Source: Xanthobacter agilis (lineage in GTDB: Bacteria > Pseudomonadota > Alphaproteobacteria > Rhizobiales > Xanthobacteraceae). Taken from it: a stretch of 64,000 nucleotides of DNA. Position 1 is the stretch's first letter. The number at the start of each line of letters is the position of its first letter. The translations under genes and the position numbers were made by a program. This document shows, piece by piece, positions 1 through 64,000 of the stretch. The stretch covers positions 1-64,000 of the forward strand of contig NZ_JABWGX010000005.1 of the NCBI RefSeq assembly GCF_021730435.1. Reading direction: 5' to 3'. Below the pieces are notes generated by a model that searched no databases, was not told where the DNA came from, and saw only the letters and a list, made by a program, of their open reading frames with translations.

Positions 1-385
1 CGCCATGGTCGCGGGCGGCGGCGGCCTTTTGTGCGCGCGTGCTGCGTCCGATGGCGGGGCGTCCCGTTCGTCTCTACTTTTATACCATTTGCGCCGGTCT
101 TTGACTGCTGCCAAGTGGGTCGGCCAAGTGGGTCGGCCAAGTGGGTCGGCCAAGTGGGTCGGCTCAAGCGCCACGAAGGCATTGCCGAAGGCTGACGCGT
201 CGGGCTCATGGGCCTTTGGCATGAAGCCCGCCGGTGCGACCTGTCCTTGGACCTTGCTCCCGTTGCGTCGCCATGGCCGGAACGGGGGCCTGGCCGCAGA
301 AGGCACTTTGAACAACCGCTACCCGAATCGGCTGCCCGGATCGTCCATGGCGGCCTTCGGATTCCGCTGTGCGGGGCGCCTCAGA
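1..385. other. Gene-free stretch downstream of the AsmA gene
   Basis: I see no convincing gene here. Open frames in this stretch are arginine/proline/alanine-rich shadows of GC-rich DNA. The only structured element is a perfect four-copy 13-bp tandem repeat, listed separately. The left part (about 60-110) is locally less GC-rich and could be the 5' region of a gene lying to the left of the window on the minus strand, but this cannot be tested from this window. Confidence 0.5.
111..162. repeat. Four perfect tandem copies of a 13-bp unit
   Basis: The unit CCAAGTGGGTCGG occurs four times head to tail without a mismatch (111-123, 124-136, 137-149, 150-162). It is outside any convincing gene and the unit is not a multiple of three. 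Perfect copies suggest recent slippage, so the number may vary between strains. Confidence 0.9.
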
Positions 386-3300
386 TCATTCGCCCACGAG
401 GCCCGGAGGCCTCGGCAGATCGCCGAAGCCACGGGTGGGCGGCAGTGTCGGCTCCAGGGGCAGCGGGGGGCGCACAACCGATGCCGGCGGGCGTTCGCTG
501 GTCCGTGCCGGCGTTTGCTGGGCCGCGGTCGCCGGGGGCGGGGCCGCCGGTAGCGGCCGGCGGACCGTCGGTGTGTGGCCCGGCGATGGGGGCGAAGCGG
601 CCCCCGGCGCAGGTGACGTTTGAGCCGGGGATGCCTGTGTGGGCGACGACGGTGCAGGTGACGCTTGGGCCGGTGACGCGGTCGCCGGCGCGGTGCCGGC
701 ACCGGCGGCCGGCGTGCTGGTGCCGGTTCCGAACGGTGTGGGCCGGGGCGTTGCCGTGGGGGCGGGCAGGTCGCGCCGTTCAATGGCGTCACTGGCGCGC
801 GCGGGCCGTGCCGGCTGTGGCGCTGGCGCCGCCGCGGGCCGTGGCGCGGGGGCGGCCGGGCGCGGTGCCGGCGTGGTTGCGGCGGGCGCCGCCGGGGCCG
901 GCACGAGCGGGCTTGGTAGGATGGCGCTTGGAGTGGACGAGCTTGGAGTGGACGAGCTTGCCGCTGTTGGCGCCGCTGGAGTGGTGACGCCTCCGCGCTG
1001 GTCCTCCAGCCGCCGGGTCTCGCGCTCGATGGCGCGCAGGGCGATGACGCTGGTGAGGCCGGTGGCGCCGACGCGCCGGTCCGGTGCCATGACGGTCCCG
1101 CGCCAGGAAAGCGTTCCGGTCGGGCTGGTGCCCGATTGGGGTGGACCCTCGTATTCGATGGCGCTGTCCATCAGCAGGCGGGAAAGGTCAAGGCTGCCGC
1201 TGAAGGCGAGGCGGGTGTCGCCCGCCTGGGCCCGCGCCGGCGAGAGGCGCACGACCCCGCCGACTGTGCTGAGGGTGGATTCCGCGGCCGGGATGCGCAG
1301 CGGTCCGCGCATCAGGGCGCGGTCGAACAACAAGGCGGTGTGCCGCTCGTCGGGCGGGGTGGCAAGGCCCGCCGTATCCGCCAGCACCACCGAGACGGCC
1401 GAGGGATCGGCCTCGCCCACCTCGAGGTTCTGCACCACGATGGTGCCCTGGCCGGACAGGCTCTGCACCAGTTGCAGCGGGGTCCGGCCGCTGCCGCCCA
1501 GGTCGAGGGAGAGGCTGAGGCGGCCCCGGGGCGGGGCGCTGGCCGCGGTGGGCGCGATGAGGGCGGGGATTTCGACCTTGTCGAGCAGCACGCGGCCATC
1601 GGCTTCCACGCCCTCGCCGCGCCGACGTACCTCCAGGTGGGCGCCGGCCGTCCCGCCGCCGAAGCTGCCGGAAATGTCCCGCAGGTCGAGGTCCACGCCG
1701 TCGCTGACGAGCCGCATCTTCGCGGTGGTGAGGGTGTAGGGGCCGATCAGGTTGAGGCGTCCGGCCACGAGATCGAGGCCGAAGGCGACCCCGCTCACGG
1801 GATTGGGGAGGAACCGGGCGTTGCTCCAGAACGCGCCGCTTTGCTCGGGCGCGGCCGCGCGGGCACCGAACAGGCCGACCACCGCCGGCACCGACAAGCT
1901 GTCGAAGGCCAGGCGCCCGGTCAGGCGGGGGACGGCACCGGGCTCGAGGTCCACGGCGCCGGTCACCGGCGCGCCGCCGAGGGAGCCTTCCACGTTCGCG
2001 GCGCGCCATACCCCATCGCGCCGCGACAGGTTGAAGGCGAGGGCGGCGGGCACCGGTGCATTGTCGGCCGCCGCGGCCAATTGGGGCAGCAGCCGTCCCA
2101 GATCGGCCCCATCGGCGCGCACCGAGAGCGCGGGCTCGAGGGTGCCATTCACGAGCCGCGCCTTGCCCTCGGCGGTCAGGGAGAGCGTGGGGGTGGAGAG
2201 CCGCGCCTTCACATCGCCCTCGCCCGGGGTCAGCGGCGCGAGGCTGAACGCGCCCTGCACTGCGCCGAGGCGCGGGTTGAGCCCCTCGATGCCGAGCGCG
2301 CCGAGCAGCTGGGCGCCATCCTCCGCATCTGCGGTGAGGTCGATGGCGAGCGGCACGCCCGCGGTGCTGCGGGTAAACGCCACCTGGCCCGTGATGCGCC
2401 CGAGGCTGCCGGCGCTGGAGACGCGGCGTCCACCGGCCTCGCGCCACTCCACGGCGCTCGTCAGCTTCACCGGGGCCGCCACCGGCACAAGGCGGGCGAG
2501 CACGTCGGCGATCTCCGGTCCGGCCATCAGGCGGGCCACGGGGACGAGGCCATCGGCCTTGGCGCCGCTCATGGTGAGGTTGAACTCGCCGCGCGGCGTG
2601 GTGGAGAAGTTTTCCATCCAGCCCGCGCCTTCGAGATGGAGCCCGCCCAGGTCGTCCATGACCATCCGCTTCACCCGCCAGCTCCCGCCGGTGGCGGAGG
2701 CGTCGAGGACGAGACGGCCCAGGGGCTGTTCCGCGATGGTGAGGTTCCGCCCGTCGAGCTTCAGGTTGGCATCGGCGCCGCCGCCCACGGTGGTGGCCGC
2801 CCGCTGCAAGGCCGCGATCAGGGGATCGAGGTCGAAGCTGTCGAGGGTGAGGGTCATGTCCAGCTTCGGCCCGCCAGTGGCCGGCAGGGCGGCGGCCAGG
2901 GTGCCGGTGAGCCGTCCGGGGCCGATGACCGCGTTGAGACCGTCGAGGGCGATGCCGCCCGGCGACAGCCGCACCTTGCTGGCAATGCGCACGGGCGCCT
3001 TGAGGGCGGCGCTGATGTCGCGGGCGGCCTCGGGCACGGCCCAGCGCACGAAGGCGGCCGGGTCCTCGGCGCTGAAGGAGAGGGCGCCGGCGAAGCTTCC
3101 GCCATCGGGCGCGCCGGACGCCTTCAGCGCGGCCTTGCCGGGCAACAGGGCCTCGGCGGTGTCGATGCGCCAGCCGGACGAGCTGCCGGTGAGGTCGAGC
3201 CGCACATCGCGCACCACCGTGCCGCCCAGCGCCAGCTGTTCGGCGGATACGCCGATCTTGGAGGCGATGTCGGGGGCGGGCAGGTCCGCCAGCATCCACA

Positions 3301-4288
3301 GGCCGCGCGCCAGCGCTTCCGCCGGGCGGATGGCCGGGCTCGTCCCCGGCGTGGCGGTGCCGCCGGCGCCGAGCGCGTCGAGGTCGAGGCTGCGGGCGTT
3401 CAGCACCACGTCGAGGCCGATGGCGCGGCCGAGGGTGAGCCGCGCCGCGCCTGAAAGCTGGGCCGGCGTCGCCGCACCGCCGAGGGCGAGTTCCAGGCTG
3501 TCGGCCAGGATCTGGGCGGGGGACGCCTTCAAGTGCCCCGCGAGCTGCCAGGAATCGAGGCTGGCCGCGCCCTTGCGGGTGACGCTGGCGCGTCCGTCGA
3601 AGCCGGGCATGCCATTGGCGGCGGAAAAGGTGCCGTCGAGATCCACGCTATAGGGCCGGCTGCGGCCGTCGAGCGTCAGGCGCAGCTTGCCGCTGCCGGT
3701 GGCGTCCAGTTTGCCAAGGGTGGAGCGCAGGCCGAAGCGGGCGCCGGAGGCTTCCACCTCCCCGTCGAGCTTGAACGGACCGGACAGGGAACGGGCTTCG
3801 CCACGCAGGTCCAGATCGTCCAGGGTGACGGTATGGTCGGAGGCGCGGTCGAGCACGTCGAGGGTTCCGTCGCGCACCTCCAGGCGGGCGATCCCGATCT
3901 CCGCGGCGCGGCTGGCGCCGGTGGGCAGGGCGACGCGGCCGCTGCTGTCGATGACGAGCCGCATCTGCGGCTTCACCAGGGTGACACCCGTGGCCTGCAC
4001 CTCGCCACGCATGAGGGCGCCGAGGGACAGTTCCGCCTGGAACTCGCGGACGGTGCCTCCGGTGGAAACCACATCGCCCAGGGTCACATCCTTGAGCGTG
4101 AGGCGCGGGGCGGGCAGGATCTCCGCTTCGATGGCGCCGCGGATGACCACCGGAATGCCCAGGGTCCGGCCGATCTCGCGCTCGAAGGTGCCGCGCCAGG
4201 CGTTCCAGTCCACCACCAGCGGTGCCGCAAAGGCGCCGAGGATGGCGAGCGTCACCGCTGTCGCGAGGCTGATGAGGATCCCTTGCAC
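386..4288 (-). CDS. AsmA family protein with long proline/alanine-rich tail
   Basis: This 1300-residue protein resembles the AsmA family, large inner-membrane-anchored periplasmic proteins linked to outer-membrane biogenesis and lipid transport. The first 25 residues form one hydrophobic signal anchor followed by WNAWRGTFEREIGRTLG, typical of AsmA N-termini. The middle is long beta-repeat sequence rich in LTLDG and LRLV patterns. The last roughly 190 residues are low-complexity Pro/Ala/Ser/Thr, possibly spanning the periplasm or wall. The start is a GTG at 4288, supported by GAGGAG six bases upstream; no better ATG lies nearby. It is transcribed alone, with a 172-bp gap to the dehydrogenase gene upstream. 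The family call is from sequence character; the specific cargo is unknown. Confidence 0.88.
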   Translation of the reverse strand: MQGILISLATAVTLAILGAFAAPLVVDWNAWRGTFEREIGRTLGIPVVIRGAIEAEILPAPRLTLKDVTLGDVVSTGGTVREFQAELSLGALMRGEVQATGVTLVKPQMRLVIDSSGRVALPTGASRAAEIGIARLEVRDGTLDVLDRASDHTVTLDDLDLRGEARSLSGPFKLDGEVEASGARFGLRSTLGKLDATGSGKLRLTLDGRSRPYSVDLDGTFSAANGMPGFDGRASVTRKGAASLDSWQLAGHLKASPAQILADSLELALGGAATPAQLSGAARLTLGRAIGLDVVLNARSLDLDALGAGGTATPGTSPAIRPAEALARGLWMLADLPAPDIASKIGVSAEQLALGGTVVRDVRLDLTGSSSGWRIDTAEALLPGKAALKASGAPDGGSFAGALSFSAEDPAAFVRWAVPEAARDISAALKAPVRIASKVRLSPGGIALDGLNAVIGPGRLTGTLAAALPATGGPKLDMTLTLDSFDLDPLIAALQRAATTVGGGADANLKLDGRNLTIAEQPLGRLVLDASATGGSWRVKRMVMDDLGGLHLEGAGWMENFSTTPRGEFNLTMSGAKADGLVPVARLMAGPEIADVLARLVPVAAPVKLTSAVEWREAGGRRVSSAGSLGRITGQVAFTRSTAGVPLAIDLTADAEDGAQLLGALGIEGLNPRLGAVQGAFSLAPLTPGEGDVKARLSTPTLSLTAEGKARLVNGTLEPALSVRADGADLGRLLPQLAAAADNAPVPAALAFNLSRRDGVWRAANVEGSLGGAPVTGAVDLEPGAVPRLTGRLAFDSLSVPAVVGLFGARAAAPEQSGAFWSNARFLPNPVSGVAFGLDLVAGRLNLIGPYTLTTAKMRLVSDGVDLDLRDISGSFGGGTAGAHLEVRRRGEGVEADGRVLLDKVEIPALIAPTAASAPPRGRLSLSLDLGGSGRTPLQLVQSLSGQGTIVVQNLEVGEADPSAVSVVLADTAGLATPPDERHTALLFDRALMRGPLRIPAAESTLSTVGGVVRLSPARAQAGDTRLAFSGSLDLSRLLMDSAIEYEGPPQSGTSPTGTLSWRGTVMAPDRRVGATGLTSVIALRAIERETRRLEDQRGGVTTPAAPTAASSSTPSSSTPSAILPSPLVPAPAAPAATTPAPRPAAPAPRPAAAPAPQPARPARASDAIERRDLPAPTATPRPTPFGTGTSTPAAGAGTAPATASPAQASPAPSSPTQASPAQTSPAPGAASPPSPGHTPTVRRPLPAAPPPATAAQQTPARTSERPPASVVRPPLPLEPTLPPTRGFGDLPRPPGLVGE
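926..960. repeat. 15-bp tandem repeat inside the AsmA low-complexity tail
   Basis: The unit GCTTGGAGTGGACGA is present twice in full (926-940, 941-955), followed by five bases of a third copy. The length is a multiple of three, so it duplicates a Ser/Thr/Pro pentapeptide in the AsmA tail without breaking the frame. Confidence 0.85.
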
Positions 4289-4460
4289 GCCCGTCTCCTC
4301 GATCGCCCGCCGGATGAACCGCGGGCAGTGATGACTCCATTGTGGCGCATCTTCGCGTCAATGGTGCAGCGCGAAAGCCGCTCGGCCTGTCTTTTCGCAT
4401 GATCGGACGATGTCGGCGGCGGCATCCGGATCTTGTTCCGGGGGTGCCTTCCGATCGCGA

Positions 4461-5873
4461 TCAGAGGGTGAAGATCTTGTCTGGATTCATGATGTTGTGG
4501 GGGTCGAGGGCGCGCTTGATGGCGCGCATGGCGTCGAGCGCGCCTTCGCCGTGTTCGGCCGCCATGTATTTCATCTTGCCCTGGCCGATGCCGTGCTCGC
4601 CGGTGGCGGTTCCGCCCATGGCAAGGGCGCGTTCCACAAGCCTTGCCATGAACTGCTTTGCCTTGGCGAGGTCGGCGGCATCGTCCATGTCCACCATCAG
4701 GACGGTGTGGAAATTGCCGTCGCCCACATGACCCACGATGGGCGCGACCAGGCCCATCGCCACGATGTCCGCCTTGGTCGCCTCCACGCAATCGGCGAGG
4801 CGCGAGATGGGCACGCACACGTCGGTGGCGACCGCCTTGGCGCCGGGGCGCAGCAGCAGTGCCGCCCAATAGGCGTCGTGGCGGGCCTGCCAGAGCCGGG
4901 AGCGCTCCTCGGGCTTCACCGAAAACTCCGAGGGGCCGCCGCCAAACTCGGCGGCAATGGCGCCGAAGAGCTCGGCCTGCTCGTGCACGCCGGCCGTGGT
5001 GCCGTGGAACTCCATGAACAGGGTGGGGGTCTCGGCCAGGCTCAGCCGGGCGTAAGCGTTGCACGCCTTCACCTGCACCTCGTCCAGCAATTCGATGCGC
5101 GCTACCGGAATGCCGCTCTGGATGGTGGCGATGACCGCGTCGCAAGCCGTCGTGATGCTGGGGAAGGGGCACACGGCGGACGAAATGGCCTCAGGAATGC
5201 CGTAGAGCTTCAGCGTGATCTCGGTGACGATGCCGAGCGTGCCTTCGGCGCCCACGAACAGGCGGGTGAGATCGTAGCCGGCGGCAGATTTGCGGGCGCG
5301 CGTGCCGGTGGTGATGAGGCGCCCGTCGGCGGTTACCACCTTCAGCGACAGCACATTGTCCTTCATGGTGCCGTAGCGCACCGCGTTGGTGCCCGAGGCG
5401 CGGGTGGAGACCATGCCGCCCAGGGTGGCATCGGCACCCGGGTCGATGGGGAAGAACAGGCCCTGGTCGCGCAGGTCCTCGTTCAGGCGCTTGCGGGTGA
5501 CGCCCGGCTCAAGGACGCAGTCGAGGTCGGCGCTGTTTACGGCGAGGATGCGGTTCATGCGCGAGAGGTCGATGCAGACCCCGCCCCTTGGCGCGTTCAC
5601 CTGCCCCTCCAAGGAGGTGCCCGCCCCCCAGGCGATGACGGGAACCCCATGGGCCGCACAGATGCGAACGGTGGTCTGCACGTCTTCTGTGCATGCGGCG
5701 AACACCACCGCATCCGCCGGTTCGTTGGGTAGGTAGGTGGTCACATTGGCATGCTGCTCGCGGACCGCCGTTGTCGTCACGACCTTGTGATCAAGCGCGG
5801 ATTTGAGTTCTGCTGTGGCGGAAACGACACGGTCGCCGATTGGGGGGCTCGAGTGTGCATCTGCGGCAAGCAT
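4461..5873 (-). CDS. FAD-linked D-lactate/glycolate dehydrogenase (GlcD/Dld type)
   Basis: This 470-residue flavoprotein of the VAO/PCMH family probably oxidises a D-2-hydroxy acid such as D-lactate or glycolate to the 2-oxo acid and passes electrons to the respiratory chain. The FAD-binding PCMH domain covers about residues 48-230, with WGAGTSLEGQ, the FFPIDPGADATLGGMVSTRASG segment and FVGAEGTLGIVTE. The C-terminal FAD-oxidase domain has the family signatures HVGDGNFH and GTATGEHGIGQGKMKY. Length matches the cytochrome-type D-lactate dehydrogenase rather than a GlcDEF complex, since no glcE or glcF lies nearby. The start ATG at 5873 precedes the conserved region by about 45 residues. Substrate choice among D-lactate, glycolate and related acids is not settled by sequence. 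Confidence 0.9.
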   Translation of the reverse strand: MLAADAHSSPPIGDRVVSATAELKSALDHKVVTTTAVREQHANVTTYLPNEPADAVVFAACTEDVQTTVRICAAHGVPVIAWGAGTSLEGQVNAPRGGVCIDLSRMNRILAVNSADLDCVLEPGVTRKRLNEDLRDQGLFFPIDPGADATLGGMVSTRASGTNAVRYGTMKDNVLSLKVVTADGRLITTGTRARKSAAGYDLTRLFVGAEGTLGIVTEITLKLYGIPEAISSAVCPFPSITTACDAVIATIQSGIPVARIELLDEVQVKACNAYARLSLAETPTLFMEFHGTTAGVHEQAELFGAIAAEFGGGPSEFSVKPEERSRLWQARHDAYWAALLLRPGAKAVATDVCVPISRLADCVEATKADIVAMGLVAPIVGHVGDGNFHTVLMVDMDDAADLAKAKQFMARLVERALAMGGTATGEHGIGQGKMKYMAAEHGEGALDAMRAIKRALDPHNIMNPDKIFTL

Positions 5874-6096
5874 TTACTTTTCCTTAACTTTGGCTGCGAC
5901 GCTCAGGTTGGGCCGGCGAATCGAAAAAGACGGGGAATGGTAGGAGATAGCCGTGCGTCGATGTTTTCAATTTGACAGTGATATTTCTGATTCGCTCGGT
6001 CCGCCAGATTTTGATCCATTTCCGGCGTGACGATGGGCGCGTCTCACGGCACAGTGACTACCGCTCAAGCAAACTTCAAGACAGGGAGCGACGGCC

Positions 6097-6606
6097 ATGC
6101 TGGATCGGATGGATTTCGAGCCTGTATTCTTCGCCCCGTTTGTCTCCTCCGGCAGGAAGGTGGAACGGGCGTGGATGGATTATAACGGCCATTTGAAGAT
6201 GGCTTATTACAATCTGGTCTTTGATCAGGCCGTGGAAGAGGCGCTAACTCTTCTTGGCTTGGGTGCGCAATATGCGCATGAGCGCGGATCATCCTTCTTC
6301 ACCGCGGAAGCGCACATTCGCTATCTCCGGGAGATCACGCCGGAATGTCCGGTGCGGGTCACCCTGCGCCTCATGGATTACGACGACAAGCGTATCCATC
6401 TCTACCAGATGCTGCATCATGCTGCCGAGGGGTGGGTTTCCGCCACCTGCGAGCAGGTGGCGCTGCATGTCAACCTGAAGACGCGCCATGTGACGCCGTT
6501 TCCCGACGACGTTCTGGAGCGTATCGCGCTGATGCGCGCCACCCATGCGGCGTTGCCGGCACCGGACGGGTTGGGGCGGAAGGTCTGCATGGGCGCCCGC
6601 TGCTGA
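6097..6606 (+). CDS. Hotdog-fold acyl-CoA thioesterase
   Basis: This 169-residue protein resembles 4-hydroxybenzoyl-CoA-type thioesterases. The segment WMDYNGHLKMAYYNLVFD (about residues 27-44) carries the D-x-x-x-H arrangement of the active-site loop, and the following strands (RYLREITPECPVRVTLRL, KRIHLYQMLHH) fit a single hotdog domain. The DYNGH variant is like that of thioesterases linked to carnitine/betaine-CoA metabolism, so a betainyl-CoA-like substrate is possible but only inferred. The ATG at 6097 has GGGAG nine bases upstream. It appears monocistronic, divergent from the dehydrogenase gene across a 223-bp gap that must hold promoters for both. Confidence 0.85.
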   Translation: MLDRMDFEPVFFAPFVSSGRKVERAWMDYNGHLKMAYYNLVFDQAVEEALTLLGLGAQYAHERGSSFFTAEAHIRYLREITPECPVRVTLRLMDYDDKRIHLYQMLHHAAEGWVSATCEQVALHVNLKTRHVTPFPDDVLERIALMRATHAALPAPDGLGRKVCMGARC

Positions 6607-6974
6607 GCGGGCGGCCCCGCCGCCGTGGCGGGTTTCCGGGCGCCCGCCGGGTTCCCGCCATGGCGCCTGATGCCGCTCTCTCCGGTCGGGGACCCGCCGG
6701 AGGCGATCCCGATCGACGGTTGACAGGGGGCTGCGCGGTGGGTATCTCCCCTTCCGCTACATCTGCCTAGTTTTGCGGCGGTGCCGAAATCCCTTTGAAA
6801 ATCATGCCGTTTTGCACCTGCAAGGAGCGGGCCGGAACAGGCGCGCCGTCATTGCGTGCAATGCAGGGCAGCTATGCTGACCTATCTCTTCCGCCTTTGG
6901 TGCGACGCAACATATCCTGACCGGCATCAAGGGCGATCTTGCCCGGATGACATGACCCGGAACAGGAGGCCTCC
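6607..6974 (+). promoter_or_regulatory. Leader region of the small-protein gene, with promoter-like TTGACA
   Basis: This 368-bp stretch holds no large gene. A TTGACA lies at 6720-6725 with a weak TATCTC at 6743-6748 (17-bp spacing), a plausible promoter. It would give a roughly 220-base leader before the gene at 6975. Inside that leader a 34-codon frame overlaps the gene start (separate entry). Promoter assignment is by eye only. Confidence 0.35.
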
Positions 6975-6978
6975 ATGA
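6874..6978 (+). CDS. Possible 34-residue leader peptide overlapping the next start
   Basis: An ATG at 6874, preceded by CAGGG at about seven bases, opens a frame that reads MLTYLFRLWCDATYP and onward for 34 codons. It stops in TGA at 6976-6978, so stop and next start share ATGA. The Shine-Dalgarno AGGAGG of the next gene lies inside this frame. The arrangement suggests translational coupling or a leader-peptide control, but a chance open frame of this size in GC-rich DNA is not excluded. No function is known. Confidence 0.35.
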   Translation: MLTYLFRLWCDATYPDRHQGRSCPDDMTRNRRPP

Positions 6979-7166
6979 GTGCCGTGACCTATCCCGCGAA
7001 GTCGTTCTCTCTCTCCCGCGACGCGAGCGCCGCCGAAATGCCCGCGAAGGGTCTTTTTCGGCGCCTGTTCGACGCCCTCATCGCCGCCCGCGCCGCCCAG
7101 GCCGAGCGCGAGGTGTCGCGGTACCTTGCCCGTCGGGTCGAGGATCATCCCGACCTCCATCATTGA
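6975..7166 (+). CDS. Small conserved-looking basic protein (DUF1127-like character)
   Basis: This 63-residue protein has a central amphipathic helix, FRRLFDALIAARAAQAERE, followed by VSRYLARR. It is reminiscent of the short Arg-rich DUF1127-like proteins common in Hyphomicrobiales, where related proteins have been tied to RNA metabolism or stress. The ATG has a strong AGGAGG six bases upstream. It overlaps by four bases the putative leader peptide and stands alone otherwise. The family link is by resemblance only; function unknown. Confidence 0.65.
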   Translation: MSAVTYPAKSFSLSRDASAAEMPAKGLFRRLFDALIAARAAQAEREVSRYLARRVEDHPDLHH

Positions 7167-7240
7167 GTGTTCCGCTTGCCGTCTGGAGCCGCTGTCGCGG
7201 CCTGTGGTTGGGCGCGCGCCGTCGCAGGCGCGCGGCACGC

Positions 7241-8140
7241 TCAGCGATCGGCGGCGAGAACGAGGGTTGCCCAACCCTCGATGTGCCGGCGCGACACCAG
7301 ATGCAGGCCCTGGCTGCGATAGGCCGCCAGCGCCGCGGGCACATGCGACACGAGGAGGCCCGACAGGACGATGCGCCCCCCCGGCGCCAGCAGCGCGCGC
7401 AGCGGCCGCGCGAGGCGCTTCAGCGGGGGCAGCAGGATGTTGGCCAGAATCAGATCGTAGGGGCCCCCTGCCGTGATGTTGCGGGCATCGGCGCCCGCCG
7501 CGTGCAGCAGGGTCATGCCGGCGCCCGCCTTGTTGGCGCGGGCGTTCACCTTGGCGGTGCGCACGGCGACGATGTCGATGTCGCTCGCCACGACCTGGGT
7601 GTGGAACCGCCGGGTGGCGGCGATTGCGAGCACGCCGGTGCCGGTGCCCACATCCAGCACCCGTTGCGGTCGGCCGATGCGGGCAATGTCCGCGATGGCG
7701 GCAAGGCAGCCCTGGGTAGTGCCGTGGTGACCGGTACCGAAGGCAAGGGCCGCCTCGATTTCGATGCCGATGGCGCTGGCCGGCACCCGGCAGCGGTCGT
7801 GGGCGCCGTGCACCATGAAAGGGCCGACTTTCACCGGCGCGAGGCCCTCCAGGCTGGCGGCCACCCAGTCCTTTTCCTCCACCGCCGAGAAGGTGACCGC
7901 GGCTGCCAGCTCCTCGCCGGCGGCGAAGCCCACCAGTTCGCGCAGGCGCTCAGCGTCGAAGGCGTCTCCGGCGAAGACCTCCACCAGCCAGTCGTCCTCC
8001 GCCTGCTCGAAAATCGCGACTGTCACGTCGGCCGGATCGAAGCTCTCCGAGATGAGATCGGAGATCCGCATCGCCGTGGTGCGCGGCGCGGCGACACGCA
8101 TGACATGGGTGGCGTCGTTCGGGGGGAGACCTTCGAGCAT
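7241..8140 (-). CDS. prmA: Ribosomal protein L11 methyltransferase
   Basis: PrmA trimethylates lysines and the N-terminus of ribosomal protein L11 using S-adenosylmethionine. This 299-residue protein has an N-terminal substrate-binding domain (about 1-110) and a Rossmann methyltransferase domain. Motif I is VLDVGTGTGVLAIAA, preceded by the PrmA-typical AFGTGHHGTTQGCL, and the catalytic-loop region reads LILANILLPPL. Length is normal for the family. It is followed 30 bp later by nothing on its own strand except the diguanylate cyclase gene upstream (8171-9424, same strand), so the two may be cotranscribed, although their functions are unrelated. Confidence 0.95.
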   Translation of the reverse strand: MLEGLPPNDATHVMRVAAPRTTAMRISDLISESFDPADVTVAIFEQAEDDWLVEVFAGDAFDAERLRELVGFAAGEELAAAVTFSAVEEKDWVAASLEGLAPVKVGPFMVHGAHDRCRVPASAIGIEIEAALAFGTGHHGTTQGCLAAIADIARIGRPQRVLDVGTGTGVLAIAATRRFHTQVVASDIDIVAVRTAKVNARANKAGAGMTLLHAAGADARNITAGGPYDLILANILLPPLKRLARPLRALLAPGGRIVLSGLLVSHVPAALAAYRSQGLHLVSRRHIEGWATLVLAADR

Positions 8141-8170
8141 CAGGGGCTGTATCCGCGCTTCAGGGACGGC

Positions 8171-9424
8171 TCAGGGCGTGAAGGCGCCGACGAAGGTGTC
8201 GCGCCCTCCGGCCTTGGCCGCATAGAGGCGCTTGTCGGCCATGCCGAGCAGATCCGTCAAGGTCTCGCCGTCTTCCGGCGCGGTGGCGACGCCGATGGAG
8301 AGGGTAAGCGCGGGCACCCCCTCGGGCAGTTCGAGGGCGGCGATGCGATCGCGCAGCATGGCGGCAAGCGCCATGGCGCCCGCGTGGTCGACGCCGGGCG
8401 CGAAGGCGGCGAACTCGTCGCCGCCGTAGCGCACCACATAGTCCGACTGCCGCAGGCCATCGTTGAGGGTCTCGGCCACCCGCCGCAGCACCTGGTCGCC
8501 CACCGGGTGCCCGAAGCGGTCGTTCACCTCTTTGAAATTGTCGATGTCGACCAGCAGCAGGCTCATGGGCCGGTGGGCGGTCCGCGCCAGGGTGATGAGG
8601 TCCCGCCCCACCGGCTCGAACTGACCGCGATGCAGCACCTGGGTGAGCGGATCGCGGCGCGCGGCGCGGCTCAAGTCCTCATAACGCTGGCGGTAAGTGA
8701 GGATGCCGAACACATCGCGGAGCCGGCGCGGCGCGACCTGCGCGATCATCTCGAAACGCTTGAGGTAAACAGCCAGGAGAAACGCATAGAGCGCCGCCGC
8801 CACCAGCTTGCCGATCCAGCCCCCGAGCCCCGCCGAAAACGGCACGCCAACGCTGAGGTGCAGCACCGCGAAGAAGCCCGCCTGATCGAAGGTGAGGACC
8901 ACCGCCAGGGTCAGCCAGATCACCAGGACCGGCCATTTGTTGAGCTGTCGCGACAGCCGTTCGTAGATGAGGATCATGGCGATGCAATCCGCGAACAGCA
9001 GCGCCGTGCCCCACAGCATCAGCCCGCCGATCTGGTCCATGAAGGCAAGGTCGCTCGTCGCCGGCTGGGGACTGCCGGGAAGCTCCAGCCTGAGGATTGA
9101 CACCAAAGCGACGAGGATCGCGTTGCCCAGAAGCAGGCCATAGATGGGCTGGCGCGCGACTTCCGCGTCTTCGCGGATGTATACCAGAAGCAGCAGTGCA
9201 AGCTTACCCGAAAACATCACCACCGAGCCGGGCGACAAGGATATTCCGAACGGTAGAGAGAGGTATAAAGATGCGGCAAGGTAGGTCTCCATGAAATGGA
9301 GACTGCCCAGGGCGCAAAAGAACGTGCCGATGCCGAGTGTCGCGCGCAGGCGGAATAGCGCCAGCATCGCCCCGAAATAGACGAGGAGCGCGATGACCAG
9401 CAGGGGGATGGTGAACAGGGCCAT
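8171..9424 (-). CDS. Membrane-anchored diguanylate cyclase (GGDEF)
   Basis: This 417-residue protein probably makes cyclic di-GMP from two GTP. The first 240 or so residues hold about seven hydrophobic segments, a membrane sensor module of no named family that I recognise. The GGDEF domain fills the C-terminus: VDIDNFKEVNDRFGHPVGD for metal and base binding, and an intact RYGGDEF active site. The RQSD five residues before it is an intact allosteric I-site, so product inhibition is expected. A longer frame runs to 9697 but would overlap the uvrD end and add Arg/Ser-rich non-conserved sequence. I chose the ATG at 9424 because it begins directly at the first membrane segment (MALFTIPLL). Confidence 0.9.
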   Translation of the reverse strand: MALFTIPLLVIALLVYFGAMLALFRLRATLGIGTFFCALGSLHFMETYLAASLYLSLPFGISLSPGSVVMFSGKLALLLLVYIREDAEVARQPIYGLLLGNAILVALVSILRLELPGSPQPATSDLAFMDQIGGLMLWGTALLFADCIAMILIYERLSRQLNKWPVLVIWLTLAVVLTFDQAGFFAVLHLSVGVPFSAGLGGWIGKLVAAALYAFLLAVYLKRFEMIAQVAPRRLRDVFGILTYRQRYEDLSRAARRDPLTQVLHRGQFEPVGRDLITLARTAHRPMSLLLVDIDNFKEVNDRFGHPVGDQVLRRVAETLNDGLRQSDYVVRYGGDEFAAFAPGVDHAGAMALAAMLRDRIAALELPEGVPALTLSIGVATAPEDGETLTDLLGMADKRLYAAKAGGRDTFVGAFTP

Positions 9425-9599
9425 GGGGTTGCGCGCATCACCGTGCGACCCGGCGCCATCGCCGCTCGCAGGAGAGAAAAAAGGGGTACACCGTCCGCCG
9501 TTCCCCCGGTTGGCGGGCGCCGTCATGCCGGGCAACCTGCGAACTAAGCCACCATGACGCTGCAAAAGACAAGCAGGCCCAGCCCGGCGGGACCCGCGC

Positions 9600-12137
9600 T
9601 CAGGCTTTTTCGATGAAGGTTTCCAGAACCCGCTTCTCACCGGCCTTGTCGAATTGGACCGTGAGCTTGTTGCCGTCGATGCCTGTGATCTCGCCATAGC
9701 CGAACTTGACGTGGAACACCCGCTCGCCCCGGCTGAAGGTGGAGGGCGCGCCGGTGGACGAGGCCACCAGTGTGCCTTCGATCAGCGGCGGGCTCCCGTG
9801 AGTGCTCCCATGAGTGCTTCCATGGGCGCCGCGGGCTCCGCCACGCCCGGCGCCAACATTGCCGGCGCCAGCATTGAAGCCGCCCTCGCGCTGGCTTTGC
9901 GCCCGCTGCCAGCCGGGGGTCGAGTAGGACGAACTTCCGAAGGAGCCGCCCGCGCGGTCGAACCGGCTCTCGCCATAGCTTGATCCGCCATAGCCGGAGC
10001 CGCCCCAGCCCATGCCGCCACGGCTCTCTTCCACCTTGACATGGGAGTCCGGCAGCTCGTCGAGGAAGCGGCTCGGCAGGGTCGAGTTCCACAGGCCGTG
10101 GATGCGCCGGTTGGAGGCGAAATAGATGCGCGCCGAGGCGCGCGCCCGCGTGATGCCCACATAGGCGAGGCGGCGTTCTTCCTCGAGCCCGGCCTTGCCC
10201 TGGTCGTCCAGCGCCCGCTGGTGGGGGAACAGGCCCTCCTCCCAGCCGGGGAGGAAGACGGTATCGAACTCCAGGCCCTTGGCGGAGTGCAGCGTCATCA
10301 CCTGCACCGCGTCTTCGCCGGCGCCGTTGTCGACATCCATCACCAGGGAAATGTGCTCCAGGAAGCCGCCGAGATTCTCGAACGGCTCCATGGAGCGCAC
10401 CAGCTCCTTCAGGTTCTCGAGCCGTCCGGCCGCTTCCGCCGAGCGGTCTTTCTGCCACATCTCCGTATAGCCGCTCTCGTCGAGCACGATCTCGGCCAAT
10501 TCGGTGTGCGAGAGCACGCGGGACTGCTCGCGCCAGCGTGCGAACATGTCCAGGAGGCCGCGCAAGGTGGAACGCACCTTGGGCTTCAGCTCCTCGCTCT
10601 CGGTAAGTACGCGCACCGCATCCTGGAGCGGCACGCGGGCGGCGCGGGCGACATCGTGAATCTGCTTCAAGGTGGCATCGCCGATGCCGCGCTTGGGCAC
10701 GTTCACGATGCGCTCGAACGCGAGATCGTCGGAACCGGAATTGACGCAGCGCAGATAGGCCAGCGCATCGCGGATCTCGGCCCGCTCGTAGAAGCGCGGG
10801 CCGCCGATGACCCGATAGGGCAGGCCGAGGGTGACGAAGCGGTCTTCGAACTCGCGCATCTGGAACGAGGCGCGCACCAGAATGGCGATCTGCGAGAGCG
10901 GGTGGCCGGCGCGCTGGAGGGCCTCGATCTCGTCGCCGATGGCGCGCGCTTCCTCGCCTGAATCCCAGGCGCCGGTGACGGTGACGCGCTCGCCATCGTC
11001 TCCTTCCGAGAACAGGGTCTTGCCGAGCCGCCCCTCGTTATGGGCGATGAGGTGGGACGCGGCGGCCAGGATATGGCCGGTGGAGCGGTAGTTGCGTTCC
11101 AGCCGGATCACGGCGGCGCCGGGGAAATCGCTCTCGAAGCGCAGGATGTTGTCCACCTCGGCGCCGCGCCAGCCATAGATCGACTGGTCGTCGTCGCCCA
11201 CGCAGCACACGTTTTTCGAGCCCTGGGCGAGAAGTCGCAGCCACAGATATTGGGCGACGTTGGTGTCTTGATACTCGTCCACCAGCAGATATTTGAACTT
11301 GCGGTGGTATTCGGCGAGCACGTCGGGATTTTCGCGGAACAGGCGGATGCCTTCCAGCAGCAGGTCGCCGAAGTCCACGGCGTTGAGCGCCTTCAACCGC
11401 GCCTGATAGGCGGCATAGAGGGTTCCGCCCTTGCCGTTGGCGAACACGGCCCCCTCGCCGGCCGGCACGTCCTTCGGCGACAGGCCGCGGTTTTTCCAAC
11501 CGTCGATGGTGGCGGCGAGCAGGCGCGCCGGCCAGCGCTTGTCATCGATGTTCTCGGCGGTCAGCAACTGCTTCAACAGGCGGATCTGGTCGTCGGTGTC
11601 GAGGATGGTGAAGCCGCTTTTCAGCCCCACCAATTCGTGGTGACGCCGCAGGATGCGCACGCCGATGGCGTGGAAGGTGCCGAGCCAGGGCATGCCCTCC
11701 ACCAGATCGCCGACCATGGTGCCGATTCGGTCCTTCATCTCCCGCGCCGCCTTGTTGGTGAAGGTGACGGCCAGGATCTGGGACGGATAGGCGCGCCCGG
11801 TGGCGAGGATGTGGGCGATGCGGGTGGTGAGCACGCGGGTCTTGCCGGTGCCGGCGCCGGCCAGCACCAGCAGCGGGCCTTCCAGGGTCTCCACCGCCGC
11901 GCGCTGCTCGGGATTGAGGCCGGAAAGATAGGGGGTCTCCGGCGCGGCCGGAGCCGCCCCCGCCAGCGCCCGCGCGGCGATGCCACCGGGCCGCGGGGAG
12001 GGACTGTCGGGCGCCGGTTCGGCCGGATGCCGGCGCGATAGGGGCAACTGGGTCAAGGGCACTGTCTCGCGGGAGCGTGATTCTCTGTCGAGAACAAAAT
12101 GGCACTCAATCACGGCGATTGCGAGGGCGCCCGACAT
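9600..12137 (-). CDS. uvrD: ATP-dependent DNA helicase UvrD/PcrA
   Basis: This superfamily 1A 3'-5' helicase acts in nucleotide-excision and mismatch repair and in clearing stalled replication. Visible motifs are LAGAGTGKTRVLTTRI (Walker A), TFTNKAAREMKDRI (Ia), LLVDEYQDTN (II), GDDDQSIYGWRGA (III), RLERNYRST (IV), VMTLHSAKGLEFDTVFLPGWEEG (V) and AYVGITRA (VI). After motif VI comes a Gly/Ser/His-rich linker, then a Tudor-like tail beginning RGERVFHVKFGYGEI that in PcrA contacts RNA polymerase. The start is uncertain. The longest frame (to 12269) would overlap the small membrane-protein gene; I chose the ATG at 12137, giving 845 residues, and a GTG at 12060 is possible. Confidence 0.95.
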   Translation of the reverse strand: MSGALAIAVIECHFVLDRESRSRETVPLTQLPLSRRHPAEPAPDSPSPRPGGIAARALAGAAPAAPETPYLSGLNPEQRAAVETLEGPLLVLAGAGTGKTRVLTTRIAHILATGRAYPSQILAVTFTNKAAREMKDRIGTMVGDLVEGMPWLGTFHAIGVRILRRHHELVGLKSGFTILDTDDQIRLLKQLLTAENIDDKRWPARLLAATIDGWKNRGLSPKDVPAGEGAVFANGKGGTLYAAYQARLKALNAVDFGDLLLEGIRLFRENPDVLAEYHRKFKYLLVDEYQDTNVAQYLWLRLLAQGSKNVCCVGDDDQSIYGWRGAEVDNILRFESDFPGAAVIRLERNYRSTGHILAAASHLIAHNEGRLGKTLFSEGDDGERVTVTGAWDSGEEARAIGDEIEALQRAGHPLSQIAILVRASFQMREFEDRFVTLGLPYRVIGGPRFYERAEIRDALAYLRCVNSGSDDLAFERIVNVPKRGIGDATLKQIHDVARAARVPLQDAVRVLTESEELKPKVRSTLRGLLDMFARWREQSRVLSHTELAEIVLDESGYTEMWQKDRSAEAAGRLENLKELVRSMEPFENLGGFLEHISLVMDVDNGAGEDAVQVMTLHSAKGLEFDTVFLPGWEEGLFPHQRALDDQGKAGLEEERRLAYVGITRARASARIYFASNRRIHGLWNSTLPSRFLDELPDSHVKVEESRGGMGWGGSGYGGSSYGESRFDRAGGSFGSSSYSTPGWQRAQSQREGGFNAGAGNVGAGRGGARGAHGSTHGSTHGSPPLIEGTLVASSTGAPSTFSRGERVFHVKFGYGEITGIDGNKLTVQFDKAGEKRVLETFIEKA

Positions 12138-12157
12138 GAGGCCACAGGGGCCGCTCG

Positions 12158-12391
12158 TTATTTCAGCAGGTCCATGGCGCCGTCCCTGCGCCAGGTGCGG
12201 GCGCGCAGCCGCGGCGCGAGCCACCACGACAGCGGCATCGACACCAGCGCGGTGCCCGCGACCACCCACGGCATCAGGCTCATGGCCTCGCGCGAGAAGG
12301 GGGAGAGCAGCAGCACCAAGGTGGCGGCGAAGAATGCCAGCGCCTGGATCATCAGGAAGAGCATGGCCGAAATCTGAAGTCGCACGGACAT
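12158..12391 (-). CDS. Small two-helix membrane protein
   Basis: This 77-residue protein has two hydrophobic segments (about residues 9-30 and 38-58) separated by PFSREAMSLMP, and a basic C-terminal tail RLRARTWRRDG. It lies between the cupin gene and uvrD on the same strand, with 20 bp to the chosen uvrD start, so it may be cotranscribed with uvrD. Similar short unnamed membrane proteins beside uvrD occur in related bacteria to my recollection, but I cannot name a function. Confidence 0.7.
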   Translation of the reverse strand: MSVRLQISAMLFLMIQALAFFAATLVLLLSPFSREAMSLMPWVVAGTALVSMPLSWWLAPRLRARTWRRDGAMDLLK

Positions 12392-12471
12392 GACGTTTTT
12401 CCTTATCCGAAAATCAGGTCTCGGAAGGAAACAAGCCGGGCGTCCCATAGGTTCCCGCCGGCAGGGGCGGC

Positions 12472-12837
12472 TCAGAGGATGCCGCCGTCGATGTCTCCGG
12501 GCACGCCCCCGGCCGTCGGCTTCGGCAGGTGCACCACATAGAATTTGCGCACCGGCGTCACGTTGCGCCAGGTGCCGCTGAAGCCGGAGGGGATGAGGAA
12601 GGACTCTCCCGCCTGATACACCTCCATGTGCCCGGAGGCGTCGGTGAGCTCCACCGTGCCTTCCAGGAGCACGCAGAATTCGTCCTCTTCGTAATGGACG
12701 GAAAGGGTCGAGCTTTCCGAGCCCCAGAAGCCGGCGGAGAAGGCGCCGGTTGTGTCTTGATACCACTCGTGGACCGTGGTGGCCGAGGCCGGGTCCACAT
12801 GGGGCGCGGGGTTGAAGCGGATCGAGCGGAGCGTCAT
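12472..12837 (-). CDS. Single-domain cupin protein
   Basis: This 121-residue protein is a compact beta-barrel cupin of the DUF861/Cupin_3 type. The two cupin motifs are visible around YEEDEFCVLLEGTVEL (about 49-64) and YQAGESFLIPSGFSGTWRN (about 74-92). The usual metal-binding histidines are mostly replaced, with EEDEF in place of HxHxxxE, so metal-dependent catalysis is doubtful and a binding or sugar/ureidoglycolate-like role is equally possible. A longer frame runs into the MFS gene region; the ATG at 12837 starts the conserved part. Substrate unknown. Confidence 0.82.
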   Translation of the reverse strand: MTLRSIRFNPAPHVDPASATTVHEWYQDTTGAFSAGFWGSESSTLSVHYEEDEFCVLLEGTVELTDASGHMEVYQAGESFLIPSGFSGTWRNVTPVRKFYVVHLPKPTAGGVPGDIDGGIL

Positions 12838-12923
12838 GGCGATCTCGGCGCAGTGGGTGCGATGTTCCAGCCTAATCCTTGGCCGAGGATTCCGGCGCGG
12901 GCAAGGACAAGCCATGGCCGGGC

Positions 12924-14300
12924 TCAGGCGCGGCCGGGCCGGGGCACGCCGCGCAGGCCGGCAATGAGCCATGCGCCGAGCCCGAAGAACACCAGCAGCA
13001 CCCCCACGCCTGCCCGCTGGCTGGCGGTGATTGCCGTCACCACCGCGACCGTGGTGGGTGCGGCGAAGGAGGTGATGCGGCCCGATAGGGCGAACAGGCC
13101 GAAGCATTCGGCCAGATGCTCCGGCGGCGCGAGCCTCACCAGCAGGGTGCGGGATGCGGCCTGAAGCGGCCCCGCCACCGCACCGATGAGCAGGCCGAGG
13201 CCGAGATAGGCGCGCTCCGGAACGGTGGCGAACAGGCCGGTGCCCGGCGCCGTGGGCACGAGGCCGAACAATAGCGAGTCGCGGGCCAGCGACAGGAGGC
13301 CGACGCAGGCGACGATCAGGCACCCGAGCGCCACCAGGATGACGATGCGGGAGCCGAACCTGTCGTCCAGCCAGCCGCCGGCCAGGGCCCCCAGGGTGCC
13401 GGTGATGGTGAGCAGGATGCCGAAGATGCCGATCTCCACGGAGCCCCAGCCGAACACGCCCGCGGCATAGATGCCGCCGAAGGCGAACAGGGCCACCAGC
13501 CCGTCGGCATAGATCATGTTGCCGATCAGGAAGCGCGCCAGCATCGGCCGGGTCCGCAGGCGCGGCAGCAGGGCGCGGATTCGGGAAAGGCCGGTCTTGG
13601 CGGCGACTGTCATGGGCATGGCCGCGGGCGGGTCGGGCACCAGCAGGAACAGGGGCAGCACCAGCACCGCGAACCACACGGCGGTGAACGGACCGGACAG
13701 GCGGTCGCCCTGCCGCGTGGCGGCATCGAGCCCAAAGGCCGGCGGCGCCCCGAGCAGGGTCAGCCCGGTGTCGGGCCGGGTGGAGAAGAAGGCGAGCATC
13801 ACCGCCAGCGACACCAGCCCGCCGAAATAGCCCGCCGCCCAGCCGATGCCGGACAGCCGTCCGAGCCGCTCGGGCGGCGCGAGGTTTGGCATCATCGCAT
13901 TGTTGAACACCGTGGCGAACTCGACCCCGATGGTGCCCACCGCGAACGCGACGAGGATCAGCGGGATGCGGCTTTCGTCACCGGGCGTGGCGAACCACAG
14001 CAGGCCGGAGCCGATCATCAGCATGGCGCCGAACAGGGCGATCCACGGCTTGCGTCGGCCCGAAGCATCGGCGACGGCGCCCAGCACCGGCGAGCAGAAG
14101 GCGATGAAAAGTCCCGCCGCGCCGGTGGCAAAGCCCCACAGCGCCTGCCCTTCCGCCGGGGTCGGCGCCACCGCGGAGGCGAAATAGGGGGCGAAGATGA
14201 AGGTGGTGATGAGCGTGAAATAAGGCTGGCACGCCGGGTCGAACAGGATCCAGCCAAGCGTCGCCCGTCGTCTTTCGGAATCAGTAAAGATCGGGAGCAT
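12924..14300 (-). CDS. MFS transporter, UMF1/Atg22-like
   Basis: This 458-residue membrane protein has about 12 transmembrane segments and looks like the UMF1 branch of the major facilitator superfamily, related to yeast Atg22. N-terminal ILFDPACQPYFTLITTFIFAPYFAS and the loop GAVADASGRRKPWI match the first helix and the 2-3 loop of that branch, and NAMMPNLAPPERLGRLSGIGWAAGYFGG the fifth. The substrate is unknown; amino-acid efflux is suggested for Atg22 homologues. It reads toward the cupin gene with 86 bp between, so coexpression is possible. The opposite side is a 273-bp divergent promoter region shared with the GAF-PAS-GGDEF gene. Confidence 0.88.
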   Translation of the reverse strand: MLPIFTDSERRRATLGWILFDPACQPYFTLITTFIFAPYFASAVAPTPAEGQALWGFATGAAGLFIAFCSPVLGAVADASGRRKPWIALFGAMLMIGSGLLWFATPGDESRIPLILVAFAVGTIGVEFATVFNNAMMPNLAPPERLGRLSGIGWAAGYFGGLVSLAVMLAFFSTRPDTGLTLLGAPPAFGLDAATRQGDRLSGPFTAVWFAVLVLPLFLLVPDPPAAMPMTVAAKTGLSRIRALLPRLRTRPMLARFLIGNMIYADGLVALFAFGGIYAAGVFGWGSVEIGIFGILLTITGTLGALAGGWLDDRFGSRIVILVALGCLIVACVGLLSLARDSLLFGLVPTAPGTGLFATVPERAYLGLGLLIGAVAGPLQAASRTLLVRLAPPEHLAECFGLFALSGRITSFAAPTTVAVVTAITASQRAGVGVLLVFFGLGAWLIAGLRGVPRPGRA

Positions 14301-14573
14301 GAAAATAAAATTCTAGAGGGGAGGGGCTGACACACCAGTGTGATTTTTTGACCTTATACGAAAGGATTGTCGGCCGCGAGACATCGCAAGGGGTTTGTTC
14401 ATTATAAAGCGTGCTCCGCCTTGAACGCGCAGGGGGATTGCGTACATTTTCACCACTGACCCGCCATGGGCAACGTCTCACGGTGCACGAATGCCTGAAG
14501 GCCGCACCGGTGCTGCGGTCGGGGGAACGCCAAGTCGAACGGTGGGCGGCATCCAGGAAGTCCAGGCGCTGTT

Positions 14574-16013
14574 GTGTCGGCGCCAAGCGAAGGTCTTAAG
14601 GCCATGGGGCTGATTGTTCCTGAGCATGACAGTTCCCTTGCGGGTGAAGAGACGTGGCCACTGTTGAGGTTTGTCCGCCGCGCCCTCGGCATGGGGGCCG
14701 TGGTCCTCGCCCGCCCCGGCCGGCGGCTGCAGGTGGCGCACGCCGACGCGCGGATGGATGGGATGGTCGATGCGCCGCCGTTGTTCCAGGTGGCGGCCGC
14801 CTTGCGGCAGCGCCTGACCATCGACGACCTGCTCGACAGTCCCGCCTATCACGCCACGCGGATCGACGGCGCGGCGCAGCCGCTGCGCTTCTTCGCGAGC
14901 GCGCCTCTGGTTTCGTCGGCGGGAGCCGGTCTTGGCGCCCTGTGCGTGGTTGATCCGCAGCCGCGCGCCGGCGATGCCGGATTGACCCGGCAGATGGAGG
15001 AGGCCGCGCGGCTGCTGGTGCCGCTGCTGACGGCCGAAGCCGAAAGCGCGTCGGTGGCGGCGCTTCGTTTCGATCTCGCCCAGGCCGAAGGGGCCGCACG
15101 CCAGCATGCGGCGGCCGCGCGACGCTATAAGAAGATGTACGAACGGGCCTCGGCGTGCGGCAAGATCGGTGTGTGGGAGTTCGACTTTCGGACCCGCCAA
15201 CTGACCTGGACCGATGGGGTCTACGACATTTTCGGCGTGCCCCGTGGCACCCGGATCACGGGCGAGATCGCTTGGACGCTGTATGACCACGCCTCCCGCC
15301 GGGATCTGGAGCGCCTGCGCGAGCAGGCCATAGCAACCTGCGGGGGCTTCACCCTCGATGCGCGCATCCGCGACCTGCGGGGCGTCCTCAAATGGGTGCG
15401 CGTGAGTGGCGAGGTGGAGGCGGACGACGGGCAACCCGTGCGCATCTTCGGCCTCAAGCAGGATATCACCGCCGAACGGAGCCTGCGCGACCAGCTGCGC
15501 CGCCACACGGAGTGCGATGCCTTCACCGGCCTGTCCAGCCGGGTCATGCTCGAACAGGTCCTTGCCGAGGTGCGGGAAGGGTGCCCGCGCGCGTTGTTGC
15601 TCGTTGACCTCGACGGCTTCAAGGGGGTGAACGACAGCTTCGGGCGCAAGGTGGGCGATGCCTGTCTGCTGGAAGTGGCCACGCGGCTGCGGCGGGTGTT
15701 CCGGGGCATGGACCTGATCGCCAGGATCGGCAGCGACGCATTCGCGGTTCTGGCTCAGGGCCCGCAGGCGGTCGCTGAGCTGGAAGGGCGGGTCCATGCG
15801 GCGGCTGAAGCCATCAGCGCGCCCATTGCCGCGGACGGGCATGTCTTCAGCGTCGCCGCCGCGATCGGCATCGGCCGGACCGAGGGGCACGGGGCTGCCG
15901 ACGATCTGTTCGCCCAGGCGGATGCCGACCTGCGCGCGGCCCGGAACCGAGGCCGGAAACGCCCGTGCGGTGATGGCGAAGCATCGGCCGAACGCGAGAT
16001 CCGGCGCGCCTGA
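14574..16013 (+). CDS. GAF-PAS protein with degenerate GGDEF domain
   Basis: This 479-residue soluble protein has a GAF-like domain (about 25-150), a short helix/coiled segment (150-185), a PAS domain with PAC (about 190-305; GKIGVWEFDFRTRQLTWTDGVYDIFGV) and a GGDEF-type domain (about 315-460). The active-site signature is GSDAF (residues 386-390) instead of GG(D/E)EF, so cyclase activity is unlikely. The inhibitory site RxxD is kept as RGMD (377-380), five residues before it. This favours a c-di-GMP binding role over synthesis. The start is either the GTG at 14574 or the ATG at 14604; neither has a clear Shine-Dalgarno. It is divergent from the MFS gene. Confidence 0.85.
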   Translation: MSAPSEGLKAMGLIVPEHDSSLAGEETWPLLRFVRRALGMGAVVLARPGRRLQVAHADARMDGMVDAPPLFQVAAALRQRLTIDDLLDSPAYHATRIDGAAQPLRFFASAPLVSSAGAGLGALCVVDPQPRAGDAGLTRQMEEAARLLVPLLTAEAESASVAALRFDLAQAEGAARQHAAAARRYKKMYERASACGKIGVWEFDFRTRQLTWTDGVYDIFGVPRGTRITGEIAWTLYDHASRRDLERLREQAIATCGGFTLDARIRDLRGVLKWVRVSGEVEADDGQPVRIFGLKQDITAERSLRDQLRRHTECDAFTGLSSRVMLEQVLAEVREGCPRALLLVDLDGFKGVNDSFGRKVGDACLLEVATRLRRVFRGMDLIARIGSDAFAVLAQGPQAVAELEGRVHAAAEAISAPIAADGHVFSVAAAIGIGRTEGHGAADDLFAQADADLRAARNRGRKRPCGDGEASAEREIRRA

Positions 16014-16564
16014 GACCGGCACGGGGCCGAGAGCGCGGCGCCCGCGCTGGCTCGTCCCCTTTCTACGCTTTTTTCGTCGTTCCTTGGGAGCGGTTCGATC
16101 GCAGCGGGCGGCCCCATGTGTGTTGCCCTGCGCGCGATCCGGGTGTCGCGCTTTTCGCGAGGTCTGCGGCATTTATGCAATGTTAGCGTGTATTGCGTCT
16201 TGTCGTGGCGTGGGTTGTCTAGCTTCGGGAGCGGCCGAATAGCCCCGTTTGCCGGCGTTTCGTGAACTGGAAACCCGCGCAGTTCCTTGCGAGTCCGCCT
16301 GGAAGTGCTGGGATGTCCAGGTTTGGCGCCGCGATCACTGATGTTGGTCCGTTGTTGCGGAGCAATTGGCCCCCACGTTCAAGTCATGACAGATTCATGA
16401 CGCGCAACAATCAGTTACCTCTGTTTTTTTTTGACATCGACCATGATGTAATTGGATGTTGTTGTTCCCGTGGCTATGTCTCTGCGAGCTTTGATCGGTC
16501 CTGGCCCCTCAATTGCCGATGGGTGCCGACCGGGGTGCGTTGGCGGCAAGGGCGGGAGACGTGC
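16014..16564 (+). other. 551-bp gene-free region before the PhoU-like gene
   Basis: No convincing gene is present. Composition falls toward AT near 16380-16480, with a T-tract (16424-16432) running into TTGACA at 16431-16436, a possible -35 element without a good -10 partner. The reading frame of the next gene remains open upstream to 16262, but the sequence there is cysteine- and tryptophan-rich and unlike the rest of the protein. The region most likely holds the promoter of the two-gene unit 16565-20107. Confidence 0.45.
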
Positions 16565-18493
16565 ATGAAGTCCCAAATTGTCGAGGAACTTGGCCAGGGC
16601 GAGATTCTCCTGCCATCCCTCATTGCCGATGGCCTTCGGGCGAATGACCGGGTGAAGGTGCGCCTGAGCGTGCTGCAGGATGCCGGTCGCCACGCCCGCG
16701 CGCCGGCCGCGCCGCGTTTCGCGCTCACCGAGGAATGTCGTGAAGTGGGGCTCGACCCGGTGGCGATGGATGCCTTGGTCACGCGGGCGGGACGGGCGTC
16801 CGGGGATGAGGTGAGCGCACCGGGCATCGGCGCGCTTGGGGTGGGCGTGTGGGACGATGTCGCGACCATGGCGCGGGCGGTGGCGGCCGGCGACGCGGCG
16901 GCCGGGGAGGTCGCGGGGCGCCGTCTGTCGGCGCTGCGCGGGCATACGGCCCTCGGCCAGAGCGACACCCTGTCCGAGGCCGAGATTCTGGCCCTGTCCA
17001 GCCTGTCCGCCAATGGCGGTGACAGCCTGCATCGTCTCATCATGGATCTGCACAAGGACCTCAACCGCCTGGCGGCCGCGCACGCGGAGGAGGTGGTGGC
17101 CGGCGCCCACGCCTATGGCCTGTTGCCGCAGGACAAGCCGGCGGTGGAAGCCTTCATGCGCGGGGTCGAGGCCACCCGGAAGCTGAAGTTCGACCATCCG
17201 GGCCTTGCCACGGTGGCCACCCGCGCCGGCTCCCGCCTCACCATCCAGAACGACATCGGGGAGACCGATGCCCATGTGGTGGTGATCGTGGTGGAAAAGG
17301 ACACGGTGAGCGTCACTTATTCCGACGTGCACCGGCCGCGCGCCAAGTTTTTCGTCGCCTGCTTCGATGGCCTGGGCGCCAAATGGAGCGATTTCGACGC
17401 CCGCCACGCGGAAGGTCTCGCCGAGGGCGGCGTGTTCTATCTCGTGTCCGGCCGGCTGACCGATGCCGACGAGGCCCAGCGCTTCGCCTTCCTGGAGGCG
17501 CTCGGCGCGGCGCTGGTGTTCCTCATCGACTGGAACAAGGCGCGCAAGGTGCTCAGGGCCTGGGTGCCGAAGGCGGACGCGGTGCGCATCCTGCAATGGG
17601 CGGCGCGCAACCGGGTGGGCCATCGCGGTTTCCTGGAGCTTGGCGGCAGCGAACTGGTGGCGGCGGCGGTGCACCATGCGGCCCCCACCCGCATCGGCTT
17701 CGGCGAGCGGCTCGATGCCGTGCTCGGGCGCGAGGCGGCGGTCGGTTTCCTTCAGGCGGTGCTGCGCATATCGGCGGAGGCGCTGCTGGAGGGCAGTTCG
17801 CTGCGCCTCGCCCGCGACCGGATCGAGGCGGATCTCGTTTGGCGCCTGGAGCGGGTGGACACGGCGCTGCTGGCCGTGGTGATCCGCCAAGCGGGCCTTG
17901 CGCGGGAGGTGGCGGTGGCCATTGCCCAGCATGTGGATGCCCTCGCCAACGGCCGGGAGACCGATGGCGAGGCGCTTGCCGCGACCGCGCGCCGCATCGA
18001 GCAGAAGGCCGACCGGATCGCCCTGGACGTGCGCGGCGAGATCGCGCGGCTCGATGCCGACCGCGCGGTGGAGCGGCTCGTCAACCGCATCGAGGAGGCC
18101 ATCGACGAGCTGGAGCAGGCGGCCTTCATCGCCTCGCTGCTGCCGTCGGCGTTCGATGCCGATCTCGCCGAGCTGTTGCTGCGGCTGGCGCGGCTCGCGG
18201 TGGCGGGCAGCGAGGCGGCCGCCATGGGCGTCGCCGCCGCGGCCGAGATCCCCGACGGCAATCGCGTGGACAGCGAGGACGCCCTCGCCGCGTTCGGCCG
18301 CCTGGTGGAGATCGAGCACGACGGCGATGCCATGGAGCGGGCCGTTACCACCCATGTGCTGCGGGGCGATTACGAGCTGAAGGTGGCCTTGTCCGCGCTG
18401 GAGCTGGCGCGCGCGCTGGAGCGCTCCACCGATCAATTGGCCGGGTTCGGTCACCTGCTCCATGCCCACGTCCTCGCCGATCTCACCAAATAG
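16565..18493 (+). CDS. Large protein with PhoU/DUF47-like C-terminus
   Basis: This 642-residue protein is of uncharacterised type. The C-terminal half (about 400-640) is almost all helix, with repeated patterns such as RAVERLVNRIEEAIDELEQAAFIASLLP and LVEIEHDGDAMERAVTTHVLRGDYELKVALSALELARALERSTDQLAGFGHLL. These resemble the helical bundles of PhoU/DUF47 phosphate-signalling proteins. The middle (about 210-330) is alpha/beta and unassigned (RAGSRLTIQNDIGETDAHVVVIVVEKDTVSVTY). The ATG at 16565 has GGGAGA eight bases upstream, and the frame above it does not look coding. Only 12 bp separate it from the PPDK-like gene, so the pair is almost surely an operon. A role in phosphate or phosphotransfer control is inferred, not shown. 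Confidence 0.75.
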   Translation: MKSQIVEELGQGEILLPSLIADGLRANDRVKVRLSVLQDAGRHARAPAAPRFALTEECREVGLDPVAMDALVTRAGRASGDEVSAPGIGALGVGVWDDVATMARAVAAGDAAAGEVAGRRLSALRGHTALGQSDTLSEAEILALSSLSANGGDSLHRLIMDLHKDLNRLAAAHAEEVVAGAHAYGLLPQDKPAVEAFMRGVEATRKLKFDHPGLATVATRAGSRLTIQNDIGETDAHVVVIVVEKDTVSVTYSDVHRPRAKFFVACFDGLGAKWSDFDARHAEGLAEGGVFYLVSGRLTDADEAQRFAFLEALGAALVFLIDWNKARKVLRAWVPKADAVRILQWAARNRVGHRGFLELGGSELVAAAVHHAAPTRIGFGERLDAVLGREAAVGFLQAVLRISAEALLEGSSLRLARDRIEADLVWRLERVDTALLAVVIRQAGLAREVAVAIAQHVDALANGRETDGEALAATARRIEQKADRIALDVRGEIARLDADRAVERLVNRIEEAIDELEQAAFIASLLPSAFDADLAELLLRLARLAVAGSEAAAMGVAAAAEIPDGNRVDSEDALAAFGRLVEIEHDGDAMERAVTTHVLRGDYELKVALSALELARALERSTDQLAGFGHLLHAHVLADLTK

Positions 18494-18505
18494 AAGGGCT
18501 CCCCC

Positions 18506-20107
18506 ATGACGATCGTGCGCATTGGTGCGACGAGCAGGCCGGCCGAGCCCGCTTCCCTTCCTTCCGCCGACACCATTGGCGCCAAGGCGGCCAATCTGGC
18601 GCAGATGGCGGCCCTGGGGCTGCCGGTGCCGCCGGCCTTCGTGCTGCCGGTGCGCTTGTGTGCCGCTATCGTGCGCGGTGATGGCGATGCCCGCGCCAAG
18701 CTGCGTGAGGGCCTCGCAGAGGGCGTGCGCTTCCTGGAGGAAACCACCGGCCGCGTGCTGGGGGATCGTCGGCGGCCGCTGCTGGTGTCGGTGCGCTCGG
18801 GGGCGGCGCGCTCCATGCCCGGCATGCTCGACACCGTGCTCGACGTGGGCGCGACGCCCGAGGCGGTGCACGGGCTGATCCGCCGCACCGGAAATCCGCG
18901 TTTTGCCTGGGATTGCCGACGCCGCTTCCTGGAAAGCTTCGGCAGCGTCGTGCTCGGCGTCGATCCGGCGATGCTGACGGCGCCGCGCGCCGCGCTGGTG
19001 GCGGCCGAGGGCGCGACACGGGTCGAGGACCTGGATGGCGAGGCCCTGGAGCGCCTGACCCGCGCCTATGCGGAGGCGCTGGACGACGATGGCGATGCCG
19101 CCCCCGCGGACCCGATGGCGCAACTCGAAGCGGCCGCCCAGGCCGTTTATCGCTCCTGGATGGGGGAACGGGCGCGGACCTATCGGGCGTTGGAGCACCT
19201 CGAATATCTGGAAGGCACTGCGGTGACGGTGCAGGCCATGGTGTTCGGCAATCGGAGCCTCACTTCCGGCTCGGGCGTCGCCTTTTCCCGCGATCCGTCG
19301 AGCGGCGCGCCCGAGCCGGTCATCGACGTGCTGTTCGAGGCCCAGGGGGAGGACGTGGTGTCGGGCAGCCGCTCGCCCCAGACCGAAACGGCGCTGGCGC
19401 GCACGGTGCCGAAGGCGGCCCAGGCGCTGCGCCGGATCCTGGTCACCCTGGAACAGGCGTTCCGGGATGTACAGGACGTGGAATTCACCATCGAGGACGG
19501 GAATTTGTGGATGCTCCAGACCCGCTCCGCCAAGCGCACGCCGCGGGCCGCGCTGCGCATCGCCATCGATCTCGTGCACGAGGGCATCATCTCGCCGGAG
19601 GAGGGTTTGGCGCGGGTTGGCGCGCTTGATCCCGAAGCCCTGGTCGAGGCGCGCCTGATCGATGTGGGCGCGCCTTTCCTGCACGGCACCGGCGCTTCCG
19701 CCGGGGTGGCGGTGGGGCGCGTGGCCTTCTCCTCCCAGAGCGCCCAGCGTCTCGCCGATGGCGGCGAACCGGTGATCTTGGTGCGTCCCGACACCTCCAC
19801 TTCGGACGTGGCGGGCTTCTCGGTTTCGGCCGGCATCGTGACGGCGGTGGGCGGACGCACCGCCCATGCGGCGCTGGTGGCGCGGCAGATGGGCAAGCCC
19901 TGCGTGGCCGGCTGCTCGGAACTGGCGGTGGACCCTCAGGCCGGCGTGGCGTGGGTGGGTGAAACACGGATCGTGGAAGGCGACTGGCTCTCCGTGGATG
20001 GGGGCGCGGGCGCCGTCTATCGGGAGCGCGGACGCATCGCGGTGGACCGGCTGGAGACCGAACTGCGGGAGGTGGAGCGCTGGCGCGACCTGCCCGCCCA
20101 CGCGTGA
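18506..20107 (+). CDS. PPDK-like protein lacking the PEP-binding barrel
   Basis: This 533-residue protein matches the first two thirds of pyruvate phosphate dikinase. The nucleotide-binding ATP-grasp part begins with GAKAANLAQMAALGLPVPPAFVLP and includes VSVRSGAARSMPGMLDTVLDVG, SGSGVAFSRDPSSG and LWMLQTRSAKRTPRAAL. The swivelling phosphohistidine domain follows, with the catalytic His in GGRTAHAALVARQMGKPCVAG; the Thr two residues before it is the position used in PPDK regulation. The C-terminal PEP/pyruvate TIM barrel (about 350 residues in the full enzyme of about 880) is absent, and the stop is clean at 20107. It could phosphorylate its own histidine from ATP but has no visible acceptor site; the neighbour at 16565 is an obvious candidate partner. 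Confidence 0.85.
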   Translation: MTIVRIGATSRPAEPASLPSADTIGAKAANLAQMAALGLPVPPAFVLPVRLCAAIVRGDGDARAKLREGLAEGVRFLEETTGRVLGDRRRPLLVSVRSGAARSMPGMLDTVLDVGATPEAVHGLIRRTGNPRFAWDCRRRFLESFGSVVLGVDPAMLTAPRAALVAAEGATRVEDLDGEALERLTRAYAEALDDDGDAAPADPMAQLEAAAQAVYRSWMGERARTYRALEHLEYLEGTAVTVQAMVFGNRSLTSGSGVAFSRDPSSGAPEPVIDVLFEAQGEDVVSGSRSPQTETALARTVPKAAQALRRILVTLEQAFRDVQDVEFTIEDGNLWMLQTRSAKRTPRAALRIAIDLVHEGIISPEEGLARVGALDPEALVEARLIDVGAPFLHGTGASAGVAVGRVAFSSQSAQRLADGGEPVILVRPDTSTSDVAGFSVSAGIVTAVGGRTAHAALVARQMGKPCVAGCSELAVDPQAGVAWVGETRIVEGDWLSVDGGAGAVYRERGRIAVDRLETELREVERWRDLPAHA

Positions 20108-20160
20108 TCCTTCGCACCTGATCCCTTCGGGCTGGCCGGCTTCGGCCTGGGGCTGCCCGG

Positions 20161-20610
20161 TCAGGGCGCGTCCGGCGCCGCTCCGGCGTCGAAGCGGCGG
20201 CGGGCGTCCGCGACTTCGTCCGCATGGGCAAGGGCCCAGCGGTTCAGCGTTTCCAGCACCTGGGCCAGGGACCCACCGAGGGGAGTCAACGCGTATTGGA
20301 CCTGGGGCGGCGTGGTGGGGAATACGGTGCGCGCCACCAGCCCGTCCCGCTCCAGGGCGCGCAGGGTGACCGTCAGCATCCGCTGCGAGATGGGGCCGAT
20401 CTGCCGGCGCAGGGCGTTGAAGCGGCAGGGACCGGCCATGAGCTTCACCACCACCAGCACGCTCCAGGCATCGCCGATGCGGTCGAGCACGTCGCGGGTG
20501 GGGCAGCGCCCCACGCCGGCCACCGCCGCCAGGGTCGCGGTTTCCAGCGGCTCCAATACGGCAAACGCAGGGGGGGCCGGCGTCAAGGGCGCGGCTTTGT
20601 GAAGGGCCAT
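20161..20610 (-). CDS. HxlR-family winged-helix regulator
   Basis: This 149-residue repressor-type protein has the HxlR winged helix-turn-helix in the segment RCPTRDVLDRIGDAWSVLVVVKLMAGPCRFNAL to ISQRMLTVTLRALERDGLVART and the wing VQYALTPLG. A cysteine at residue 36 sits where redox- or quinone-sensing HxlR proteins such as YodB carry their reactive Cys. The start is the ATG at 20610, with GGAGGA upstream; a longer frame to 20715 would run through the operator. The protein has about 25 extra residues before the Cys compared with short family members. It is divergent from the NAD(P)-binding protein at 20769, the expected target gene. Confidence 0.88.
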   Translation of the reverse strand: MALHKAAPLTPAPPAFAVLEPLETATLAAVAGVGRCPTRDVLDRIGDAWSVLVVVKLMAGPCRFNALRRQIGPISQRMLTVTLRALERDGLVARTVFPTTPPQVQYALTPLGGSLAQVLETLNRWALAHADEVADARRRFDAGAAPDAP

Positions 20611-20659
20611 GGGTTCCTCCGGTGTGACCTGGTGCGCGTGAGGTGCCTTCTTCAAACCA

Positions 20660-20694
20660 GGTTCCGATTGCGCATATGGTTCCTGATCGGAACC
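20660..20694. promoter_or_regulatory. Candidate HxlR operator between divergent genes
   Basis: Two overlapping inverted repeats lie in the 158-bp divergent gap. GGTTCCGAT (20660-20668) is the exact reverse complement of ATCGGAACC (20686-20694). Inside, GGTTCC (20678-20683) and GGAACC (20689-20694) form a shorter palindrome. The site lies about 75 bp upstream of the ATG at 20769 and 50 bp upstream of the regulator start, fitting control of both genes. Confidence 0.55.
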
Positions 20695-20768
20695 GCCAAC
20701 GAACGCTTCGGTCAAGGGCTTCAGGCCCGCGGCGGGTGGAGAGCGGTTTCCGCAGCAGGGAGCACAGT

Positions 20769-21377
20769 ATGAAAATCGCCGTTCTCGGGGCCACCGGCAT
20801 GGCCGGCTCGCGCATCGTGGCCGAGGCTCTCGCCCGTGGCCATCAGGTCACCGGCATTGCCCGCAAGGCCGAGGGCCTGAAGGATCATCCCGGCCTCGCC
20901 AAGGTGGCGGCGGATGTCACCGACCCCGGTTTCGCCCAACATCTGCGCGGCCACGACGCGGTCGTGAGCGCCCTTCACTTCCAGACCCTGTCCGAACCCG
21001 CGCTGGCGGCGATCCTGAACGCGGCGGGGGTGAAGCGGGTGTTGATCGTGGGCGGTGCGGGGAGCCTGGAGGTGGCGCCGGGCGTGATGCTCATCGACAC
21101 GCCGGAATTTCCGGAGGCCTGGAAGCCGTTCGCCCGCCCCGGCGTGGAGTTCCTGGCGGCGCTGCACGGCGAAAACGGGTTGGAGTGGACCTTCATCTCG
21201 CCCTCCGCCTTTTTCGAGCCGGGCTCGCGCACCGGCGTCTTCCGCGTCGGCGGCGATCAGCTCTTGGTGGGCGCGGACGGGCGCAGCGCCATTTCGGCGG
21301 AGGATTATGCGGTTGCTCTCCTCGATGAGATTGAGAAGCCGGCCCATGTGCGGGCGCGCATGACCGTGGGCTACTGA
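20769..21377 (+). CDS. NAD(P)-binding oxidoreductase, YwnB/epimerase-like
   Basis: This 202-residue protein is a small atypical SDR with an N-terminal nucleotide-binding motif GATGMAGSRIVAEAL (residues 7-21). The segments VVSALHFQTL, VKRVLIVGGAGSLEV and LEWTFISPSAFFEPG match the YwnB/NmrA-like group of NAD(P)-binding proteins, which includes quinone-oxidoreductase-like and sensor members. No Ser-Tyr-Lys triad is obvious. The ATG at 20769 follows a purine-rich CAGGGAG. It faces a divergent HxlR regulator with a shared palindrome, so induction by an electrophile or redox signal is a reasonable guess. Reaction unknown. Confidence 0.85.
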   Translation: MKIAVLGATGMAGSRIVAEALARGHQVTGIARKAEGLKDHPGLAKVAADVTDPGFAQHLRGHDAVVSALHFQTLSEPALAAILNAAGVKRVLIVGGAGSLEVAPGVMLIDTPEFPEAWKPFARPGVEFLAALHGENGLEWTFISPSAFFEPGSRTGVFRVGGDQLLVGADGRSAISAEDYAVALLDEIEKPAHVRARMTVGY

Positions 21378-21379
21378 TG

Positions 21380-21414
21380 CCCAAGGCCCGTGAGCGTTAC
21401 TCATGGGCCTTGGG
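21380..21414. terminator. 15-bp hairpin between convergent genes
   Basis: CCCAAGGCCCGTGAG (21380-21394) pairs with CTCATGGGCCTTGGG (21400-21414) around a five-base loop, with one G-U pair. It lies three bases after the stop of the gene at 20769 and before the stop of the convergent glutamate dehydrogenase gene. No T-run follows on either strand, so it may block or stabilise rather than terminate alone. Confidence 0.65.
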
Positions 21415-21416
21415 TC

Positions 21417-21440
21417 AGCCGGCGCGATACCGCGCCGGCT
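21417..21440. terminator. Second, perfect 10-bp hairpin in the same convergent gap
   Basis: AGCCGGCGCG (21417-21426) and CGCGCCGGCT (21431-21440) are exact reverse complements separated by four bases. Together with the preceding hairpin it forms a double barrier between two converging transcripts. Confidence 0.55.
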
Positions 21441-21461
21441 GGATGGGAAGCTGTCGCCCGC

Positions 21462-24400
21462 TCAGCTGTGGACGAGGTCGCCCAAAAGGCTCGCCGCGAG
21501 GGTGAGCTTGGAGAGGCTGAGGCCGGAGGCCGCGATGTCGCGCACGGTGGCGCGCATGCGCTCCACCGCATCGCGGTGGGCGGCGACATAGGCATCAAGC
21601 CCCCCCGCGCCGGCCCCGCCCTCGGCCAGGATCCGGCCGCTGATGCGCCGCAGGAAGCTCTCGAGCTGTGACAGGGCGCGGTCGAGGGCCAGCCGGTCGT
21701 AATAATCGGGCGCGACGATGCCACGCGCCTGGATCACCAGATCGTCGACGTCGAAATAGCGCCCGGCGGCGAAGAAGGTGCTGGCCACGTCCGGGATGGG
21801 GCGGCCGGTGGTGTGGGCGAGCAGGGCGATGTCGGACGCGGCGGCCAGGGCCTGGGTGGAGGCGATGCGCCGCGCCAGCGCCTCGGGCACCTCCTGGGCG
21901 GTCAGTTCGGCGATGCGCGCCTGCCGGGCCAGGCGCCAGGCCTCGGGCAGGCTTTCGTCGAGGGCGGCGGCCACCGCGGCGATGCCGGGGCGATAGCGCT
22001 CGACCACGGTCGCGATCCCCTCCGCGAAAGACACATTGCCCAGGAACCAGACGATGCGGCTCAAGGTCAGCTCCTCCACCCCCGCGTAAAGGGCGAGCTG
22101 GGTGGCGCCCTTTACCTTGGTGTCGAGGGCGTCGATCCCGGCCATGAGCTCCGGCAGGCCGTAGCTGTCGCGCACCACCGCGAAGGCGCGGGCGATGGCG
22201 GCGGCGTCCGCGCCGGTCTGGTCGGTGATGCGGGCGAGCGCGGACGGGCCACACTGGTTGACGATGGCATTGGCAAGCCCGGTGGCGATGATCTCGCGCC
22301 GCAGACGGTGATGGGCGATGGCTTCGGGGAAGCGGGCCTCGATCTGGGTCGGGAAATAGGACACCAGCTCCCGCGCCAGATAGGGATCGTCGGGCACGCC
22401 GGAGGCGACGAGGTCTGCATCGAAAGCGAGCTTGGCATAGGCGAGCAGCACCGCCAGCTCGGGCCGGGTGAGATCGTCCCCCCGCGCGCGGCGGTCGGCG
22501 ATTTCCGCGTCGGAAGGCAGGAACTCCACCGCCCGATCCAGCTCGCCGCGCGCCTCCAGCATCTGCATCAGCCGCTGCTGGAAGGCGAGGTCGCGCCCGC
22601 CCGAACGTCGCGCCAGCGAGAGCGCCAGGGTCTGCGCATAATTGTTGCGCAGCACCAGCTCCGCCACCTCGCCGGTCATCTCCTTCAAGAGGTCCGCGCG
22701 GGCGTCGGGGGGCAGGGCGCCGCTCTCCAGCGGGTGGGCGAGGGCGATCTTGATGTTCACCTCCACGTCGGAGGTGTTCACGCCGGCCGAATTGTCGATG
22801 GCGTCGGTGTTGAGGCGGATGCCCCGGCGCGCCGCCTCGATGCGCGCGCGCTGGGTCATGCCGAGGTTCGCGCCTTCGCCGATCACCTTGGCGTTGAGCT
22901 CGGCGCCGGCGACGCGCACCGCGTCGTTGGCGCGGTCGCCGGCCTGCGCGTCGGTTTCGGTGGAGGCGCGGACATAGGTGCCGATGCCGCCGAAGAACAG
23001 GAGGTCCACCGACGCCTTCAGGATGGCGTTGATGAGCTCCGCCGGGGTGGCCTGGGCCTTGGGGAACCGCAGCAGCGCCTGGATCTGGTCCGACAAGGCG
23101 ATGCTCTTGGCGGAGCGGGCGAACACCCCGCCGCCGGCCGAGATCAGGCGCGCGTCATAGTCCGCCCAGGACGAGCGGGGCAGGTCGAACAGGCGCCGGC
23201 GCTCGGCATGGGTACGCGCCGGATCGGGGTCCGGATCGAGGAAAATGTGGCGGTGGTCGAAGGCCGCCACCAGCTTGATGGCGGGTGACAGCAGCATGCC
23301 GTTGCCGAACACGTCGCCCGACATGTCACCCACCCCGGCCACCGTGACCGGCGTGGTCTGGATGTCGATGTCCATCTCGCGGAAGTGGCGCTTCACCGCC
23401 TCCCAGGCGCCGCGGGCGGTGATGCCCATGGCCTTGTGGTCGTAGCCAACCGAGCCACCGGAGGCGAAGGCGTCGTCCAGCCAGAAGCCGTGCCGCGCGG
23501 AAATGGCGTTGGCGGTATCGGAGAAGGTGGCGGTGCCCTTGTCGGCGGCCACCACCAGATAGGGGTCGTCGCCGTCGAGGCGGACGGTGTCGGCCGGGTG
23601 CACCACCGCGCCGCCCTTGAGATTGTCGGTGAGGTCGAGCAGGCTGGAGACAAAGACCTCGTAGGCCGCCGTGCCCGCGGCGAAGATGGCTTCGCGCGTG
23701 CCGCCGGCGGGCAGCCTCTTGGGCACGAAGCCGCCCTTGGCGCCCACCGGCACGATCACGGCGTTCTTCACCTGCTGGGCTTTCACCAGGCCGAGGATCT
23801 CGGTGCGGAAGTCCTGCGGCCGGTCGGACCACCGCAGACCGCCGCGCGCCACCTTGCCGAAGCGCAGGTGCACGCCCTCCACGCGCGGCGCATAGACGAA
23901 TACCTCGTAGAGCGGGCGGGGCAGGGGCAGGCCTTCCACCTTGGCGCTCTCGAACTTGACGGCGATGGCCTCGCGCGGACGGCCCTCCTCGTCGCTCTGG
24001 TAGAACGTGGTGCGCAGGGCTGCATCCACGAGGTTGATGAAGCGCCGCAGGATGCGGTCTTCGTCCAGGCTCGACACCTGGGTGAGGGCACCGGAAAGCG
24101 CCTCGCGCAGCGGCGTCTCGCGGGCAAGACGGGCCTCCGGCGTCGCGGCGTGCGCGGGGTCGAAGCGCGCGTGGAACAGGGCCACGATGTCGCGCGCGAT
24201 GGCCTCGTGCCGGGCGAGGGTGCGCCAGAGATAATCGGGGCTGTAGGCAATCCCCGCCTGGCGCAGATAGCGCCCGAGGGTGCGCACCAGCGCCGCTTCC
24301 CGCCAGGAAAGGCCGGCATCCAGCACCAGGGCGTTGAAGCCGTCGTTCTCGGCGGCGCCGCGCAGCACCGCGTTGAGGCAGTCCTCCAGCCGCTCGGCGG

Positions 24401-26327
24401 AGCCGGAGATGGCGATGGTGCCGCCGTCGGCCCGCTCCAGCGTCATGTCGTGGAGCCAGCAGCGCTCCACGCTCGGCGCGTCCTCCAAGTCGTCGCCGAT
24501 GCCGTCCCCGTCCTGAGGCTCGATGCGGTAGGTGCGCTCGTTGATGGCCTTGAGCCCCATGTTCTCCAGCATGGGCACGCGGATGGAGAGCGGCAGCGGT
24601 GCTCCGTAGGACAGCAGGCGCAGGGAGATGCGGGTGTCGGGATCCTCGACCCGGCGATCGAAATCGATGGCGATGGGCCGCTCGGGCGACAGGCGTTCGA
24701 TGCGTTCGATGTCGGTGAGGGCCGCGTCCACGTTGAAGGCGTCCTGGTAGCCGACGCCGAAGGCGTTCGCGTAGCGGTGGCGCAGCACGCTGGCATCGGT
24801 GCCCGCAAGGCCGGGCGCGGCGGCGATGGCGCCGCACAGGCGGTCGCTCCAGGACTGGGTAGCGGCGGCGACGGCCCGTTCGAGGGCGGGAAGATCCTCC
24901 GTGGGCGGGGGCAGGGCCGTGCCGCGACGGTCCACCGTGTAGTGTACGCGGGTGAGGGGCACGCCGGTGAGGAAGCTTTCGTTGAAGGCCGAGATGGTGC
25001 CGCCGAAAGCCGTCTCCAGGAGCACGCCGATGCGCCCGCGCACCGCGGTGTCGAAGCGTTCGCGCGGCACATAGACCAGCACCGAGGCGAACCGGCCGAA
25101 TCGGTCGAGGCGCGGCAGCACCCTGACCCGCGGCCGATCATAGAGCGAGAGGATGGCGCGGGCGTGGACGGCCAGGGTGTCCACGTCGATCTGAAAAAAG
25201 TCGTCGCGCGGATAGGTTTCGAGCACGGTTTCCAAGGCGCGGGCGGAATGGCTTTCGGGCTCGAGGCCGGCGGCGCGCACCACGGCTTCAGCCTTGAGGC
25301 GCAGATAGGGGATCTCCTGCACCGAATGGGTGTAGGCGGTGGAGGTCAGAAGGCCCACCACATGGACCTCGCCGGACAGGCGCCCCTTCTCGTCATGGGT
25401 CTTGATGCCCACATAATCCATGATATTGCGCCGGTGCACCCGCGCGCGCAGACTGGCCTTGGAGAAGATCAGCGGCAGGGGGCCATCGAGAAAGGCGCGG
25501 ATCTCGGGTGAGGTCGCCACCGGCGCGTCGCCGAGGCGAAGCTCGCGCACCTGCGGATCGCGCAGTACGCCGAGGCCGGAGCCGGGTTCCATGCTCAGGG
25601 TGCCGGCATCGTCGAGGGTGTAGGCGCGCAGGCCCAGGAAGATGAAATTATCCTCCGTGAGCCAGGAAATGAGGTCGGCCGATTCCAGCCGATCCTTGTC
25701 CGCATAGGGGGCCTTGTCCTTGCGCAGGCTTTTCGCGAGGCCCTTCACCTGTCGGCGCATGGCCTGGAAGTCCGCGTTGATGGCATGCACGTCGGCCAGG
25801 GTGTCCGCGATCCCTGTGCGAAGCTGCGCTTGCTCGGCCGCGTCGATGGCGGTCACGTGCAGGTGGATGAGGCTTTCGCGATTGTCCTCCTCCTCCTTGC
25901 GGGAGGGTTCCGCGAGGCCGGACGCCCGCCCGTCGCGATCGCGCAGCACATGGAAGATGGGGTGGGCCGCGAGCTTCAGTTCCAGCTTGCGGTCGGCGGC
26001 TTCGCCCACGACCGAATCGAACAGGAAGGCCATGTCGTCGTTGATGGCCTCGATCACGGTGATGGCTCCGGCGCCGGCATCGAAGACGCGCACGTCGCCG
26101 ACCCCGCGCGGGCGGCTGAGCAGATGGGCCCAGGCATCGCGGATCAGGCCGGCGGCAAGGGCGGGATCGAGCGGTGCGAGGTCTTCCGGGGCGATGGCGG
26201 CGAGGAAGGTCCGGGCGAACAGATCGGGCACCTCGGGGCCGGTGGCGGAAAGGGCGGTGCGGATGGCCGCCAGGCGTCCTTGCAGGTCGTGGTCGGTTTC
26301 GGCAGTCTGAACGCCTTGCACAGTCAT
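21462..26327 (-). CDS. NAD-specific glutamate dehydrogenase, large type
   Basis: This 1621-residue enzyme converts glutamate to 2-oxoglutarate and ammonia with NAD, normally in the catabolic direction. The size and plan fit the 180-kDa (L_180, GdhB/GdhZ) class: a long N-terminal region with ACT-like parts (about 1-700), a central catalytic domain and a helical C-terminal domain. The catalytic part shows [40 protein letters not shown] (about 830-870), where the last lysine is the substrate-binding one. NAD-domain features include [18 protein letters not shown] in variant form ([15 protein letters not shown]). I chose the ATG at 26327, with GGGGGAG upstream, over the GTG two codons earlier. It is transcribed alone, divergent from the AhpD-like gene. 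Confidence 0.95.
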   Translation of the reverse strand: [1621 protein letters not shown]

Positions 26328-26448
26328 GGCCACTCCCCCGAATGGACGCCCTCATGTCGCGCCGGCGCCGGCTCCCGCGGGAGCGGCTGGTTCTCGGCGG
26401 GTGAAGTTCGGCCAAGAGCCACGACGCAAAGATGACGAGGAAACGCCA

Positions 26449-27144
26449 ATGGCCCCCACAGTGAAGCCCCCCGCCGCGCCCGCAAAGACCAAAAGTGCCC
26501 CCGCGAAAAAAACCGGCACGCCCGCAAAGAAGGCGCCGGTGACGGCCCCGGTGGCGACGCGAGGCCCCGACGATACACCCGCGATCGTCCTCGACCTGCC
26601 CATGGCGGAACTCGACCCGGCGACCGAAGCCTATTTCGACAAGTGCCGCACCAAGATCGGCTTCGTGCCGAATGTTCTTCAGGCCTACGCCTTCGACCTG
26701 TCCAAGTTGTCCGCCTTCTCCGCCATGTACAACGATTTGATGCTGGCGCCCTCCGGCCTCTCGAAATTGGAGCGCGAGATGATCGCGGTGGCGGTCTCGA
26801 GCGTCAATCGCTGCTATTACTGCCTGACGGCCCATGGCGCGGCGGTGCGCCAGCTTTCGGGCGACCCCGTGCTCGGCGAGCAGATGGTGATGAATTATCG
26901 CGCCGCGCGGCTCGATGCCCGCCAGCGCGCCATGCTCGACTTCGCGGTGAAGCTGACAGAGCGTCCGTTCGAGGTGGAGGAGGCCGACCGGGCGGCCCTG
27001 CGCGCCGTGGGCTTCACCGAACGCGACCTCTGGGACATTGGCGCCGTGACGGCGTTTTTCAACATGACGAACCGCATTGCCTCCGCCACCGACATGCGGC
27101 CCAACGCGGCCTATCACGAGCAGGCGCGTACCCTTCCGCTGTGA
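26449..27144 (+). CDS. AhpD-like peroxidase-related protein with H1-like tail
   Basis: This 231-residue protein is a carboxymuconolactone decarboxylase/AhpD-fold protein of the peroxidase-related type. The redox motif CYYC followed by LTAHGAAV (about residues 122-133) is the AhpD-type Cys-x-x-Cys with distal His. The preceding SKLEREMIAVAVSSVNR and later RQRAMLDFAVKLTERPFEVEEAD are conserved helices. The first 45 residues are low-complexity Lys/Ala/Pro (PAKTKSAPAKKTGTPAKKAP), like bacterial histone H1 mimics, and absent from typical members. The ATG at 26449 has GAGG eight bases upstream. A function in peroxide defence is inferred. It is divergent from the glutamate dehydrogenase gene. Confidence 0.87.
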   Translation: MAPTVKPPAAPAKTKSAPAKKTGTPAKKAPVTAPVATRGPDDTPAIVLDLPMAELDPATEAYFDKCRTKIGFVPNVLQAYAFDLSKLSAFSAMYNDLMLAPSGLSKLEREMIAVAVSSVNRCYYCLTAHGAAVRQLSGDPVLGEQMVMNYRAARLDARQRAMLDFAVKLTERPFEVEEADRAALRAVGFTERDLWDIGAVTAFFNMTNRIASATDMRPNAAYHEQARTLPL

Positions 27145-27448
27145 TCGACCCCATACGGCCGGCGGCGCGGGTGCCGCCGGCCAGGGGCATGCGGCCTCGG
27201 ACATCACAAAAATTTTTTCGAGCGTACGCTCGTTTTATTCCGCAGTGTGGTATGAAACCTCAGGTGCTCCTGTCCAGCCGCTGCCGGTCCGGAGCGCCAG
27301 TTGACGCATCCGCGCCCGTGCGTGCTAGGGTGCGTCGCACGATAAAGCGCACCGCTCAAGGTGCCGATCCGGAGGACATCGCCAAAGGGAGCGCCGCGCG
27401 CGAGCGCTGAGTGTCCCCTTGGCCTCAACACAAGGGCGCCCACCGATC
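27145..27448 (+). promoter_or_regulatory. Promoter region of the ABC transporter operon
   Basis: This 304-bp gap has an AT-rich stretch (27205-27240) with a 14-bp palindrome (separate entry). A possible promoter follows: TTGACG at 27301-27306 and GCTAGG at 27324-27329, 17 bp apart. The translation start of the first gene is 120 bp further. No gene is seen in the gap. Confidence 0.4.
27219..27232. promoter_or_regulatory. Perfect 14-bp palindrome, likely repressor operator
   Basis: CGAGCGTACGCTCG is fully self-complementary and sits in an AT-rich context (AATTTTTT before, TTTTATT after). Palindromes of this size upstream of Liv-type transporter operons are often TetR-family operators; no tetR gene lies in the window. 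Because a T-run follows, a weak terminator (five-base stem, GTAC loop) for the gene at 26449 is the alternative. Confidence 0.5.
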
Positions 27449-28222
27449 ATGGACACCGTCTCAGACGTGCCCTACATCGTCGAAGCATCGGGTCTTACGA
27501 AGGAATTCAAGGGGTTCGCGGCTGTCAAGAACGTGAATCTCAAGATCCGTCGCCACACCATCCACGCCCTCATCGGGCCCAATGGCGCGGGCAAGACCAC
27601 CTGCTTCAATCTCATCACCAAGTTTCTGGAGCCGACGCGCGGCACCATCCGGTTGAACGGGCGCGACATCACCCGCACGCTGCCGGCGGATGTCGCACGG
27701 TTGGGCATGGTGCGCTCGTTCCAGATCTCCGCCACCTTTCCGCATCTGAGCGTGCTGGAGAATGTGCGGATCGCGCTGCAGCGGCCGCTCGGCAACTCCT
27801 TCCGCTTCTGGCAGTCCGAGACCTCGCTCGACGCGCTCAATGACCGCGCCATGGAACTGATCGCCGACGTGGACCTCACCGCCTATCAGGATCATCTGGC
27901 GGTGGAATTGCCCTATGGCCGCAAGCGCGCGCTGGAGATCGCCACCACCCTGGCGCTCGACCCGGAAATGCTGCTGCTGGACGAGCCCACCTCCGGCATG
28001 GGCCGCGAGGACATCGCCCGCACCGCGGACCTCATCAAGCGCGTGGCGCAGAACCGCACCATCCTCATGGTGGAGCACAACCTGTCCGTGGTGGCGGACC
28101 TGTCCGACATGATTACCGTGCTGGCGCGGGGCGAGATCCTCACTGAAGGACCGTATTCGGACGTTTCCAAGAACCCGCAGGTCGTCGAGGCCTACATGGG
28201 CACCGGGCACGGAGCGCACTGA
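27449..28222 (+). CDS. Branched-chain-type ABC transporter ATPase (LivG-like)
   Basis: This 257-residue cytoplasmic ATPase energises uptake by the Liv-type transporter encoded with it. Visible motifs are IGPNGAGKTTCFNLIT (Walker A), LAVELPYGRKRALEIATTLA (degenerate signature, YGRKR in place of SGGQQ), MLLLDEPTSGMG (Walker B) and the MVEHNLSVVADLSD switch region. The LivG-type C-terminal extension ending in VVEAYMGTG is present. I chose the ATG at 27449; a TTG ten codons upstream would only add non-conserved residues. It is the first gene of a five-gene unit, one base before the next gene. Confidence 0.92.
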   Translation: MDTVSDVPYIVEASGLTKEFKGFAAVKNVNLKIRRHTIHALIGPNGAGKTTCFNLITKFLEPTRGTIRLNGRDITRTLPADVARLGMVRSFQISATFPHLSVLENVRIALQRPLGNSFRFWQSETSLDALNDRAMELIADVDLTAYQDHLAVELPYGRKRALEIATTLALDPEMLLLDEPTSGMGREDIARTADLIKRVAQNRTILMVEHNLSVVADLSDMITVLARGEILTEGPYSDVSKNPQVVEAYMGTGHGAH

Positions 28223-28223
28223 C

Positions 28224-28940
28224 ATGGTCGACGCGAACTCAACGCCCCTGCTCCAGGTGAAGGACCTGCAGGGCCATTATGGCGAAAGCCATGTGCTGCA
28301 CGGCATGACCTTCGACGTCCATCCCGGCGAGGTGGTGACCCTGCTCGGCCGCAATGGCGCCGGCAAGACCACCACCATGCGCGCCATCATGGGCCTTTTA
28401 CGCAAGCGCGCCGGCTCGATCCGCTACGAGGGCACCGAGACCATCGGCCTCCAGCCCAACAAGATCGCGCGCCTCGGCATCGCCATCTGCCCGGAGGAGC
28501 GGGGCATCTTCGCCTCGCTTTCGGTGCGCGAGAATCTGCTGCTGCCGCCGGTGGTGTTGCCGGGCGGGCTTTCGGTGGACGAGGTCCACGTCTTGTTCCC
28601 GCGGCTCGAAGAGCGGCGCAACAGCCAGGGCACCAAGCTATCCGGCGGCGAGCAGCAGATGCTGGCCATCGCCCGCATCCTGCGCACCGGGGCGAAGCTG
28701 CTGCTGCTTGACGAACCGAGCGAGGGGCTTGCCCCGGTGATCGTGCAGCATATCGGCGAGATCATCCGCACCCTGAAGGCGCGCGGCTTCACCGTGCTGC
28801 TCGTGGAACAGAACTTCCACTTCGCCTCCACCATCGCCGACCGTCATTATGTGGTCGAGCATGGCCGGGTGGTGGACATGGTGGAAAACGACAAGATCGC
28901 GGAAAACGCGGCGCGTCTCGAAGCGTTTCTGGGCGTCTGA
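28224..28940 (+). CDS. Branched-chain-type ABC transporter ATPase (LivF-like)
   Basis: This 238-residue protein is the second ATPase of the transporter. It has LLGRNGAGKTTTMRAIMGLL (Walker A), TKLSGGEQQMLAIARIL (signature), KLLLLDEPSEGLAPVI (Walker B) and VLLVEQNFHFASTIADRHYVVEHGRVV, the LivF-type switch and C-terminus. It begins two bases after the LivG stop codon. With LivG it would form the heterodimeric motor for the two permeases further down. Confidence 0.93.
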   Translation: MVDANSTPLLQVKDLQGHYGESHVLHGMTFDVHPGEVVTLLGRNGAGKTTTMRAIMGLLRKRAGSIRYEGTETIGLQPNKIARLGIAICPEERGIFASLSVRENLLLPPVVLPGGLSVDEVHVLFPRLEERRNSQGTKLSGGEQQMLAIARILRTGAKLLLLDEPSEGLAPVIVQHIGEIIRTLKARGFTVLLVEQNFHFASTIADRHYVVEHGRVVDMVENDKIAENAARLEAFLGV

Positions 28941-29002
28941 AGCCCTCAATGCCCCTGACAGAGAAAAATGCCGGCGAAAAAGTCCGGTTGGGAGGAAATA
29001 CC

Positions 29003-30214
29003 ATGCGTCTTGCTGCCATTTTCCTGGCGGCCTCGAGCCTCGTCGGCATCGGCGTGGCACAGGCGGCCGACCCCGTTCCGGTCAAGATCGGCGTGCTCAA
29101 CGACCAGTCCGGCCTTTATGCCGATCTCGGCGGGCCGGGCTCGGTGTGGGCCGCCAAGAAGGCGGTGGAAGACTTCGGCGCCGCCGCCAAGGGCCTCAAG
29201 GTGGAGGTGCTCGCCGCCGATCACCAGAACAAGGCGGATGTGGGCACCTCCATTGCCCGCCAGTGGTACGACGTGGACGGCGTGGACGTGATCGTCGACA
29301 CGCCCAATTCCGGTATAGCGCTCGCCGTTTCCGGGGTGACCAAGGAGAAGAACAAGGTCTTCATCAATTCCGGCGCCGCCACCTCGGACCTCACCGGAAA
29401 GGCCTGCACACCCAACACCGTGCACTGGACCTATGACACCTGGGCGCTCGCCAACGGCACCGGCAAGGCGATCGTGAAGACCGGCGGCGACACCTGGTTC
29501 TTCCTCACCGCCGATTATGCCTTCGGCCACGCATTGGAGCGCGACACCTCCAAGGTGGTCACCGACAACGGCGGCAAGGTGCTGGGCTCGGTGAAGGTGC
29601 CCCTCAACAATGCCGACTTCTCCTCTTTCCTGCTCCAGGCGCAAAGCTCCAAGGCCAAGATCGTCGGCCTCGCCAATGCCGGGGGCGACACCATCAATTC
29701 CATCAAGCAGGCGTCTGAATACGGCATCGTGGACGGGGGGCAGAAGCTCGCCGGCCTGCTCATCTTCCTGACCGACGTGCACTCGCTGGGGCTCAAGACC
29801 GCCCAGGGGCTGAACCTCACCGCGGCCTGGTACTGGGACCAGACCGACGCCAACCGCACCTTCGCCGACGCATTCGCCAAGGCCAATGGCGGCAAGCGGC
29901 CGACCATGGTGCAGGCGGGCGTCTATTCCGGCGTGCTGCACTATCTGAAGGCCGTGGAGGCGCTGAAGTCCGCCAAGGATGGCGCGGCCGTGGTGGCCGA
30001 GATGAAGAAGATCCCCACCGACGACCCGCTGTTCGGCAAGGGCGAGGTGCGTATCGACGGGCGCCACATCCACCCCATGTATCTCTACGAGGTGAAAAAG
30101 CCTTCCGAGTCGAAGGGACCGTGGGATTATTATACCCTGAAGGCGACCATTCCCGCCAATGAAGCGTTCCGCCCCCTGAGCGAGAGCGACTGCCCGCTGG
30201 TGAAGAAGGGCTGA
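29003..30214 (+). CDS. ABC transporter periplasmic substrate-binding protein
   Basis: This 403-residue protein is a type I periplasmic binding protein (Leu/Ile/Val-binding fold). A signal peptide MRLAAIFLAASSLVGIGVAQAA leads to a mature start near DPVPVKIGVLNDQSGLYADLGGPG, the hallmark first strand and loop of this family. The ATG at 29003 has GGAGG seven bases upstream, clearly preferable to the earlier in-frame ATG at 28949. The ligand is not evident. Members of this subgroup bind aliphatic amides, urea-like compounds or aromatic acids as well as amino acids, so a catabolic substrate is possible given the nearby operon. Confidence 0.92.
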   Translation: MRLAAIFLAASSLVGIGVAQAADPVPVKIGVLNDQSGLYADLGGPGSVWAAKKAVEDFGAAAKGLKVEVLAADHQNKADVGTSIARQWYDVDGVDVIVDTPNSGIALAVSGVTKEKNKVFINSGAATSDLTGKACTPNTVHWTYDTWALANGTGKAIVKTGGDTWFFLTADYAFGHALERDTSKVVTDNGGKVLGSVKVPLNNADFSSFLLQAQSSKAKIVGLANAGGDTINSIKQASEYGIVDGGQKLAGLLIFLTDVHSLGLKTAQGLNLTAAWYWDQTDANRTFADAFAKANGGKRPTMVQAGVYSGVLHYLKAVEALKSAKDGAAVVAEMKKIPTDDPLFGKGEVRIDGRHIHPMYLYEVKKPSESKGPWDYYTLKATIPANEAFRPLSESDCPLVKKG

Positions 30215-30227
30215 GCCCAACTCAAGA

Positions 30228-30257
30228 CGGGCCGGCTTTCCCCCGCGAGCCGGCCCG
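30228..30257 (+). terminator. Hairpin between binding-protein and permease genes
   Basis: CGGGCCGGCT (30228-30237) and AGCCGGCCCG (30248-30257) form a perfect 10-bp stem with a 10-base loop, followed by CTTTCCCC. Such hairpins downstream of binding-protein genes commonly stabilise the upstream message or partly terminate, so that more binding protein than permease is made. Confidence 0.6.
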
Positions 30258-30283
30258 CTTTCCCCTGACGAGACGGATCTTCC

Positions 30284-31165
30284 ATGTTCGAGCTTCTCGG
30301 CATTCCCCCCCAGGCCCTGTTCGGGCAATTGCTGCTCGGCCTTATCAACGGCGCCTTCTACGCCATGCTGAGCCTCGGGCTCGCGGTGATCTTCGGCCTG
30401 TTGAACGTCATCAACTTCACCCACGGCGCGCAATACATGATGGGCGCGTTCGGGGCGTGGATGCTGCTCAACTATCTGGGCGTGCCGTTCTGGGGTGCGC
30501 TGGTGCTGTCGCCCATCATCGTCGCCATCATCGGCATGGTGATCGAGCGCACGCTGCTGCGGCGATTGTACCAGCTCGATCACCTCTACGGCCTGCTGCT
30601 GACCTTCGGCCTCGCGCTCATCTTCGAGGGGCTGTTCCGGCGGCAATACGGTTCCTCGGGCCTGCCCTACAACAATCCGCTGCCGGGCGGCACCAATCTC
30701 GGTTTCATGTTCCTGCCCAATTACCGCGCCTTCGTGGTAGTGGCCTCGCTGGTGGTGTGCTTCGCCACCTGGTTCGTCATCGAGCGCACCAAGCTCGGCT
30801 CGTACCTGCGCGCCGCCACCGAGCGGCCGGACCTGGTGCAGGCATTCGGCATCGACGTGCCGCGCATGATTACCCTCACCTACGGTTTCGGCGTGGGCCT
30901 TGCCGCGCTCGCCGGCGTGCTGGCCGCGCCCGCCTATCAGGTGAGCCCCACCATGGGCTCCAACCTCATCATCGTGGTGTTCGCGGTGGTGGTGATCGGC
31001 GGCATGGGCTCGATCATGGGGGCCATCCTCACCGGCTTCGGGCTCGGCGTCATCGAGGGCCTGACCAAGGTGTTCTACCCGGAGGCGTCCTCCACCGTGA
31101 TTTTCGTCATCATGGCCATCGTGCTCATGGTGAAGCCCGCCGGCCTGTTCGGCACGGCCAAGTGA
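30284..31165 (+). CDS. Branched-chain-type ABC transporter permease (LivH-like)
   Basis: This 293-residue inner-membrane protein has about eight transmembrane segments. The family hallmarks are LINGAFYAMLSLGLAVIFGLLNVINFTHGAQYMMGAF near the N-terminus, and RAATERPDLVQAFGIDVPRMITLTYGFGVGLAALAGVLAAP, where the cytoplasmic loop couples to the ATPases. GGMGSIMGAILTGFGLGVIEGL is typical of the C-terminal half. It pairs with the LivM-like protein 21 bp downstream. Confidence 0.93.
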   Translation: MFELLGIPPQALFGQLLLGLINGAFYAMLSLGLAVIFGLLNVINFTHGAQYMMGAFGAWMLLNYLGVPFWGALVLSPIIVAIIGMVIERTLLRRLYQLDHLYGLLLTFGLALIFEGLFRRQYGSSGLPYNNPLPGGTNLGFMFLPNYRAFVVVASLVVCFATWFVIERTKLGSYLRAATERPDLVQAFGIDVPRMITLTYGFGVGLAALAGVLAAPAYQVSPTMGSNLIIVVFAVVVIGGMGSIMGAILTGFGLGVIEGLTKVFYPEASSTVIFVIMAIVLMVKPAGLFGTAK

Positions 31166-31186
31166 GAGCCAATTGAGGCGGCTGCC

Positions 31187-32179
31187 ATGAATGCGTCTTC
31201 CAGCTCTTCGACCCCCGCCGCGTCCGGCGTCGCGGCGACCTCCTCCTCCACGCTGACGGTGCTCGGCTTGCTTGCGGTCGCGGTGCTCCTGGTGGCGCCG
31301 TTCGGCGTCTATCCCGTGTTCCTGATGAAGGTGATGTGCTTCGCGTTGTTCGCGTGCGCCTTCAACCTGATGCTGGGCTACACCGGGTTGCTGTCGTTCG
31401 GACACGCCATGTTCTTCGGCGGTTCCGCCTATATCTGCGCCTACACCATCAAGGAGATGGGCTTCTCGCCGGAATTGGGGATCCTTGCCGGCGTCGTGTT
31501 CGCGGCGGCGCTGGGCTTCGTGACCGGGTTGCTGGCCATCCGTCGGCAGGGCATCTATTTCGCCATGGTGACCCTGGCGCTGGCGCAGATGTTCTTCTTC
31601 TTCTGCCTGCAGGCCCGCTTCACCGGTGGCGAGGATGGCCTGCAATCGGTGCCGCGCCGTCCGCTGTTCGGCTTCATCGACATCACCCAAGACATCCACC
31701 TCTATTACCTGGTGCTGGCCATCTTCCTGTTCGGCTTCCTGGTGATCTACCGCACCATCCATTCGCCGTTCGGGCAGGTGATGAAGGCGATCCGCGAGAA
31801 CGAGCCGCGGGCGATCTCGCTGGGCTATCGGGTGAACCAGTACAAGCTTCTGGCGTTCGTGCTGTCGGCCGCCCTGTCGGGGCTTGCCGGGTCCACCAAG
31901 GTGCTGGTGTTCCAGCTGGCTTCGCTCACCGACGTGGCGTGGCAGATGTCGGGCGAGGTGATCCTGATGACCTTGGTGGGTGGCATGGGCACCATCCTCG
32001 GCCCGGTGGTGGGCGCCGCGGTCATCGTCACCATGCAGAACTATCTCGCCGGCTTCGGCGAATGGGTGCTGGTGATCCAGGGGACCATCTTCGTGCTTGC
32101 GGTGTCCCTGTTTCGGCGCGGCATCGTGGGCGAGATCATCGCCATCGCGAAGTATTACGGGGGTCGGACCGGCAACTGA
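31187..32179 (+). CDS. Branched-chain-type ABC transporter permease (LivM-like)
   Basis: This 330-residue inner-membrane protein is the second permease. A Ser/Thr/Ala-rich start of about 25 residues precedes the membrane part. Family segments include FNLMLGYTGLLSFGHAMFFGGSAY, LLAIRRQGIYFAMVTLALAQMFFFF and VMKAIRENEPRAISLGYRVNQYKLLAFVLSAALSGLAGS (ATPase-coupling loop), then GGMGTILGPVVGAAVI. It closes the five-gene transporter unit; the next gene follows after 140 bp that includes a hairpin. Confidence 0.93.
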   Translation: MNASSSSSTPAASGVAATSSSTLTVLGLLAVAVLLVAPFGVYPVFLMKVMCFALFACAFNLMLGYTGLLSFGHAMFFGGSAYICAYTIKEMGFSPELGILAGVVFAAALGFVTGLLAIRRQGIYFAMVTLALAQMFFFFCLQARFTGGEDGLQSVPRRPLFGFIDITQDIHLYYLVLAIFLFGFLVIYRTIHSPFGQVMKAIRENEPRAISLGYRVNQYKLLAFVLSAALSGLAGSTKVLVFQLASLTDVAWQMSGEVILMTLVGGMGTILGPVVGAAVIVTMQNYLAGFGEWVLVIQGTIFVLAVSLFRRGIVGEIIAIAKYYGGRTGN

Positions 32180-32266
32180 CCGACCCGGAGCGGGGGCGCG
32201 GCGGAGCAATCATTTTCGATCGCCTGTCACGCCGGTGCGCTATCCTCTGCCCAAGTGAACCTGCGT

Positions 32267-32296
32267 CGGGACCGGTGCCTTGAGCCGCCGGTCCCG
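32267..32296 (+). terminator. Hairpin before the fusion gene
   Basis: CGGGACCGG (32267-32275) and CCGGTCCCG (32288-32296) form a 9-bp stem with a 12-base loop, 88 bp after the LivM stop and 24 bp before the next start. No T-run follows. It may end the transporter message or act in the leader of the fusion gene. Confidence 0.4.
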
Positions 32297-32319
32297 ATGC
32301 CGACGGGCGAGGGGAAGTC

Positions 32320-34611
32320 ATGAACGCAGGTGTGCCAGCGCACGAGCCGGTGCAGGGCGGCGCCACCCGCTATGCGGATTTCCTTCTGCTGGGGGGAGGT
32401 ATCGCCGGGGCTTCGGCGGCGGCGACCCTGAGGGCGGAGGGCGCCACCGGTTCGGTGATCATGCTCTCGGCGGAGAATGTGCCCCCCTACCACCACACGG
32501 CCCTGTCCAAGGGCCTGCTGCTGGGTGACGATCCGGAGGGGCGCATCTACATCCACCCGGACAGCTTCTACGCCGAAAACGACATTGCTCTGCTGTTGAG
32601 CACCAAGGTGCAGCGGATCGATAGCGCCAAACAGGAGGTGGTGACCACCACTGGCGAGCGCATCGGCTATGGCCAGCTTCTGGTCGCCACCGGCTCCAAA
32701 CCGCGCCCGCTCGATGTGGCGGGGGCCAATCTCTCCGGCGTCTTCACCCTGCGCCAGAAGACCGATGCCGATGCCATTCGCGCCGCCATGGTGGGCGCGT
32801 CGCGCGCGGTGGTTCTGGGCGGCAGCTATCTCGGCATGGAAATCGCCATGTCGCTGCTGGAGCGGGGCCTCAAGGTCACCATCATCGACCAGGGGCCGCG
32901 GCTTCTGCCGCACCTGGAGGCGCCGCGCCTCTCCCAATATTTCGAGCAATATGCCGAGGCGCGCGGGGCCACGCTTCTGCTCGGTGATTCCATCGCCGCC
33001 GTGCGCGGCCGCGGCAAGGTGGAGGGCGTGGAAACCGCCGGCGGGCGGCTGGTGCCGTGCGACCTGGTGGTGGTCTCCATCGGCGTGACACCAGCCACCT
33101 CCTTCCTCGCCGGCAGCGGCATCCCTCTCGACGACGAGGGCTATGTGCTGGTGGACGAGCAATTGCGCACCGGCGTCGCCAACGTGTATGCCGCCGGCGA
33201 CATCACCAACTTCCCCGACCCGGTGTTCGCTCGCCGCCGCCATCTCCAGCATTGGGACAATGCGGTGAAGCAGGGGCGCGTGGTCGCCCGCAACATGCTC
33301 GGCCGCCGGCTGCGCTATGACGAGGTGTCGTATTTTTACTGCGAGGTCGGCGATATCGGCTTCAACGTGCTCGGCGCCACCGAGGAAGCTGACAGCTGGA
33401 TTGCCCGCGGGTCCCTGGAGAAGGGATCGTTCGCCTTGTTCTACATGAAGGGCGATGTGCCGCGCGCCCTGTTCTCCGTGGGTCGTCCGCCCGACGAAAT
33501 CCGGGTGAGCGAGGGGCTGATCCGCTACCGCGTGGCCCTCGGTGACGTGAAGCACCGGCTGCGAGAGCCGGGCTTCGTGCTCGACCATATCCCCACCCAG
33601 ACCGCGCTGATCCTGCAAGGCGGGGGCGCGCTCGGCGCTTTCGAGTGCGGGGTGGTGAAGGCGCTGGAAGAGGAGGGCATTTTTCCGGACATCGTCGCCG
33701 GGGTGTCCATCGGGGCGCTGAATGGGGCGGTGATCGCGGGCAATCCGCGCCATGCGACGCAGGCCCTGGAATCGTTCTGGAACGATCTGTCGGTGACCAC
33801 GCCCCAACTGCCCTTCGTCGAGATGCGCCGCGCGGCGGCGGCATCCAAGATCCTGACCATGGGCGTGCCCAATTTCTTCACCCCCCGCTGGGTGATCCCG
33901 CCCAAGGGTCCGGAGGACTGGCCCGCCAATTGGACCAGCTATTACGACACCTCGCCCATGAAGGCGTTGCTTTCGAAATATGTTGATTTTTCCACTCTCA
34001 AGGATAGTCCGGTGCGCCTTCTGATGAGCGCGGTGAATGTCACTACCGCGGCGCTCGAAGTGTTCGACAGCTATGTGGATGACCTCACCGCCGATCATGT
34101 GTTGGCGAGCGGCAGCCTGCCGCCGGGCTTCCCCTGGACCATCGTCGACGGCAAGGCCTATTGGGACGGCGGCATCATCAGCAATTCGCCCCTGGACCTG
34201 CTGCTCGAGCGCTGCGGGCCGGACGGCAAGCGGGTGTTCATCGTCGATCTGTTCTCCGGGCGCCGCGCCTTGCCCGCCAATATGATGGAGGTTTTCGCGC
34301 GGCGCGACGAGATCGTTTACTCCGAGCGGGTGCAGAGTGATCTGCACTACCGGGAGCAGATCGAATATTACCGCAAGCTCGTGGATCATCTGCTCTCGCG
34401 CCTGGACGAGGCCGAGGCGGCGAAGGTGAAGCGTCTGCCGGCCTTCATCCAGCTCATGGGGGACGGCGCGGCGAGCACCATCACCCGCATCGTGCGCCAG
34501 GGACAGACCGGAGAGCATGCCTCGCGCGATTACGACTTTTCCGATCTCGCGATCCAGACCAACACGGCGGAGGGCTATGCGGAAGCCAAGCGCACCCTGG
34601 AGCGGGCCTGA
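32320..34611 (+). CDS. Fusion of FAD/NAD oxidoreductase and patatin-like phospholipase
   Basis: This 763-residue protein joins two enzymes. Residues about 15-410 form a pyridine-nucleotide-disulfide oxidoreductase of the ferredoxin-reductase/AIF type. The FAD site is LLLGGGIAGASAAATL, the NAD site VVLGGSYLGMEIAMSLLERG, and the second FAD motif VYAAGDITNF; no CxxC redox pair is visible. Residues about 425-763 are a patatin lipase with a DUF3734-like end. It has oxyanion glycines in LQGGGALGAFECG, nucleophile Ser463 in GVSIG and Asp616 in WDGG. Both halves keep their key residues and there is no frame break. The ATG has GAGGGG upstream. Stand-alone DUF3734 patatins are linked with hydroxybutyrate metabolism; why one is tied to a flavoprotein is unknown. 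Confidence 0.9.
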   Translation: MNAGVPAHEPVQGGATRYADFLLLGGGIAGASAAATLRAEGATGSVIMLSAENVPPYHHTALSKGLLLGDDPEGRIYIHPDSFYAENDIALLLSTKVQRIDSAKQEVVTTTGERIGYGQLLVATGSKPRPLDVAGANLSGVFTLRQKTDADAIRAAMVGASRAVVLGGSYLGMEIAMSLLERGLKVTIIDQGPRLLPHLEAPRLSQYFEQYAEARGATLLLGDSIAAVRGRGKVEGVETAGGRLVPCDLVVVSIGVTPATSFLAGSGIPLDDEGYVLVDEQLRTGVANVYAAGDITNFPDPVFARRRHLQHWDNAVKQGRVVARNMLGRRLRYDEVSYFYCEVGDIGFNVLGATEEADSWIARGSLEKGSFALFYMKGDVPRALFSVGRPPDEIRVSEGLIRYRVALGDVKHRLREPGFVLDHIPTQTALILQGGGALGAFECGVVKALEEEGIFPDIVAGVSIGALNGAVIAGNPRHATQALESFWNDLSVTTPQLPFVEMRRAAAASKILTMGVPNFFTPRWVIPPKGPEDWPANWTSYYDTSPMKALLSKYVDFSTLKDSPVRLLMSAVNVTTAALEVFDSYVDDLTADHVLASGSLPPGFPWTIVDGKAYWDGGIISNSPLDLLLERCGPDGKRVFIVDLFSGRRALPANMMEVFARRDEIVYSERVQSDLHYREQIEYYRKLVDHLLSRLDEAEAAKVKRLPAFIQLMGDGAASTITRIVRQGQTGEHASRDYDFSDLAIQTNTAEGYAEAKRTLERA

Positions 34612-35524
34612 GCGGCCTGGCGGGGCCGCATTTTGGCTCAGGCCGGTGCGGACCGGCTTCCACGACCAGCGCGCGGCGCTTGGCGGTTGCGTGACGGTGG
34701 GGGTGGCGGACCGCCGTCGGAGCGGCCTGGCCCCGCAGGGCACGCGGGATGGGGTGGAGGTGCGAGGACAGCGTCGGTCCGTCCGAGGGGTACCCGTGGC
34801 GCCGGATCCCGGCACGCCGCCATCGTCCTACTGCCATCGTCTTACCGCTATGGTCTTGCCGCGGCAGTGAGATATCGGGCCGGACGGTGATATGGGGGCT
34901 CACCATCCGGCCCGCTAACCCATGCCGGTCAGGGCTTGGCACGGGTAGCTCAATTCACATCGAGTTGGTCCGCTCGTCTCTGCGTCGGCGGCCAACAGCA
35001 CACGTTCTGATTATTTTAGCAATTTTTTACAGGAACGGAAAGAATGTATTCCGCGTGTTTTTGCGGTATTCCGTGGCCATCAATAGACGGCGCTATATTC
35101 AAATATATACAATGAATTCCAGTCTTACGTTGTATTTGAGGGTTATGTTGCGGGGCCTCTTCGCCATGCCTCTCATTTGCGGCGTGGTGTCCATTTAGGA
35201 AGGTTTCCGTAGCGATCATCTACTGCGCCACCAGTGATGTCGTGTCATGTATGCCTGTGATTCGCCTTCGCGGTCGGCTTTGCCCTGCGACATCGGTCCG
35301 AACGCGGCGCGACCAGCGCGGCGGCCGTTCCGCGAGGGTCGGGAGCGGGATGGGACACTGCGGCTGCGTATGGAATGGACCCGCGCGGCTATTCCAGCGC
35401 TTAATAGCGTGATGGTTTGCTGAAAAAATATGCAATTCGCTTATGCGGCTTGAAAATGGGCGGAGAAACGACACATGACTGTCGCAAGCCCTGTAGAGCC
35501 GGGGCGGTCGCCCGGTGGCCTCCC
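34612..35524. other. 913-bp region without a convincing gene
   Basis: The first part is GC-rich. It opens with a 9-bp inverted repeat, GGCCTGAGC (34605-34613, overlapping the previous stop) and GCTCAGGCC (34636-34644), a possible terminator. About 34990-35210 is strikingly AT-rich compared with the window, holding ATATATAC-like stretches and a 28-codon hydrophobic frame at 35111-35197 that I do not trust as a gene. The right end must contain the promoter of the sensor-kinase gene. No tRNA or repeat was found. The AT-rich island could be a remnant of transferred DNA. Confidence 0.5.
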
Positions 35525-37024
35525 ATGACCCAGCTTTCGAATAGCCATTACCGGACCGCATTCGAGAATGCGAGCGACGCCATCTTCATTCACGACCCCG
35601 AGGATGGGCACATCCTCGAGGCGAATGAGACGTCGGAATTGCTCACTGGCTATAGCCGGTCCGAATTGCTGTCCATGACCGTGGCGGGCATCAGCCCGGC
35701 GCGCACGCCTTTCAGCCTGGATCAGGCCTTGCGCCGCATCCGCCGCGCCACCGAGCAGGGCGGTTACACCTTCGAATGGACGATCCAGCCACGGGGCGGC
35801 GACGAGCTGCCGGTGGAGGTGAACCTGAAGCTGATTACGGTGGAAGGGCGCGGCCTGGTCTTGGCGCTGTTTCGCGACATCCGAGAGCGCAAGCTGTACG
35901 AGGAGCGCCTGATTGCACGCGAGGCGCATTTCCGCCGGCTGATCCAGCATTCCTCCGATGGCATCGCCATCGTGCTGCCCAATGGGCGGCTGCGTTATGT
36001 GTCGCCTTCGGTCTCGACGGTGCTCGGCTACGATGAACGCCGCGCCACCGGCCGCAACGTGCTGGACTACATCCACCCGAGCGACATCGAGCGTATTCGC
36101 CGCCTCTTGAGGCGTGAGGGCTCCCAGTGCCCGGACGCCGACGTGGCGCACCACGTCACCTACCGCATTCTCCACCGGGACGGCGGCTGGCGGCATCATG
36201 AGGCGACGGTGAAGGATCTGGTGCGCGCCTCGGAAATGGAAGGCATCCTCGTCAACTACCGCGACGTGACCGAGCGCGTGGAGGCCGAGCGCAAGGCGCG
36301 CGAGCGCGAACGGGAGCTGGAGCATGTGGCGCGGTGCCGCTCCATGGGCGAGCTGGCGTCGGCGCTGGCGCACGAGCTGAACCAGCCGTTCGCCGCCATC
36401 GGCAATTACATCGGCGGCTGCATCCACCGGCTGGAAAGCGGCCGCTTCGATCCGGGTGAAACCTTGACCGCCCTGCGCGAGGTGAACGCCCAGGCCGAGC
36501 GCGCCGGGCGCATCATGAGCTCCATCCTCAACTTCACCCGTCGCAACGATCCCCAGCGCCAGCAGGTGGACGTGAACGCAATGGTGCGGGACGTGGCGTC
36601 CTTTATCGACCTGAAGGCGGAGCGTTCCGATGCGCGGGTGGAATATCGCTTCAGCGCCACGCCGGTCGGCACGGTGGCCGATCCCATCCTGATCGAGCAG
36701 GTGATCCTCAACATTGCCTTCAACGGCATCGAGGCCATGGCCGGTACCGAGCCAGGGCGGCGCATTCTGCGCATCGCCACCGATCGGCTGCCGCGGGCGG
36801 TCCGCATCTCGATCGAGGACAATGGCCACGGCCTGCCGCGCATGAACCCCGATCAGATTTTCGACGCCTTCTACACCACCAAGAAGGAAGGGCTGGGCAT
36901 CGGCCTCGCCTTATGCCGCACCATCGTCGATTCCCACGCCGGGCACATGTGGGCGACGTCCGGAGCCACCGGCACGGTGTTCCATGTGGCATTGCCGGTC
37001 GCCAAGGAGGAGGGCCACGCATGA
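35525..37024 (+). CDS. PAS-PAS sensor histidine kinase (FixL/StyS-like)
   Basis: This 499-residue kinase has two PAS domains (about 5-130, beginning YRTAFENASDAIFIHDPEDGHILEANE, and 135-265, FRRLIQHSSDGIAIVLPNGRLRYVSPSVSTVLGYD). A short coiled segment (AERKARERERELEHVARC) follows, then HisKA and ATPase domains. The phosphorylated His283 is in LASALAHELNQPFAAIGNYIGGC, the FixL/DctB-type H-box. The N box is VILNIAFNGIEAM and the G boxes EDNGHGLP and GLGIGLALCRTIV. There is no membrane segment, so sensing is cytoplasmic. I chose the ATG at 35525; a TTG at 35417 is less likely. It overlaps the response regulator by four bases and precedes the catabolic operon, the same plan as StyS/StyR or TodS/TodT, but the heme-binding residues of FixL were not identified. 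Confidence 0.9.
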   Translation: MTQLSNSHYRTAFENASDAIFIHDPEDGHILEANETSELLTGYSRSELLSMTVAGISPARTPFSLDQALRRIRRATEQGGYTFEWTIQPRGGDELPVEVNLKLITVEGRGLVLALFRDIRERKLYEERLIAREAHFRRLIQHSSDGIAIVLPNGRLRYVSPSVSTVLGYDERRATGRNVLDYIHPSDIERIRRLLRREGSQCPDADVAHHVTYRILHRDGGWRHHEATVKDLVRASEMEGILVNYRDVTERVEAERKARERERELEHVARCRSMGELASALAHELNQPFAAIGNYIGGCIHRLESGRFDPGETLTALREVNAQAERAGRIMSSILNFTRRNDPQRQQVDVNAMVRDVASFIDLKAERSDARVEYRFSATPVGTVADPILIEQVILNIAFNGIEAMAGTEPGRRILRIATDRLPRAVRISIEDNGHGLPRMNPDQIFDAFYTTKKEGLGIGLALCRTIVDSHAGHMWATSGATGTVFHVALPVAKEEGHA

Positions 37025-37689
37025 GCTTGCAGCCGCGCGCCGATTCATCAAGCCCCGCTCCGGTGCCCGTGGTGTACATCGTGGACGACGACGACGCGGT
37101 ACGGACGTCCTTGCGTTTCCTGCTGGAATCGGTGGGCTGCGAGCTGAGGGTGTCGGCCGGCGGCGGGGAGTTCCTGGATGCCTATGACCCGCGTCGTCCG
37201 GGCTGCGTGGTGCTGGACGTGCGCATGCCGCTGATGGGCGGCTTCGATCTGCAAAAGGAGTTGCTGCGGCGGAACGCGCCGCTGCCCATCGTCTTCATCA
37301 CCGGCCACGGGGATGTGCCCATGTCGGTGCGGGCGTTGAAGGGCGGCGCCTTCGATTTCATCCAGAAGCCGTTCAACTACCAGGTGATGATCGACACCAT
37401 CCAGGCCGCGCTGGCGGAGGGGGTGCGCCTTTTCACCGAGGCGCAGCGCAACTCGCGGCGCGCCGCCCGGCTGCTGTCGCTGTCGCCGCGCGAACGGTCG
37501 GTGCTTGACCTCATGATCGAGGGGCACCAAACCAAGCAGATCGCTCACGAGCTCGGCATCAGCCCCAAGACGGTGGAGGTGCATCGCGCCAATATTCGCC
37601 AGAAACTGGGCACCGACAGCCTCGCGAAGATCATGCAGATCGTGTTCGGTGTGAAGCCGTCGGCTGGGGAACTTCCCGATCGCCCTTAG
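37021..37689 (+). CDS. FixJ/StyR-type response regulator
   Basis: This 222-residue regulator has a receiver domain (about 15-130) with acidic pocket VDDDD, phospho-acceptor Asp66 in VVLDVRMP, and IQKPF carrying the conserved Lys. The LuxR-type DNA-binding domain (about 155-215) has LSPRERSVLDLMIEGHQTKQIAHELGISPKTVEVHRANI. It starts within the kinase gene (ATGA overlap), so the two are translationally coupled. Its stop codon lies within a palindrome that faces the catabolic operon 138 bp downstream, a likely binding site. It is the expected activator of genes 37828-46008. Confidence 0.93.
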   Translation: MSLQPRADSSSPAPVPVVYIVDDDDAVRTSLRFLLESVGCELRVSAGGGEFLDAYDPRRPGCVVLDVRMPLMGGFDLQKELLRRNAPLPIVFITGHGDVPMSVRALKGGAFDFIQKPFNYQVMIDTIQAALAEGVRLFTEAQRNSRRAARLLSLSPRERSVLDLMIEGHQTKQIAHELGISPKTVEVHRANIRQKLGTDSLAKIMQIVFGVKPSAGELPDRP

Positions 37690-37701
37690 GGAAAACCCCT
37701 A
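37687..37701. promoter_or_regulatory. Candidate response-regulator site before the catabolic operon
   Basis: TAGGG and CCCTA are perfect inverted arms around AAAAC (37687-37701), starting at the TAG stop of the regulator gene and 126 bp before the first operon gene. FixJ-family activators of aromatic catabolism bind short palindromes at such distances. Only one copy was seen. Confidence 0.4.
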
Positions 37702-37827
37702 GTCGTCTGCGATCGTCCCCAATTGAGAGGACTCATTCCAGCTTTCTAAAGTGACTCCAGAACCCGCGATATTGCGGGCGTCAGCCAGAGCTTAAATCCG
37801 GCGGCGAAACCTGACACTGGGGTCACG

Positions 37828-38709
37828 ATGTCTCACACAGCACAGCGCATTTGTCTTGCCGTATCGTTGGTATTCTGTGGCGCCGGTGCCGCGCACGCCA
37901 CCGAGGGCGGCGGTGGCGCCTATCCCAACGGCGCCGAAAGCTTCATGACCGGCTATCTGCCGCCGCCCGGCTTCTATGTTGTCAGCTACAACGAGTACTA
38001 TACCGCAAGCAGCTTCAAGAACAGCAGCCCCATCTTCAACGATTTCAGCGTCGATGTGGCGGCCACCGTGTTCCGCGCGATCTATGTGAGCGACGTGCAG
38101 GTCTTCGGTGCCAATTGGGCGATGCATGCGTTCCTGCCCATCGCCAGCGTGGATGCCGCATTCGGCGGCATGTCTGGCCGCTCCTCCGGCATCGGCGACA
38201 TCATCATCGATCCGTTCATCCTGGGCTGGCACTTCGGCGAGTGGAATGTCGTCACCGGATTCGACATCACCTTGCCTACTGGAAAGTATGACCCGGAGTC
38301 CATCGCCAATCCTGGCCGGAATTATTTCACGTTCACGCCCGTCTTCGCCTTCACCTACCTGAACAAGGAGGGGTGGGAGCTTTCCGCGAAGATCATGTAT
38401 GACTTCAATACAGAGAACCAGGACACCAACTACCAGTCAGGCCAGGAACTGCATACGGACTTCGTGGCGGCGAAGCATTTCGGACCGTTCGCCATCGGCG
38501 TCGGCGGCTATGCCTACAAGCAGACCACGCCCGACAGTGGCCTTGGCGCGGTGTTCGGTGGGTTCGAGGGGCAGGCGGTCGCTCTTGGTCCGCAGCTCAT
38601 GTACACGTCCGGAAAAATCACGGCCGTGGCGAAATTCATGAGCGAATTCGCGGTCGAAAACCGGCCGCAGGGCGACAAGATCTGGATCAACATCGTCGCC
38701 GCCTTCTGA
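37828..38709 (+). CDS. Outer-membrane channel, phenol-degradation MetA/SphA type
   Basis: This 293-residue protein has a signal peptide (to about residue 25, cleavage after AHA) and a beta-barrel of aromatic-rich alternating strands ending in phenylalanine (VAAF), the outer-membrane assembly signal. The beginning TEGGGGAYPNGAESFMTGYLPPPGFYVVSYNEYY is typical of the phenol_MetA_deg/SphA family, found next to operons for uptake and breakdown of aromatic or other hydrophobic compounds. It is the first gene of the operon and probably lets the substrate across the outer membrane. No gene symbol is warranted. Confidence 0.88.
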   Translation: MSHTAQRICLAVSLVFCGAGAAHATEGGGGAYPNGAESFMTGYLPPPGFYVVSYNEYYTASSFKNSSPIFNDFSVDVAATVFRAIYVSDVQVFGANWAMHAFLPIASVDAAFGGMSGRSSGIGDIIIDPFILGWHFGEWNVVTGFDITLPTGKYDPESIANPGRNYFTFTPVFAFTYLNKEGWELSAKIMYDFNTENQDTNYQSGQELHTDFVAAKHFGPFAIGVGGYAYKQTTPDSGLGAVFGGFEGQAVALGPQLMYTSGKITAVAKFMSEFAVENRPQGDKIWINIVAAF

Positions 38710-38740
38710 TTTTTCATACGTCTTCCTGGAGTTCAAGATC

Positions 38741-40039
38741 ATGCCGGCTTTGCCCGTCATCGATGTGTTTTCCTATTCCGGCGGCATCGTCGGCCCCTCC
38801 GTTCCCATGCTTGGCCCGGTGGCCGATGGCGGCACCATCCGCACCGGAACGCCCCCCGGCTGTTGGGGCCCCATGATTACGCCAAAGTTCCAGGGCGGGC
38901 ATGAGGTGACCCAGCCGGTCGCGGTCGAGGGGGCCGAGGTGGGCGACGCGGTCGCCATCAAGATCCGCAAGATGCAGGTCACCTCGCTCGCCACCGCCTC
39001 GGGGGTGATGGAATTCGTGGAAGGGCGCTATCGCGGCGATCCCTTCGTCGCCAAGCTGTGCCCCGTCTGCGGCACCATGAGCCCGCCGAGCCATGTGGAG
39101 GGCATCGGCGACGAGGCGATCCATTGCGATGTGTGCGGCTCGGAGGTGAACGCGTTCCGCGTCTCCAACGGCTATGTGATCGTGCTGGACCGGGAGGCGG
39201 GCGTCAGCCTCACCGTGAGCAAGGCGGTGGCGGAGACGCTGGCGGGCGAGGCGAGCACCTTCTCCGCGCTGCCGGAACTGGCGCAGCAGCATTCCGTCCT
39301 CACCCTCGCCCATGCCGACATCGCGGGCCTTGCCGCCCACATGCAGCCGTTCCTGGGCAATATCGGCACCACCCCATCGGCGGACCTTCCGGACTCCCAC
39401 AATGCGGGCGATTTCGGTTCCTTCCTCATCGACGCGCCCCACACATACGCGCTGACGGCGGAGGCGCTCGCCGCCGCCAAGACCGATGGCCACATGGACA
39501 CCAATTCGGTGCGGGAAGGGGCGGTCCTGATCTGCCCGGTGAAGGTGAAGGGCGCCGGCATCTACATGGGCGACATGCACGCCCAGCAGGGCAACGGCGA
39601 GATCGCGGGCCACGCCACCGACGTCTCCGGCGAGACCGAGGTGGAGGTGGAGGTCATCAAGGGGCTCGGCATCGACGGCCCCATCCTGCTGCAGCGCCCC
39701 GACGACCTGCCCCCCATGGCGCGGCCCATGACCGGAGCCCAGAAGGCGGCGGTGAAGGCGCTGGGCGCCCGCTATGGGCAGATGGAGGTGGAGGAGAACG
39801 GCCCCATCACCTTCATCGGCTCCGCCGCCAACCTCAATGACGCCACCAGGAACGGCCTGGAGCGCGCCGCCGCCATCACGGGCCTGCCCTACGACGAGAT
39901 CCTGAACCGGGCCACCATCACCGGCTCCATCGAGATCAGCCGTCTGCCGGGCGTGGTGCGCGTCACCTTCCTCTGCCCCATGCCGATCCTGGAGCGCCTC
40001 GGGATCGCCCATCTCGTGCGCGCGCAATACGGACTTTGA
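38741..40039 (+). CDS. FmdA/AmdA-type acetamidase/formamidase family amidase
   Basis: This 432-residue protein resembles acetamidases/formamidases of the FmdA_AmdA family, which hydrolyse small amides to acid and ammonia. Family-like segments are TIRTGTPPGCWGPM, IKIRKMQV, NAGDFGSFLIDAP, CPVKVKGAGIYMGDMHAQQGNGEIAGHATD and the LSRLPGVVRVTFLCPM region near the end. Cys107, Cys110, Cys129 and Cys132 (CPVC and CDVC) look like a zinc-ribbon insertion. The ATG at 38741 follows GGAG by 12 bases. It sits between the channel gene and the Rieske oxygenase gene, so its amide is likely an intermediate or substrate of this pathway; an N-formyl or carboxamide compound is a guess. Confidence 0.87.
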   Translation: MPALPVIDVFSYSGGIVGPSVPMLGPVADGGTIRTGTPPGCWGPMITPKFQGGHEVTQPVAVEGAEVGDAVAIKIRKMQVTSLATASGVMEFVEGRYRGDPFVAKLCPVCGTMSPPSHVEGIGDEAIHCDVCGSEVNAFRVSNGYVIVLDREAGVSLTVSKAVAETLAGEASTFSALPELAQQHSVLTLAHADIAGLAAHMQPFLGNIGTTPSADLPDSHNAGDFGSFLIDAPHTYALTAEALAAAKTDGHMDTNSVREGAVLICPVKVKGAGIYMGDMHAQQGNGEIAGHATDVSGETEVEVEVIKGLGIDGPILLQRPDDLPPMARPMTGAQKAAVKALGARYGQMEVEENGPITFIGSAANLNDATRNGLERAAAITGLPYDEILNRATITGSIEISRLPGVVRVTFLCPMPILERLGIAHLVRAQYGL

Positions 40040-40050
40040 GGAGTATTTCC

Positions 40051-41253
40051 ATGTCTGAGACCCAGCAGAAGTGGGCCACCGCCTACCCGGAGCTCGGCAC
40101 TGGCCCCATTCCGGTGGAGCCCTGCGTGTCTCCGGCCTTCTTCGACGCCGAAATGGCGAAGGTATTCAAGAAGGCCTGGCTGAAGGTGGCGCGGGTGGAG
40201 GAAATCCCCAACGCCGGCGATTTCAAGGTGAAGAAGCTCTCGTTCGCCCATACCTCGGTCATCCTGATCCGGGGCAAGGATGGCGCCATCCGCGGCTTCC
40301 ACAACACCTGCTCCCATCGCGGCAACAAGGTGGTGGTGGAGACCGGCGACGAGACCTTCGGGTCCAGCAAGGCGGCGGTGGTGACCTGCCGGTTCCATGG
40401 CTGGGTCTATGATGCCAAGGGCGATCTGGTCTCGGTGCCGGAGGAAGAGAAGTTCCACGCCTGCTTCCATCGCGGCGAGAACGGCCTTGCCCCCGTGCGG
40501 ACCGAGGTGTGGGCCGGCTTCGTCTTCGTCAACCTGGATGCGGAGGGCAAGGAGAGCCTCACCGATTTCCTGGGCGGCATCGGCCGGCACCTCGGCGCCT
40601 ATCCTTACGAGAAGATGCCGCGCGCCTATGCCTACAATACGGTGCTGAACTGCAACTGGAAGGTCGCCCACGACGCGTTCGCGGAAGCCTATCACGTGGC
40701 CACCATCCACGCCGGCTCGTTCCCGAACGTGTTCACCTCCGGCCTCCAGAACGTGCAGCTGTTCGGGCCCCACCGCACCACGGCCATCTGCCTGTCCATG
40801 AATGCGGAAGCGAAGCCGGTGGCCAAGCTCGCCAATGCCATCACCGGCGCTTCGCTGGTCACCAATCGCGGCGCCTCCATGCTGCCGCCCACCGTCAATC
40901 CGGATCGCCGGCCCGACTTCTCCTTCGAATTGTCGGTGCTGTTCCCGAACCTGCTGCTGCATGTTTCCGAAGGCATCTGGTTCACCCACCAGTTCTGGCC
41001 GCTGGCCCACAACAAGACCCGCTGGGAAGGTCGCTATTATCTGCCCGCGCCGAAGACCAATTCGGAAGTCTGGGCGCAGGAGTTCTCCCAGGTGCTCCAG
41101 CGCAATGCGTGGCTCGAGGATACCGCGACCATGGAGGACACGCAGGACGCCCTCGAATCCGGCGCCAAGACCGTCATGCACCTTCAGGATGACGAGGTAC
41201 TGATCCGCCACGGCTACCACGCCCTCGAACAGTTCATGACCGCGGCCGAGTGA
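40051..41253 (+). CDS. Rieske non-heme iron oxygenase, catalytic subunit
   Basis: This 400-residue subunit inserts oxygen into an aromatic or related substrate, fed with electrons by the ferredoxin and reductase at the operon end. The Rieske [2Fe-2S] ligands are Cys87, His89, Cys113 and His116 (CSH, CRFHGW). The mononuclear iron site is AEAYHVATIH, with His215 and His220. The bridging acid before it is Glu212, whereas most ring-hydroxylating dioxygenases have Asp there; carnitine oxygenase CntA also uses Glu. The third iron ligand, usually a Asp/Glu near residue 350, was not pinned down. The ATG at 40051 has GAGGAG upstream. No classical beta subunit follows, although the NTF2-like protein at 41599 has the same fold. 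Confidence 0.93.
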   Translation: MSETQQKWATAYPELGTGPIPVEPCVSPAFFDAEMAKVFKKAWLKVARVEEIPNAGDFKVKKLSFAHTSVILIRGKDGAIRGFHNTCSHRGNKVVVETGDETFGSSKAAVVTCRFHGWVYDAKGDLVSVPEEEKFHACFHRGENGLAPVRTEVWAGFVFVNLDAEGKESLTDFLGGIGRHLGAYPYEKMPRAYAYNTVLNCNWKVAHDAFAEAYHVATIHAGSFPNVFTSGLQNVQLFGPHRTTAICLSMNAEAKPVAKLANAITGASLVTNRGASMLPPTVNPDRRPDFSFELSVLFPNLLLHVSEGIWFTHQFWPLAHNKTRWEGRYYLPAPKTNSEVWAQEFSQVLQRNAWLEDTATMEDTQDALESGAKTVMHLQDDEVLIRHGYHALEQFMTAAE

Positions 41254-41263
41254 GGACGAACCG

Positions 41264-41602
41264 ATGACTGAGACTCTTCCCGCGGCTTTCGCAAGCCTGT
41301 CCCCCTTCACCGCCTGGGCGCTGGGCACCCAGGACGCGCGCCAGCACAAGCGCATCACCTCCACCAAGGCGGAGCTGAAGGCGTTCTACGACGCGGTGCT
41401 GCCCGAGCTGCCCAAGATGCTGGAGTATGTGGACCAGTATCCCCTCGGGCAGGTGCCCGCCGAGGCCAAGCCGGTGTTCTGGATGGCGCTCTCCATGGCG
41501 GAGGTCGCGCCCCATGTGGAACTGTACCGCGGCGATCCGAAGGTGCCCCACTCGTTCGACGAGGCCCGCTTCGTGGCCGAGCACGGACGGGTGCCGGCAT
41601 GA
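41264..41602 (+). CDS. Small operon protein of unknown function
   Basis: This 112-residue protein is not recognised. It is helix-rich (ITSTKAELKAFYDAVLPELPKMLEYVDQY, then FWMALSMAEVAPHVELY) and has no signal peptide, membrane segment or cysteine. Two short histidine-containing stretches (QHKRI, VPHSFDEARF) are present but form no known motif. It starts ten bases after the oxygenase and overlaps the next gene by four bases, so it is a fixed part of the operon. A role as an accessory to the oxygenase is a guess from position only. Confidence 0.75.
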   Translation: MTETLPAAFASLSPFTAWALGTQDARQHKRITSTKAELKAFYDAVLPELPKMLEYVDQYPLGQVPAEAKPVFWMALSMAEVAPHVELYRGDPKVPHSFDEARFVAEHGRVPA

Positions 41603-42081
41603 ACGCGGCCGGCGGACTGGAGAGGCGGCTGGCGCGGCTCGAAAGCGCCGAAGCGATCCGCAACCTGGTCGGCCTTTATGCCCTCGGCGCGGATCGCCGC
41701 AACGACCCGGAGATCTTTTCCGGGCTGTTCACGGACGATGCGGAATGGGAGGCGGCCGGCTTCGGCCGCTTCCAGGGGCGCGACCTCATCGTCGCGGAAC
41801 TCGCCCGCATCGGCCGCGAAACCATCGTCTGGACCCTGCATTACATGACCTCGCCGGTGGTGGAGATCGACGAGGAGGGAACAGGCGCCCGCTGCCGCTG
41901 GTGGCTGTGGGAGCTCTCCAAGATCAAGGATCAGCCGGGCGCCGAGCCGGTCGCCCACTTCCTGGGCGGCACCTACGACACGCGGCTCGAACGGACGCCG
42001 GACGGCTGGCGTTTTTCCCGCGTCGTGCTCGATCTGCCCCTCGTCAGTCCCCACGCGCCAGGCTTCAAGACCCGGCCGTGA
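41599..42081 (+). CDS. NTF2/SnoaL-like small protein
   Basis: This 160-residue protein has the SnoaL_4/NTF2-like fold. The start LERRLARLESAEAIRNLVGLYALGADRRNDPEIFSGLFTDDAEWE is the usual helix pair and first strand, and HYMTSPVVEIDEEGTGARCRWWLWELSK the central sheet. Two jobs are possible. It could be an oxygenase beta subunit, since those share the fold, or an enzyme acting on a pathway intermediate, like the small protein of indole clusters that converts 3-hydroxyindolin-2-one onward (recalled, not verified). It overlaps the preceding gene by ATGA and is 25 bp from the StyA-like gene. Confidence 0.82.
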   Translation: MNAAGGLERRLARLESAEAIRNLVGLYALGADRRNDPEIFSGLFTDDAEWEAAGFGRFQGRDLIVAELARIGRETIVWTLHYMTSPVVEIDEEGTGARCRWWLWELSKIKDQPGAEPVAHFLGGTYDTRLERTPDGWRFSRVVLDLPLVSPHAPGFKTRP

Positions 42082-42106
42082 CCTTCCCGATTTCAAGGAA
42101 CATCCC

Positions 42107-43372
42107 ATGCGCAAGATCGCCATCATCGGCGGCGGGCAGGCCGGTCTGCTGCTCGGCTTCGGCCTGATCGACAAAGGCTACGACGTCACGATCTATTCCG
42201 ACCGCACGGCGGAGCAGGTGCTGCATTCGCGCCTCGCCACCACCGCCTTCCTGTTTGAAAGCTCGCTGAAGATCGAGCGCGACCTGTGCCTCAATTTCTG
42301 GGAAGACCTCGGCCCCTATGGCGAGGGCATCCATGTCGACTTCCGCGCCCCCGACGGCATGGTGGGGCTCTCGGTGCAGGGCCGGCTCGGGGTCAACCAC
42401 GGGCAGGCGCTGGACGTGCGCACCAAGTTCCATCGCTGGATGAACGAATTCGCCCGGCGCGGCGGGCGGCTCGTGATCCAGGCCATCACCATCGCCGATC
42501 TCGAGCGGATCTCGGCCGAGAACGACCTCACCATCGTGGCGGCCGGCAAGGGGGCCATCACCGCCCTGTTCGAGCGCGACGACGCCCGCTCGCCCCACAA
42601 GGTGCCGCCGCGCAATCTCGCCGCGGTGCTGGTGACCGGCTCCAACCTCACCGGCGACCGGCCGTGGCGCGAGATTCCGTTCCGCCCGCTGCGCTTCAAT
42701 TTCATCGCCGGGGCAGGCGAATACTTCTCATTGCCCTTCTACACCCACACCAAGGGGGAGTGCCGCAGCTTCCTGTTCGAGGCCATTCCTGGCGGACCCA
42801 TGGATGTGTTCCAGGACGTCAAGGACGGCGCGGAGATGGTGGCCACCGTGCGCGAGGTGGTGAAGCGCCTCACGCCGGACCAGGCCGAGCATGTGCCCGA
42901 CGACATGGAGATCACCGACGCCAACGCCTGGCTGAAGGGGTCGTTCACGCCCGTCATCCGCAAGCCGGTGGGCGTGCTGCCCTCGGGCAACATCGTGTTC
43001 GGCGTCGGTGACGCCCTCGTGCTCAACGACCCCATCGCCGGCCAGGGCGCGAACAACGCAAATCGCATGGTGAAGGCCTATCTCTCCGCCATCCTGGAAC
43101 ACGGCGACAAGCCTTTCGATCGCGCGTGGATGGAGGAGTTGTTCAACGGCTTCTGGGAGACCTCGGGGCAGTACACCTGCGCTTTCACCAATGCGCTTCT
43201 GGTGCCGCCGCCGCCATCGGTGCTGGAGATCCTGGGCGCCGCCTCCAAGGTGCCGGTCATCGCCGACGAATTCTGCGGCAATTTCAACGATCCCCCCCGC
43301 TTTTGGCCGGCGATCGCCGATCTCGACGCGGCCAAGCGCTATGTGGCGTCGAAGGTGGCCCATGTCGCGTGA
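42107..43372 (+). CDS. StyA-like FAD-dependent monooxygenase (group E)
   Basis: This 421-residue protein resembles styrene and indole monooxygenases, which use FADH2 supplied by a separate reductase to epoxidise an alkene or indole. Features are the FAD site IIGGGQAGLLLGFGL (residues 6-20), YSDRTAEQVLHSRL and the second FAD motif NIVFGVGDALVLNDPIAGQGANNANR. There is no NAD(P)H-binding motif, as expected for two-component enzymes. Residues near 45-49 (TTAFL) differ from the Asn-Val-His set I recall for styrene enzymes and from the Ser-Gln-Met set for indole enzymes, so the substrate may be different. It overlaps the reductase gene by 11 bases. Confidence 0.92.
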   Translation: MRKIAIIGGGQAGLLLGFGLIDKGYDVTIYSDRTAEQVLHSRLATTAFLFESSLKIERDLCLNFWEDLGPYGEGIHVDFRAPDGMVGLSVQGRLGVNHGQALDVRTKFHRWMNEFARRGGRLVIQAITIADLERISAENDLTIVAAGKGAITALFERDDARSPHKVPPRNLAAVLVTGSNLTGDRPWREIPFRPLRFNFIAGAGEYFSLPFYTHTKGECRSFLFEAIPGGPMDVFQDVKDGAEMVATVREVVKRLTPDQAEHVPDDMEITDANAWLKGSFTPVIRKPVGVLPSGNIVFGVGDALVLNDPIAGQGANNANRMVKAYLSAILEHGDKPFDRAWMEELFNGFWETSGQYTCAFTNALLVPPPPSVLEILGAASKVPVIADEFCGNFNDPPRFWPAIADLDAAKRYVASKVAHVA

Positions 43373-43919
43373 TGTGTCGCCTGAGACCGGGGTGGCGACG
43401 GTGGCCGCTGTGGCGGGTGCGGAAGCGGAGCGGCGCGCCTTGCGCCACTCCCTCTCCCTCTACGCCACGGGGGTCTGCGTGATCACAACTTTGGCGCCGG
43501 ATGGCGAGAAGGTGGGGCTGACGGTGAATTCGTTCGCCTCGGTCTCCCTGGATCCGCCGCTGGTGCTGTGGAGCCTCGCCAGGACGTCGCCGCGCGTGCC
43601 GGTGTTCCGGGGCGCGACCCATTTCGCCGTCAATGTGCTGTCGGGCGCCCAGGAGGAGCTGTGCAACCGCTTCGCCCGTCCTGGCGCCGACCGGTTCGCT
43701 GGGCTCGATCTCGATGCGGGCGCCGGCGGGGCGCCGCTGCTGCCTGGCTGCCTCGCCACCTTCGAGTGCGCCCGGCACGAGGTGGTGGAGGGCGGCGACC
43801 ACGTCATTCTCATCGGCAAGGTGCTGACCCATACGCGCGGGTCTGCCGCCGATGCGCTGGTGTTCTGCAACGGAGCGTTGCGGAACTGGTCCGGACTGCG
43901 GGAGGTGGCTCATGGCTGA
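43362..43919 (+). CDS. StyB-like flavin reductase
   Basis: This 185-residue NAD(P)H:flavin reductase should deliver reduced FAD to the StyA-like monooxygenase encoded just before it. The core RHSLSLYATGVCVITTLAPDGEKVGLTVNSFASVSLDPPLVLWSLAR is the flavin-binding split-barrel signature of the HpaC/StyB family, and GGDHVILIGKVL with an RNW-containing end also fits. About 30 variable residues precede the core; the ATG at 43362 lies in the last codons of the monooxygenase gene, so translation is coupled. Members prefer NADH, which cannot be confirmed here. Confidence 0.92.
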   Translation: MSRDVSPETGVATVAAVAGAEAERRALRHSLSLYATGVCVITTLAPDGEKVGLTVNSFASVSLDPPLVLWSLARTSPRVPVFRGATHFAVNVLSGAQEELCNRFARPGADRFAGLDLDAGAGGAPLLPGCLATFECARHEVVEGGDHVILIGKVLTHTRGSAADALVFCNGALRNWSGLREVAHG

Positions 43920-44697
43920 GTTTTCCGGCAAGGTTGCCATCGTGACCGGCGGCGCGACCCTGATCGGCGCCGCCGTCGCGGAAAGCTTGGTGTCGGCGGG
44001 CGCGTGCGTCGTCGTGGTGGACATCGATACGGACCGCGGCGCGCGGGTGGCCGAGGGGCTTGGCGCGCGGGGCCTGTTCATCCCCACGGATGTGGGCGAT
44101 GACGCGGCCATCGCCGCCGCGGTGGCGGCCACCCTCGCTCGTTTCGGGCGCATCGATGTTCTGGTGAATGCGGCGGCCTGCTACATCGACCAGGGTGCGG
44201 CCTCGCCCCGCGCGGACTGGGCGGCGGCCTTCAATGTCAATGTGTTCGGCGGCGTGGCCCTGGTTCAGGCGTGCCGGCCGCATATGGCGGCCCAGGGCGG
44301 CGGGGCGGTGGTGAACTTCACCAGCGTCTCCGGGCGCATCGCCCAGGCCGGGCGCTGGGTCTATCCCGCCACCAAGGCCACCATCGAGCAGGTCACGCGC
44401 TCACAGGCTCTCGATCTCGCCGGCGACGGCATCCGGGTGAATGCGGTGTCCCTGGGCTGGACCTGGTCCGCGCCCATCTCCGCGATGGTGAAGGCCGACC
44501 GGGCGAAGGCGGATCGCATCGCCGGCCCGCTGCACATCACCGGCCGGGTGGGGGATCCGAAAGAGGTGGCGGAAGCGGTGCTGTTCCTGGCCTCGCCGCG
44601 TGCCTCGCTCATCACCGGCACCACCGTGGCGGTGGATGGCGGCTATCTGGCCCTGGGGCCGGAAGGGCGGGGCCTTTCCCTGACGGAGTTGTTGTGA
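43912..44697 (+). CDS. Short-chain dehydrogenase/reductase
   Basis: This 261-residue classical SDR oxidises an alcohol or diol to the ketone with NAD(P). The active site is Ser138, Tyr151 and Lys155 (VNFTSVSG, VYPATK). Asp37 after the second strand (VVVVDIDTD) favours NAD over NADP. The cofactor motif TGxxxGxG is altered: TGGATLIG puts Leu where the central Gly is normal, and the NNAG motif reads NAAA. In an indole-type route it would oxidise the dihydrodiol, but that is inferred from context. The ATG at 43912 has GGGAGG upstream and overlaps the reductase gene by eight bases. Confidence 0.9.
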   Translation: MAEFSGKVAIVTGGATLIGAAVAESLVSAGACVVVVDIDTDRGARVAEGLGARGLFIPTDVGDDAAIAAAVAATLARFGRIDVLVNAAACYIDQGAASPRADWAAAFNVNVFGGVALVQACRPHMAAQGGGAVVNFTSVSGRIAQAGRWVYPATKATIEQVTRSQALDLAGDGIRVNAVSLGWTWSAPISAMVKADRAKADRIAGPLHITGRVGDPKEVAEAVLFLASPRASLITGTTVAVDGGYLALGPEGRGLSLTELL

Positions 44698-45026
44698 TGA
44701 CGGGCATCCTGACGGCCGAAGCCGTGCTCTGCCGCGCCGCCGACGTGCCCGAGGGCGGGGCGCTGCGGGTTGAGCGGGACGACGGGCCGCCGCTGGCGGT
44801 GTTCCATGTGGGCGGGCGCTTCTATGTGACCGACGACACCTGCACCCATGGCGAGGCCTCCCTTTCCGAGGGCGAGATCGACGCCGAGGAATTGCTGGTG
44901 GAATGCCCGTGGCATTCGGGCGCCTTCGATCTGGCGACCGGCGCCCCGTGTGGGGCGCCCTGCACCATCGCCTTGCGCGTGCATCGTTTCGAGCTGCGCG
45001 GCGGCGACATCGTGCTGGTGCCCTGA
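44697..45026 (+). CDS. Rieske ferredoxin
   Basis: This 109-residue electron carrier should pass electrons from the reductase at 45028 to the Rieske oxygenase at 40051. The cluster ligands are Cys49, His51, Cys70 and His73 in CTHGEASLSEG and CPWHSGAFD, the usual spacing for three-component oxygenase ferredoxins. The length is typical. It starts with ATG sharing one base with the SDR stop codon (TGATG), so expression is coupled. One base separates its stop from the next start. Confidence 0.93.
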   Translation: MTGILTAEAVLCRAADVPEGGALRVERDDGPPLAVFHVGGRFYVTDDTCTHGEASLSEGEIDAEELLVECPWHSGAFDLATGAPCGAPCTIALRVHRFELRGGDIVLVP

Positions 45027-45027
45027 C

Positions 45028-46008
45028 ATGGCGCGGATCACTTTGGAGAGCGGCGCCAGCTATGAATGCGACGCCGGCGACACCGTGTTGCGCGCGGGCC
45101 TGCGGGCCGGGCTCGGGCTGCCTTATGAATGCAATGCGGGCGGCTGCGGCACCTGCAAGGTGGAGATCCTGGCCGGGGTGGTGGAGCCCCTGTGGCCGGA
45201 TGCGCCGGGCCTGTCCGATCGCGACCGGCGCAAGGGCCGGGTGCTGGCGTGCCAATGCCGCCCGCTCGCCGATTGCCGGCTGAAGGTGCGGGAAGACCCG
45301 GCCTGCGTGCCGCCGGTGCCGCCGGAGCGGCGGCGGGCGGTGCTGGATGGCGTCGAGGATATCACCCACGATATCCGCAGCTTCCGGTTTCGCAGCGAGG
45401 GACCGGCCCGGTTCCTGCCGGGGCAATATGTGATGCTGACGCTGCCGGACGGCCTGGAGCGGGCCTATTCCCTCGCCAATCTCCCCAACGCGGCCGGCGT
45501 GTTCGAGGTGATGGTGCGGCGCGTGCCGGGCGGGCGGATGGGGGAGCGCCTGTTCGGCACGCCCCCCGACGCGGTCACGATCGATGGGCCGTTCGGCCTC
45601 GCCTTCCTCCGTCCGGGGGAGCGGGATGTCGTGTGTCTTGCAGGGGGCTCCGGCCTTGCGCCCATGGTGTCCATCGCCCGCGCCGTGGCGGCGGAGCCGA
45701 CGTCTCGGCGCGTCGTCTTCTTTCATGGCGGGCGCACCGGGGCCGATGTGCTGGATGTGGCCCGCATCGATGCCCTGACGGGGCTCGGCCCGCGTCTCAC
45801 CTATGTGCCGGTGGTGTCGGGAGAGGCCATTCGCGGGCTTGCCCACGGGCTGGTGCACGACGTCGCCGCAGCCTGGCTCGATGGGTCGGTGGACGGGTTT
45901 GATTATTATTGCGCCGGTCCGCCGCCGATGACGCAGGCGGTGGAAAACCTTCTGGTCCGCAATGCGGGCCTGTCCGCGGAACGGGTGCGGTTCGATCGCT
46001 TCTTCTGA
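45028..46008 (+). CDS. Ferredoxin-type oxygenase reductase
   Basis: This 326-residue reductase takes electrons from NADH to the Rieske ferredoxin. The N-terminal plant-type [2Fe-2S] domain has Cys35, Cys40, Cys43 and Cys75 (YECNAGGCGTCKVE, LACQC). The FAD domain follows with RAYSLAN, which binds the flavin, and the NAD domain with CLAGGSGLAPMVSIARA and YYCAGPPPM. The order ferredoxin-FAD-NAD is that of class IB reductases such as BenC and XylZ, which normally feed an oxygenase directly. Here a separate Rieske ferredoxin is also encoded, so one chain carries two [2Fe-2S] relays. It is the last gene, followed by a strong terminator. Confidence 0.93.
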   Translation: MARITLESGASYECDAGDTVLRAGLRAGLGLPYECNAGGCGTCKVEILAGVVEPLWPDAPGLSDRDRRKGRVLACQCRPLADCRLKVREDPACVPPVPPERRRAVLDGVEDITHDIRSFRFRSEGPARFLPGQYVMLTLPDGLERAYSLANLPNAAGVFEVMVRRVPGGRMGERLFGTPPDAVTIDGPFGLAFLRPGERDVVCLAGGSGLAPMVSIARAVAAEPTSRRVVFFHGGRTGADVLDVARIDALTGLGPRLTYVPVVSGEAIRGLAHGLVHDVAAAWLDGSVDGFDYYCAGPPPMTQAVENLLVRNAGLSAERVRFDRFF

Positions 46009-46038
46009 ACGCTGCGCGCGCCAACAGGTCATCATCCC

Positions 46039-46071
46039 AAAAGGCCCGTGAGTTCGACTCACGGGCCTTTT
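46039..46071 (+). terminator. Strong intrinsic terminator of the catabolic operon
   Basis: AAAAGGCCCGTGAGT (46039-46053) and ACTCACGGGCCTTTT (46057-46071) form a perfect 15-bp stem with a TCG loop, T-rich at the 3' end and A-rich at the 5' end, so it can work in both directions. It lies 30 bp after the operon's last stop codon and 101 bp before the end of the convergent gene. Confidence 0.9.
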
Positions 46072-46172
46072 GTCGGGCCTGCGCTCCGGTTTGGCGGGGG
46101 CTTGGGTATGGGGCTTGGGCGCCGGCGTGTTCCGCCTGCCTCGGGGGCGGTCGGAAGCCGAGGCCGGCGGGC

Positions 46173-46979
46173 TCAGGTGGCGTGCGCGGCGAGGTCTTGC
46201 CTCAGCCAGATGTCGAGCGGCGCGCCCTCCCCATGAAGGATGCTCCAACGCCGGGTCAGTGTGCCGCCCGCCGGGCCGGTGTCGAGGGTGGCGAGCTGTC
46301 CGCCGCCGGTCCGGCTCACGCCCAGGGCGCAGCCTTCCCGGAAGGGGAGGGACGAGACGCGGATCAGCCATTCCCCGTCGCCCACGGTGCCGAACGAAAT
46401 CTCGCAATCGACGAGGTCCTGGGCGTGGGACAGGGTGGGCGCCTCGGCGACCAGATCGGCGAGGGAGCGGCCGCCGGGCACGGCGAACGGGCGCGCCCGC
46501 GCCAGCATGAAGCGGTCGCCCACCACCACCAATGACCCCGCGCTGCCGCTCCGTGCATCCCGCAGAATGAAGGCCGCGGCGGGGGTGCGATCCCCTTCCG
46601 CCCGATGCCAATGCTCCAGATAGGGCACGTCTCGCCCCTCTTCCTTCATGATGCCGTCTTCCAGCCACAGGCGGCCGGCATCGGCGAGCGCTGATGGGGG
46701 CTGGAAATCCAGGTGGCGCTGCCATTCAAAGAAGGCACCCGCCTTCACCAGCCGACCGGCGAAGCCGTCCTGCCGCGCGAGCCAGCCGATCTGTGGCGCG
46801 GTGAGATCGCGCAGCGCGCGCACACCGGCGAATGAGGGGCGGTCCGCCGGCTGGCGCAGGTCGATATAGTGTTCCGGCCCCTGGAGCCAATACACCTCGG
46901 TGGTGGTATCCCGCCGCCCATCGGGCTGGACGATGAGGGAGCGCCGCCACAGGCCCCCGAGCTGGTCGATGTCGAGCAA
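46173..46979 (-). CDS. Unknown protein, lipocalin-like start
   Basis: This 268-residue protein is not recognised with certainty. The opening LGGLWRRSLIVQPDGRRDTTTEVYWLQGPEHYIDLRQP looks like a lipocalin-type strand arrangement, and the rest is beta-rich with no signal peptide or cysteine motif (GFAGRLVKAGAFFEWQRHLDFQPP; VDCEISFGTVGDGEWLIRVSSLPFREG). I chose the TTG at 46979 because GGAGG lies seven bases upstream; a longer frame starting with TTG at 47048 lacks such a site. It is divergent from the LysR gene across 126 bp, so LysR may control it, and convergent with the catabolic operon. Function unknown. Confidence 0.75.
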   Translation of the reverse strand: MLDIDQLGGLWRRSLIVQPDGRRDTTTEVYWLQGPEHYIDLRQPADRPSFAGVRALRDLTAPQIGWLARQDGFAGRLVKAGAFFEWQRHLDFQPPSALADAGRLWLEDGIMKEEGRDVPYLEHWHRAEGDRTPAAAFILRDARSGSAGSLVVVGDRFMLARARPFAVPGGRSLADLVAEAPTLSHAQDLVDCEISFGTVGDGEWLIRVSSLPFREGCALGVSRTGGGQLATLDTGPAGGTLTRRWSILHGEGAPLDIWLRQDLAAHAT

Positions 46980-47105
46980 GGCTGTTCCTCCACGAAGGGC
47001 GGCACTATGGGCATCGGCGGGGAGAGCCGGGTAGACACGTCCGGTCAATGTCAGTCATAGAGTGGATCTATCCCCTGCGGCTCCTGCGCGGGGCGGAGGT
47101 CGGCC

Positions 47106-48047
47106 ATGGCTCAGGTTTCCCGGCGCAGCGAGCGCGCGAGCGCCTTCACCCGCAATGTGGACTGGAACCTGTTCCGCACCTTTCTGGAGATCGTGGAATG
47201 GGGCGGCATCAGCGCCGCCGCGCGGGCCATGAACCGCCAGCAGCCGAGCATCAGCGCCGCGCTGCGCCGGCTCGAAGGGCATCTGGGGGTGGAATTGTGC
47301 GAGCGTTCCGCCAAGGGGGTGGAGCTGACCGCGGCCGGCAATGCCCTGTTCGACCTGTGCGCGGGGCTGCGCGCCCAGGTGAACCGGATGCCGCTGGAGG
47401 TGGCCAAGGCCAATGGTCTGGTGGATGGCGCGGTGCGCATCCGCATGATTTCCGACCTCGTCTCGCCGCTGCTGGATCGGGCCATCGCCGATTTCCACGT
47501 CGCCTTTCCGGGCGTGGAACTGCGACTGGAGGTGGCGCCCTGGCGCGCCATCATCAAATCGCTGCGCACCGGCGATGCGGAGATCGGCATCACCTGTGAC
47601 AGCGCGCCCAACATGGCGCTGCAATATGTGCCGGTGATGCGCGAGATCCAGCAGCTCTATTGCGGTCCGGGCCACCCCTGCCACGGCAGCGCGCCGCTGC
47701 ATCCGGCCGAGCTGCGCCACGAGGGCTTCATCCTGACCGGCGAGGATGAGCCGGATGAGCTGGAGCATTTTCGCCGCCGCTACGGGCTTGGCGCGCGCAC
47801 CTCGGGATTTGCTGAGACGCTGGCGGAGGTGCGGCGGCTGATCCTGCTGGGGGTGGGGCTCGGCTTCCTGCCCACGGACGTGGCCAATCGGGAGCGGGGG
47901 GATGCCGCCTGCTGGCCACTGCTCGCACCGGAGCTGCTGCCCAGTTACGAGGTCTATGTGGTGGCCCGCGCCTCGGAGAGCCTGTCCACCCCCGCGCGCC
48001 TGGGGCAGTGTCCGGCCGCTCTGCACGGAGGGATCGGCATCACATAA
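47106..48047 (+). CDS. LysR-type transcriptional regulator
   Basis: This 313-residue protein has an N-terminal winged helix-turn-helix (FRTFLEIVEWGGISAAARAMNRQQPSISAALRRLEGHLGVELCERSAKG, about 22-72) and a substrate-binding domain to about 300. The residues before 20 are non-conserved, so the start could be a little later, but the ATG at 47106 is usable. The C-terminal 15 or so residues (RLGQCPAALHGGIGIT) look unlike other family ends. The stop lies six bases before the inverted repeat of an insertion element, so the 3' end may have been altered by the insertion. Its inducer is unknown; the divergent gene at 46979 is the obvious target. Confidence 0.88.
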   Translation: MAQVSRRSERASAFTRNVDWNLFRTFLEIVEWGGISAAARAMNRQQPSISAALRRLEGHLGVELCERSAKGVELTAAGNALFDLCAGLRAQVNRMPLEVAKANGLVDGAVRIRMISDLVSPLLDRAIADFHVAFPGVELRLEVAPWRAIIKSLRTGDAEIGITCDSAPNMALQYVPVMREIQQLYCGPGHPCHGSAPLHPAELRHEGFILTGEDEPDELEHFRRRYGLGARTSGFAETLAEVRRLILLGVGLGFLPTDVANRERGDAACWPLLAPELLPSYEVYVVARASESLSTPARLGQCPAALHGGIGIT

Positions 48048-48053
48048 ATTTGG

Positions 48054-48074
48054 GGCCTGTATACCTAACTAGCC
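48054..48074 (+). repeat. Left terminal inverted repeat of the IS1595-type element
   Basis: Twenty-one bases starting GGCCTGTATACCTAACTAG match the reverse complement of 50367-50387 at 19 positions. Its inner 11 bases are also repeated in inverted form at 48104-48114, just before the transposase start. Confidence 0.85.
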
Positions 48075-48083
48075 AAAACTTAC

Positions 48084-48112
48084 TTGACCTGCGCCACGGC
48101 GGTGGCTAGTTA
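48084..48112 (+). promoter_or_regulatory. Transposase promoter overlapping an internal repeat copy
   Basis: TTGACC (48084-48089) and TAGTTA (48107-48112) are spaced by 17 bp and would start transcription at or just before the ATG at 48119, giving a nearly leaderless message. The -10 box lies inside GGCTAGTTAGG (48104-48114), an exact inverted copy of CCTAACTAGCC in the left end (48064-48074). Transposase bound there would be expected to repress itself. Confidence 0.55.
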
Positions 48113-48118
48113 GGTTTC

Positions 48119-49048
48119 ATGACCGACAATCCTGAAACCATCAGCCTGTATCAGTTCTTCCAGCGGTTCCCAGACGAGGAAACTGCTCGCAAGTACTTCG
48201 AGAACAACCGCTGGACCGGTGAAGTCTGCTGCCCCCATTGCGGCAGCTTGTCGGTGGCGGAGGTCAAGAACCACAAGCCGATGCCCTACCGCTGCCGGGG
48301 CTGCCGCCAGCACTTCAGCGTCCGCACTGGCACCGTTCTGGCCGAATCGCGCTTACCGCTGCAAAAGTGGCTCATGGCGATCTACATGATGACCACGGCG
48401 CGCAAGGGCATTCCGTCCACGCAGATGGCGCGCGAACTCGGCATCACGCAAAAGTCGGCTTGGTTCCTTGCGCAGCGCATCCGCGAAACTTGGCTGGCCG
48501 GCCAATGGGGTGGCATGGGCGATCATGTCCAGGTCGATGAAACCTATGTCGGCGGTCGCGAGAAGAACAAGCACGCCGACAAGAAGCTTCGCGCTGGTCG
48601 CGGGTCGGTCGGTAAGACCGCCGTTGCCGGCATCCGCTCGGAGACTGGCGAAGTCCGCGCGGTCGTCGTCGCTGATACCAAGGCCGGGACGCTCGGCGCT
48701 TTCGTGCAGGATCATGCCAACCCCGGCGCTACGGTCGTTACTGACACCGACGGCGGCTACGTTGAGCTTGAAGCCGCTGGCTTCAACCATATCCGCATCA
48801 ATCCCTCGGTTGGCGAGTACGTCCGCGACATGGCCCATACCAACGGGATCGAAAGCTTCTGGTCGCTGCTCAAGCGCGGCTACATCGGTATCTACCACTA
48901 CATGAGCGCGAAGCACCTGCATCGCTACGTCAACGAGTACTCATTCCGCCACAACACCGCTCGCGCTGGCACCATGCCGTTCATCGACATGACGCTTCGC
49001 CGGTCGGTCGGGAAGCGCCTCACCTACAAGGGCCTGATCCATGCCTGA
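48119..49048 (+). CDS. IS1595-family transposase (ISXO2-like)
   Basis: This 309-residue enzyme has an N-terminal zinc-ribbon (CCPHCG about 37-42 and CRGC about 60-63). A helix-turn-helix-like segment follows (IPSTQMARELGITQKSAWFLAQRI), then an RNase H-like DDE/N domain: VQVDETYVGGREKN for the first Asp, VVTDTDGGYVELE for the second, and HTNGIESFWSLLKRGYIGIYHYMS for the last acidic/Asn segment. This is the IS1595/ISXO2-like family. It looks intact. The ATG at 48119 lies 7 bases after the predicted -10 box, so initiation would be almost leaderless. It overlaps the ParA-like gene by eight bases. Confidence 0.92.
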   Translation: MTDNPETISLYQFFQRFPDEETARKYFENNRWTGEVCCPHCGSLSVAEVKNHKPMPYRCRGCRQHFSVRTGTVLAESRLPLQKWLMAIYMMTTARKGIPSTQMARELGITQKSAWFLAQRIRETWLAGQWGGMGDHVQVDETYVGGREKNKHADKKLRAGRGSVGKTAVAGIRSETGEVRAVVVADTKAGTLGAFVQDHANPGATVVTDTDGGYVELEAAGFNHIRINPSVGEYVRDMAHTNGIESFWSLLKRGYIGIYHYMSAKHLHRYVNEYSFRHNTARAGTMPFIDMTLRRSVGKRLTYKGLIHA

Positions 49049-50351
49049 CGACAAGAAGATGATCGAGCCGATCAACGCGGACTTTGATGCGGTCGCCAAG
49101 GCCATGGTGTCGAACCTGACTGATGGTCCTTCAGCCACTCCAAAAAGCCCCGCGCCACGGGATCGGCTAGAAACTCAATCTAGCGGTCAGGATGCCCCCC
49201 GTGGCACGGCGGGGGCCAGCACTTCGATTCGCAGTTCAACCTCCGCGGGGGAGATTCCAGTAGCCAAAGTCGTTTCGCTCTTTAATCACAAAGGCGGCGT
49301 CAGCAAGACCACTACCGCCTTTCACCTTGGGTGGAAGCTGGCCCGGCTCGGGAAACGGGTTCTGATTGTGGATGCCGATCCGCAATGCAACCTAACTGGC
49401 TTAACGCTGGGAATAGAGGATTACGACTCGCTGTTCGCTTTTTACGACAGCAAGCAGAACACAGACATTTTCAGCAGTCTTGCCCCGGTGTTCGCGCTGG
49501 GCGGTGACACGGTATCTTCTCAGGGAGGGAAGACGCCGATTACTAAGACCAACAATCCAAACCTGTTCATCCTTGCTGGGAACATACGATTTTCGGAGAT
49601 CGACACTCAAATTGCCACCGCATTGACCAGCAGCGCGACAATTCCGATTCTGCGCCGGTTTGTAAGCGCATTTAACGAATTGATACGCCGAGTCGCAAAA
49701 GAGAATGCCGTTGATATAGTTTTGATCGATATGAGCCCGAGCGTATCGGCCACAAATCACTGCATTCTAATGAGTTCAGACTATTTCATAATTCCAATTT
49801 CTCCTGATTTCTTCTGCTATCAGGCTATGGATTCGCTTAGCAACGTTTTTCCGCGGTGGGTTGATGAAATATCAAGCTTTAAAGACGGAGGTGCAGATTC
49901 TTTGCCTGTCAACAATCCAAAAATGCTTGGATATATATCTCAAAACTACAGAATTTACACGGTAGAAGATAAGACTGAAACGTCGGATCAAAAGCAAATG
50001 TCGAAAGCCTATGTTGAGTGGCTCCAAAAGATAAAAGTACTTGTATCAGAAAAGCTTGTCCCCGTTCTGCAGAGCAAGGGCATGATTATTAACGAGCAGG
50101 AATTTCGGGATGCAGTTGGATATGATGAACCTTACCACCTCGCAGGGGTTCAGAATTTCAGCGGTTTGATACCAGTCTCTCAAAAACTTTCGAAGCCTAT
50201 CTTTGAACTAACGTCAGCAGACGGCCAATGGACCGGTGCGCGCTGGGTGCGAAAGGATGCCAAGGGTAAGGAGCATGGGATCAAGGTGAACATTGAAGAA
50301 GCTAACATGGTCTATACCCGTCTCGCGGAGGCCATCATCGCCATGGCATAG
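49041..50351 (+). CDS. ParA/Soj-like ATPase carried by the element
   Basis: This 436-residue protein is a ParA/MinD-type P-loop ATPase. The deviant Walker A is FNHKGGVSKTTTAFHL (about 81-96), with the signature Lys before GG, then VLIVDADPQCNLTGL (A') and IVLIDMSPSVSATN (Walker B). The first 70 or so residues are Ser/Pro/Ala-rich and disordered-looking. The C-terminal part from about 260 is not a standard ParA region. The coding sequence is clearly AT-rich compared with flanking genes, a sign of recent transfer. No parB or parS is nearby, so plasmid partition is doubtful. Its overlap with the transposase gene suggests it belongs to the element, as passenger or transposition helper; neither is proven. 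Confidence 0.87.
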   Translation: MPDDKKMIEPINADFDAVAKAMVSNLTDGPSATPKSPAPRDRLETQSSGQDAPRGTAGASTSIRSSTSAGEIPVAKVVSLFNHKGGVSKTTTAFHLGWKLARLGKRVLIVDADPQCNLTGLTLGIEDYDSLFAFYDSKQNTDIFSSLAPVFALGGDTVSSQGGKTPITKTNNPNLFILAGNIRFSEIDTQIATALTSSATIPILRRFVSAFNELIRRVAKENAVDIVLIDMSPSVSATNHCILMSSDYFIIPISPDFFCYQAMDSLSNVFPRWVDEISSFKDGGADSLPVNNPKMLGYISQNYRIYTVEDKTETSDQKQMSKAYVEWLQKIKVLVSEKLVPVLQSKGMIINEQEFRDAVGYDEPYHLAGVQNFSGLIPVSQKLSKPIFELTSADGQWTGARWVRKDAKGKEHGIKVNIEEANMVYTRLAEAIIAMA

Positions 50352-50366
50352 GCCGTGGCGCGGCTC

Positions 50367-50387
50367 GGCTAGCTAGGTATATAGGCC
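50367..50387 (-). repeat. Right terminal inverted repeat of the IS1595-type element
   Basis: Read on the minus strand it starts GGCCTATATACCTAGCTAG and differs from the left repeat at positions 6 and 15. It lies 15 bases after the ParA-like stop codon. Confidence 0.85.
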
Positions 50388-50432
50388 ACTTCTGCGAACC
50401 TTTCCCGCAGGTGTTCGCGCGGGTGTTCTGTC

Positions 50433-52235
50433 TTATGCCGCACCCCGCGCGCGCCAGGCGCGCCAGCCGCCGAAGGCGGTGATGTCTTCGGCCTGGGCCA
50501 CCGCATGGGCCTCGCACAGGAAGCCGCTGGCGCTGGTGCCGTCATCGAGGCTGATCTTGCCGATGCCGAGGGGGGCCGGAATGGCGGCCACGAATGCGCC
50601 GAAGGCGGCGGGCGGCAGGCCCCACACCTCCACCTCCAGGCCGGGTCCGGAGAAACCGGGGGTCCGGATCAGGCCCGGCTTGGGCGGCAGGGTGCCGGGC
50701 AAGGCGTAAAGCTGATAATCCGGCGTGGTGCGGCAGGCCTTCAGGAGGACGCCGCCGGCCCGCGTCAGCTCGGGATTGAGCGGCATGCCTGTGAGATGGG
50801 CGCCCACCACCACCAGCGGAACCAGTCCCTCGCGGGAGGGGGCGAGGCGGGCCTGTTCGGGGATCGCGGCGGCACGGTCGTGGCCGAGACCGGTGGCGGC
50901 GGCCCGGTGCAGCCGGTCCGCCAGCACGGCGAGGTCATCGTCGCAGAAGGCGGGGGCGACCAGGGTGACGCCCACCGGCAGCCCGTCCGCCCGGAAGCCG
51001 GAGGGCACCGCCACGGCGCAGCAGTCCAGCAGGTTCACGAAATTGGTGTAGCGCCCCAGCATGGCATTGAGGCCGATGGGGTCGGCCCGCATCTCGGCGA
51101 CGGTGGTGATGCGCGGCGCGGTGGGCAGCAGCAGCACGTCCATCTTCGCCCATTCGGCGTCGGTGGCCTTGCGATAGGCCTCGAGGGCATAGGCGCCGCA
51201 GAAGGCGTCCACCGCCGAGAACTGCCGCGCGCCTTCGATGATGGTGCGCACGGTGGCATCGATGTCGGCGGCGTGGGCATCGAAGAAGGTCTGAACCGCC
51301 GCCAGCCGCTCGGCCACCCAGGGGCCGCCATAGAGCAGGCTCGCGCAATCGCGGAAGGGGGCGTAATTGATCGCCACCATGGTGCCGCCGAGGGCCGTCA
51401 GGCGGGCGGCTGCGGCGTCGTAGAGGGCCTCGGCCTCGGTGTCGCCGGCGAAGACGCGTTCCTTGCCGCTGAGCACGCCGAAGCGGAATCCGGCGAGGGG
51501 CAGGGAACGCGGGGCGGCGGCGCGGGAATAGACATCGCCCTCGTCCTCCCCCTGCATGATCTGCCGCACGAGGGTGGCATCCCCGGCGGTGGCGCCGAGC
51601 ACGGAGATGCAATCGATGCTCCGGCAGGCCGGCACCAGGCCGGTATTGGGCACGAGCCCCTTGGTGGGCTTCACCCCCACCAGATTGTTGAACGCCGCCG
51701 GCACGCGCCCGGAGCCGGCGGTGTCGGTGCCCAGCGCGAAGGCGACCTGGCCGGAGGCGACCGCCACCGCCGAGCCGGAGGACGAGCCGCCCGAAACGTA
51801 GTCGGGATTGAACACGCTGCGCGGCGCGCCATAGGGCGAGCGGGTGCCGTTGAGGCCGGTGGCGAACTGGTCGAGATTGGTCTTGCCGATGACGAGCGCG
51901 CCCGCTGCCTTCAGCCGCGCCACGGTGGCCGCATCCCGCTGCGGCGCATAGGCGAAGGCGGGGCAGGCGGCCGTGGTCGCAAGCCCCTTCACATCGATAT
52001 TGTCCTTCACCGCGAAGGGGATGCCCCACAAGGGCCGGGCCTCGCGCCCGCCCTCGGCCATGAGCGCGCGGGCGGCGGCGCGCAGGTCGTCATCCGCGAA
52101 TCTGGAGATCCATACGGCGGGGTCGGTGCCCGCGTGGAGGCGACGGATCACCTCCTCGATGACGTCGAGCGGCGTGACGGTGCCGGCCGCGTAGCCCGCC
52201 TTCAAGGTCGAAATGTCGAGCATGTCCGGCAGCAT
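50433..52235 (-). CDS. atzF: Allophanate hydrolase
   Basis: This 600-residue enzyme hydrolyses allophanate to ammonia and carbon dioxide, the last step of the pathway. The amidase-signature domain covers about residues 20-440 with the Ser-cisSer-Lys triad: Lys77 in FAVKDNIDVKG, the cis-Ser in SGGSSSGSAVAVA (about residue 152) and the nucleophile Ser175 in GTDTAGSGRVPA. The C-terminal domain (about 460-600), a gamma-glutamylcyclotransferase-like fold, is complete, ending in the GFLCEAHAV region. Its start codon overlaps the carboxylase stop by one base, so it is the final gene of the guanidine operon. The IS1595-type element lies 46 bp beyond its stop. Confidence 0.95.
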   Translation of the reverse strand: MLPDMLDISTLKAGYAAGTVTPLDVIEEVIRRLHAGTDPAVWISRFADDDLRAAARALMAEGGREARPLWGIPFAVKDNIDVKGLATTAACPAFAYAPQRDAATVARLKAAGALVIGKTNLDQFATGLNGTRSPYGAPRSVFNPDYVSGGSSSGSAVAVASGQVAFALGTDTAGSGRVPAAFNNLVGVKPTKGLVPNTGLVPACRSIDCISVLGATAGDATLVRQIMQGEDEGDVYSRAAAPRSLPLAGFRFGVLSGKERVFAGDTEAEALYDAAAARLTALGGTMVAINYAPFRDCASLLYGGPWVAERLAAVQTFFDAHAADIDATVRTIIEGARQFSAVDAFCGAYALEAYRKATDAEWAKMDVLLLPTAPRITTVAEMRADPIGLNAMLGRYTNFVNLLDCCAVAVPSGFRADGLPVGVTLVAPAFCDDDLAVLADRLHRAAATGLGHDRAAAIPEQARLAPSREGLVPLVVVGAHLTGMPLNPELTRAGGVLLKACRTTPDYQLYALPGTLPPKPGLIRTPGFSGPGLEVEVWGLPPAAFGAFVAAIPAPLGIGKISLDDGTSASGFLCEAHAVAQAEDITAFGGWRAWRARGAA

Positions 52236-55200
52236 CAGGCCTCCTCCTCCATGACGGCGATAACATCGCCCGCCCGCACCGTGCGGCCGGGCTTGCAGCG
52301 CACTTCCAGAAGCCGACCCGAGGCGGGGGCGAGCACTTCCATTTCCATCTTCATGGATTCGAGGATGGCGATGGGCTCGCCGGCCTTTACCACGGCCCCT
52401 TCCTCAACCACCACCTTCCAGACCGTGCCGGTCATGTGGGCGGCAACCGCGGTGGCGCCGGAGGGCAGGGGCTCCTCCTCGCCGGCGGCCAGCACCAGGG
52501 CATCCTCGGCCACGAAGCTGTCGAGTCCGCGGGCCTTCCAATCCGCCCGCTCGGCCTCGAAGGCGGCCTGCCGGTGGGCCTGGAAGGCGTCGATCTCGGC
52601 TGTGTTGGCGGCGAGGAACCGGGCGTGGGTGCGCCAGGAGAATTCCGTCTCCTCGATCTTCAAGGGATAGCGCCCATGGGGGAAGGCGGCGCGCGCCTCG
52701 GCGAGCTCGGTCTCGTCCACGGGGTAGAAGCGGATGCGATCGAAGAAACGCAGCAAATGCGGGTGGCCGGGCTCGAACTCGCGGGTGGAGCGCCAGGAGT
52801 TCCACATCTGCACCGTGCGGCCGAACAGCTGGTAGCCGCCCGGCCCCTCCATGCCATAGACGCACAGATAGGCGCCGCCGATGCCCACCGCGTTCTCCGG
52901 GGTCCAGGTGCGGGCCGGATTGTATTTGGTGGTGACAAGGCGGTGGCGCGGATCAAGCGGGGTCGCCACCGGCGCGCCGAGATACACATCGCCCAGGCCC
53001 AGCACCAGGTAATCCGCCTCGAACACGATGCGATGGACGTCTTCGATGGAATTGAGGCCGTTGATGCGGCGGATGAACTCGATGTTGGACGGGCACCAGG
53101 GCGCATCGGGGCGCACCAGCTCCTGATACTTGCGCATGGCGAGCTGGACCGAGGGATCGTTCCAGGACAGCGGCAGGTGCACGATGCGCGAGGGCACGGT
53201 GGCGTCCTCGGCGTGGGGCAGGGACGCCTCCAGCTCGGCCAGCGCCGCCACCAGCTTCGTGCCGGAGATGCGGTCCGGATCAAAATGCACCTGGAGCGAG
53301 CGGATGCCGGGGGTGAGATCCACGATGCCCGGCAGCTTCGCGGCGCGGATGGCCTGCGCGAGCAGCCCCACCCTGAGGCGCAAGGCGATGTCGAGCATCA
53401 TGGGGCCGTATTCGACCAGGAGGTAGTCGTCGCCCGCGCGGCGATAGACCACCGGCACCTCGCCATCGGGAATGGAGCCCAGGATGGGGCTCTGGGTCAG
53501 GCCTTCGGCCGCCGGCAGAATGGCGGGGGCGGTGACGCGCGGGCTGTCGGCCACATAGCCATCGGCGCAGGAAAAGCGCACGCCGTCGCCGGGTTTGAGC
53601 TGGCCGACCTTCCACAGGTCGTCCTTCGCCACCACCACCGGGCACACGAAGCCGCCGAGGCTCGGCCCGTCCGGTCCCAGGATGATGGGCATGTCGCCGG
53701 TGAAGTCGAGGGCGCCGACGGCATAGGCGTTGTCGTGGATGTTGGAAGGGTGGAGGCCGGCTTCCCCGCCATCGGCGCGCGCCCAGCGCGGTTGCGGACC
53801 CATGAGCCGCACACCGGTGCGGGCGCTGTTGAAATGCACCTCGTAGCGGTGAGTGAAGAGGTCGGAAATGTCCTCGACCTGGAAGAAGTCGGGTGCGCCG
53901 TGGGGGCCGGAGCGCACCGTGAGCGTCCATTCGCCGGTCAGCTCGGGGATCTCCTCTGGCGTCGCGATACGCGCGGGTGTGGTCGGCTCCTCGCCCATCT
54001 TCAGCACGTCGCCGGCACGCAGCGTGCCGGTGGCGTGGCCGCCGAAGCCGCCGAGGCCGAAGGTGGCCTTGGACCCCATGAAGTCCGGCACATCCAGCCC
54101 GCCCGCAACAGCCAGATAGGCCCGCTGGCCGGGGCCGGCGACCGCCTTCATGACCAGGGTCTCGCCGGCCTTGACGGTGATCGGTGCGAAACGCGCCAGC
54201 GGGCGTCCGTCGATCTTCGCGTTCATGTCGGCGCCGGTGAGGGCGATCACCGCGTCGCGGTGGAAGCGGAGCGTCGGGCCGGTGAGGGTGCATTCGAGGG
54301 CCGCCGCGCTCTCGGCGTTGCCGACGAGCGCATTGGCGAGGCGGTGGGAGCGCGCGTCCATGGGGCCGGAGGGGGGAATGCCCACGTCCCACAGGCCGAG
54401 CCGGCCCGGCACGTCCTGAACGCTGGTCTGCGCGCCGGGGGCGAGCACCTCGATGGCGCGGGGCGTGAAGGCGAAATCCTTCAGCACGCTGGTGGCGACG
54501 GCGCCGGACACGAACGCCTCGCCCGCCGCCACCGCGCCGAGATAGTCGAGATTGGTCTCAAGGCCGTCGATCCGCGCGCCCTTCAGCGCGGCCTGGAGCT
54601 TTGCCACCGCCTCGGCACGGTCGGCGCCGTGGACGATGAGCTTGGCCAGCATAGGGTCGTAATGGGCGGTGACCTCGCTGCCGCGCTCGATCCAGCCATC
54701 GACGCGCGCGCCTTCGGGGAAGCTCAGCGCCGTGACGCGGCCGGTGGAGGGGCGGAAATCGGCCTGCGGGTTCTCCGCATAGATGCGTGCCTCGATGGCG
54801 GCGCCCCTGGGCGCGAGGCGCTCCGGCGGGGTGAATGCGCCCGCTGCCTGGCGGATCATCCATTCCACCAGATCGACGCCGAAGACTTCTTCCGTGACCG
54901 GATGTTCCACTTGCAGGCGGGTGTTCACCTCCAGGAAATAGAAGTCCTGGCGGGCGACGTCCCAGATGAACTCGACCGTGCCTGCGCTTTCATAGGACAC
55001 CGCCTCACCAAGCTTGCGGGCGGCGTCCGTGAGGCGGGCGCGCTGCTCCACCGTGAGGCCGGGGGGCGGTGTCTCCTCGATCACCTTCTGGTTGCGGCGC
55101 TGAAGCGAACAGTCGCGCTCGCCCAGCGTCAGCACCCGCCCGTCGCCGAGGCCGAAGATCTGCACTTCCACATGGCGGGCGGTGGCAACGAAGCGTTCGA

Positions 55201-55792
55201 GATAGACGCGGGCATCGCCGAAGCTCGCCTTGCCCATGCGCTGCACGTTGGCGAACTTCGTGCGCAGCTCCTCGGCATCGGCGCAGAGCTGCATGCCGAT
55301 GCCGCCGCCGCCGGCGGTGCTTTTCAGCATCACCGGATAGCCGATGGCTTCCGCCGCGGCCACCGCCGCGTCGGCGTCGTCCAGGAGCCCGGAGCCGGGC
55401 AGCAGCGGCACGCCGGCGGCCTTCGCGATCTCGCGGGCCGTGTGCTTCAGCCCGAAATCGCGCAAATGTTCGGGGCGCGGGCCGATGAAGGCGATGCCCT
55501 CGGCCGCCAGCCGTTCCGCGAAGGCGGCGTTCTCGGACAAGAAGCCGTAGCCGGGATGCACCGCCTGCGCCCTCGTCGCCTTGGCGGCGGCGAGGATGGC
55601 GTCGGCCTTCAGGTAGCTGTCTTTGGCCGCATCCGGGCCGATGTGGAAGGCTTCGTCCGCGGCCAGCACCGGCGCGGTGAAGCGGTCGGCGTCGGAATAG
55701 ACCGCCACCGATGGGATGTTCATCTTCTTGAGCGTGCGGATGACGCGGCCGGCGATCTCGCCCCGGTTGGCGATGAGAACCTTCTTGAACAT
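52235..55792 (-). CDS. uca: Biotin-dependent guanidine/urea carboxylase
   Basis: This 1185-residue enzyme carboxylates its substrate with ATP, bicarbonate and biotin. Domain order is biotin carboxylase (about 1-450; KVLIANRGEIAGRVIRT, GGGGIGMQL, EVNTRLQVEHPVTE), AHS2-like (about 480-770), AHS1-like (about 790-1000) and biotinyl carrier with Lys1148 in ESMKMEMEV. It is traditionally called urea carboxylase. The riboswitch upstream and two DUF1989 proteins beside it match operons whose carboxylase was shown, in the literature on ykkC-controlled genes, to prefer guanidine. Specificity cannot be read here without a structural alignment, so urea remains possible. Confidence 0.92.
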   Translation of the reverse strand: MFKKVLIANRGEIAGRVIRTLKKMNIPSVAVYSDADRFTAPVLAADEAFHIGPDAAKDSYLKADAILAAAKATRAQAVHPGYGFLSENAAFAERLAAEGIAFIGPRPEHLRDFGLKHTAREIAKAAGVPLLPGSGLLDDADAAVAAAEAIGYPVMLKSTAGGGGIGMQLCADAEELRTKFANVQRMGKASFGDARVYLERFVATARHVEVQIFGLGDGRVLTLGERDCSLQRRNQKVIEETPPPGLTVEQRARLTDAARKLGEAVSYESAGTVEFIWDVARQDFYFLEVNTRLQVEHPVTEEVFGVDLVEWMIRQAAGAFTPPERLAPRGAAIEARIYAENPQADFRPSTGRVTALSFPEGARVDGWIERGSEVTAHYDPMLAKLIVHGADRAEAVAKLQAALKGARIDGLETNLDYLGAVAAGEAFVSGAVATSVLKDFAFTPRAIEVLAPGAQTSVQDVPGRLGLWDVGIPPSGPMDARSHRLANALVGNAESAAALECTLTGPTLRFHRDAVIALTGADMNAKIDGRPLARFAPITVKAGETLVMKAVAGPGQRAYLAVAGGLDVPDFMGSKATFGLGGFGGHATGTLRAGDVLKMGEEPTTPARIATPEEIPELTGEWTLTVRSGPHGAPDFFQVEDISDLFTHRYEVHFNSARTGVRLMGPQPRWARADGGEAGLHPSNIHDNAYAVGALDFTGDMPIILGPDGPSLGGFVCPVVVAKDDLWKVGQLKPGDGVRFSCADGYVADSPRVTAPAILPAAEGLTQSPILGSIPDGEVPVVYRRAGDDYLLVEYGPMMLDIALRLRVGLLAQAIRAAKLPGIVDLTPGIRSLQVHFDPDRISGTKLVAALAELEASLPHAEDATVPSRIVHLPLSWNDPSVQLAMRKYQELVRPDAPWCPSNIEFIRRINGLNSIEDVHRIVFEADYLVLGLGDVYLGAPVATPLDPRHRLVTTKYNPARTWTPENAVGIGGAYLCVYGMEGPGGYQLFGRTVQMWNSWRSTREFEPGHPHLLRFFDRIRFYPVDETELAEARAAFPHGRYPLKIEETEFSWRTHARFLAANTAEIDAFQAHRQAAFEAERADWKARGLDSFVAEDALVLAAGEEEPLPSGATAVAAHMTGTVWKVVVEEGAVVKAGEPIAILESMKMEMEVLAPASGRLLEVRCKPGRTVRAGDVIAVMEEEA

Positions 55793-55808
55793 GGCGCTGT
55801 CTCCGGCG

Positions 55809-56483
55809 TCAGGCGGTGGCCGGATCGAACACCAGGACGCGGATCGGCGTCGGGTCGAAATCGTTGCAGGGGTTGTTCACCTGCGGGCAGTTGGAGATGA
55901 GCACCAGCATGTCGCGCGCCGCCAAGAGGTCCACATGGTCGCCGGGCGCCGAGACCCCGTCCACGATGGCGAGCTTGCCGTCGGCCTCGATGGGCACGTT
56001 CATGAAGAAATTGATGTTGGGCACGATGTCCCGCTTGGTCATGCCGTGGGCGGCCGCGGCCATCACGAAGTTCTCGCGGCAGGCGTGCATGTAGCGGGTG
56101 TGGTGGCCGAAGCGCACCGTATTGGCCTCGCACGAGCAGGCCCCGGCCGAGGTGTCGTGCCGCCCGCAGCTGTCGCCCACCACCACGGCCAGCACATGGC
56201 CGAAGTTGGACATGAGCCGGGTGCCGGTGGTCACATAAGGCGCGCCCTGGGCGAGGATGGTGTCCTGGGCCGAATAGCGTTCCGAGGTGTCGTGCGCGTC
56301 ATAGACGAGGGTGTCCACGGCCTGGCAGCCCTTGATGTCGATGATGCGCAGGATCTGGCCCTTCTGGATCACCTTCGACCATGGCCGATTGGCGGGCACG
56401 GTGAAATCGTAGACGGCCTTGGCTTCATCGAGCACCGGGGCGGCGAAGAAGGGGGTGGCGGAAGCGGTGTTGAGCGCGGTCAT
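55809..56483 (-). CDS. DUF1989 protein UAAP2, carboxyguanidine deiminase subunit
   Basis: This 224-residue protein is the urea-amidolyase-associated protein 2 type. Together with UAAP1 it forms the carboxyguanidine deiminase (CgdAB in Pseudomonas, as recalled from literature), which converts the carboxylase product to allophanate and ammonia. Characteristic stretches are GQILRIIDIKGCQAVDTLVYDAHDTSERYSAQDT, GDSCGRHDTSAGACSCEANTVRFG with clustered Cys/His that could bind a metal, NINFFMNVPIE and LISNCPQVNNPCNDFDPTPIRV. I chose the ATG at 56483, with GGGAGGG upstream; a longer frame to 56828 runs into UAAP1. It is 16 bp from the carboxylase gene. Confidence 0.9.
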   Translation of the reverse strand: MTALNTASATPFFAAPVLDEAKAVYDFTVPANRPWSKVIQKGQILRIIDIKGCQAVDTLVYDAHDTSERYSAQDTILAQGAPYVTTGTRLMSNFGHVLAVVVGDSCGRHDTSAGACSCEANTVRFGHHTRYMHACRENFVMAAAAHGMTKRDIVPNINFFMNVPIEADGKLAIVDGVSAPGDHVDLLAARDMLVLISNCPQVNNPCNDFDPTPIRVLVFDPATA

Positions 56484-56494
56484 GGGTCCCTCCC

Positions 56495-57331
56495 TCAGGC
56501 CTGGAGCCAGGTGGCGTTGTTCTCGAAGCCGCGTGCGGCCTCGCTGGTGGCGGTGCGGCACAGGTCGTCGGCTGCGGGCGCGGGAAGCTGGAACACGATC
56601 GCCTCGACCGGGCCGGGGGCGAAGCGGGTGTCCGGCGCCAGCGGGTGGGGGCAGTTGGAGACCGCGACGATGAGGTCCAATTCGGCCCGCAGGTCCACGA
56701 AATCGCCGGGCTGCACGATGCCATCGCGCCACACCGGCTTGTGGTCCACGAATGAGACCGGCGCGAAGAAGGAGATCACCGGCGCCACGTCGCGCGGGCC
56801 AAGGCCGTGCTTGGCGGCGGCGAGCCACATGTTGTCGCGCGTGTTGCGCTCCGCCGCGTTGCCGTACTTCTTCAGGTTCGAGGCGGGGGTGGAGCCGCCG
56901 ATGATGGTGTCATGGGCGCAGCAGGTGTCTTCCACGATGGAGAACAGCACCCGGCCCATGTCCGAGAACAGCACCCGGCCCTTGCGGATGTCGGCGGTCC
57001 ACTGGACCTTCACCGTGTCGGCGCTGTTGTAGCGCTCGGAAGGGTCGGAGAGGTTCCAGGCGAACACCGACACGCCCGGATTGCCGCAGGTGTTGAGCAG
57101 GCGCAGGCCCTCGCCCCGGCGGATCACCTTGGTCCAATACCAGCCGCCGGGGATGGTCTCGGCGTGGCGCACGCTCGCGGGGGCGATGGGCGCGCCGTCG
57201 CGCGCGGTGGGGGCGGGCAGCACGCGCGGGGTGACGGCGTCGCCGGCCGCCTTGAGTTGCTCGTAACGCTGGCGGCGGGTGGCGATCAGGGCTGCCTTTT
57301 CGGCATCGGGGGTGTCGAAAGATGATGTCAT
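56495..57331 (-). CDS. DUF1989 protein UAAP1, carboxyguanidine deiminase subunit
   Basis: This 278-residue protein is the larger partner of UAAP2. The region GWYWTKVIRRGEGLRLLNTCGNPGVSVFAWNLSDPSERYNSADTVKVQW is the DUF1989 core, followed by EDTCCAHDTIIGG and VAPVISFFAPVSFVDH with conserved Cys/His. It shares DUF1989 parts with UAAP2 but has about 55 extra N-terminal residues. Gap to UAAP2 is 11 bp, so the two are cotranscribed and probably form a complex. The deiminase activity is established for homologues, not tested here; urea-amidolyase-associated protein is the older name. Confidence 0.9.
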   Translation of the reverse strand: MTSSFDTPDAEKAALIATRRQRYEQLKAAGDAVTPRVLPAPTARDGAPIAPASVRHAETIPGGWYWTKVIRRGEGLRLLNTCGNPGVSVFAWNLSDPSERYNSADTVKVQWTADIRKGRVLFSDMGRVLFSIVEDTCCAHDTIIGGSTPASNLKKYGNAAERNTRDNMWLAAAKHGLGPRDVAPVISFFAPVSFVDHKPVWRDGIVQPGDFVDLRAELDLIVAVSNCPHPLAPDTRFAPGPVEAIVFQLPAPAADDLCRTATSEAARGFENNATWLQA

Positions 57332-57416
57332 GTCTCAACGCCTTGGATGATCGGGTCGTCCCGCTTCAGGTTCCCGTGCGCGCGCCGGGTCGTCCCGGCC
57401 GGGTGGAAAGGGTGGG

Positions 57417-58178
57417 TTAGACGGCTTTCGGCGCGCCGGCGACGCGCGGCGGCCAGATGCCGATGTCCTTGGCGATGCGGGCGCCGTAGCGTCCCCCGTC
57501 CGAGGGCTCGTCGCGCCGCCGCTCGAAGGCGATGACGCGGGTGGCGAGGCCAAAGGCCTCCGGCAGATCGTGGGTCACCATCACGGCGGTGAGCGCGCGT
57601 TCGTGCCACAGCTTGCGCATCAGCACATGGATGTCGGCGCGAATGCCGGGATCGAGCGCGCCGAAGGGTTCGTCCAGCAGGAGCACGCGCGGTTCCGCCA
57701 TCAGCGCCTGCGCGAGGGCGAGGCGCTGCTGCATGCCGCCCGAAAGCTGGCTCGGATACTTGTCCGCCGCATGGGCGAGGCCGACCGCCGCGAGCAGCTC
57801 GCGCGCCTTTTCGGTGGCGGCCCGCCGCGCCGCCCCGAACACGCGGCCGAGCAGGCGGGTGCCGGGCCCGCGGGCGCCGAGATCCTTGGCCAGCAGCACG
57901 TTGCCCAGCACGGTGAGGTGCGGGAACACGGAATAGCGCTGGTACACCACCCCGCGATCGGGGCCGGGCTCCTTCGGGATGGGCTTGCCGTCCAGCTCGA
58001 TGATGCCGCGGGTGGGGATCTCCTCCGACAGCAGCATCTTGAGGAAGGTTGTCTTGCCGCAGCCGGAGGGACCGACCAGGGCCACGAAGGCGCGCTCCTC
58101 GATCTCCAGGTTGATGTCCTCGAGCACGACCTTGTCGTCGTACTCCTTCCACAGGTGGCGCACGCTGATGAGGCTCAT
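57417..58178 (-). CDS. ABC transporter ATPase, nitrate/taurine type
   Basis: This 253-residue protein powers the importer encoded with it. It has LVGPSGCGKTTFLKML (Walker A), SQLSGGMQQRLALAQALMAEPRVLLLDEPFGALD (signature and Walker B) and VTHDLPEAFGLATRVI (switch His), the SsuB/TauB/NrtD subfamily pattern. I chose the ATG at 58178, overlapping the permease stop by four bases. The frame above it to 58964 is the shadow of the permease gene. The substrate is likely guanidine, judged from the riboswitch and operon context; these transporters were long annotated as urea or nitrate-type. Confidence 0.92.
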   Translation of the reverse strand: MSLISVRHLWKEYDDKVVLEDINLEIEERAFVALVGPSGCGKTTFLKMLLSEEIPTRGIIELDGKPIPKEPGPDRGVVYQRYSVFPHLTVLGNVLLAKDLGARGPGTRLLGRVFGAARRAATEKARELLAAVGLAHAADKYPSQLSGGMQQRLALAQALMAEPRVLLLDEPFGALDPGIRADIHVLMRKLWHERALTAVMVTHDLPEAFGLATRVIAFERRRDEPSDGGRYGARIAKDIGIWPPRVAGAPKAV

Positions 58179-58996
58179 TGGGCGGTCCTCGCGGCGGCGA
58201 ACCAGGGGAAGGCGCGGCGCTGGAGCGCCACCAATGCGATCTCCATGACGAAGGCGAGCAGCGTGATCCACGCGACGTAGGGCAGGATCACGTCCATGGC
58301 GAGATAGCGGCGCACCAGGAAGATGCGATAGCCGAGCCCGCTTTCGGAGGCGATGGCCTCGGCCGAGATCAGGAACAGCCAGGCCGGACCGATCTGGAGC
58401 CGCACCGAATCGATGAGGCGGGGCAGGATCTGCGGCAGCACCACCCGCAGCACCAAGGTCCAGGACGAGGCGCCCAGCGTCTGCGCCTTCACGAATTGCT
58501 GGGGCGGCATGTCGGTGACGCGCAATGCGATGTCGCGGATGAGCAGCGGGGCGATGCCGATGGCGATCAGTGCGATCTTGGACGCTTCGCCCAGCCCCAT
58601 GGTGATGAACAAGATGGGCAGGATGGCGAGCGGCGGCACCATGGACACCACCGCCACGAACTGCCCCAGCAATGCCCGCAGATAGGGCAGAACACCGATG
58701 GCGATGCCGAGCACCGCGCCGATGAGGGTGGCGATGCCAAGCCCCGCGAACAGGCGGCCAAGGCTTGCAATCGTGTCGGACCACAGCGGAATGGTGCCGG
58801 TGCGGATGTCCACCGTGAAGGCCATGCGCACGATGGCGTCGCCGATGGTGGCGAAGGAGGGCAGGAGCTTGTCGGCCGGATTGTCGGCGAGGCGCATCGC
58901 CGAGGCGATCAGGTAAAGCACCAGCACCGCGACGAACGGCAGCAGCGCCAGGACTCTGGCCCATCCTGGGGCGGGGAGCCGATTGACGAGACGCAT
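58175..58996 (-). CDS. ABC transporter permease, nitrate/taurine type
   Basis: This 273-residue inner-membrane protein has about six transmembrane segments. The coupling loop EGAxxLGA-like sequence is AQTLGASSWTLVLRVVLPQILPRLIDSVRLQIGPAWLFLISAEAIASESGLGYRIF, the SsuC/TauC-type signature. The N-terminal third (VNRLPAPGWARVLALLPFVAVLVLYLIAS) is the first helix after a short basic leader. It lies between the binding protein and ATPase genes, spaced by 106 bp from the former. Confidence 0.92.
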   Translation of the reverse strand: MRLVNRLPAPGWARVLALLPFVAVLVLYLIASAMRLADNPADKLLPSFATIGDAIVRMAFTVDIRTGTIPLWSDTIASLGRLFAGLGIATLIGAVLGIAIGVLPYLRALLGQFVAVVSMVPPLAILPILFITMGLGEASKIALIAIGIAPLLIRDIALRVTDMPPQQFVKAQTLGASSWTLVLRVVLPQILPRLIDSVRLQIGPAWLFLISAEAIASESGLGYRIFLVRRYLAMDVILPYVAWITLLAFVMEIALVALQRRAFPWFAAARTAQ

Positions 58997-59102
58997 CGAC
59001 GATCCTCTCTCAGCGGGGGTCGGGTGGGCTGCGCCGGTGGAACCGGTGCCGCGGGGATGTGCGGGGAGGCGCCGGGCCGGGGAACCCCGACCCGGCCGAT
59101 GC

Positions 59103-60197
59103 TCACAGCTTGCCGGCGGCGGCGTCCGACATGTAGGTGTCGATGAAGCGGAACTTCACATTGGCCTTGTCGCCCAGCACCTTGCCGTCGGCGAGCGCGA
59201 TGCCGACCACGTCCGCGGACGGGGCGCCATTGCCGAGCAGGCCGTGGGTGAACAGGAAGTTGCGCACCTTGTCCATGGTTGCGCCCACTTCCGGCGAGCG
59301 GGCGAAGGCGGCGGCCTCGGCCGGCTTGGCGAACAGCTTGGTGGCGGCCATCTGGGCCTCGAAGCCGGCAAGGTCGGTGCCGGAGGCCTTGCCCATGGCT
59401 TCGCGGGCCGCCTTGCCCGCCGGCGTATCGGCGGTCATGAGCGCGAGGGTCTCATACCAGATGCCGGCCAGCGCCTTGGCGAAGGCGGGATTGTCCTTCA
59501 GCGTCTGCGTATTCACCACGGTCAGGTCCATGATCTCGCCGGGGATCTGGGACGAATCGAACACCTTGTGCGCCTTGGGATCGGCCAGGATCTCGGAGAC
59601 AATGGGGTTCCAGGTGACGACCGAGGTCACGTCCGGCGTCTTCCAGGCGCTCGCCATGTCGGCGTCGGAGGTGGAGACCACCTTCACGTCCTTCTCCGCG
59701 AGGCTGATGGAGGCCAGCGCGCGGGCGAGGAGATAGTGGGAGACCGAGAACTCGACCAGATTCACCTTCTGGCCCTTGATGTCGGCGAGCTTGTCCTTGT
59801 CCTTCAGGATCACCGCGTCGTTGCCGTTGGAGAAGTCGCCGATGATGACGGCGCTGGTGTCCACACCGCCCACCGCCGGGGTGGAGAGGGCGTCCATGTT
59901 GGTGACGGTCAAGGCGTCAAAGCCGCCCACCGTGTATTGATTGATGGATTCGGCATAGTCGTTCACCTGAACGACATCGATGTTGATGCCGTATTTGTCG
60001 GCCCATTTCTTGACGATGCCGGCGTCCTTGGCATAGCCCCAGGGCATCCAGCCCACATAGATGGTCCAGGCGAGCTTGAAGTCCTTCTTCGGCGCGGCGA
60101 ATGCGCTTTGCGCCGTCAGCGGCAGGGTCGCCGCGAGCACACCGAGCGCCAGCGCGCCGGCCTTGAGGACGGTCTTGATGTGGTATTTGCCTGACAT
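59103..60197 (-). CDS. Periplasmic binding protein of the guanidine operon
   Basis: This 364-residue protein is the substrate receptor of the ABC importer. A signal peptide (to about residue 35, cleavage after AFA, TLPLTAQSAFA) precedes APKKDFKLAWTIYVGWMPWGYAKDAGIVKKWADKYGINIDVVQVNDYAESI, characteristic of the ABC binding proteins of the urea-carboxylase region. I chose the ATG at 60197. The GAGGGG Shine-Dalgarno is 8 bases upstream of it, whereas a TTG two codons earlier is too close. The initiation region contains GGAATTGGC, which can pair with a leader segment, so the riboswitch may act on translation of this first gene. Confidence 0.92.
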   Translation of the reverse strand: MSGKYHIKTVLKAGALALGVLAATLPLTAQSAFAAPKKDFKLAWTIYVGWMPWGYAKDAGIVKKWADKYGINIDVVQVNDYAESINQYTVGGFDALTVTNMDALSTPAVGGVDTSAVIIGDFSNGNDAVILKDKDKLADIKGQKVNLVEFSVSHYLLARALASISLAEKDVKVVSTSDADMASAWKTPDVTSVVTWNPIVSEILADPKAHKVFDSSQIPGEIMDLTVVNTQTLKDNPAFAKALAGIWYETLALMTADTPAGKAAREAMGKASGTDLAGFEAQMAATKLFAKPAEAAAFARSPEVGATMDKVRNFLFTHGLLGNGAPSADVVGIALADGKVLGDKANVKFRFIDTYMSDAAAGKL

Positions 60198-60198
60198 C

Positions 60199-60289
60199 GC
60201 CAATTCCCCTCGTGGTACGATGCGCGTCTTGCTGACGAGCGTTCCAATCGAGACCTGGAATTGGCGAGACCTTTAGTGATGCCAATTCC
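60199..60289 (-). promoter_or_regulatory. Expression platform with three copies of GGAATTGGC or its complement
   Basis: On the minus strand the order is GGAATTGGC (60289-60281), GCCAATTCC (60265-60257) and GGAATTGGC again at the ribosome-binding site (60207-60199). The middle copy can pair with either of the others, that is with the upstream one (stem of about 9-12 bp, 15-base loop) or with the start region. No T-run follows the stem. This suits translational switching rather than termination. Confidence 0.55.
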
Positions 60290-60300
60290 TGGCCACTGAG

Positions 60301-60400
60301 GTCTCCCGGGATTTTGCCCCGCCGTGCCCAAGCGGATGTCTCCCGCTCGGGTAGCAGCTCTCGGACCAGCGCCTCTTCAGAGGCCGGAACCCTAGCCGCC
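60301..60400 (-). promoter_or_regulatory. Guanidine-I (ykkC subtype 1) riboswitch
   Basis: On the minus strand the sequence contains the three conserved blocks of the ykkC class: CTAGGGTTCCG, then CTGGTCCGAGAG after a short GGCCTC...GAGGC-like stem, and ACGGCGGGG-CAAAA-TCCCGGGAGA at the 3' side. Spacing and order match the aptamer consensus as I know it. It lies in the leader of the operon 60197-50433 and about 100 bases before the first start codon. Guanidine binding would switch the operon on. I could not run a covariance search, but the match of three separate blocks makes chance unlikely. Confidence 0.92.
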
Positions 60401-60413
60401 AACTCATTGCATT

Positions 60414-60442
60414 AATAAAATCAGAGCCAGCCCTGAAATCAA
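60414..60442 (-). promoter_or_regulatory. Candidate promoter of the guanidine operon
   Basis: On the minus strand TTGATT (60442-60437) and TTTATT (60419-60414) are 17 bp apart. Transcription would start near 60407, about seven bases before the aptamer begins. The fit of position makes this more credible than the boxes alone. Confidence 0.45.
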
Positions 60443-60512
60443 TATTGTTCTGTGGGCACGGTGCTGAAATTTTGAACAGTGATCTGCCCGCGCAAGAGCC
60501 AGATCGGGCCGT

Positions 60513-60539
60513 CCGGGGCGGCACGTCGCGCCGCCCCGG
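60513..60539 (-). terminator. Hairpin after the GcvT-like gene
   Basis: CCGGGGCGGC (60513-60522) and GCCGCCCCGG (60530-60539) form a perfect 10-bp stem with a 7-base loop, 17 bp past the GcvT-like stop codon on the minus strand. There is no clear T-run. It separates that gene from the guanidine operon leader. Confidence 0.6.
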
Positions 60540-60556
60540 AAGGAGATGGGAGCGCC

Positions 60557-61684
60557 TCAGGCGCGCTCGTCCAGCGGGTGGGTGCGCAGGCGCATGGGGT
60601 CGTAGAAGGGGGTGCGCACCACATTGGCCTCGAAGGTCTCGTCGCCGTCCTTGATGGTGAAGGCGGTGCCGAGCGCGGTAAGTTCCGGTTTCAGCGAGAC
60701 GAGGGCCAGGGACTTCATGAGGTGCTGGCTGTAGGTGACCGAGTTCACCACGCCCACTTCCGCTCCATCCTTGAAGATCTTGGAGCCGGGCGTGACCGCC
60801 TTGGGGGCGAGCACGTCGAGGCCGGCCTGGTGGGTGCGCTCGGTGCCCTTGCGCTTGATGAGGGCCTCCTTGCCGCGGAAGGACGGCTTGGACAGGTCCA
60901 CCGACCAGTCCATGAGGATCTCCCAGGGGGTCGTGTCGGGATGGGGCATGTCGAACGGGAAGAACAACAGGGCGCCTTCCACCCGCACGATGTCGAGGCA
61001 GTCCCACGACACGGGCATGATGCCGAACGGCTGGCCGGCTTCCAGGATCTTGTCCCACAAGCCGACCGCATCCTTGGCGGCGCAGAAAGCCTCATAGCCG
61101 CGCTCGGCCGAATAGCCGCCGCGGGCGAGCGAGACCGGCACGCCGAACAAGGTGGTCTTGCCGTGCCCGAAATAGGGCAGGGCCTTCAGGTCCATGGGGG
61201 TGTGGGGGCTGAGGATGTCGAGCGCCTTGGGCCCCTGGAGCGAGAGAATGTGGATGTCGTCGTCCCGCTCGAAGGAGACGTCGAAGCCCTTCGCGACCAC
61301 CGGCAGGGCTTCTTCCAGCGCGCCGCCGCCATGGGACAGGCGGAAGTTCTCCGGCCCGTCCACATAGACGAGCACGTCGTCGATGAGGCCGCCCTCTTCG
61401 TTCACGATCGAGGCGATCATGGAGCGGCCGGCGGGCACCTTGGCGAGGTCGGCGGTGACAAGTTCATTGAGGAAGGCGAGGGCGTCCTTGCCGCTCACAT
61501 TGATGATCTTGAGCGCCGACACGTCGAAGAGGCCGGCCCGATAGCGCACCGCCGCCGTCTCCTCATAGGGGCAGGTGGCGTAGTGCTGGGGAAGCGCCAT
61601 GTTGTTCCACGATTCCTCAAGCTTCGAGCCGAGCGCGCGGTGACGCTCGTTGAGAATCGATTGGCGCCAGACGCTTTCAGTCAT
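60557..61684 (-). CDS. GcvT-like aminomethyltransferase family protein
   Basis: This 375-residue protein resembles the glycine-cleavage T-protein and related folate-dependent demethylases. Typical regions are YRAGLFDVSALKIINVSGKDALAFLNELVTADLAKVP, GGLIDDVLVYVDGPENFRLSHGGGALEEAL, a folate-domain centre RGGYSAERGYEAFCA, LRVEGALLFFPFDMPHPDTTPWE-like sequence and the C-terminal KSLALVSLKPEL barrel. No gcvH or gcvP is nearby, so it is probably a specialised demethylase or methyltransferase (dimethylglycine, DMSP or similar) rather than the cleavage enzyme. I chose the ATG at 61684, with AAGGGG upstream. The longer frame adds unrelated residues. Confidence 0.85.
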   Translation of the reverse strand: MTESVWRQSILNERHRALGSKLEESWNNMALPQHYATCPYEETAAVRYRAGLFDVSALKIINVSGKDALAFLNELVTADLAKVPAGRSMIASIVNEEGGLIDDVLVYVDGPENFRLSHGGGALEEALPVVAKGFDVSFERDDDIHILSLQGPKALDILSPHTPMDLKALPYFGHGKTTLFGVPVSLARGGYSAERGYEAFCAAKDAVGLWDKILEAGQPFGIMPVSWDCLDIVRVEGALLFFPFDMPHPDTTPWEILMDWSVDLSKPSFRGKEALIKRKGTERTHQAGLDVLAPKAVTPGSKIFKDGAEVGVVNSVTYSQHLMKSLALVSLKPELTALGTAFTIKDGDETFEANVVRTPFYDPMRLRTHPLDERA

Positions 61685-62311
61685 TCGTGTCCCCTTATTT
61701 GCACGCACCGCCGGCCCGATGGCCCGGTTGTGGATCCCGACAGGGGTGGCCGTCAGGCCTTCGCCCCCGCCTGTGGCGCGCATCCTGAAAGGACACCCAT
61801 TATGTGTCAATTACTTTTCTTGAGGAGAAATATACAAAGTCCAGCGCCGCCAGGCGCTGGTTCCATCGCGGGAATGGGGCTGCAAGTCGCGTTCCCGCCC
61901 GGCGGGCCTTGGGCGTTGCGGGCGATCCGGAGCCGGACCTGCCGCATGTGGATCCGCCGCATGTGGATCTGAGCGCGCGGCGGGCGCCTGCAGGGCGATG
62001 CCGGCTTCCGCGGATGTCCAGCTTCAAGGTCCGCGGCTCACGCCGCAGTCTGCTCCCTCACCTCAACCTTTAGCGCATACGCTACATGCTATGGTTGCTG
62101 TTTGGGCTGAGGTGAGCAGTATTGATGCAGGGAACATCTGCGTCAGCTTCACTGCCCTACATCGCTGCGCATCAAATGGACTGCATGCCTTCAAAATAGG
62201 CTGACAAATGGGCAAAAATTCCGCTCGATCTTACTCAAGGTCAGATGTACATCGTGATTGACAAGAAATTTTCTTATGGAGAAACTCTCCTCCATAAAGA
62301 GGGGTCAAACC
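61685..62311. other. 627-bp divergent gap between GcvT-like and permease genes
   Basis: No gene is convincing here. It contains a perfect hairpin CCAGCGCC/GGCGCTGG (61841-61848 and 61853-61860) and a 14-bp direct repeat GCCGCATGTGGATC (61941-61954 and 61956-61969). A possible -35 TTGACA lies at 62258-62263 without a clear partner. Promoters for both divergent genes must be within it. I found no riboswitch consensus in it. Confidence 0.5.
61941..61969. repeat. Two copies of a 14-bp direct repeat
   Basis: GCCGCATGTGGATC occurs at 61941-61954 and again at 61956-61969, separated by one base. It lies in the divergent gap. Either a slippage product or a tandem binding site. Confidence 0.8.
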
Positions 62312-63994
62312 ATGAGCATCGCAGCGCTTAATGAAGCAGCGTCTGCCCCAGCGGCGGGCGCGCTTCACCGAAAGATCAGTTGGACCGGGGCATTCTGGAT
62401 CGCCAGTGGCGTCCCGGCGCTCGTCCTGTTCTCCATCGGGGCCATCGGCGCCACCGTCGGCGCGCCGGCCTGGGTGGTGTGGATCGTGTCCATCATGTTC
62501 GGCTTCCTCCAGGCCTTCACCTATGCGGAGATCGCGGGCCTGTTCCCGCATAAGTCAGGCGGAGCCTCAGTCTATGGCGCCATTGCCTGGGTGCGCTATT
62601 CCAAGCTGCTGGCGCCGTTCTCGGTATGGTGCAACTGGCTTGCCTGGTCGCCGGTGCTGTCCATCGGCTCGGGCCTGGCCGCGGGCTATGTGCTCTCTAT
62701 CCTGTTCCCCGCGGATTCCGCTATCAACACCTGGTCGCTCACGCTGGTTGATCTCGGCTGGCTGAAGGCCGGCCTGGCGCTGCGCGTCAACGCCACCTTC
62801 TTCCTGGGCGCCGCGCTGCTGCTGGTGGCATTCGCCATCCAGCATCGCGGCATCAGCCAGACCGCGCGGGTGCAGGTGATCCTGGGCGTCGCGGCGCTGC
62901 TGCCGCTGGTCCTGATCGGCCTCGTGCCGCTTTTGACCGGTGACGTGCTGCTTGCCAATCTCGGCCCGTTCGCGCCGCTCGCCAAGGACGAGGCGGGCCA
63001 TGTGATCGCCGGCCAATGGGATATGGCGGGCGTGACCCTGATGGCGGGCGGCCTGTTCATCGCCGCATGGTCCACCTACGGCTTCGAGACCGCGGTCTGC
63101 TACACGCGCGAGTTCAGGAATCCGGCCACCGACACCTTCAAGGCCATCCTCTATTCCGGCCTTCTGTGCATCTTCGTGTTCACGCTGGTGCCGATCGCGT
63201 TTCAGGGCGTGCTGGGTCTGGGCCAGCTGGTGACGCCGGCGGTGCTCGATGCGCAGGGCGCCGTGGTGACGCCGGCGGTCTATGACGGCATCCTCTCCGC
63301 CGACATCTATTCGGGCATGGGCGTAGCCAGTGCCATGGCGGGCATGCTCAAGGGCGGCCCGGTGGTGCACAATGTCATCGTGGTGATGCTGATCTTCGCC
63401 CTCATGCTGGCGATCATCACCTCCATGGCCGGCTCGTCCCGCACCCTCTATCAGGCGTCGGTGGATGGCTGGCTGCCCAAGTATCTCTCCCATGTGAACG
63501 AGAACGGCGCCCCCACCCGCGCCATGTGGACGGACCTGAGCTTCAATCTCATCCTGCTGCTGATGTCCGACTATGTGTTCGTGCTCGCCATCTCGAACTG
63601 CTGCTACATCCTGTTCAACTTCCTCAACCTCAACGCGGCCTGGATTCACCGCATCGACCGTCCCAACTGGGAGCGTCCGTTCAAGGCGCCCACCTGGCTG
63701 CTCGGGACCGGCGCGGTTCTCGCCTATGTGAACATGTTCCTGCTCGGCATGGGTGCCGATATCTGGGGCGCGGGCACGCTGGTGACGGGCCTCGTGTGTG
63801 CCGCCCTCATCCTGCCGGTGTTCATCTATCGTCACTATGTGACCGACAAGGGCCAGTTCCCGGCGGCCATGCTGGAAGACATGCACCTGAAGGCCGAGGA
63901 AGGCTCTGGAACCCGCGCCGGGCTGCTGCCCTACCTGGCGCTCCTCCTGGGCGCGGTGGTTGTCATCGTCGCCCATTCCATCGCAGTCTACTGA
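62312..63994 (+). CDS. APC-superfamily amino-acid/amine permease
   Basis: This 560-residue inner-membrane protein has about 12-13 transmembrane segments with APC features. The unwound first helix is in the region WTGAFWIASGVPALVLFSIGAIGATVG, followed by the conserved FTYAEIAGLFPHKSGGASVYGAIAW, typical of helices 2-3 in this superfamily. Later SMAGSSRTLYQASVDGWLPKYLSHVNENGAPTRAM is the usual helix 8-9 loop. I chose the ATG at 62312, with GAGGGG seven bases upstream. The substrate may be an amino acid, amine or methylated amine used by the divergent GcvT-like protein, which is inference from position. The gene ends seven bases before the window does. Confidence 0.9.
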   Translation: MSIAALNEAASAPAAGALHRKISWTGAFWIASGVPALVLFSIGAIGATVGAPAWVVWIVSIMFGFLQAFTYAEIAGLFPHKSGGASVYGAIAWVRYSKLLAPFSVWCNWLAWSPVLSIGSGLAAGYVLSILFPADSAINTWSLTLVDLGWLKAGLALRVNATFFLGAALLLVAFAIQHRGISQTARVQVILGVAALLPLVLIGLVPLLTGDVLLANLGPFAPLAKDEAGHVIAGQWDMAGVTLMAGGLFIAAWSTYGFETAVCYTREFRNPATDTFKAILYSGLLCIFVFTLVPIAFQGVLGLGQLVTPAVLDAQGAVVTPAVYDGILSADIYSGMGVASAMAGMLKGGPVVHNVIVVMLIFALMLAIITSMAGSSRTLYQASVDGWLPKYLSHVNENGAPTRAMWTDLSFNLILLLMSDYVFVLAISNCCYILFNFLNLNAAWIHRIDRPNWERPFKAPTWLLGTGAVLAYVNMFLLGMGADIWGAGTLVTGLVCAALILPVFIYRHYVTDKGQFPAAMLEDMHLKAEEGSGTRAGLLPYLALLLGAVVVIVAHSIAVY

Positions 63995-64000
63995 ACGGGA

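Follow-up and report, generated by a model that had tools for sequence, protein, structure and literature searches.

Which aromatic compound does a block of oxygenase genes in Xanthobacter agilis degrade, and by what route is its ring dismantled? The block lies in a stretch of 64,000 nucleotides (contig NZ_JABWGX010000005.1, positions 1 to 64,000), here called the window, and fills positions 37828 to 46008 with ten plus-strand genes that are spaced by at most 31 bases or overlap by 4 to 11 bases (Table 1). The original prediction for this DNA had described ten tightly packed genes comprising two oxygenase systems, an FmdA protein, an SDR, an NTF2-like protein and an outer-membrane channel, and Pfam families match all of these components. 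When genomes were searched for the block, the identical gene order was found, next to a similar sensor and regulator pair, on two plasmids of Acinetobacter from pig manure and faeces. Variants of the cluster are spread over genomes of Xanthobacter, Zavarzinia, Zoogloea, Ideonella and the Burkholderia group, among others. FmdA (at least 60% identity), the 112-aa gene adjoining the Rieske gene, and SnoaL are all present in 28 of 28 StyA-bearing related loci, so their grouping is not due to chance. The ten genes form a real, tightly packed and conserved operon-like unit.

Table 1. Genes of the operon-like unit and of the two-component system upstream of it (window positions).
Feature	Position	Strand	Basis
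Sensor histidine kinase, PAS-PAS-HisKA-HATPase	35417..37024	+	Pfam; start codon unsure
Response regulator, LuxR-type HTH, StyR-like	37021..37689	+	Pfam; directly upstream of the ten genes
Outer-membrane channel, Phenol_MetA_deg family	37828..38709	+	Pfam, 227 bits
FmdA/AmdA-family protein, extra CxxC...CxxC	38741..40039	+	Pfam FmdA_AmdA, 146 bits (cut-off 27)
Rieske non-haem iron oxygenase alpha subunit	40051..41253	+	Pfam Rieske and Ring_hydroxyl_A
112-aa helical protein, Rieske partner	41264..41602	+	No Pfam family; adjoins Rieske alpha
SnoaL_4/NTF2-fold protein, proposed lyase	41599..42081	+	Pfam SnoaL_4; LinA-like fold
StyA-like group E flavoprotein monooxygenase, proposed skatole epoxidase	42107..43372	+	Pfam Smoa_sbd
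Flavin reductase, feeds the StyA-like enzyme	43362..43919	+	Pfam Flavin_Reduct
SDR dehydrogenase, IifB-like	43912..44697	+	Pfam SDR; 50% to A. baumannii IifB
Rieske-type ferredoxin	44700..45026	+	Pfam; alternative GTG start at 44697
Ferredoxin reductase, BenC/AntC-like	45028..46008	+	Pfam Fer2, FAD and NAD

A StyR-like regulator just upstream had also been predicted, and is borne out by a response regulator that shares 46% identity with StyR from Pseudomonas sp. VLB120. Its partner kinase is 29% identical to a VLB120 StyS fragment and, at 535 aa with a plain PAS-PAS-HisKA-HATPase arrangement, is shorter than VLB120 StyS (2928 bases in its record). The pair (at least 40% identity) accompanies 26 of the 28 StyA-bearing loci, the exceptions being L035 and the short contig L042. 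The outer-membrane channel presumably serves the uptake of a hydrophobic substrate; clusters of other genera hold a FadL/TodX protein (L041) or a porin (L053).

The StyA-like protein matches Smoa_sbd at 96 bits (cut-off 25), which places it among the group E flavoprotein monooxygenases, and it groups with 27 linked StyA proteins in a single clade (95/95) that is separate from those of the IMO and SMO enzymes. The truncated L051 was left out of this tree, in which long branches (L120, L032 and the SMO rows) are badly placed, none of them inside the 28-row clade. At fingerprint positions 46/48/50/96 the window protein carries T/A/L/G, against N/V/H/S in SMO and S/Q/M/A in IMO; positions 73 and 76 were set aside because the alignment missed the published IMO letters there even for IMOs. 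Neither N-V-H nor S-Q-M is found at positions 46/48/50 in any of the 28 clade members, whereas all ten rows of the IMO clade carry S-Q-M. A styrene operon was rejected on the absence of the SMO letters, on a score of 194.6 bits against the NCBIfam StyA equivalog (cut-off 550) and on the lack of further sty genes; Pfam finds no styrene-oxide isomerase family among the ten genes. A plain indole-to-anthranilate cluster was rejected on the replacement of S-Q-M by T-A-L and on IifA, which has no significant match among the 14 window proteins compared. The ten genes likewise hold no IacA of the acyl-CoA-dehydrogenase type (Pfam) and no significant match to IacA.

The closest experimental guide is Acinetobacter piscicola p38, a degrader of skatole (3-methylindole), whose StyA-like protein 1687 and flavin reductase 1688 oxidised skatole and indole (PMC11434297); a 2026 paper names the former a putative skatole monooxygenase (PMC13101512). 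The p38 genes for the Rieske alpha subunit (1684), StyA-like protein (1687), flavin reductase (1688) and Rieske ferredoxin (1690) are, by their numbers, spaced exactly as in the window (PMC11434297), and the match between the window and the p38 skatole cluster, spanning approximately genes 1682-1691, is drawn from these gene numbers and from the Acinetobacter plasmids that match. The pathway had been predicted to be possibly undescribed, but its first step is not new. Its assignment to an N-heteroaromatic compound fared better, a pathway of this kind related to indole clusters being supported. The layout and assays of p38, together with a StyA clade that lacks the SMO and IMO fingerprints, make skatole or another 3-substituted indole the most likely substrate.

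Two other substrates must be weighed here. Indole itself may be the native one, the same genes turning dioxindole into catechol plus glycolamide; the p38 enzyme oxidises both compounds, p38 gene1684 is upregulated on indole too (PMC11434297) and the SDR resembles IifB, but the missing IifA and IMO letters, and the description in p38 of a separate indole enzyme (gene1650) with 1687 solely in the skatole list (PMC11434297), render this improbable. Another bicyclic or alkenyl aromatic (a different 3-alkylindole, an indole acid, quinoline or styrene), with the likeness to p38 being only one of type, would be a long shot. The window and Acinetobacter StyA proteins are 55% identical and differ in their fingerprint letters (TAL versus STF), so their substrates may differ, and the existence of related modules without StyA, two of them with an FMO-type gene, implies service to more than one entry oxygenase; against this, the whole ten-gene order is common to the Xanthobacter-type and Acinetobacter clusters, and the missing SMO letters and styrene-oxide isomerase make styrene in particular unlikely.

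If skatole or a close relative is the substrate, the remaining genes would deal with its oxidised ring. The p38 paper assigned the monooxygenase step only, and the word "amidase" is absent from its main text (PMC11434297); for the lower half of FmdA, Rieske, 112-aa and SnoaL proteins, no published assignment was found in a search covering mainly literature outside subscription journals. The Rieske alpha subunit is 71-73% identical to its Acinetobacter orthologues, and among 64 relatives at 55% identity or more the Rieske motif is present in all, the 2-His motif in 63, and the Asp of the third iron ligand, by a strict pattern, in 47. The Rieske motif is also kept in 59 of 59 relatives of the ferredoxin, and the ferredoxin reductase scores 174 of 430 bits against NCBIfam BenC and is 30% identical to AntC. 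Pfam finds a flavin reductase and a three-component Rieske oxygenase together, the combination expected of a skatole cluster. The three-component system of the original prediction stands as to alpha subunit, ferredoxin and reductase, but no Ring_hydroxyl_B beta subunit was matched by Pfam among the ten genes, and two further small proteins accompany them.

The first of these, the 112-aa protein, is encoded beside Rieske alpha in 63 of the 65 loci that have 3 kb of flanking sequence and is predicted to be helical (pLDDT 91). It has no Pfam family, a PDB fold search gave no match (best E 2.4), and its identification as IacB was rejected for want of a sequence match. The operon draws attention to a family of small, uncharacterised proteins linked to Rieske oxygenases. 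The second, the SnoaL protein, shares its fold with LinA, LdpA and BaiE. Its residues D32 and H81 are the same in all 33 sequences compared, and they line up with an Asp and a His in both LinA and BaiE. It may be an ordinary Rieske beta subunit, but Pfam assigns SnoaL_4 rather than Ring_hydroxyl_B, and its best fold matches are lyases and dehydratases, with one Rieske-complex chain (7yls_A) ranking 44th. The FmdA-type protein falls far below the NCBIfam formamidase equivalog cut-off (41.9 of 500 bits) and carries a four-cysteine motif (CxxC...CxxC) found in 46 of 46 members of its clade versus 0 of 16 remote FmdA relatives; it is proposed to hydrolyse a released hydroxy-amide.

These four proteins travel together. 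Among 30 loci with a Rieske protein at 68% identity or more, FmdA, the 112-aa protein and SnoaL are each present in 30 and StyA in 26, and the module also occurs without StyA; two such modules (L058, L084) have an FMO-type gene and an IifB-like SDR nearby. In an independent class sample (n = 385), four of five Rieske genomes and four of four FmdA genomes were shared, at 56% identity or more. Where the Rieske protein is 55-68% identical, 12 of 26 loci have no close FmdA within reach.

A route may be assembled from these parts. An aromatic signal would act through the kinase and regulator to switch on the operon, and the channel would admit the compound. The StyA-like oxygenase and flavin reductase would then epoxidise the 2,3 bond, as the published p38 oxidations suggest; water would open the epoxide, and the SDR, by analogy with IifB, would oxidise C2 to give 3-hydroxy-3-methyloxindole. 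Because C3 of this compound bears no hydrogen, the indole-type route to anthranilate via IifA is chemically closed, and IifA is also absent. The Rieske alpha subunit with its ferredoxin and reductase, aided by the 112-aa protein, could instead dioxygenate the two ring-fusion carbons, and the diol could collapse, perhaps with SnoaL as a lyase, so that the C-N and C-C links to the ring break to yield catechol and lactamide (nine carbons as six plus three). The FmdA protein would hydrolyse lactamide to lactate and ammonia, and catechol would proceed to ring cleavage. The small amide released by this preferred mechanism makes the amide-yielding pathway of the original prediction a fair guess.

The same products could arise in a different order, in which FmdA first opens the lactam of 3-hydroxy-3-methyloxindole to give 2-(2-aminophenyl)lactate and the Rieske enzyme dioxygenates the ring carbons that carry the C and N substituents, in the style of anthranilate dioxygenase, releasing ammonia, lactate and catechol. 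The FmdA gene does lie before the Rieske gene and tracks it, the reductase is AntC/BenC-like, and the Rieske protein matches anthranilate dioxygenase models (best E 8e-27), but at 94 of 671.9 bits it remains far under their cut-off. FmdA/AmdA enzymes are known for small open-chain amides and are not known for lactams, which also counts against this order, and we consider it unlikely.

Both orders end in catechol. Homologues of catA, catB and catC lie on a different contig of the window genome, and on one of the two Acinetobacter plasmids catA, catC, muconate cycloisomerase and 3-oxoacid CoA-transferase genes adjoin the cluster. A catechol ring-cleavage gene lies in the fetched stretch of 28 of 74 loci (22 CatA-like, 6 extradiol; an uncontrolled count), and one extradiol and one CatA gene were checked by Pfam. 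The loci with such a neighbour are mostly StyA-less sphingomonad loci, and alpha-hydroxy-acid genes are not conspicuous as regular neighbours in the gene clusters listed.

The preferred conversion of skatole to catechol is thus favoured by the plasmid synteny, the p38 data, the StyA clade, an IifB-like SDR without IifA, the module tallies, the catechol genes and the co-occurrence of FmdA with Rieske. Set against it are the lack of a catechol dioxygenase in the fetched stretch of 23 of 28 StyA-bearing loci, a weak (31%) extradiol match in 2 of 13 comparison loci (iif-type or other StyA), the upregulation of gene1684 on indole, and the metabolites reported for p38, which include anthranilate and benzoate and, in that account, not oxindole or lactamide (PMC11434297). 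The low formamidase score of FmdA, the differing TAL and STF letters, the distant loci out of reach of a close FmdA, and a Rieske identity to IacC of only 27%, confined to the Rieske half, weigh in the same direction. On balance, the chances are about even that the cell uses this operon to take up skatole, or a closely related 3-substituted indole, and to mineralise it via catechol.

Skatole is a faecal odour compound and a main odorant and pollutant of manure and sewage. The ten genes suggest a way in which its nitrogen ring may be dismantled to catechol, a step so far unexplained, and they supply for this gap a small gene set, with lactamide as the predicted product and with a role predicted for FmdA. 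The bacterial route from 3-hydroxy-oxindoles to catechol has been stated to be open in two papers, one with regard to skatole (PMC13101512, discussion) and the other with regard to indole-3-acetate (PMC7225977, section 4.2). A broader and more tentative proposal is that the module is a general, unrecognised machine that severs both bonds holding the five-membered ring of 3-hydroxy-oxindoles to their benzene ring, giving catechol and a 2-hydroxy-amide for FmdA to hydrolyse, that it couples to different entry oxygenases (StyA-type, perhaps FMO-type), and that it is the functional counterpart of the unsolved IacC/D-IacH step in auxin breakdown.

Comparison with known systems places the cluster among these pathways. 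The sty styrene operon shares a StyA-type oxygenase (30%), a flavin reductase (31% to StyB) and a two-component regulator, but differs in fingerprint letters, remaining genes and architecture. Likeness to indole clusters, with Rieske and FmdA as additions, had been predicted and is upheld by the iif cluster (A. baumannii type, L105), which is similar in its SDR, its IifC-like oxygenase (43%), its flavin reductase (41% to IifD) and the MetA-type OMP beside iifABCD (30%); it has its own IifA with a dienelactone-hydrolase domain, however, ends in anthranilate and is without a Rieske/FmdA module of the window kind. The Rhodococcus cluster skaCDZEFGHAIJKRLB shares, by description, a skatole monooxygenase of group E and its flavin reductase, a three-component ring-hydroxylating oxygenase and a LuxR-type regulator, but has 14 genes in a different order (PMC13101512). 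The iac indole-3-acetate cluster (L114) differs in its acyl-CoA-dehydrogenase-type oxygenase, amidase-signature-type amidase and Ring_hydroxyl_B subunit; apart from the reductase, its proteins either show 25-29% identity to window proteins (29% for IacE and the SDR) or have no match. It nevertheless parallels the window in combining a flavin-dependent oxygenase and reductase (IacG, 53%) with an SDR, a Rieske enzyme, an amidase and SnoaL_4, its pathway ends in catechol according to published work, and the scheme proposed here would also suit indole-3-acetate, with malamate as the amide and IacH as its hydrolase.

The ten genes lie in a 4.8 Mb genome of 66 contigs; no gap between neighbours exceeds 31 bases, and where neighbours overlap they share 4-11 bases. 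The packing of these genes and the upstream StyR-like regulator/kinase pair, both part of the original prediction, were borne out by gene calls, spacing and domain matches, with a PAS-PAS sensor kinase and the StyR-like regulator found 5' of the operon. Among the flanking features tabulated here, the stretch carrying the IS1595-type transposase has 56% GC vs 63-74% in the rest of the window, which points to a recent insertion beside the operon. The ABC transporter possibly takes up an aromatic or amide compound, and an 86% identical copy of the reductase/patatin fusion also lies beside the Xanthobacter sp. NM-59 cluster.

Coordinates of the operon, its surroundings and selected comparison loci
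Sequence	Coordinates	Strand	Content
window	27419-32179		upstream branched-chain-amino-acid type ABC transporter genes (two ATPases, binding protein, two permeases)
window	32320-34611		763-aa fusion: pyridine-nucleotide-disulphide reductase + reductase C-terminal domain / patatin phospholipase + DUF3734
window	37828-46008	+	operon, in order: MetA-type outer-membrane channel, FmdA-type protein, Rieske alpha, 112-aa protein, SnoaL_4 protein, StyA-like monooxygenase, flavin reductase, SDR, Rieske ferredoxin, ferredoxin reductase
window	48119-50351		IS1595-type transposase, then ParA-like ATPase
window	50433-52235	-	allophanate hydrolase-like gene (Amidase + AH_C domains)
L058, Polynucleobacter	5482-14997		FMO-like monooxygenase gene and IifB-like SDR (52%) ahead of FmdA-Rieske; no StyA
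L084, Novosphingobium AAP83	2158-12408		FMO gene and IifB-like SDR (47%) within about 6 kb of the module, replacing StyA
L020, Rhodococcus qingshengii plasmid RQCS_2	9941-12690		Rieske alpha (40%), 124-aa relative (32%) of the 112-aa protein, VanB-type reductase

The closest named relative among the matches listed is NM-59 (Rieske alpha 93%, StyA 95%), which makes Xanthobacter the probable host genus. One GTDB genome scan with a Rieske alpha alignment gave 71 loci from the best 80 of 217 matches, which with three plasmid loci made a set of 74. The proposed search for the conserved block recovered all ten genes in identical order on two Acinetobacter plasmids (pig manure and pig faeces), both with regulator and kinase genes following on the opposite strand, and StyA-bearing relatives in 28 of the 74 loci. 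In all 28, FmdA (at least 60%), SnoaL and a 112-aa gene adjoining Rieske alpha were present, and the regulator in 26. Their hosts are Acinetobacter, Xanthobacter, Zavarzinia, Zoogloea and relatives, Ideonella and Parasulfuritortus, together with Burkholderia, Paraburkholderia, Pandoraea and Cupriavidus, in which the gene order is rearranged and a porin and an NCS1-type permease adjoin the rearranged genes. Between the SDR and ferredoxin genes, Ideonella and Parasulfuritortus carry an additional gene, assigned in both to a single gene cluster whose tested copy is FadL/TodX-like.

The FmdA, Rieske alpha, 112-aa and SnoaL genes, hereafter the module, are linked more tightly to one another than any of them is to StyA. 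Of the 65 loci whose flanks extend 3 kb in each direction, the 30 with Rieske alpha of at least 68% all carried FmdA, 112-aa and SnoaL genes, with StyA in 26 and a catechol dioxygenase in 5; the corresponding counts were 14, 25, 25, 0 and 18 for 26 loci at 55-68%, and 0, 8, 8, 0 and 1 for nine loci at 40-55%. A separately drawn sample of 385 genomes from the class held Rieske alpha (at least 56%) in five, which included all four with FmdA (at least 56%), and the StyA clade (at least 80%) in two. Catechol ring-cleavage genes occurred in 28/74 loci (22 CatA-like, 6 extradiol), a raw count without a random-locus baseline that takes in one weak CatA-like match (L098, 32%). Five of the StyA-bearing loci have one (L018, L049, L035, L055, L057), and 2/13 StyA comparison loci (L023, L024) gave an extradiol match at 31%. 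Homologues of catA, catB and catC are present on another contig (C24) of the genome that the window comes from.

Several different entry enzymes may supply the module, since L058 and L084 pair it with an FMO-type gene, that of L084 being assigned by membership in the FMO gene cluster of L058 only. In L058, catechol meta-cleavage lower-pathway genes, assigned with homologous L061/L063 genes checked, stand in front of the FMO-like and SDR genes. Sphingomonad loci (L019, L064, L065, L068-L074, L076-L080, L082, L100 and others) in many cases encode one or two additional paralogues of Rieske alpha, each with its own 112-aa-type gene, and in many cases also TonB receptors, an Asp/Glu racemase-family gene and cat genes; their substrate would be a different one from that of the window operon.

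Published work already links the entry enzyme of a cluster of this type to skatole. In Acinetobacter piscicola p38, isolated on skatole, genes 1684 and 1690 encode a Rieske alpha and a Rieske ferredoxin, and between them lie the genes for a "styrene monooxygenase" (1687) and the flavin reductase that serves it (1688) (PMC11434297), a spacing equal to that of the corresponding window genes. Supplied with FAD and NAD(P)H, purified 1687 and 1688 broke down both indole and skatole, and 1684, 1687 and 1690 are listed as up on skatole, 1684 also on indole (PMC11434297). A later paper names 1687 a putative skatole monooxygenase and distinguishes skatole-type enzymes from those acting on styrene or indole, in part because they lack both fingerprints (PMC13101512). 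In our alignment, positions 46/48/50 read N-V-H in 4/4 styrene-type and S-Q-M in 10/10 indole-type rows, and neither in the window StyA and 27 linked StyA, which form one clade of 28 rows (support 95/95; truncated L051 omitted); the letters are TAL in the window vs STF in Acinetobacter. The putative link of the window StyA to the proven enzymes, p38 1687 and Rhodococcus SkaA, is drawn from gene layout and from reasoning.

The window SDR shares 50% identity with IifB from the indole (iif) cluster of A. baumannii and 29% with IacE, and the flavin reductase 53% with IacG of the indole-3-acetate (iac) cluster and 41% with IifD. One A. baumannii sequence bearing both clusters, NZ_CP064203.1 (L105; 3.97 Mb), resembles a chromosome; its record calls it a plasmid and gives 39 features. 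Because the SDR is IifB-like and IifB is reported to oxidise 2,3-dihydroxyindoline (PMC7225977), the expected product from skatole would be 3-hydroxy-3-methyloxindole, which has been found with SkaA (PMC13101512). IifA converts 3-hydroxyindolin-2-one to anthranilate according to published papers, and the window proteins compared included no IifA counterpart. C3 of 3-hydroxy-3-methyloxindole bears no hydrogen, and on chemical grounds this quaternary carbon would block an IifA-type route.

The FmdA protein passed Pfam (146 bits, cut-off 27) and failed the NCBIfam formamidase model (42 vs 500 bits). Its clade has a mean column identity of 77% (18 members), and CxxC...CxxC occurs in 46/46 members vs 0/16 remote FmdA relatives from the same loci. 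The predicted SnoaL structure (pLDDT 95.5) matches structures of LinA, LdpA, which cleaves a C-C bond, scytalone-dehydratase-like proteins and BaiE; Asp32 and His81, invariant in 33/33, line up with the Asp and His that form the catalytic pair in LinA and BaiE. The 112-aa protein gave a confident all-helical model (pLDDT 91.3) with no match in a fold search against the PDB. Its family extends to Actinomycetota, as the relative on RQCS_2 shows.

We propose that the Rieske enzyme would dioxygenate 3-hydroxy-3-methyloxindole at the ring-fusion carbons and that the diol would fall apart into catechol and lactamide, SnoaL perhaps assisting. The FmdA protein would then hydrolyse the lactamide. In carbon count, skatole matches a split into catechol and lactamide. 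In a rival order, which sequence data would fit equally well, the lactam would be opened first. The p38 metabolites listed by its authors include anthranilate and benzoate, with no product of the proposed kind among those reported (PMC11434297). Two other papers describe the DOAA-to-catechol step as unfilled (PMC7225977) and the downstream steps of skatole as needing work (PMC13101512). The suggestion that the pathway may be undescribed gives way at its first enzyme; for amidase, Rieske or amide steps in skatole breakdown, the open-licence PMC papers searched contained no assignment.

Next to iacH in the iac clusters of Marinomonas lies a gene for an alpha-hydroxy-acid enzyme (PMC11373566), an arrangement that would be in keeping with a hydroxy-amide being released. 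The iac cluster likewise pairs an amidase with a Rieske enzyme, although its amidase belongs to a family other than that of the window FmdA, and the pairing common to both would fit the proposed mechanism.
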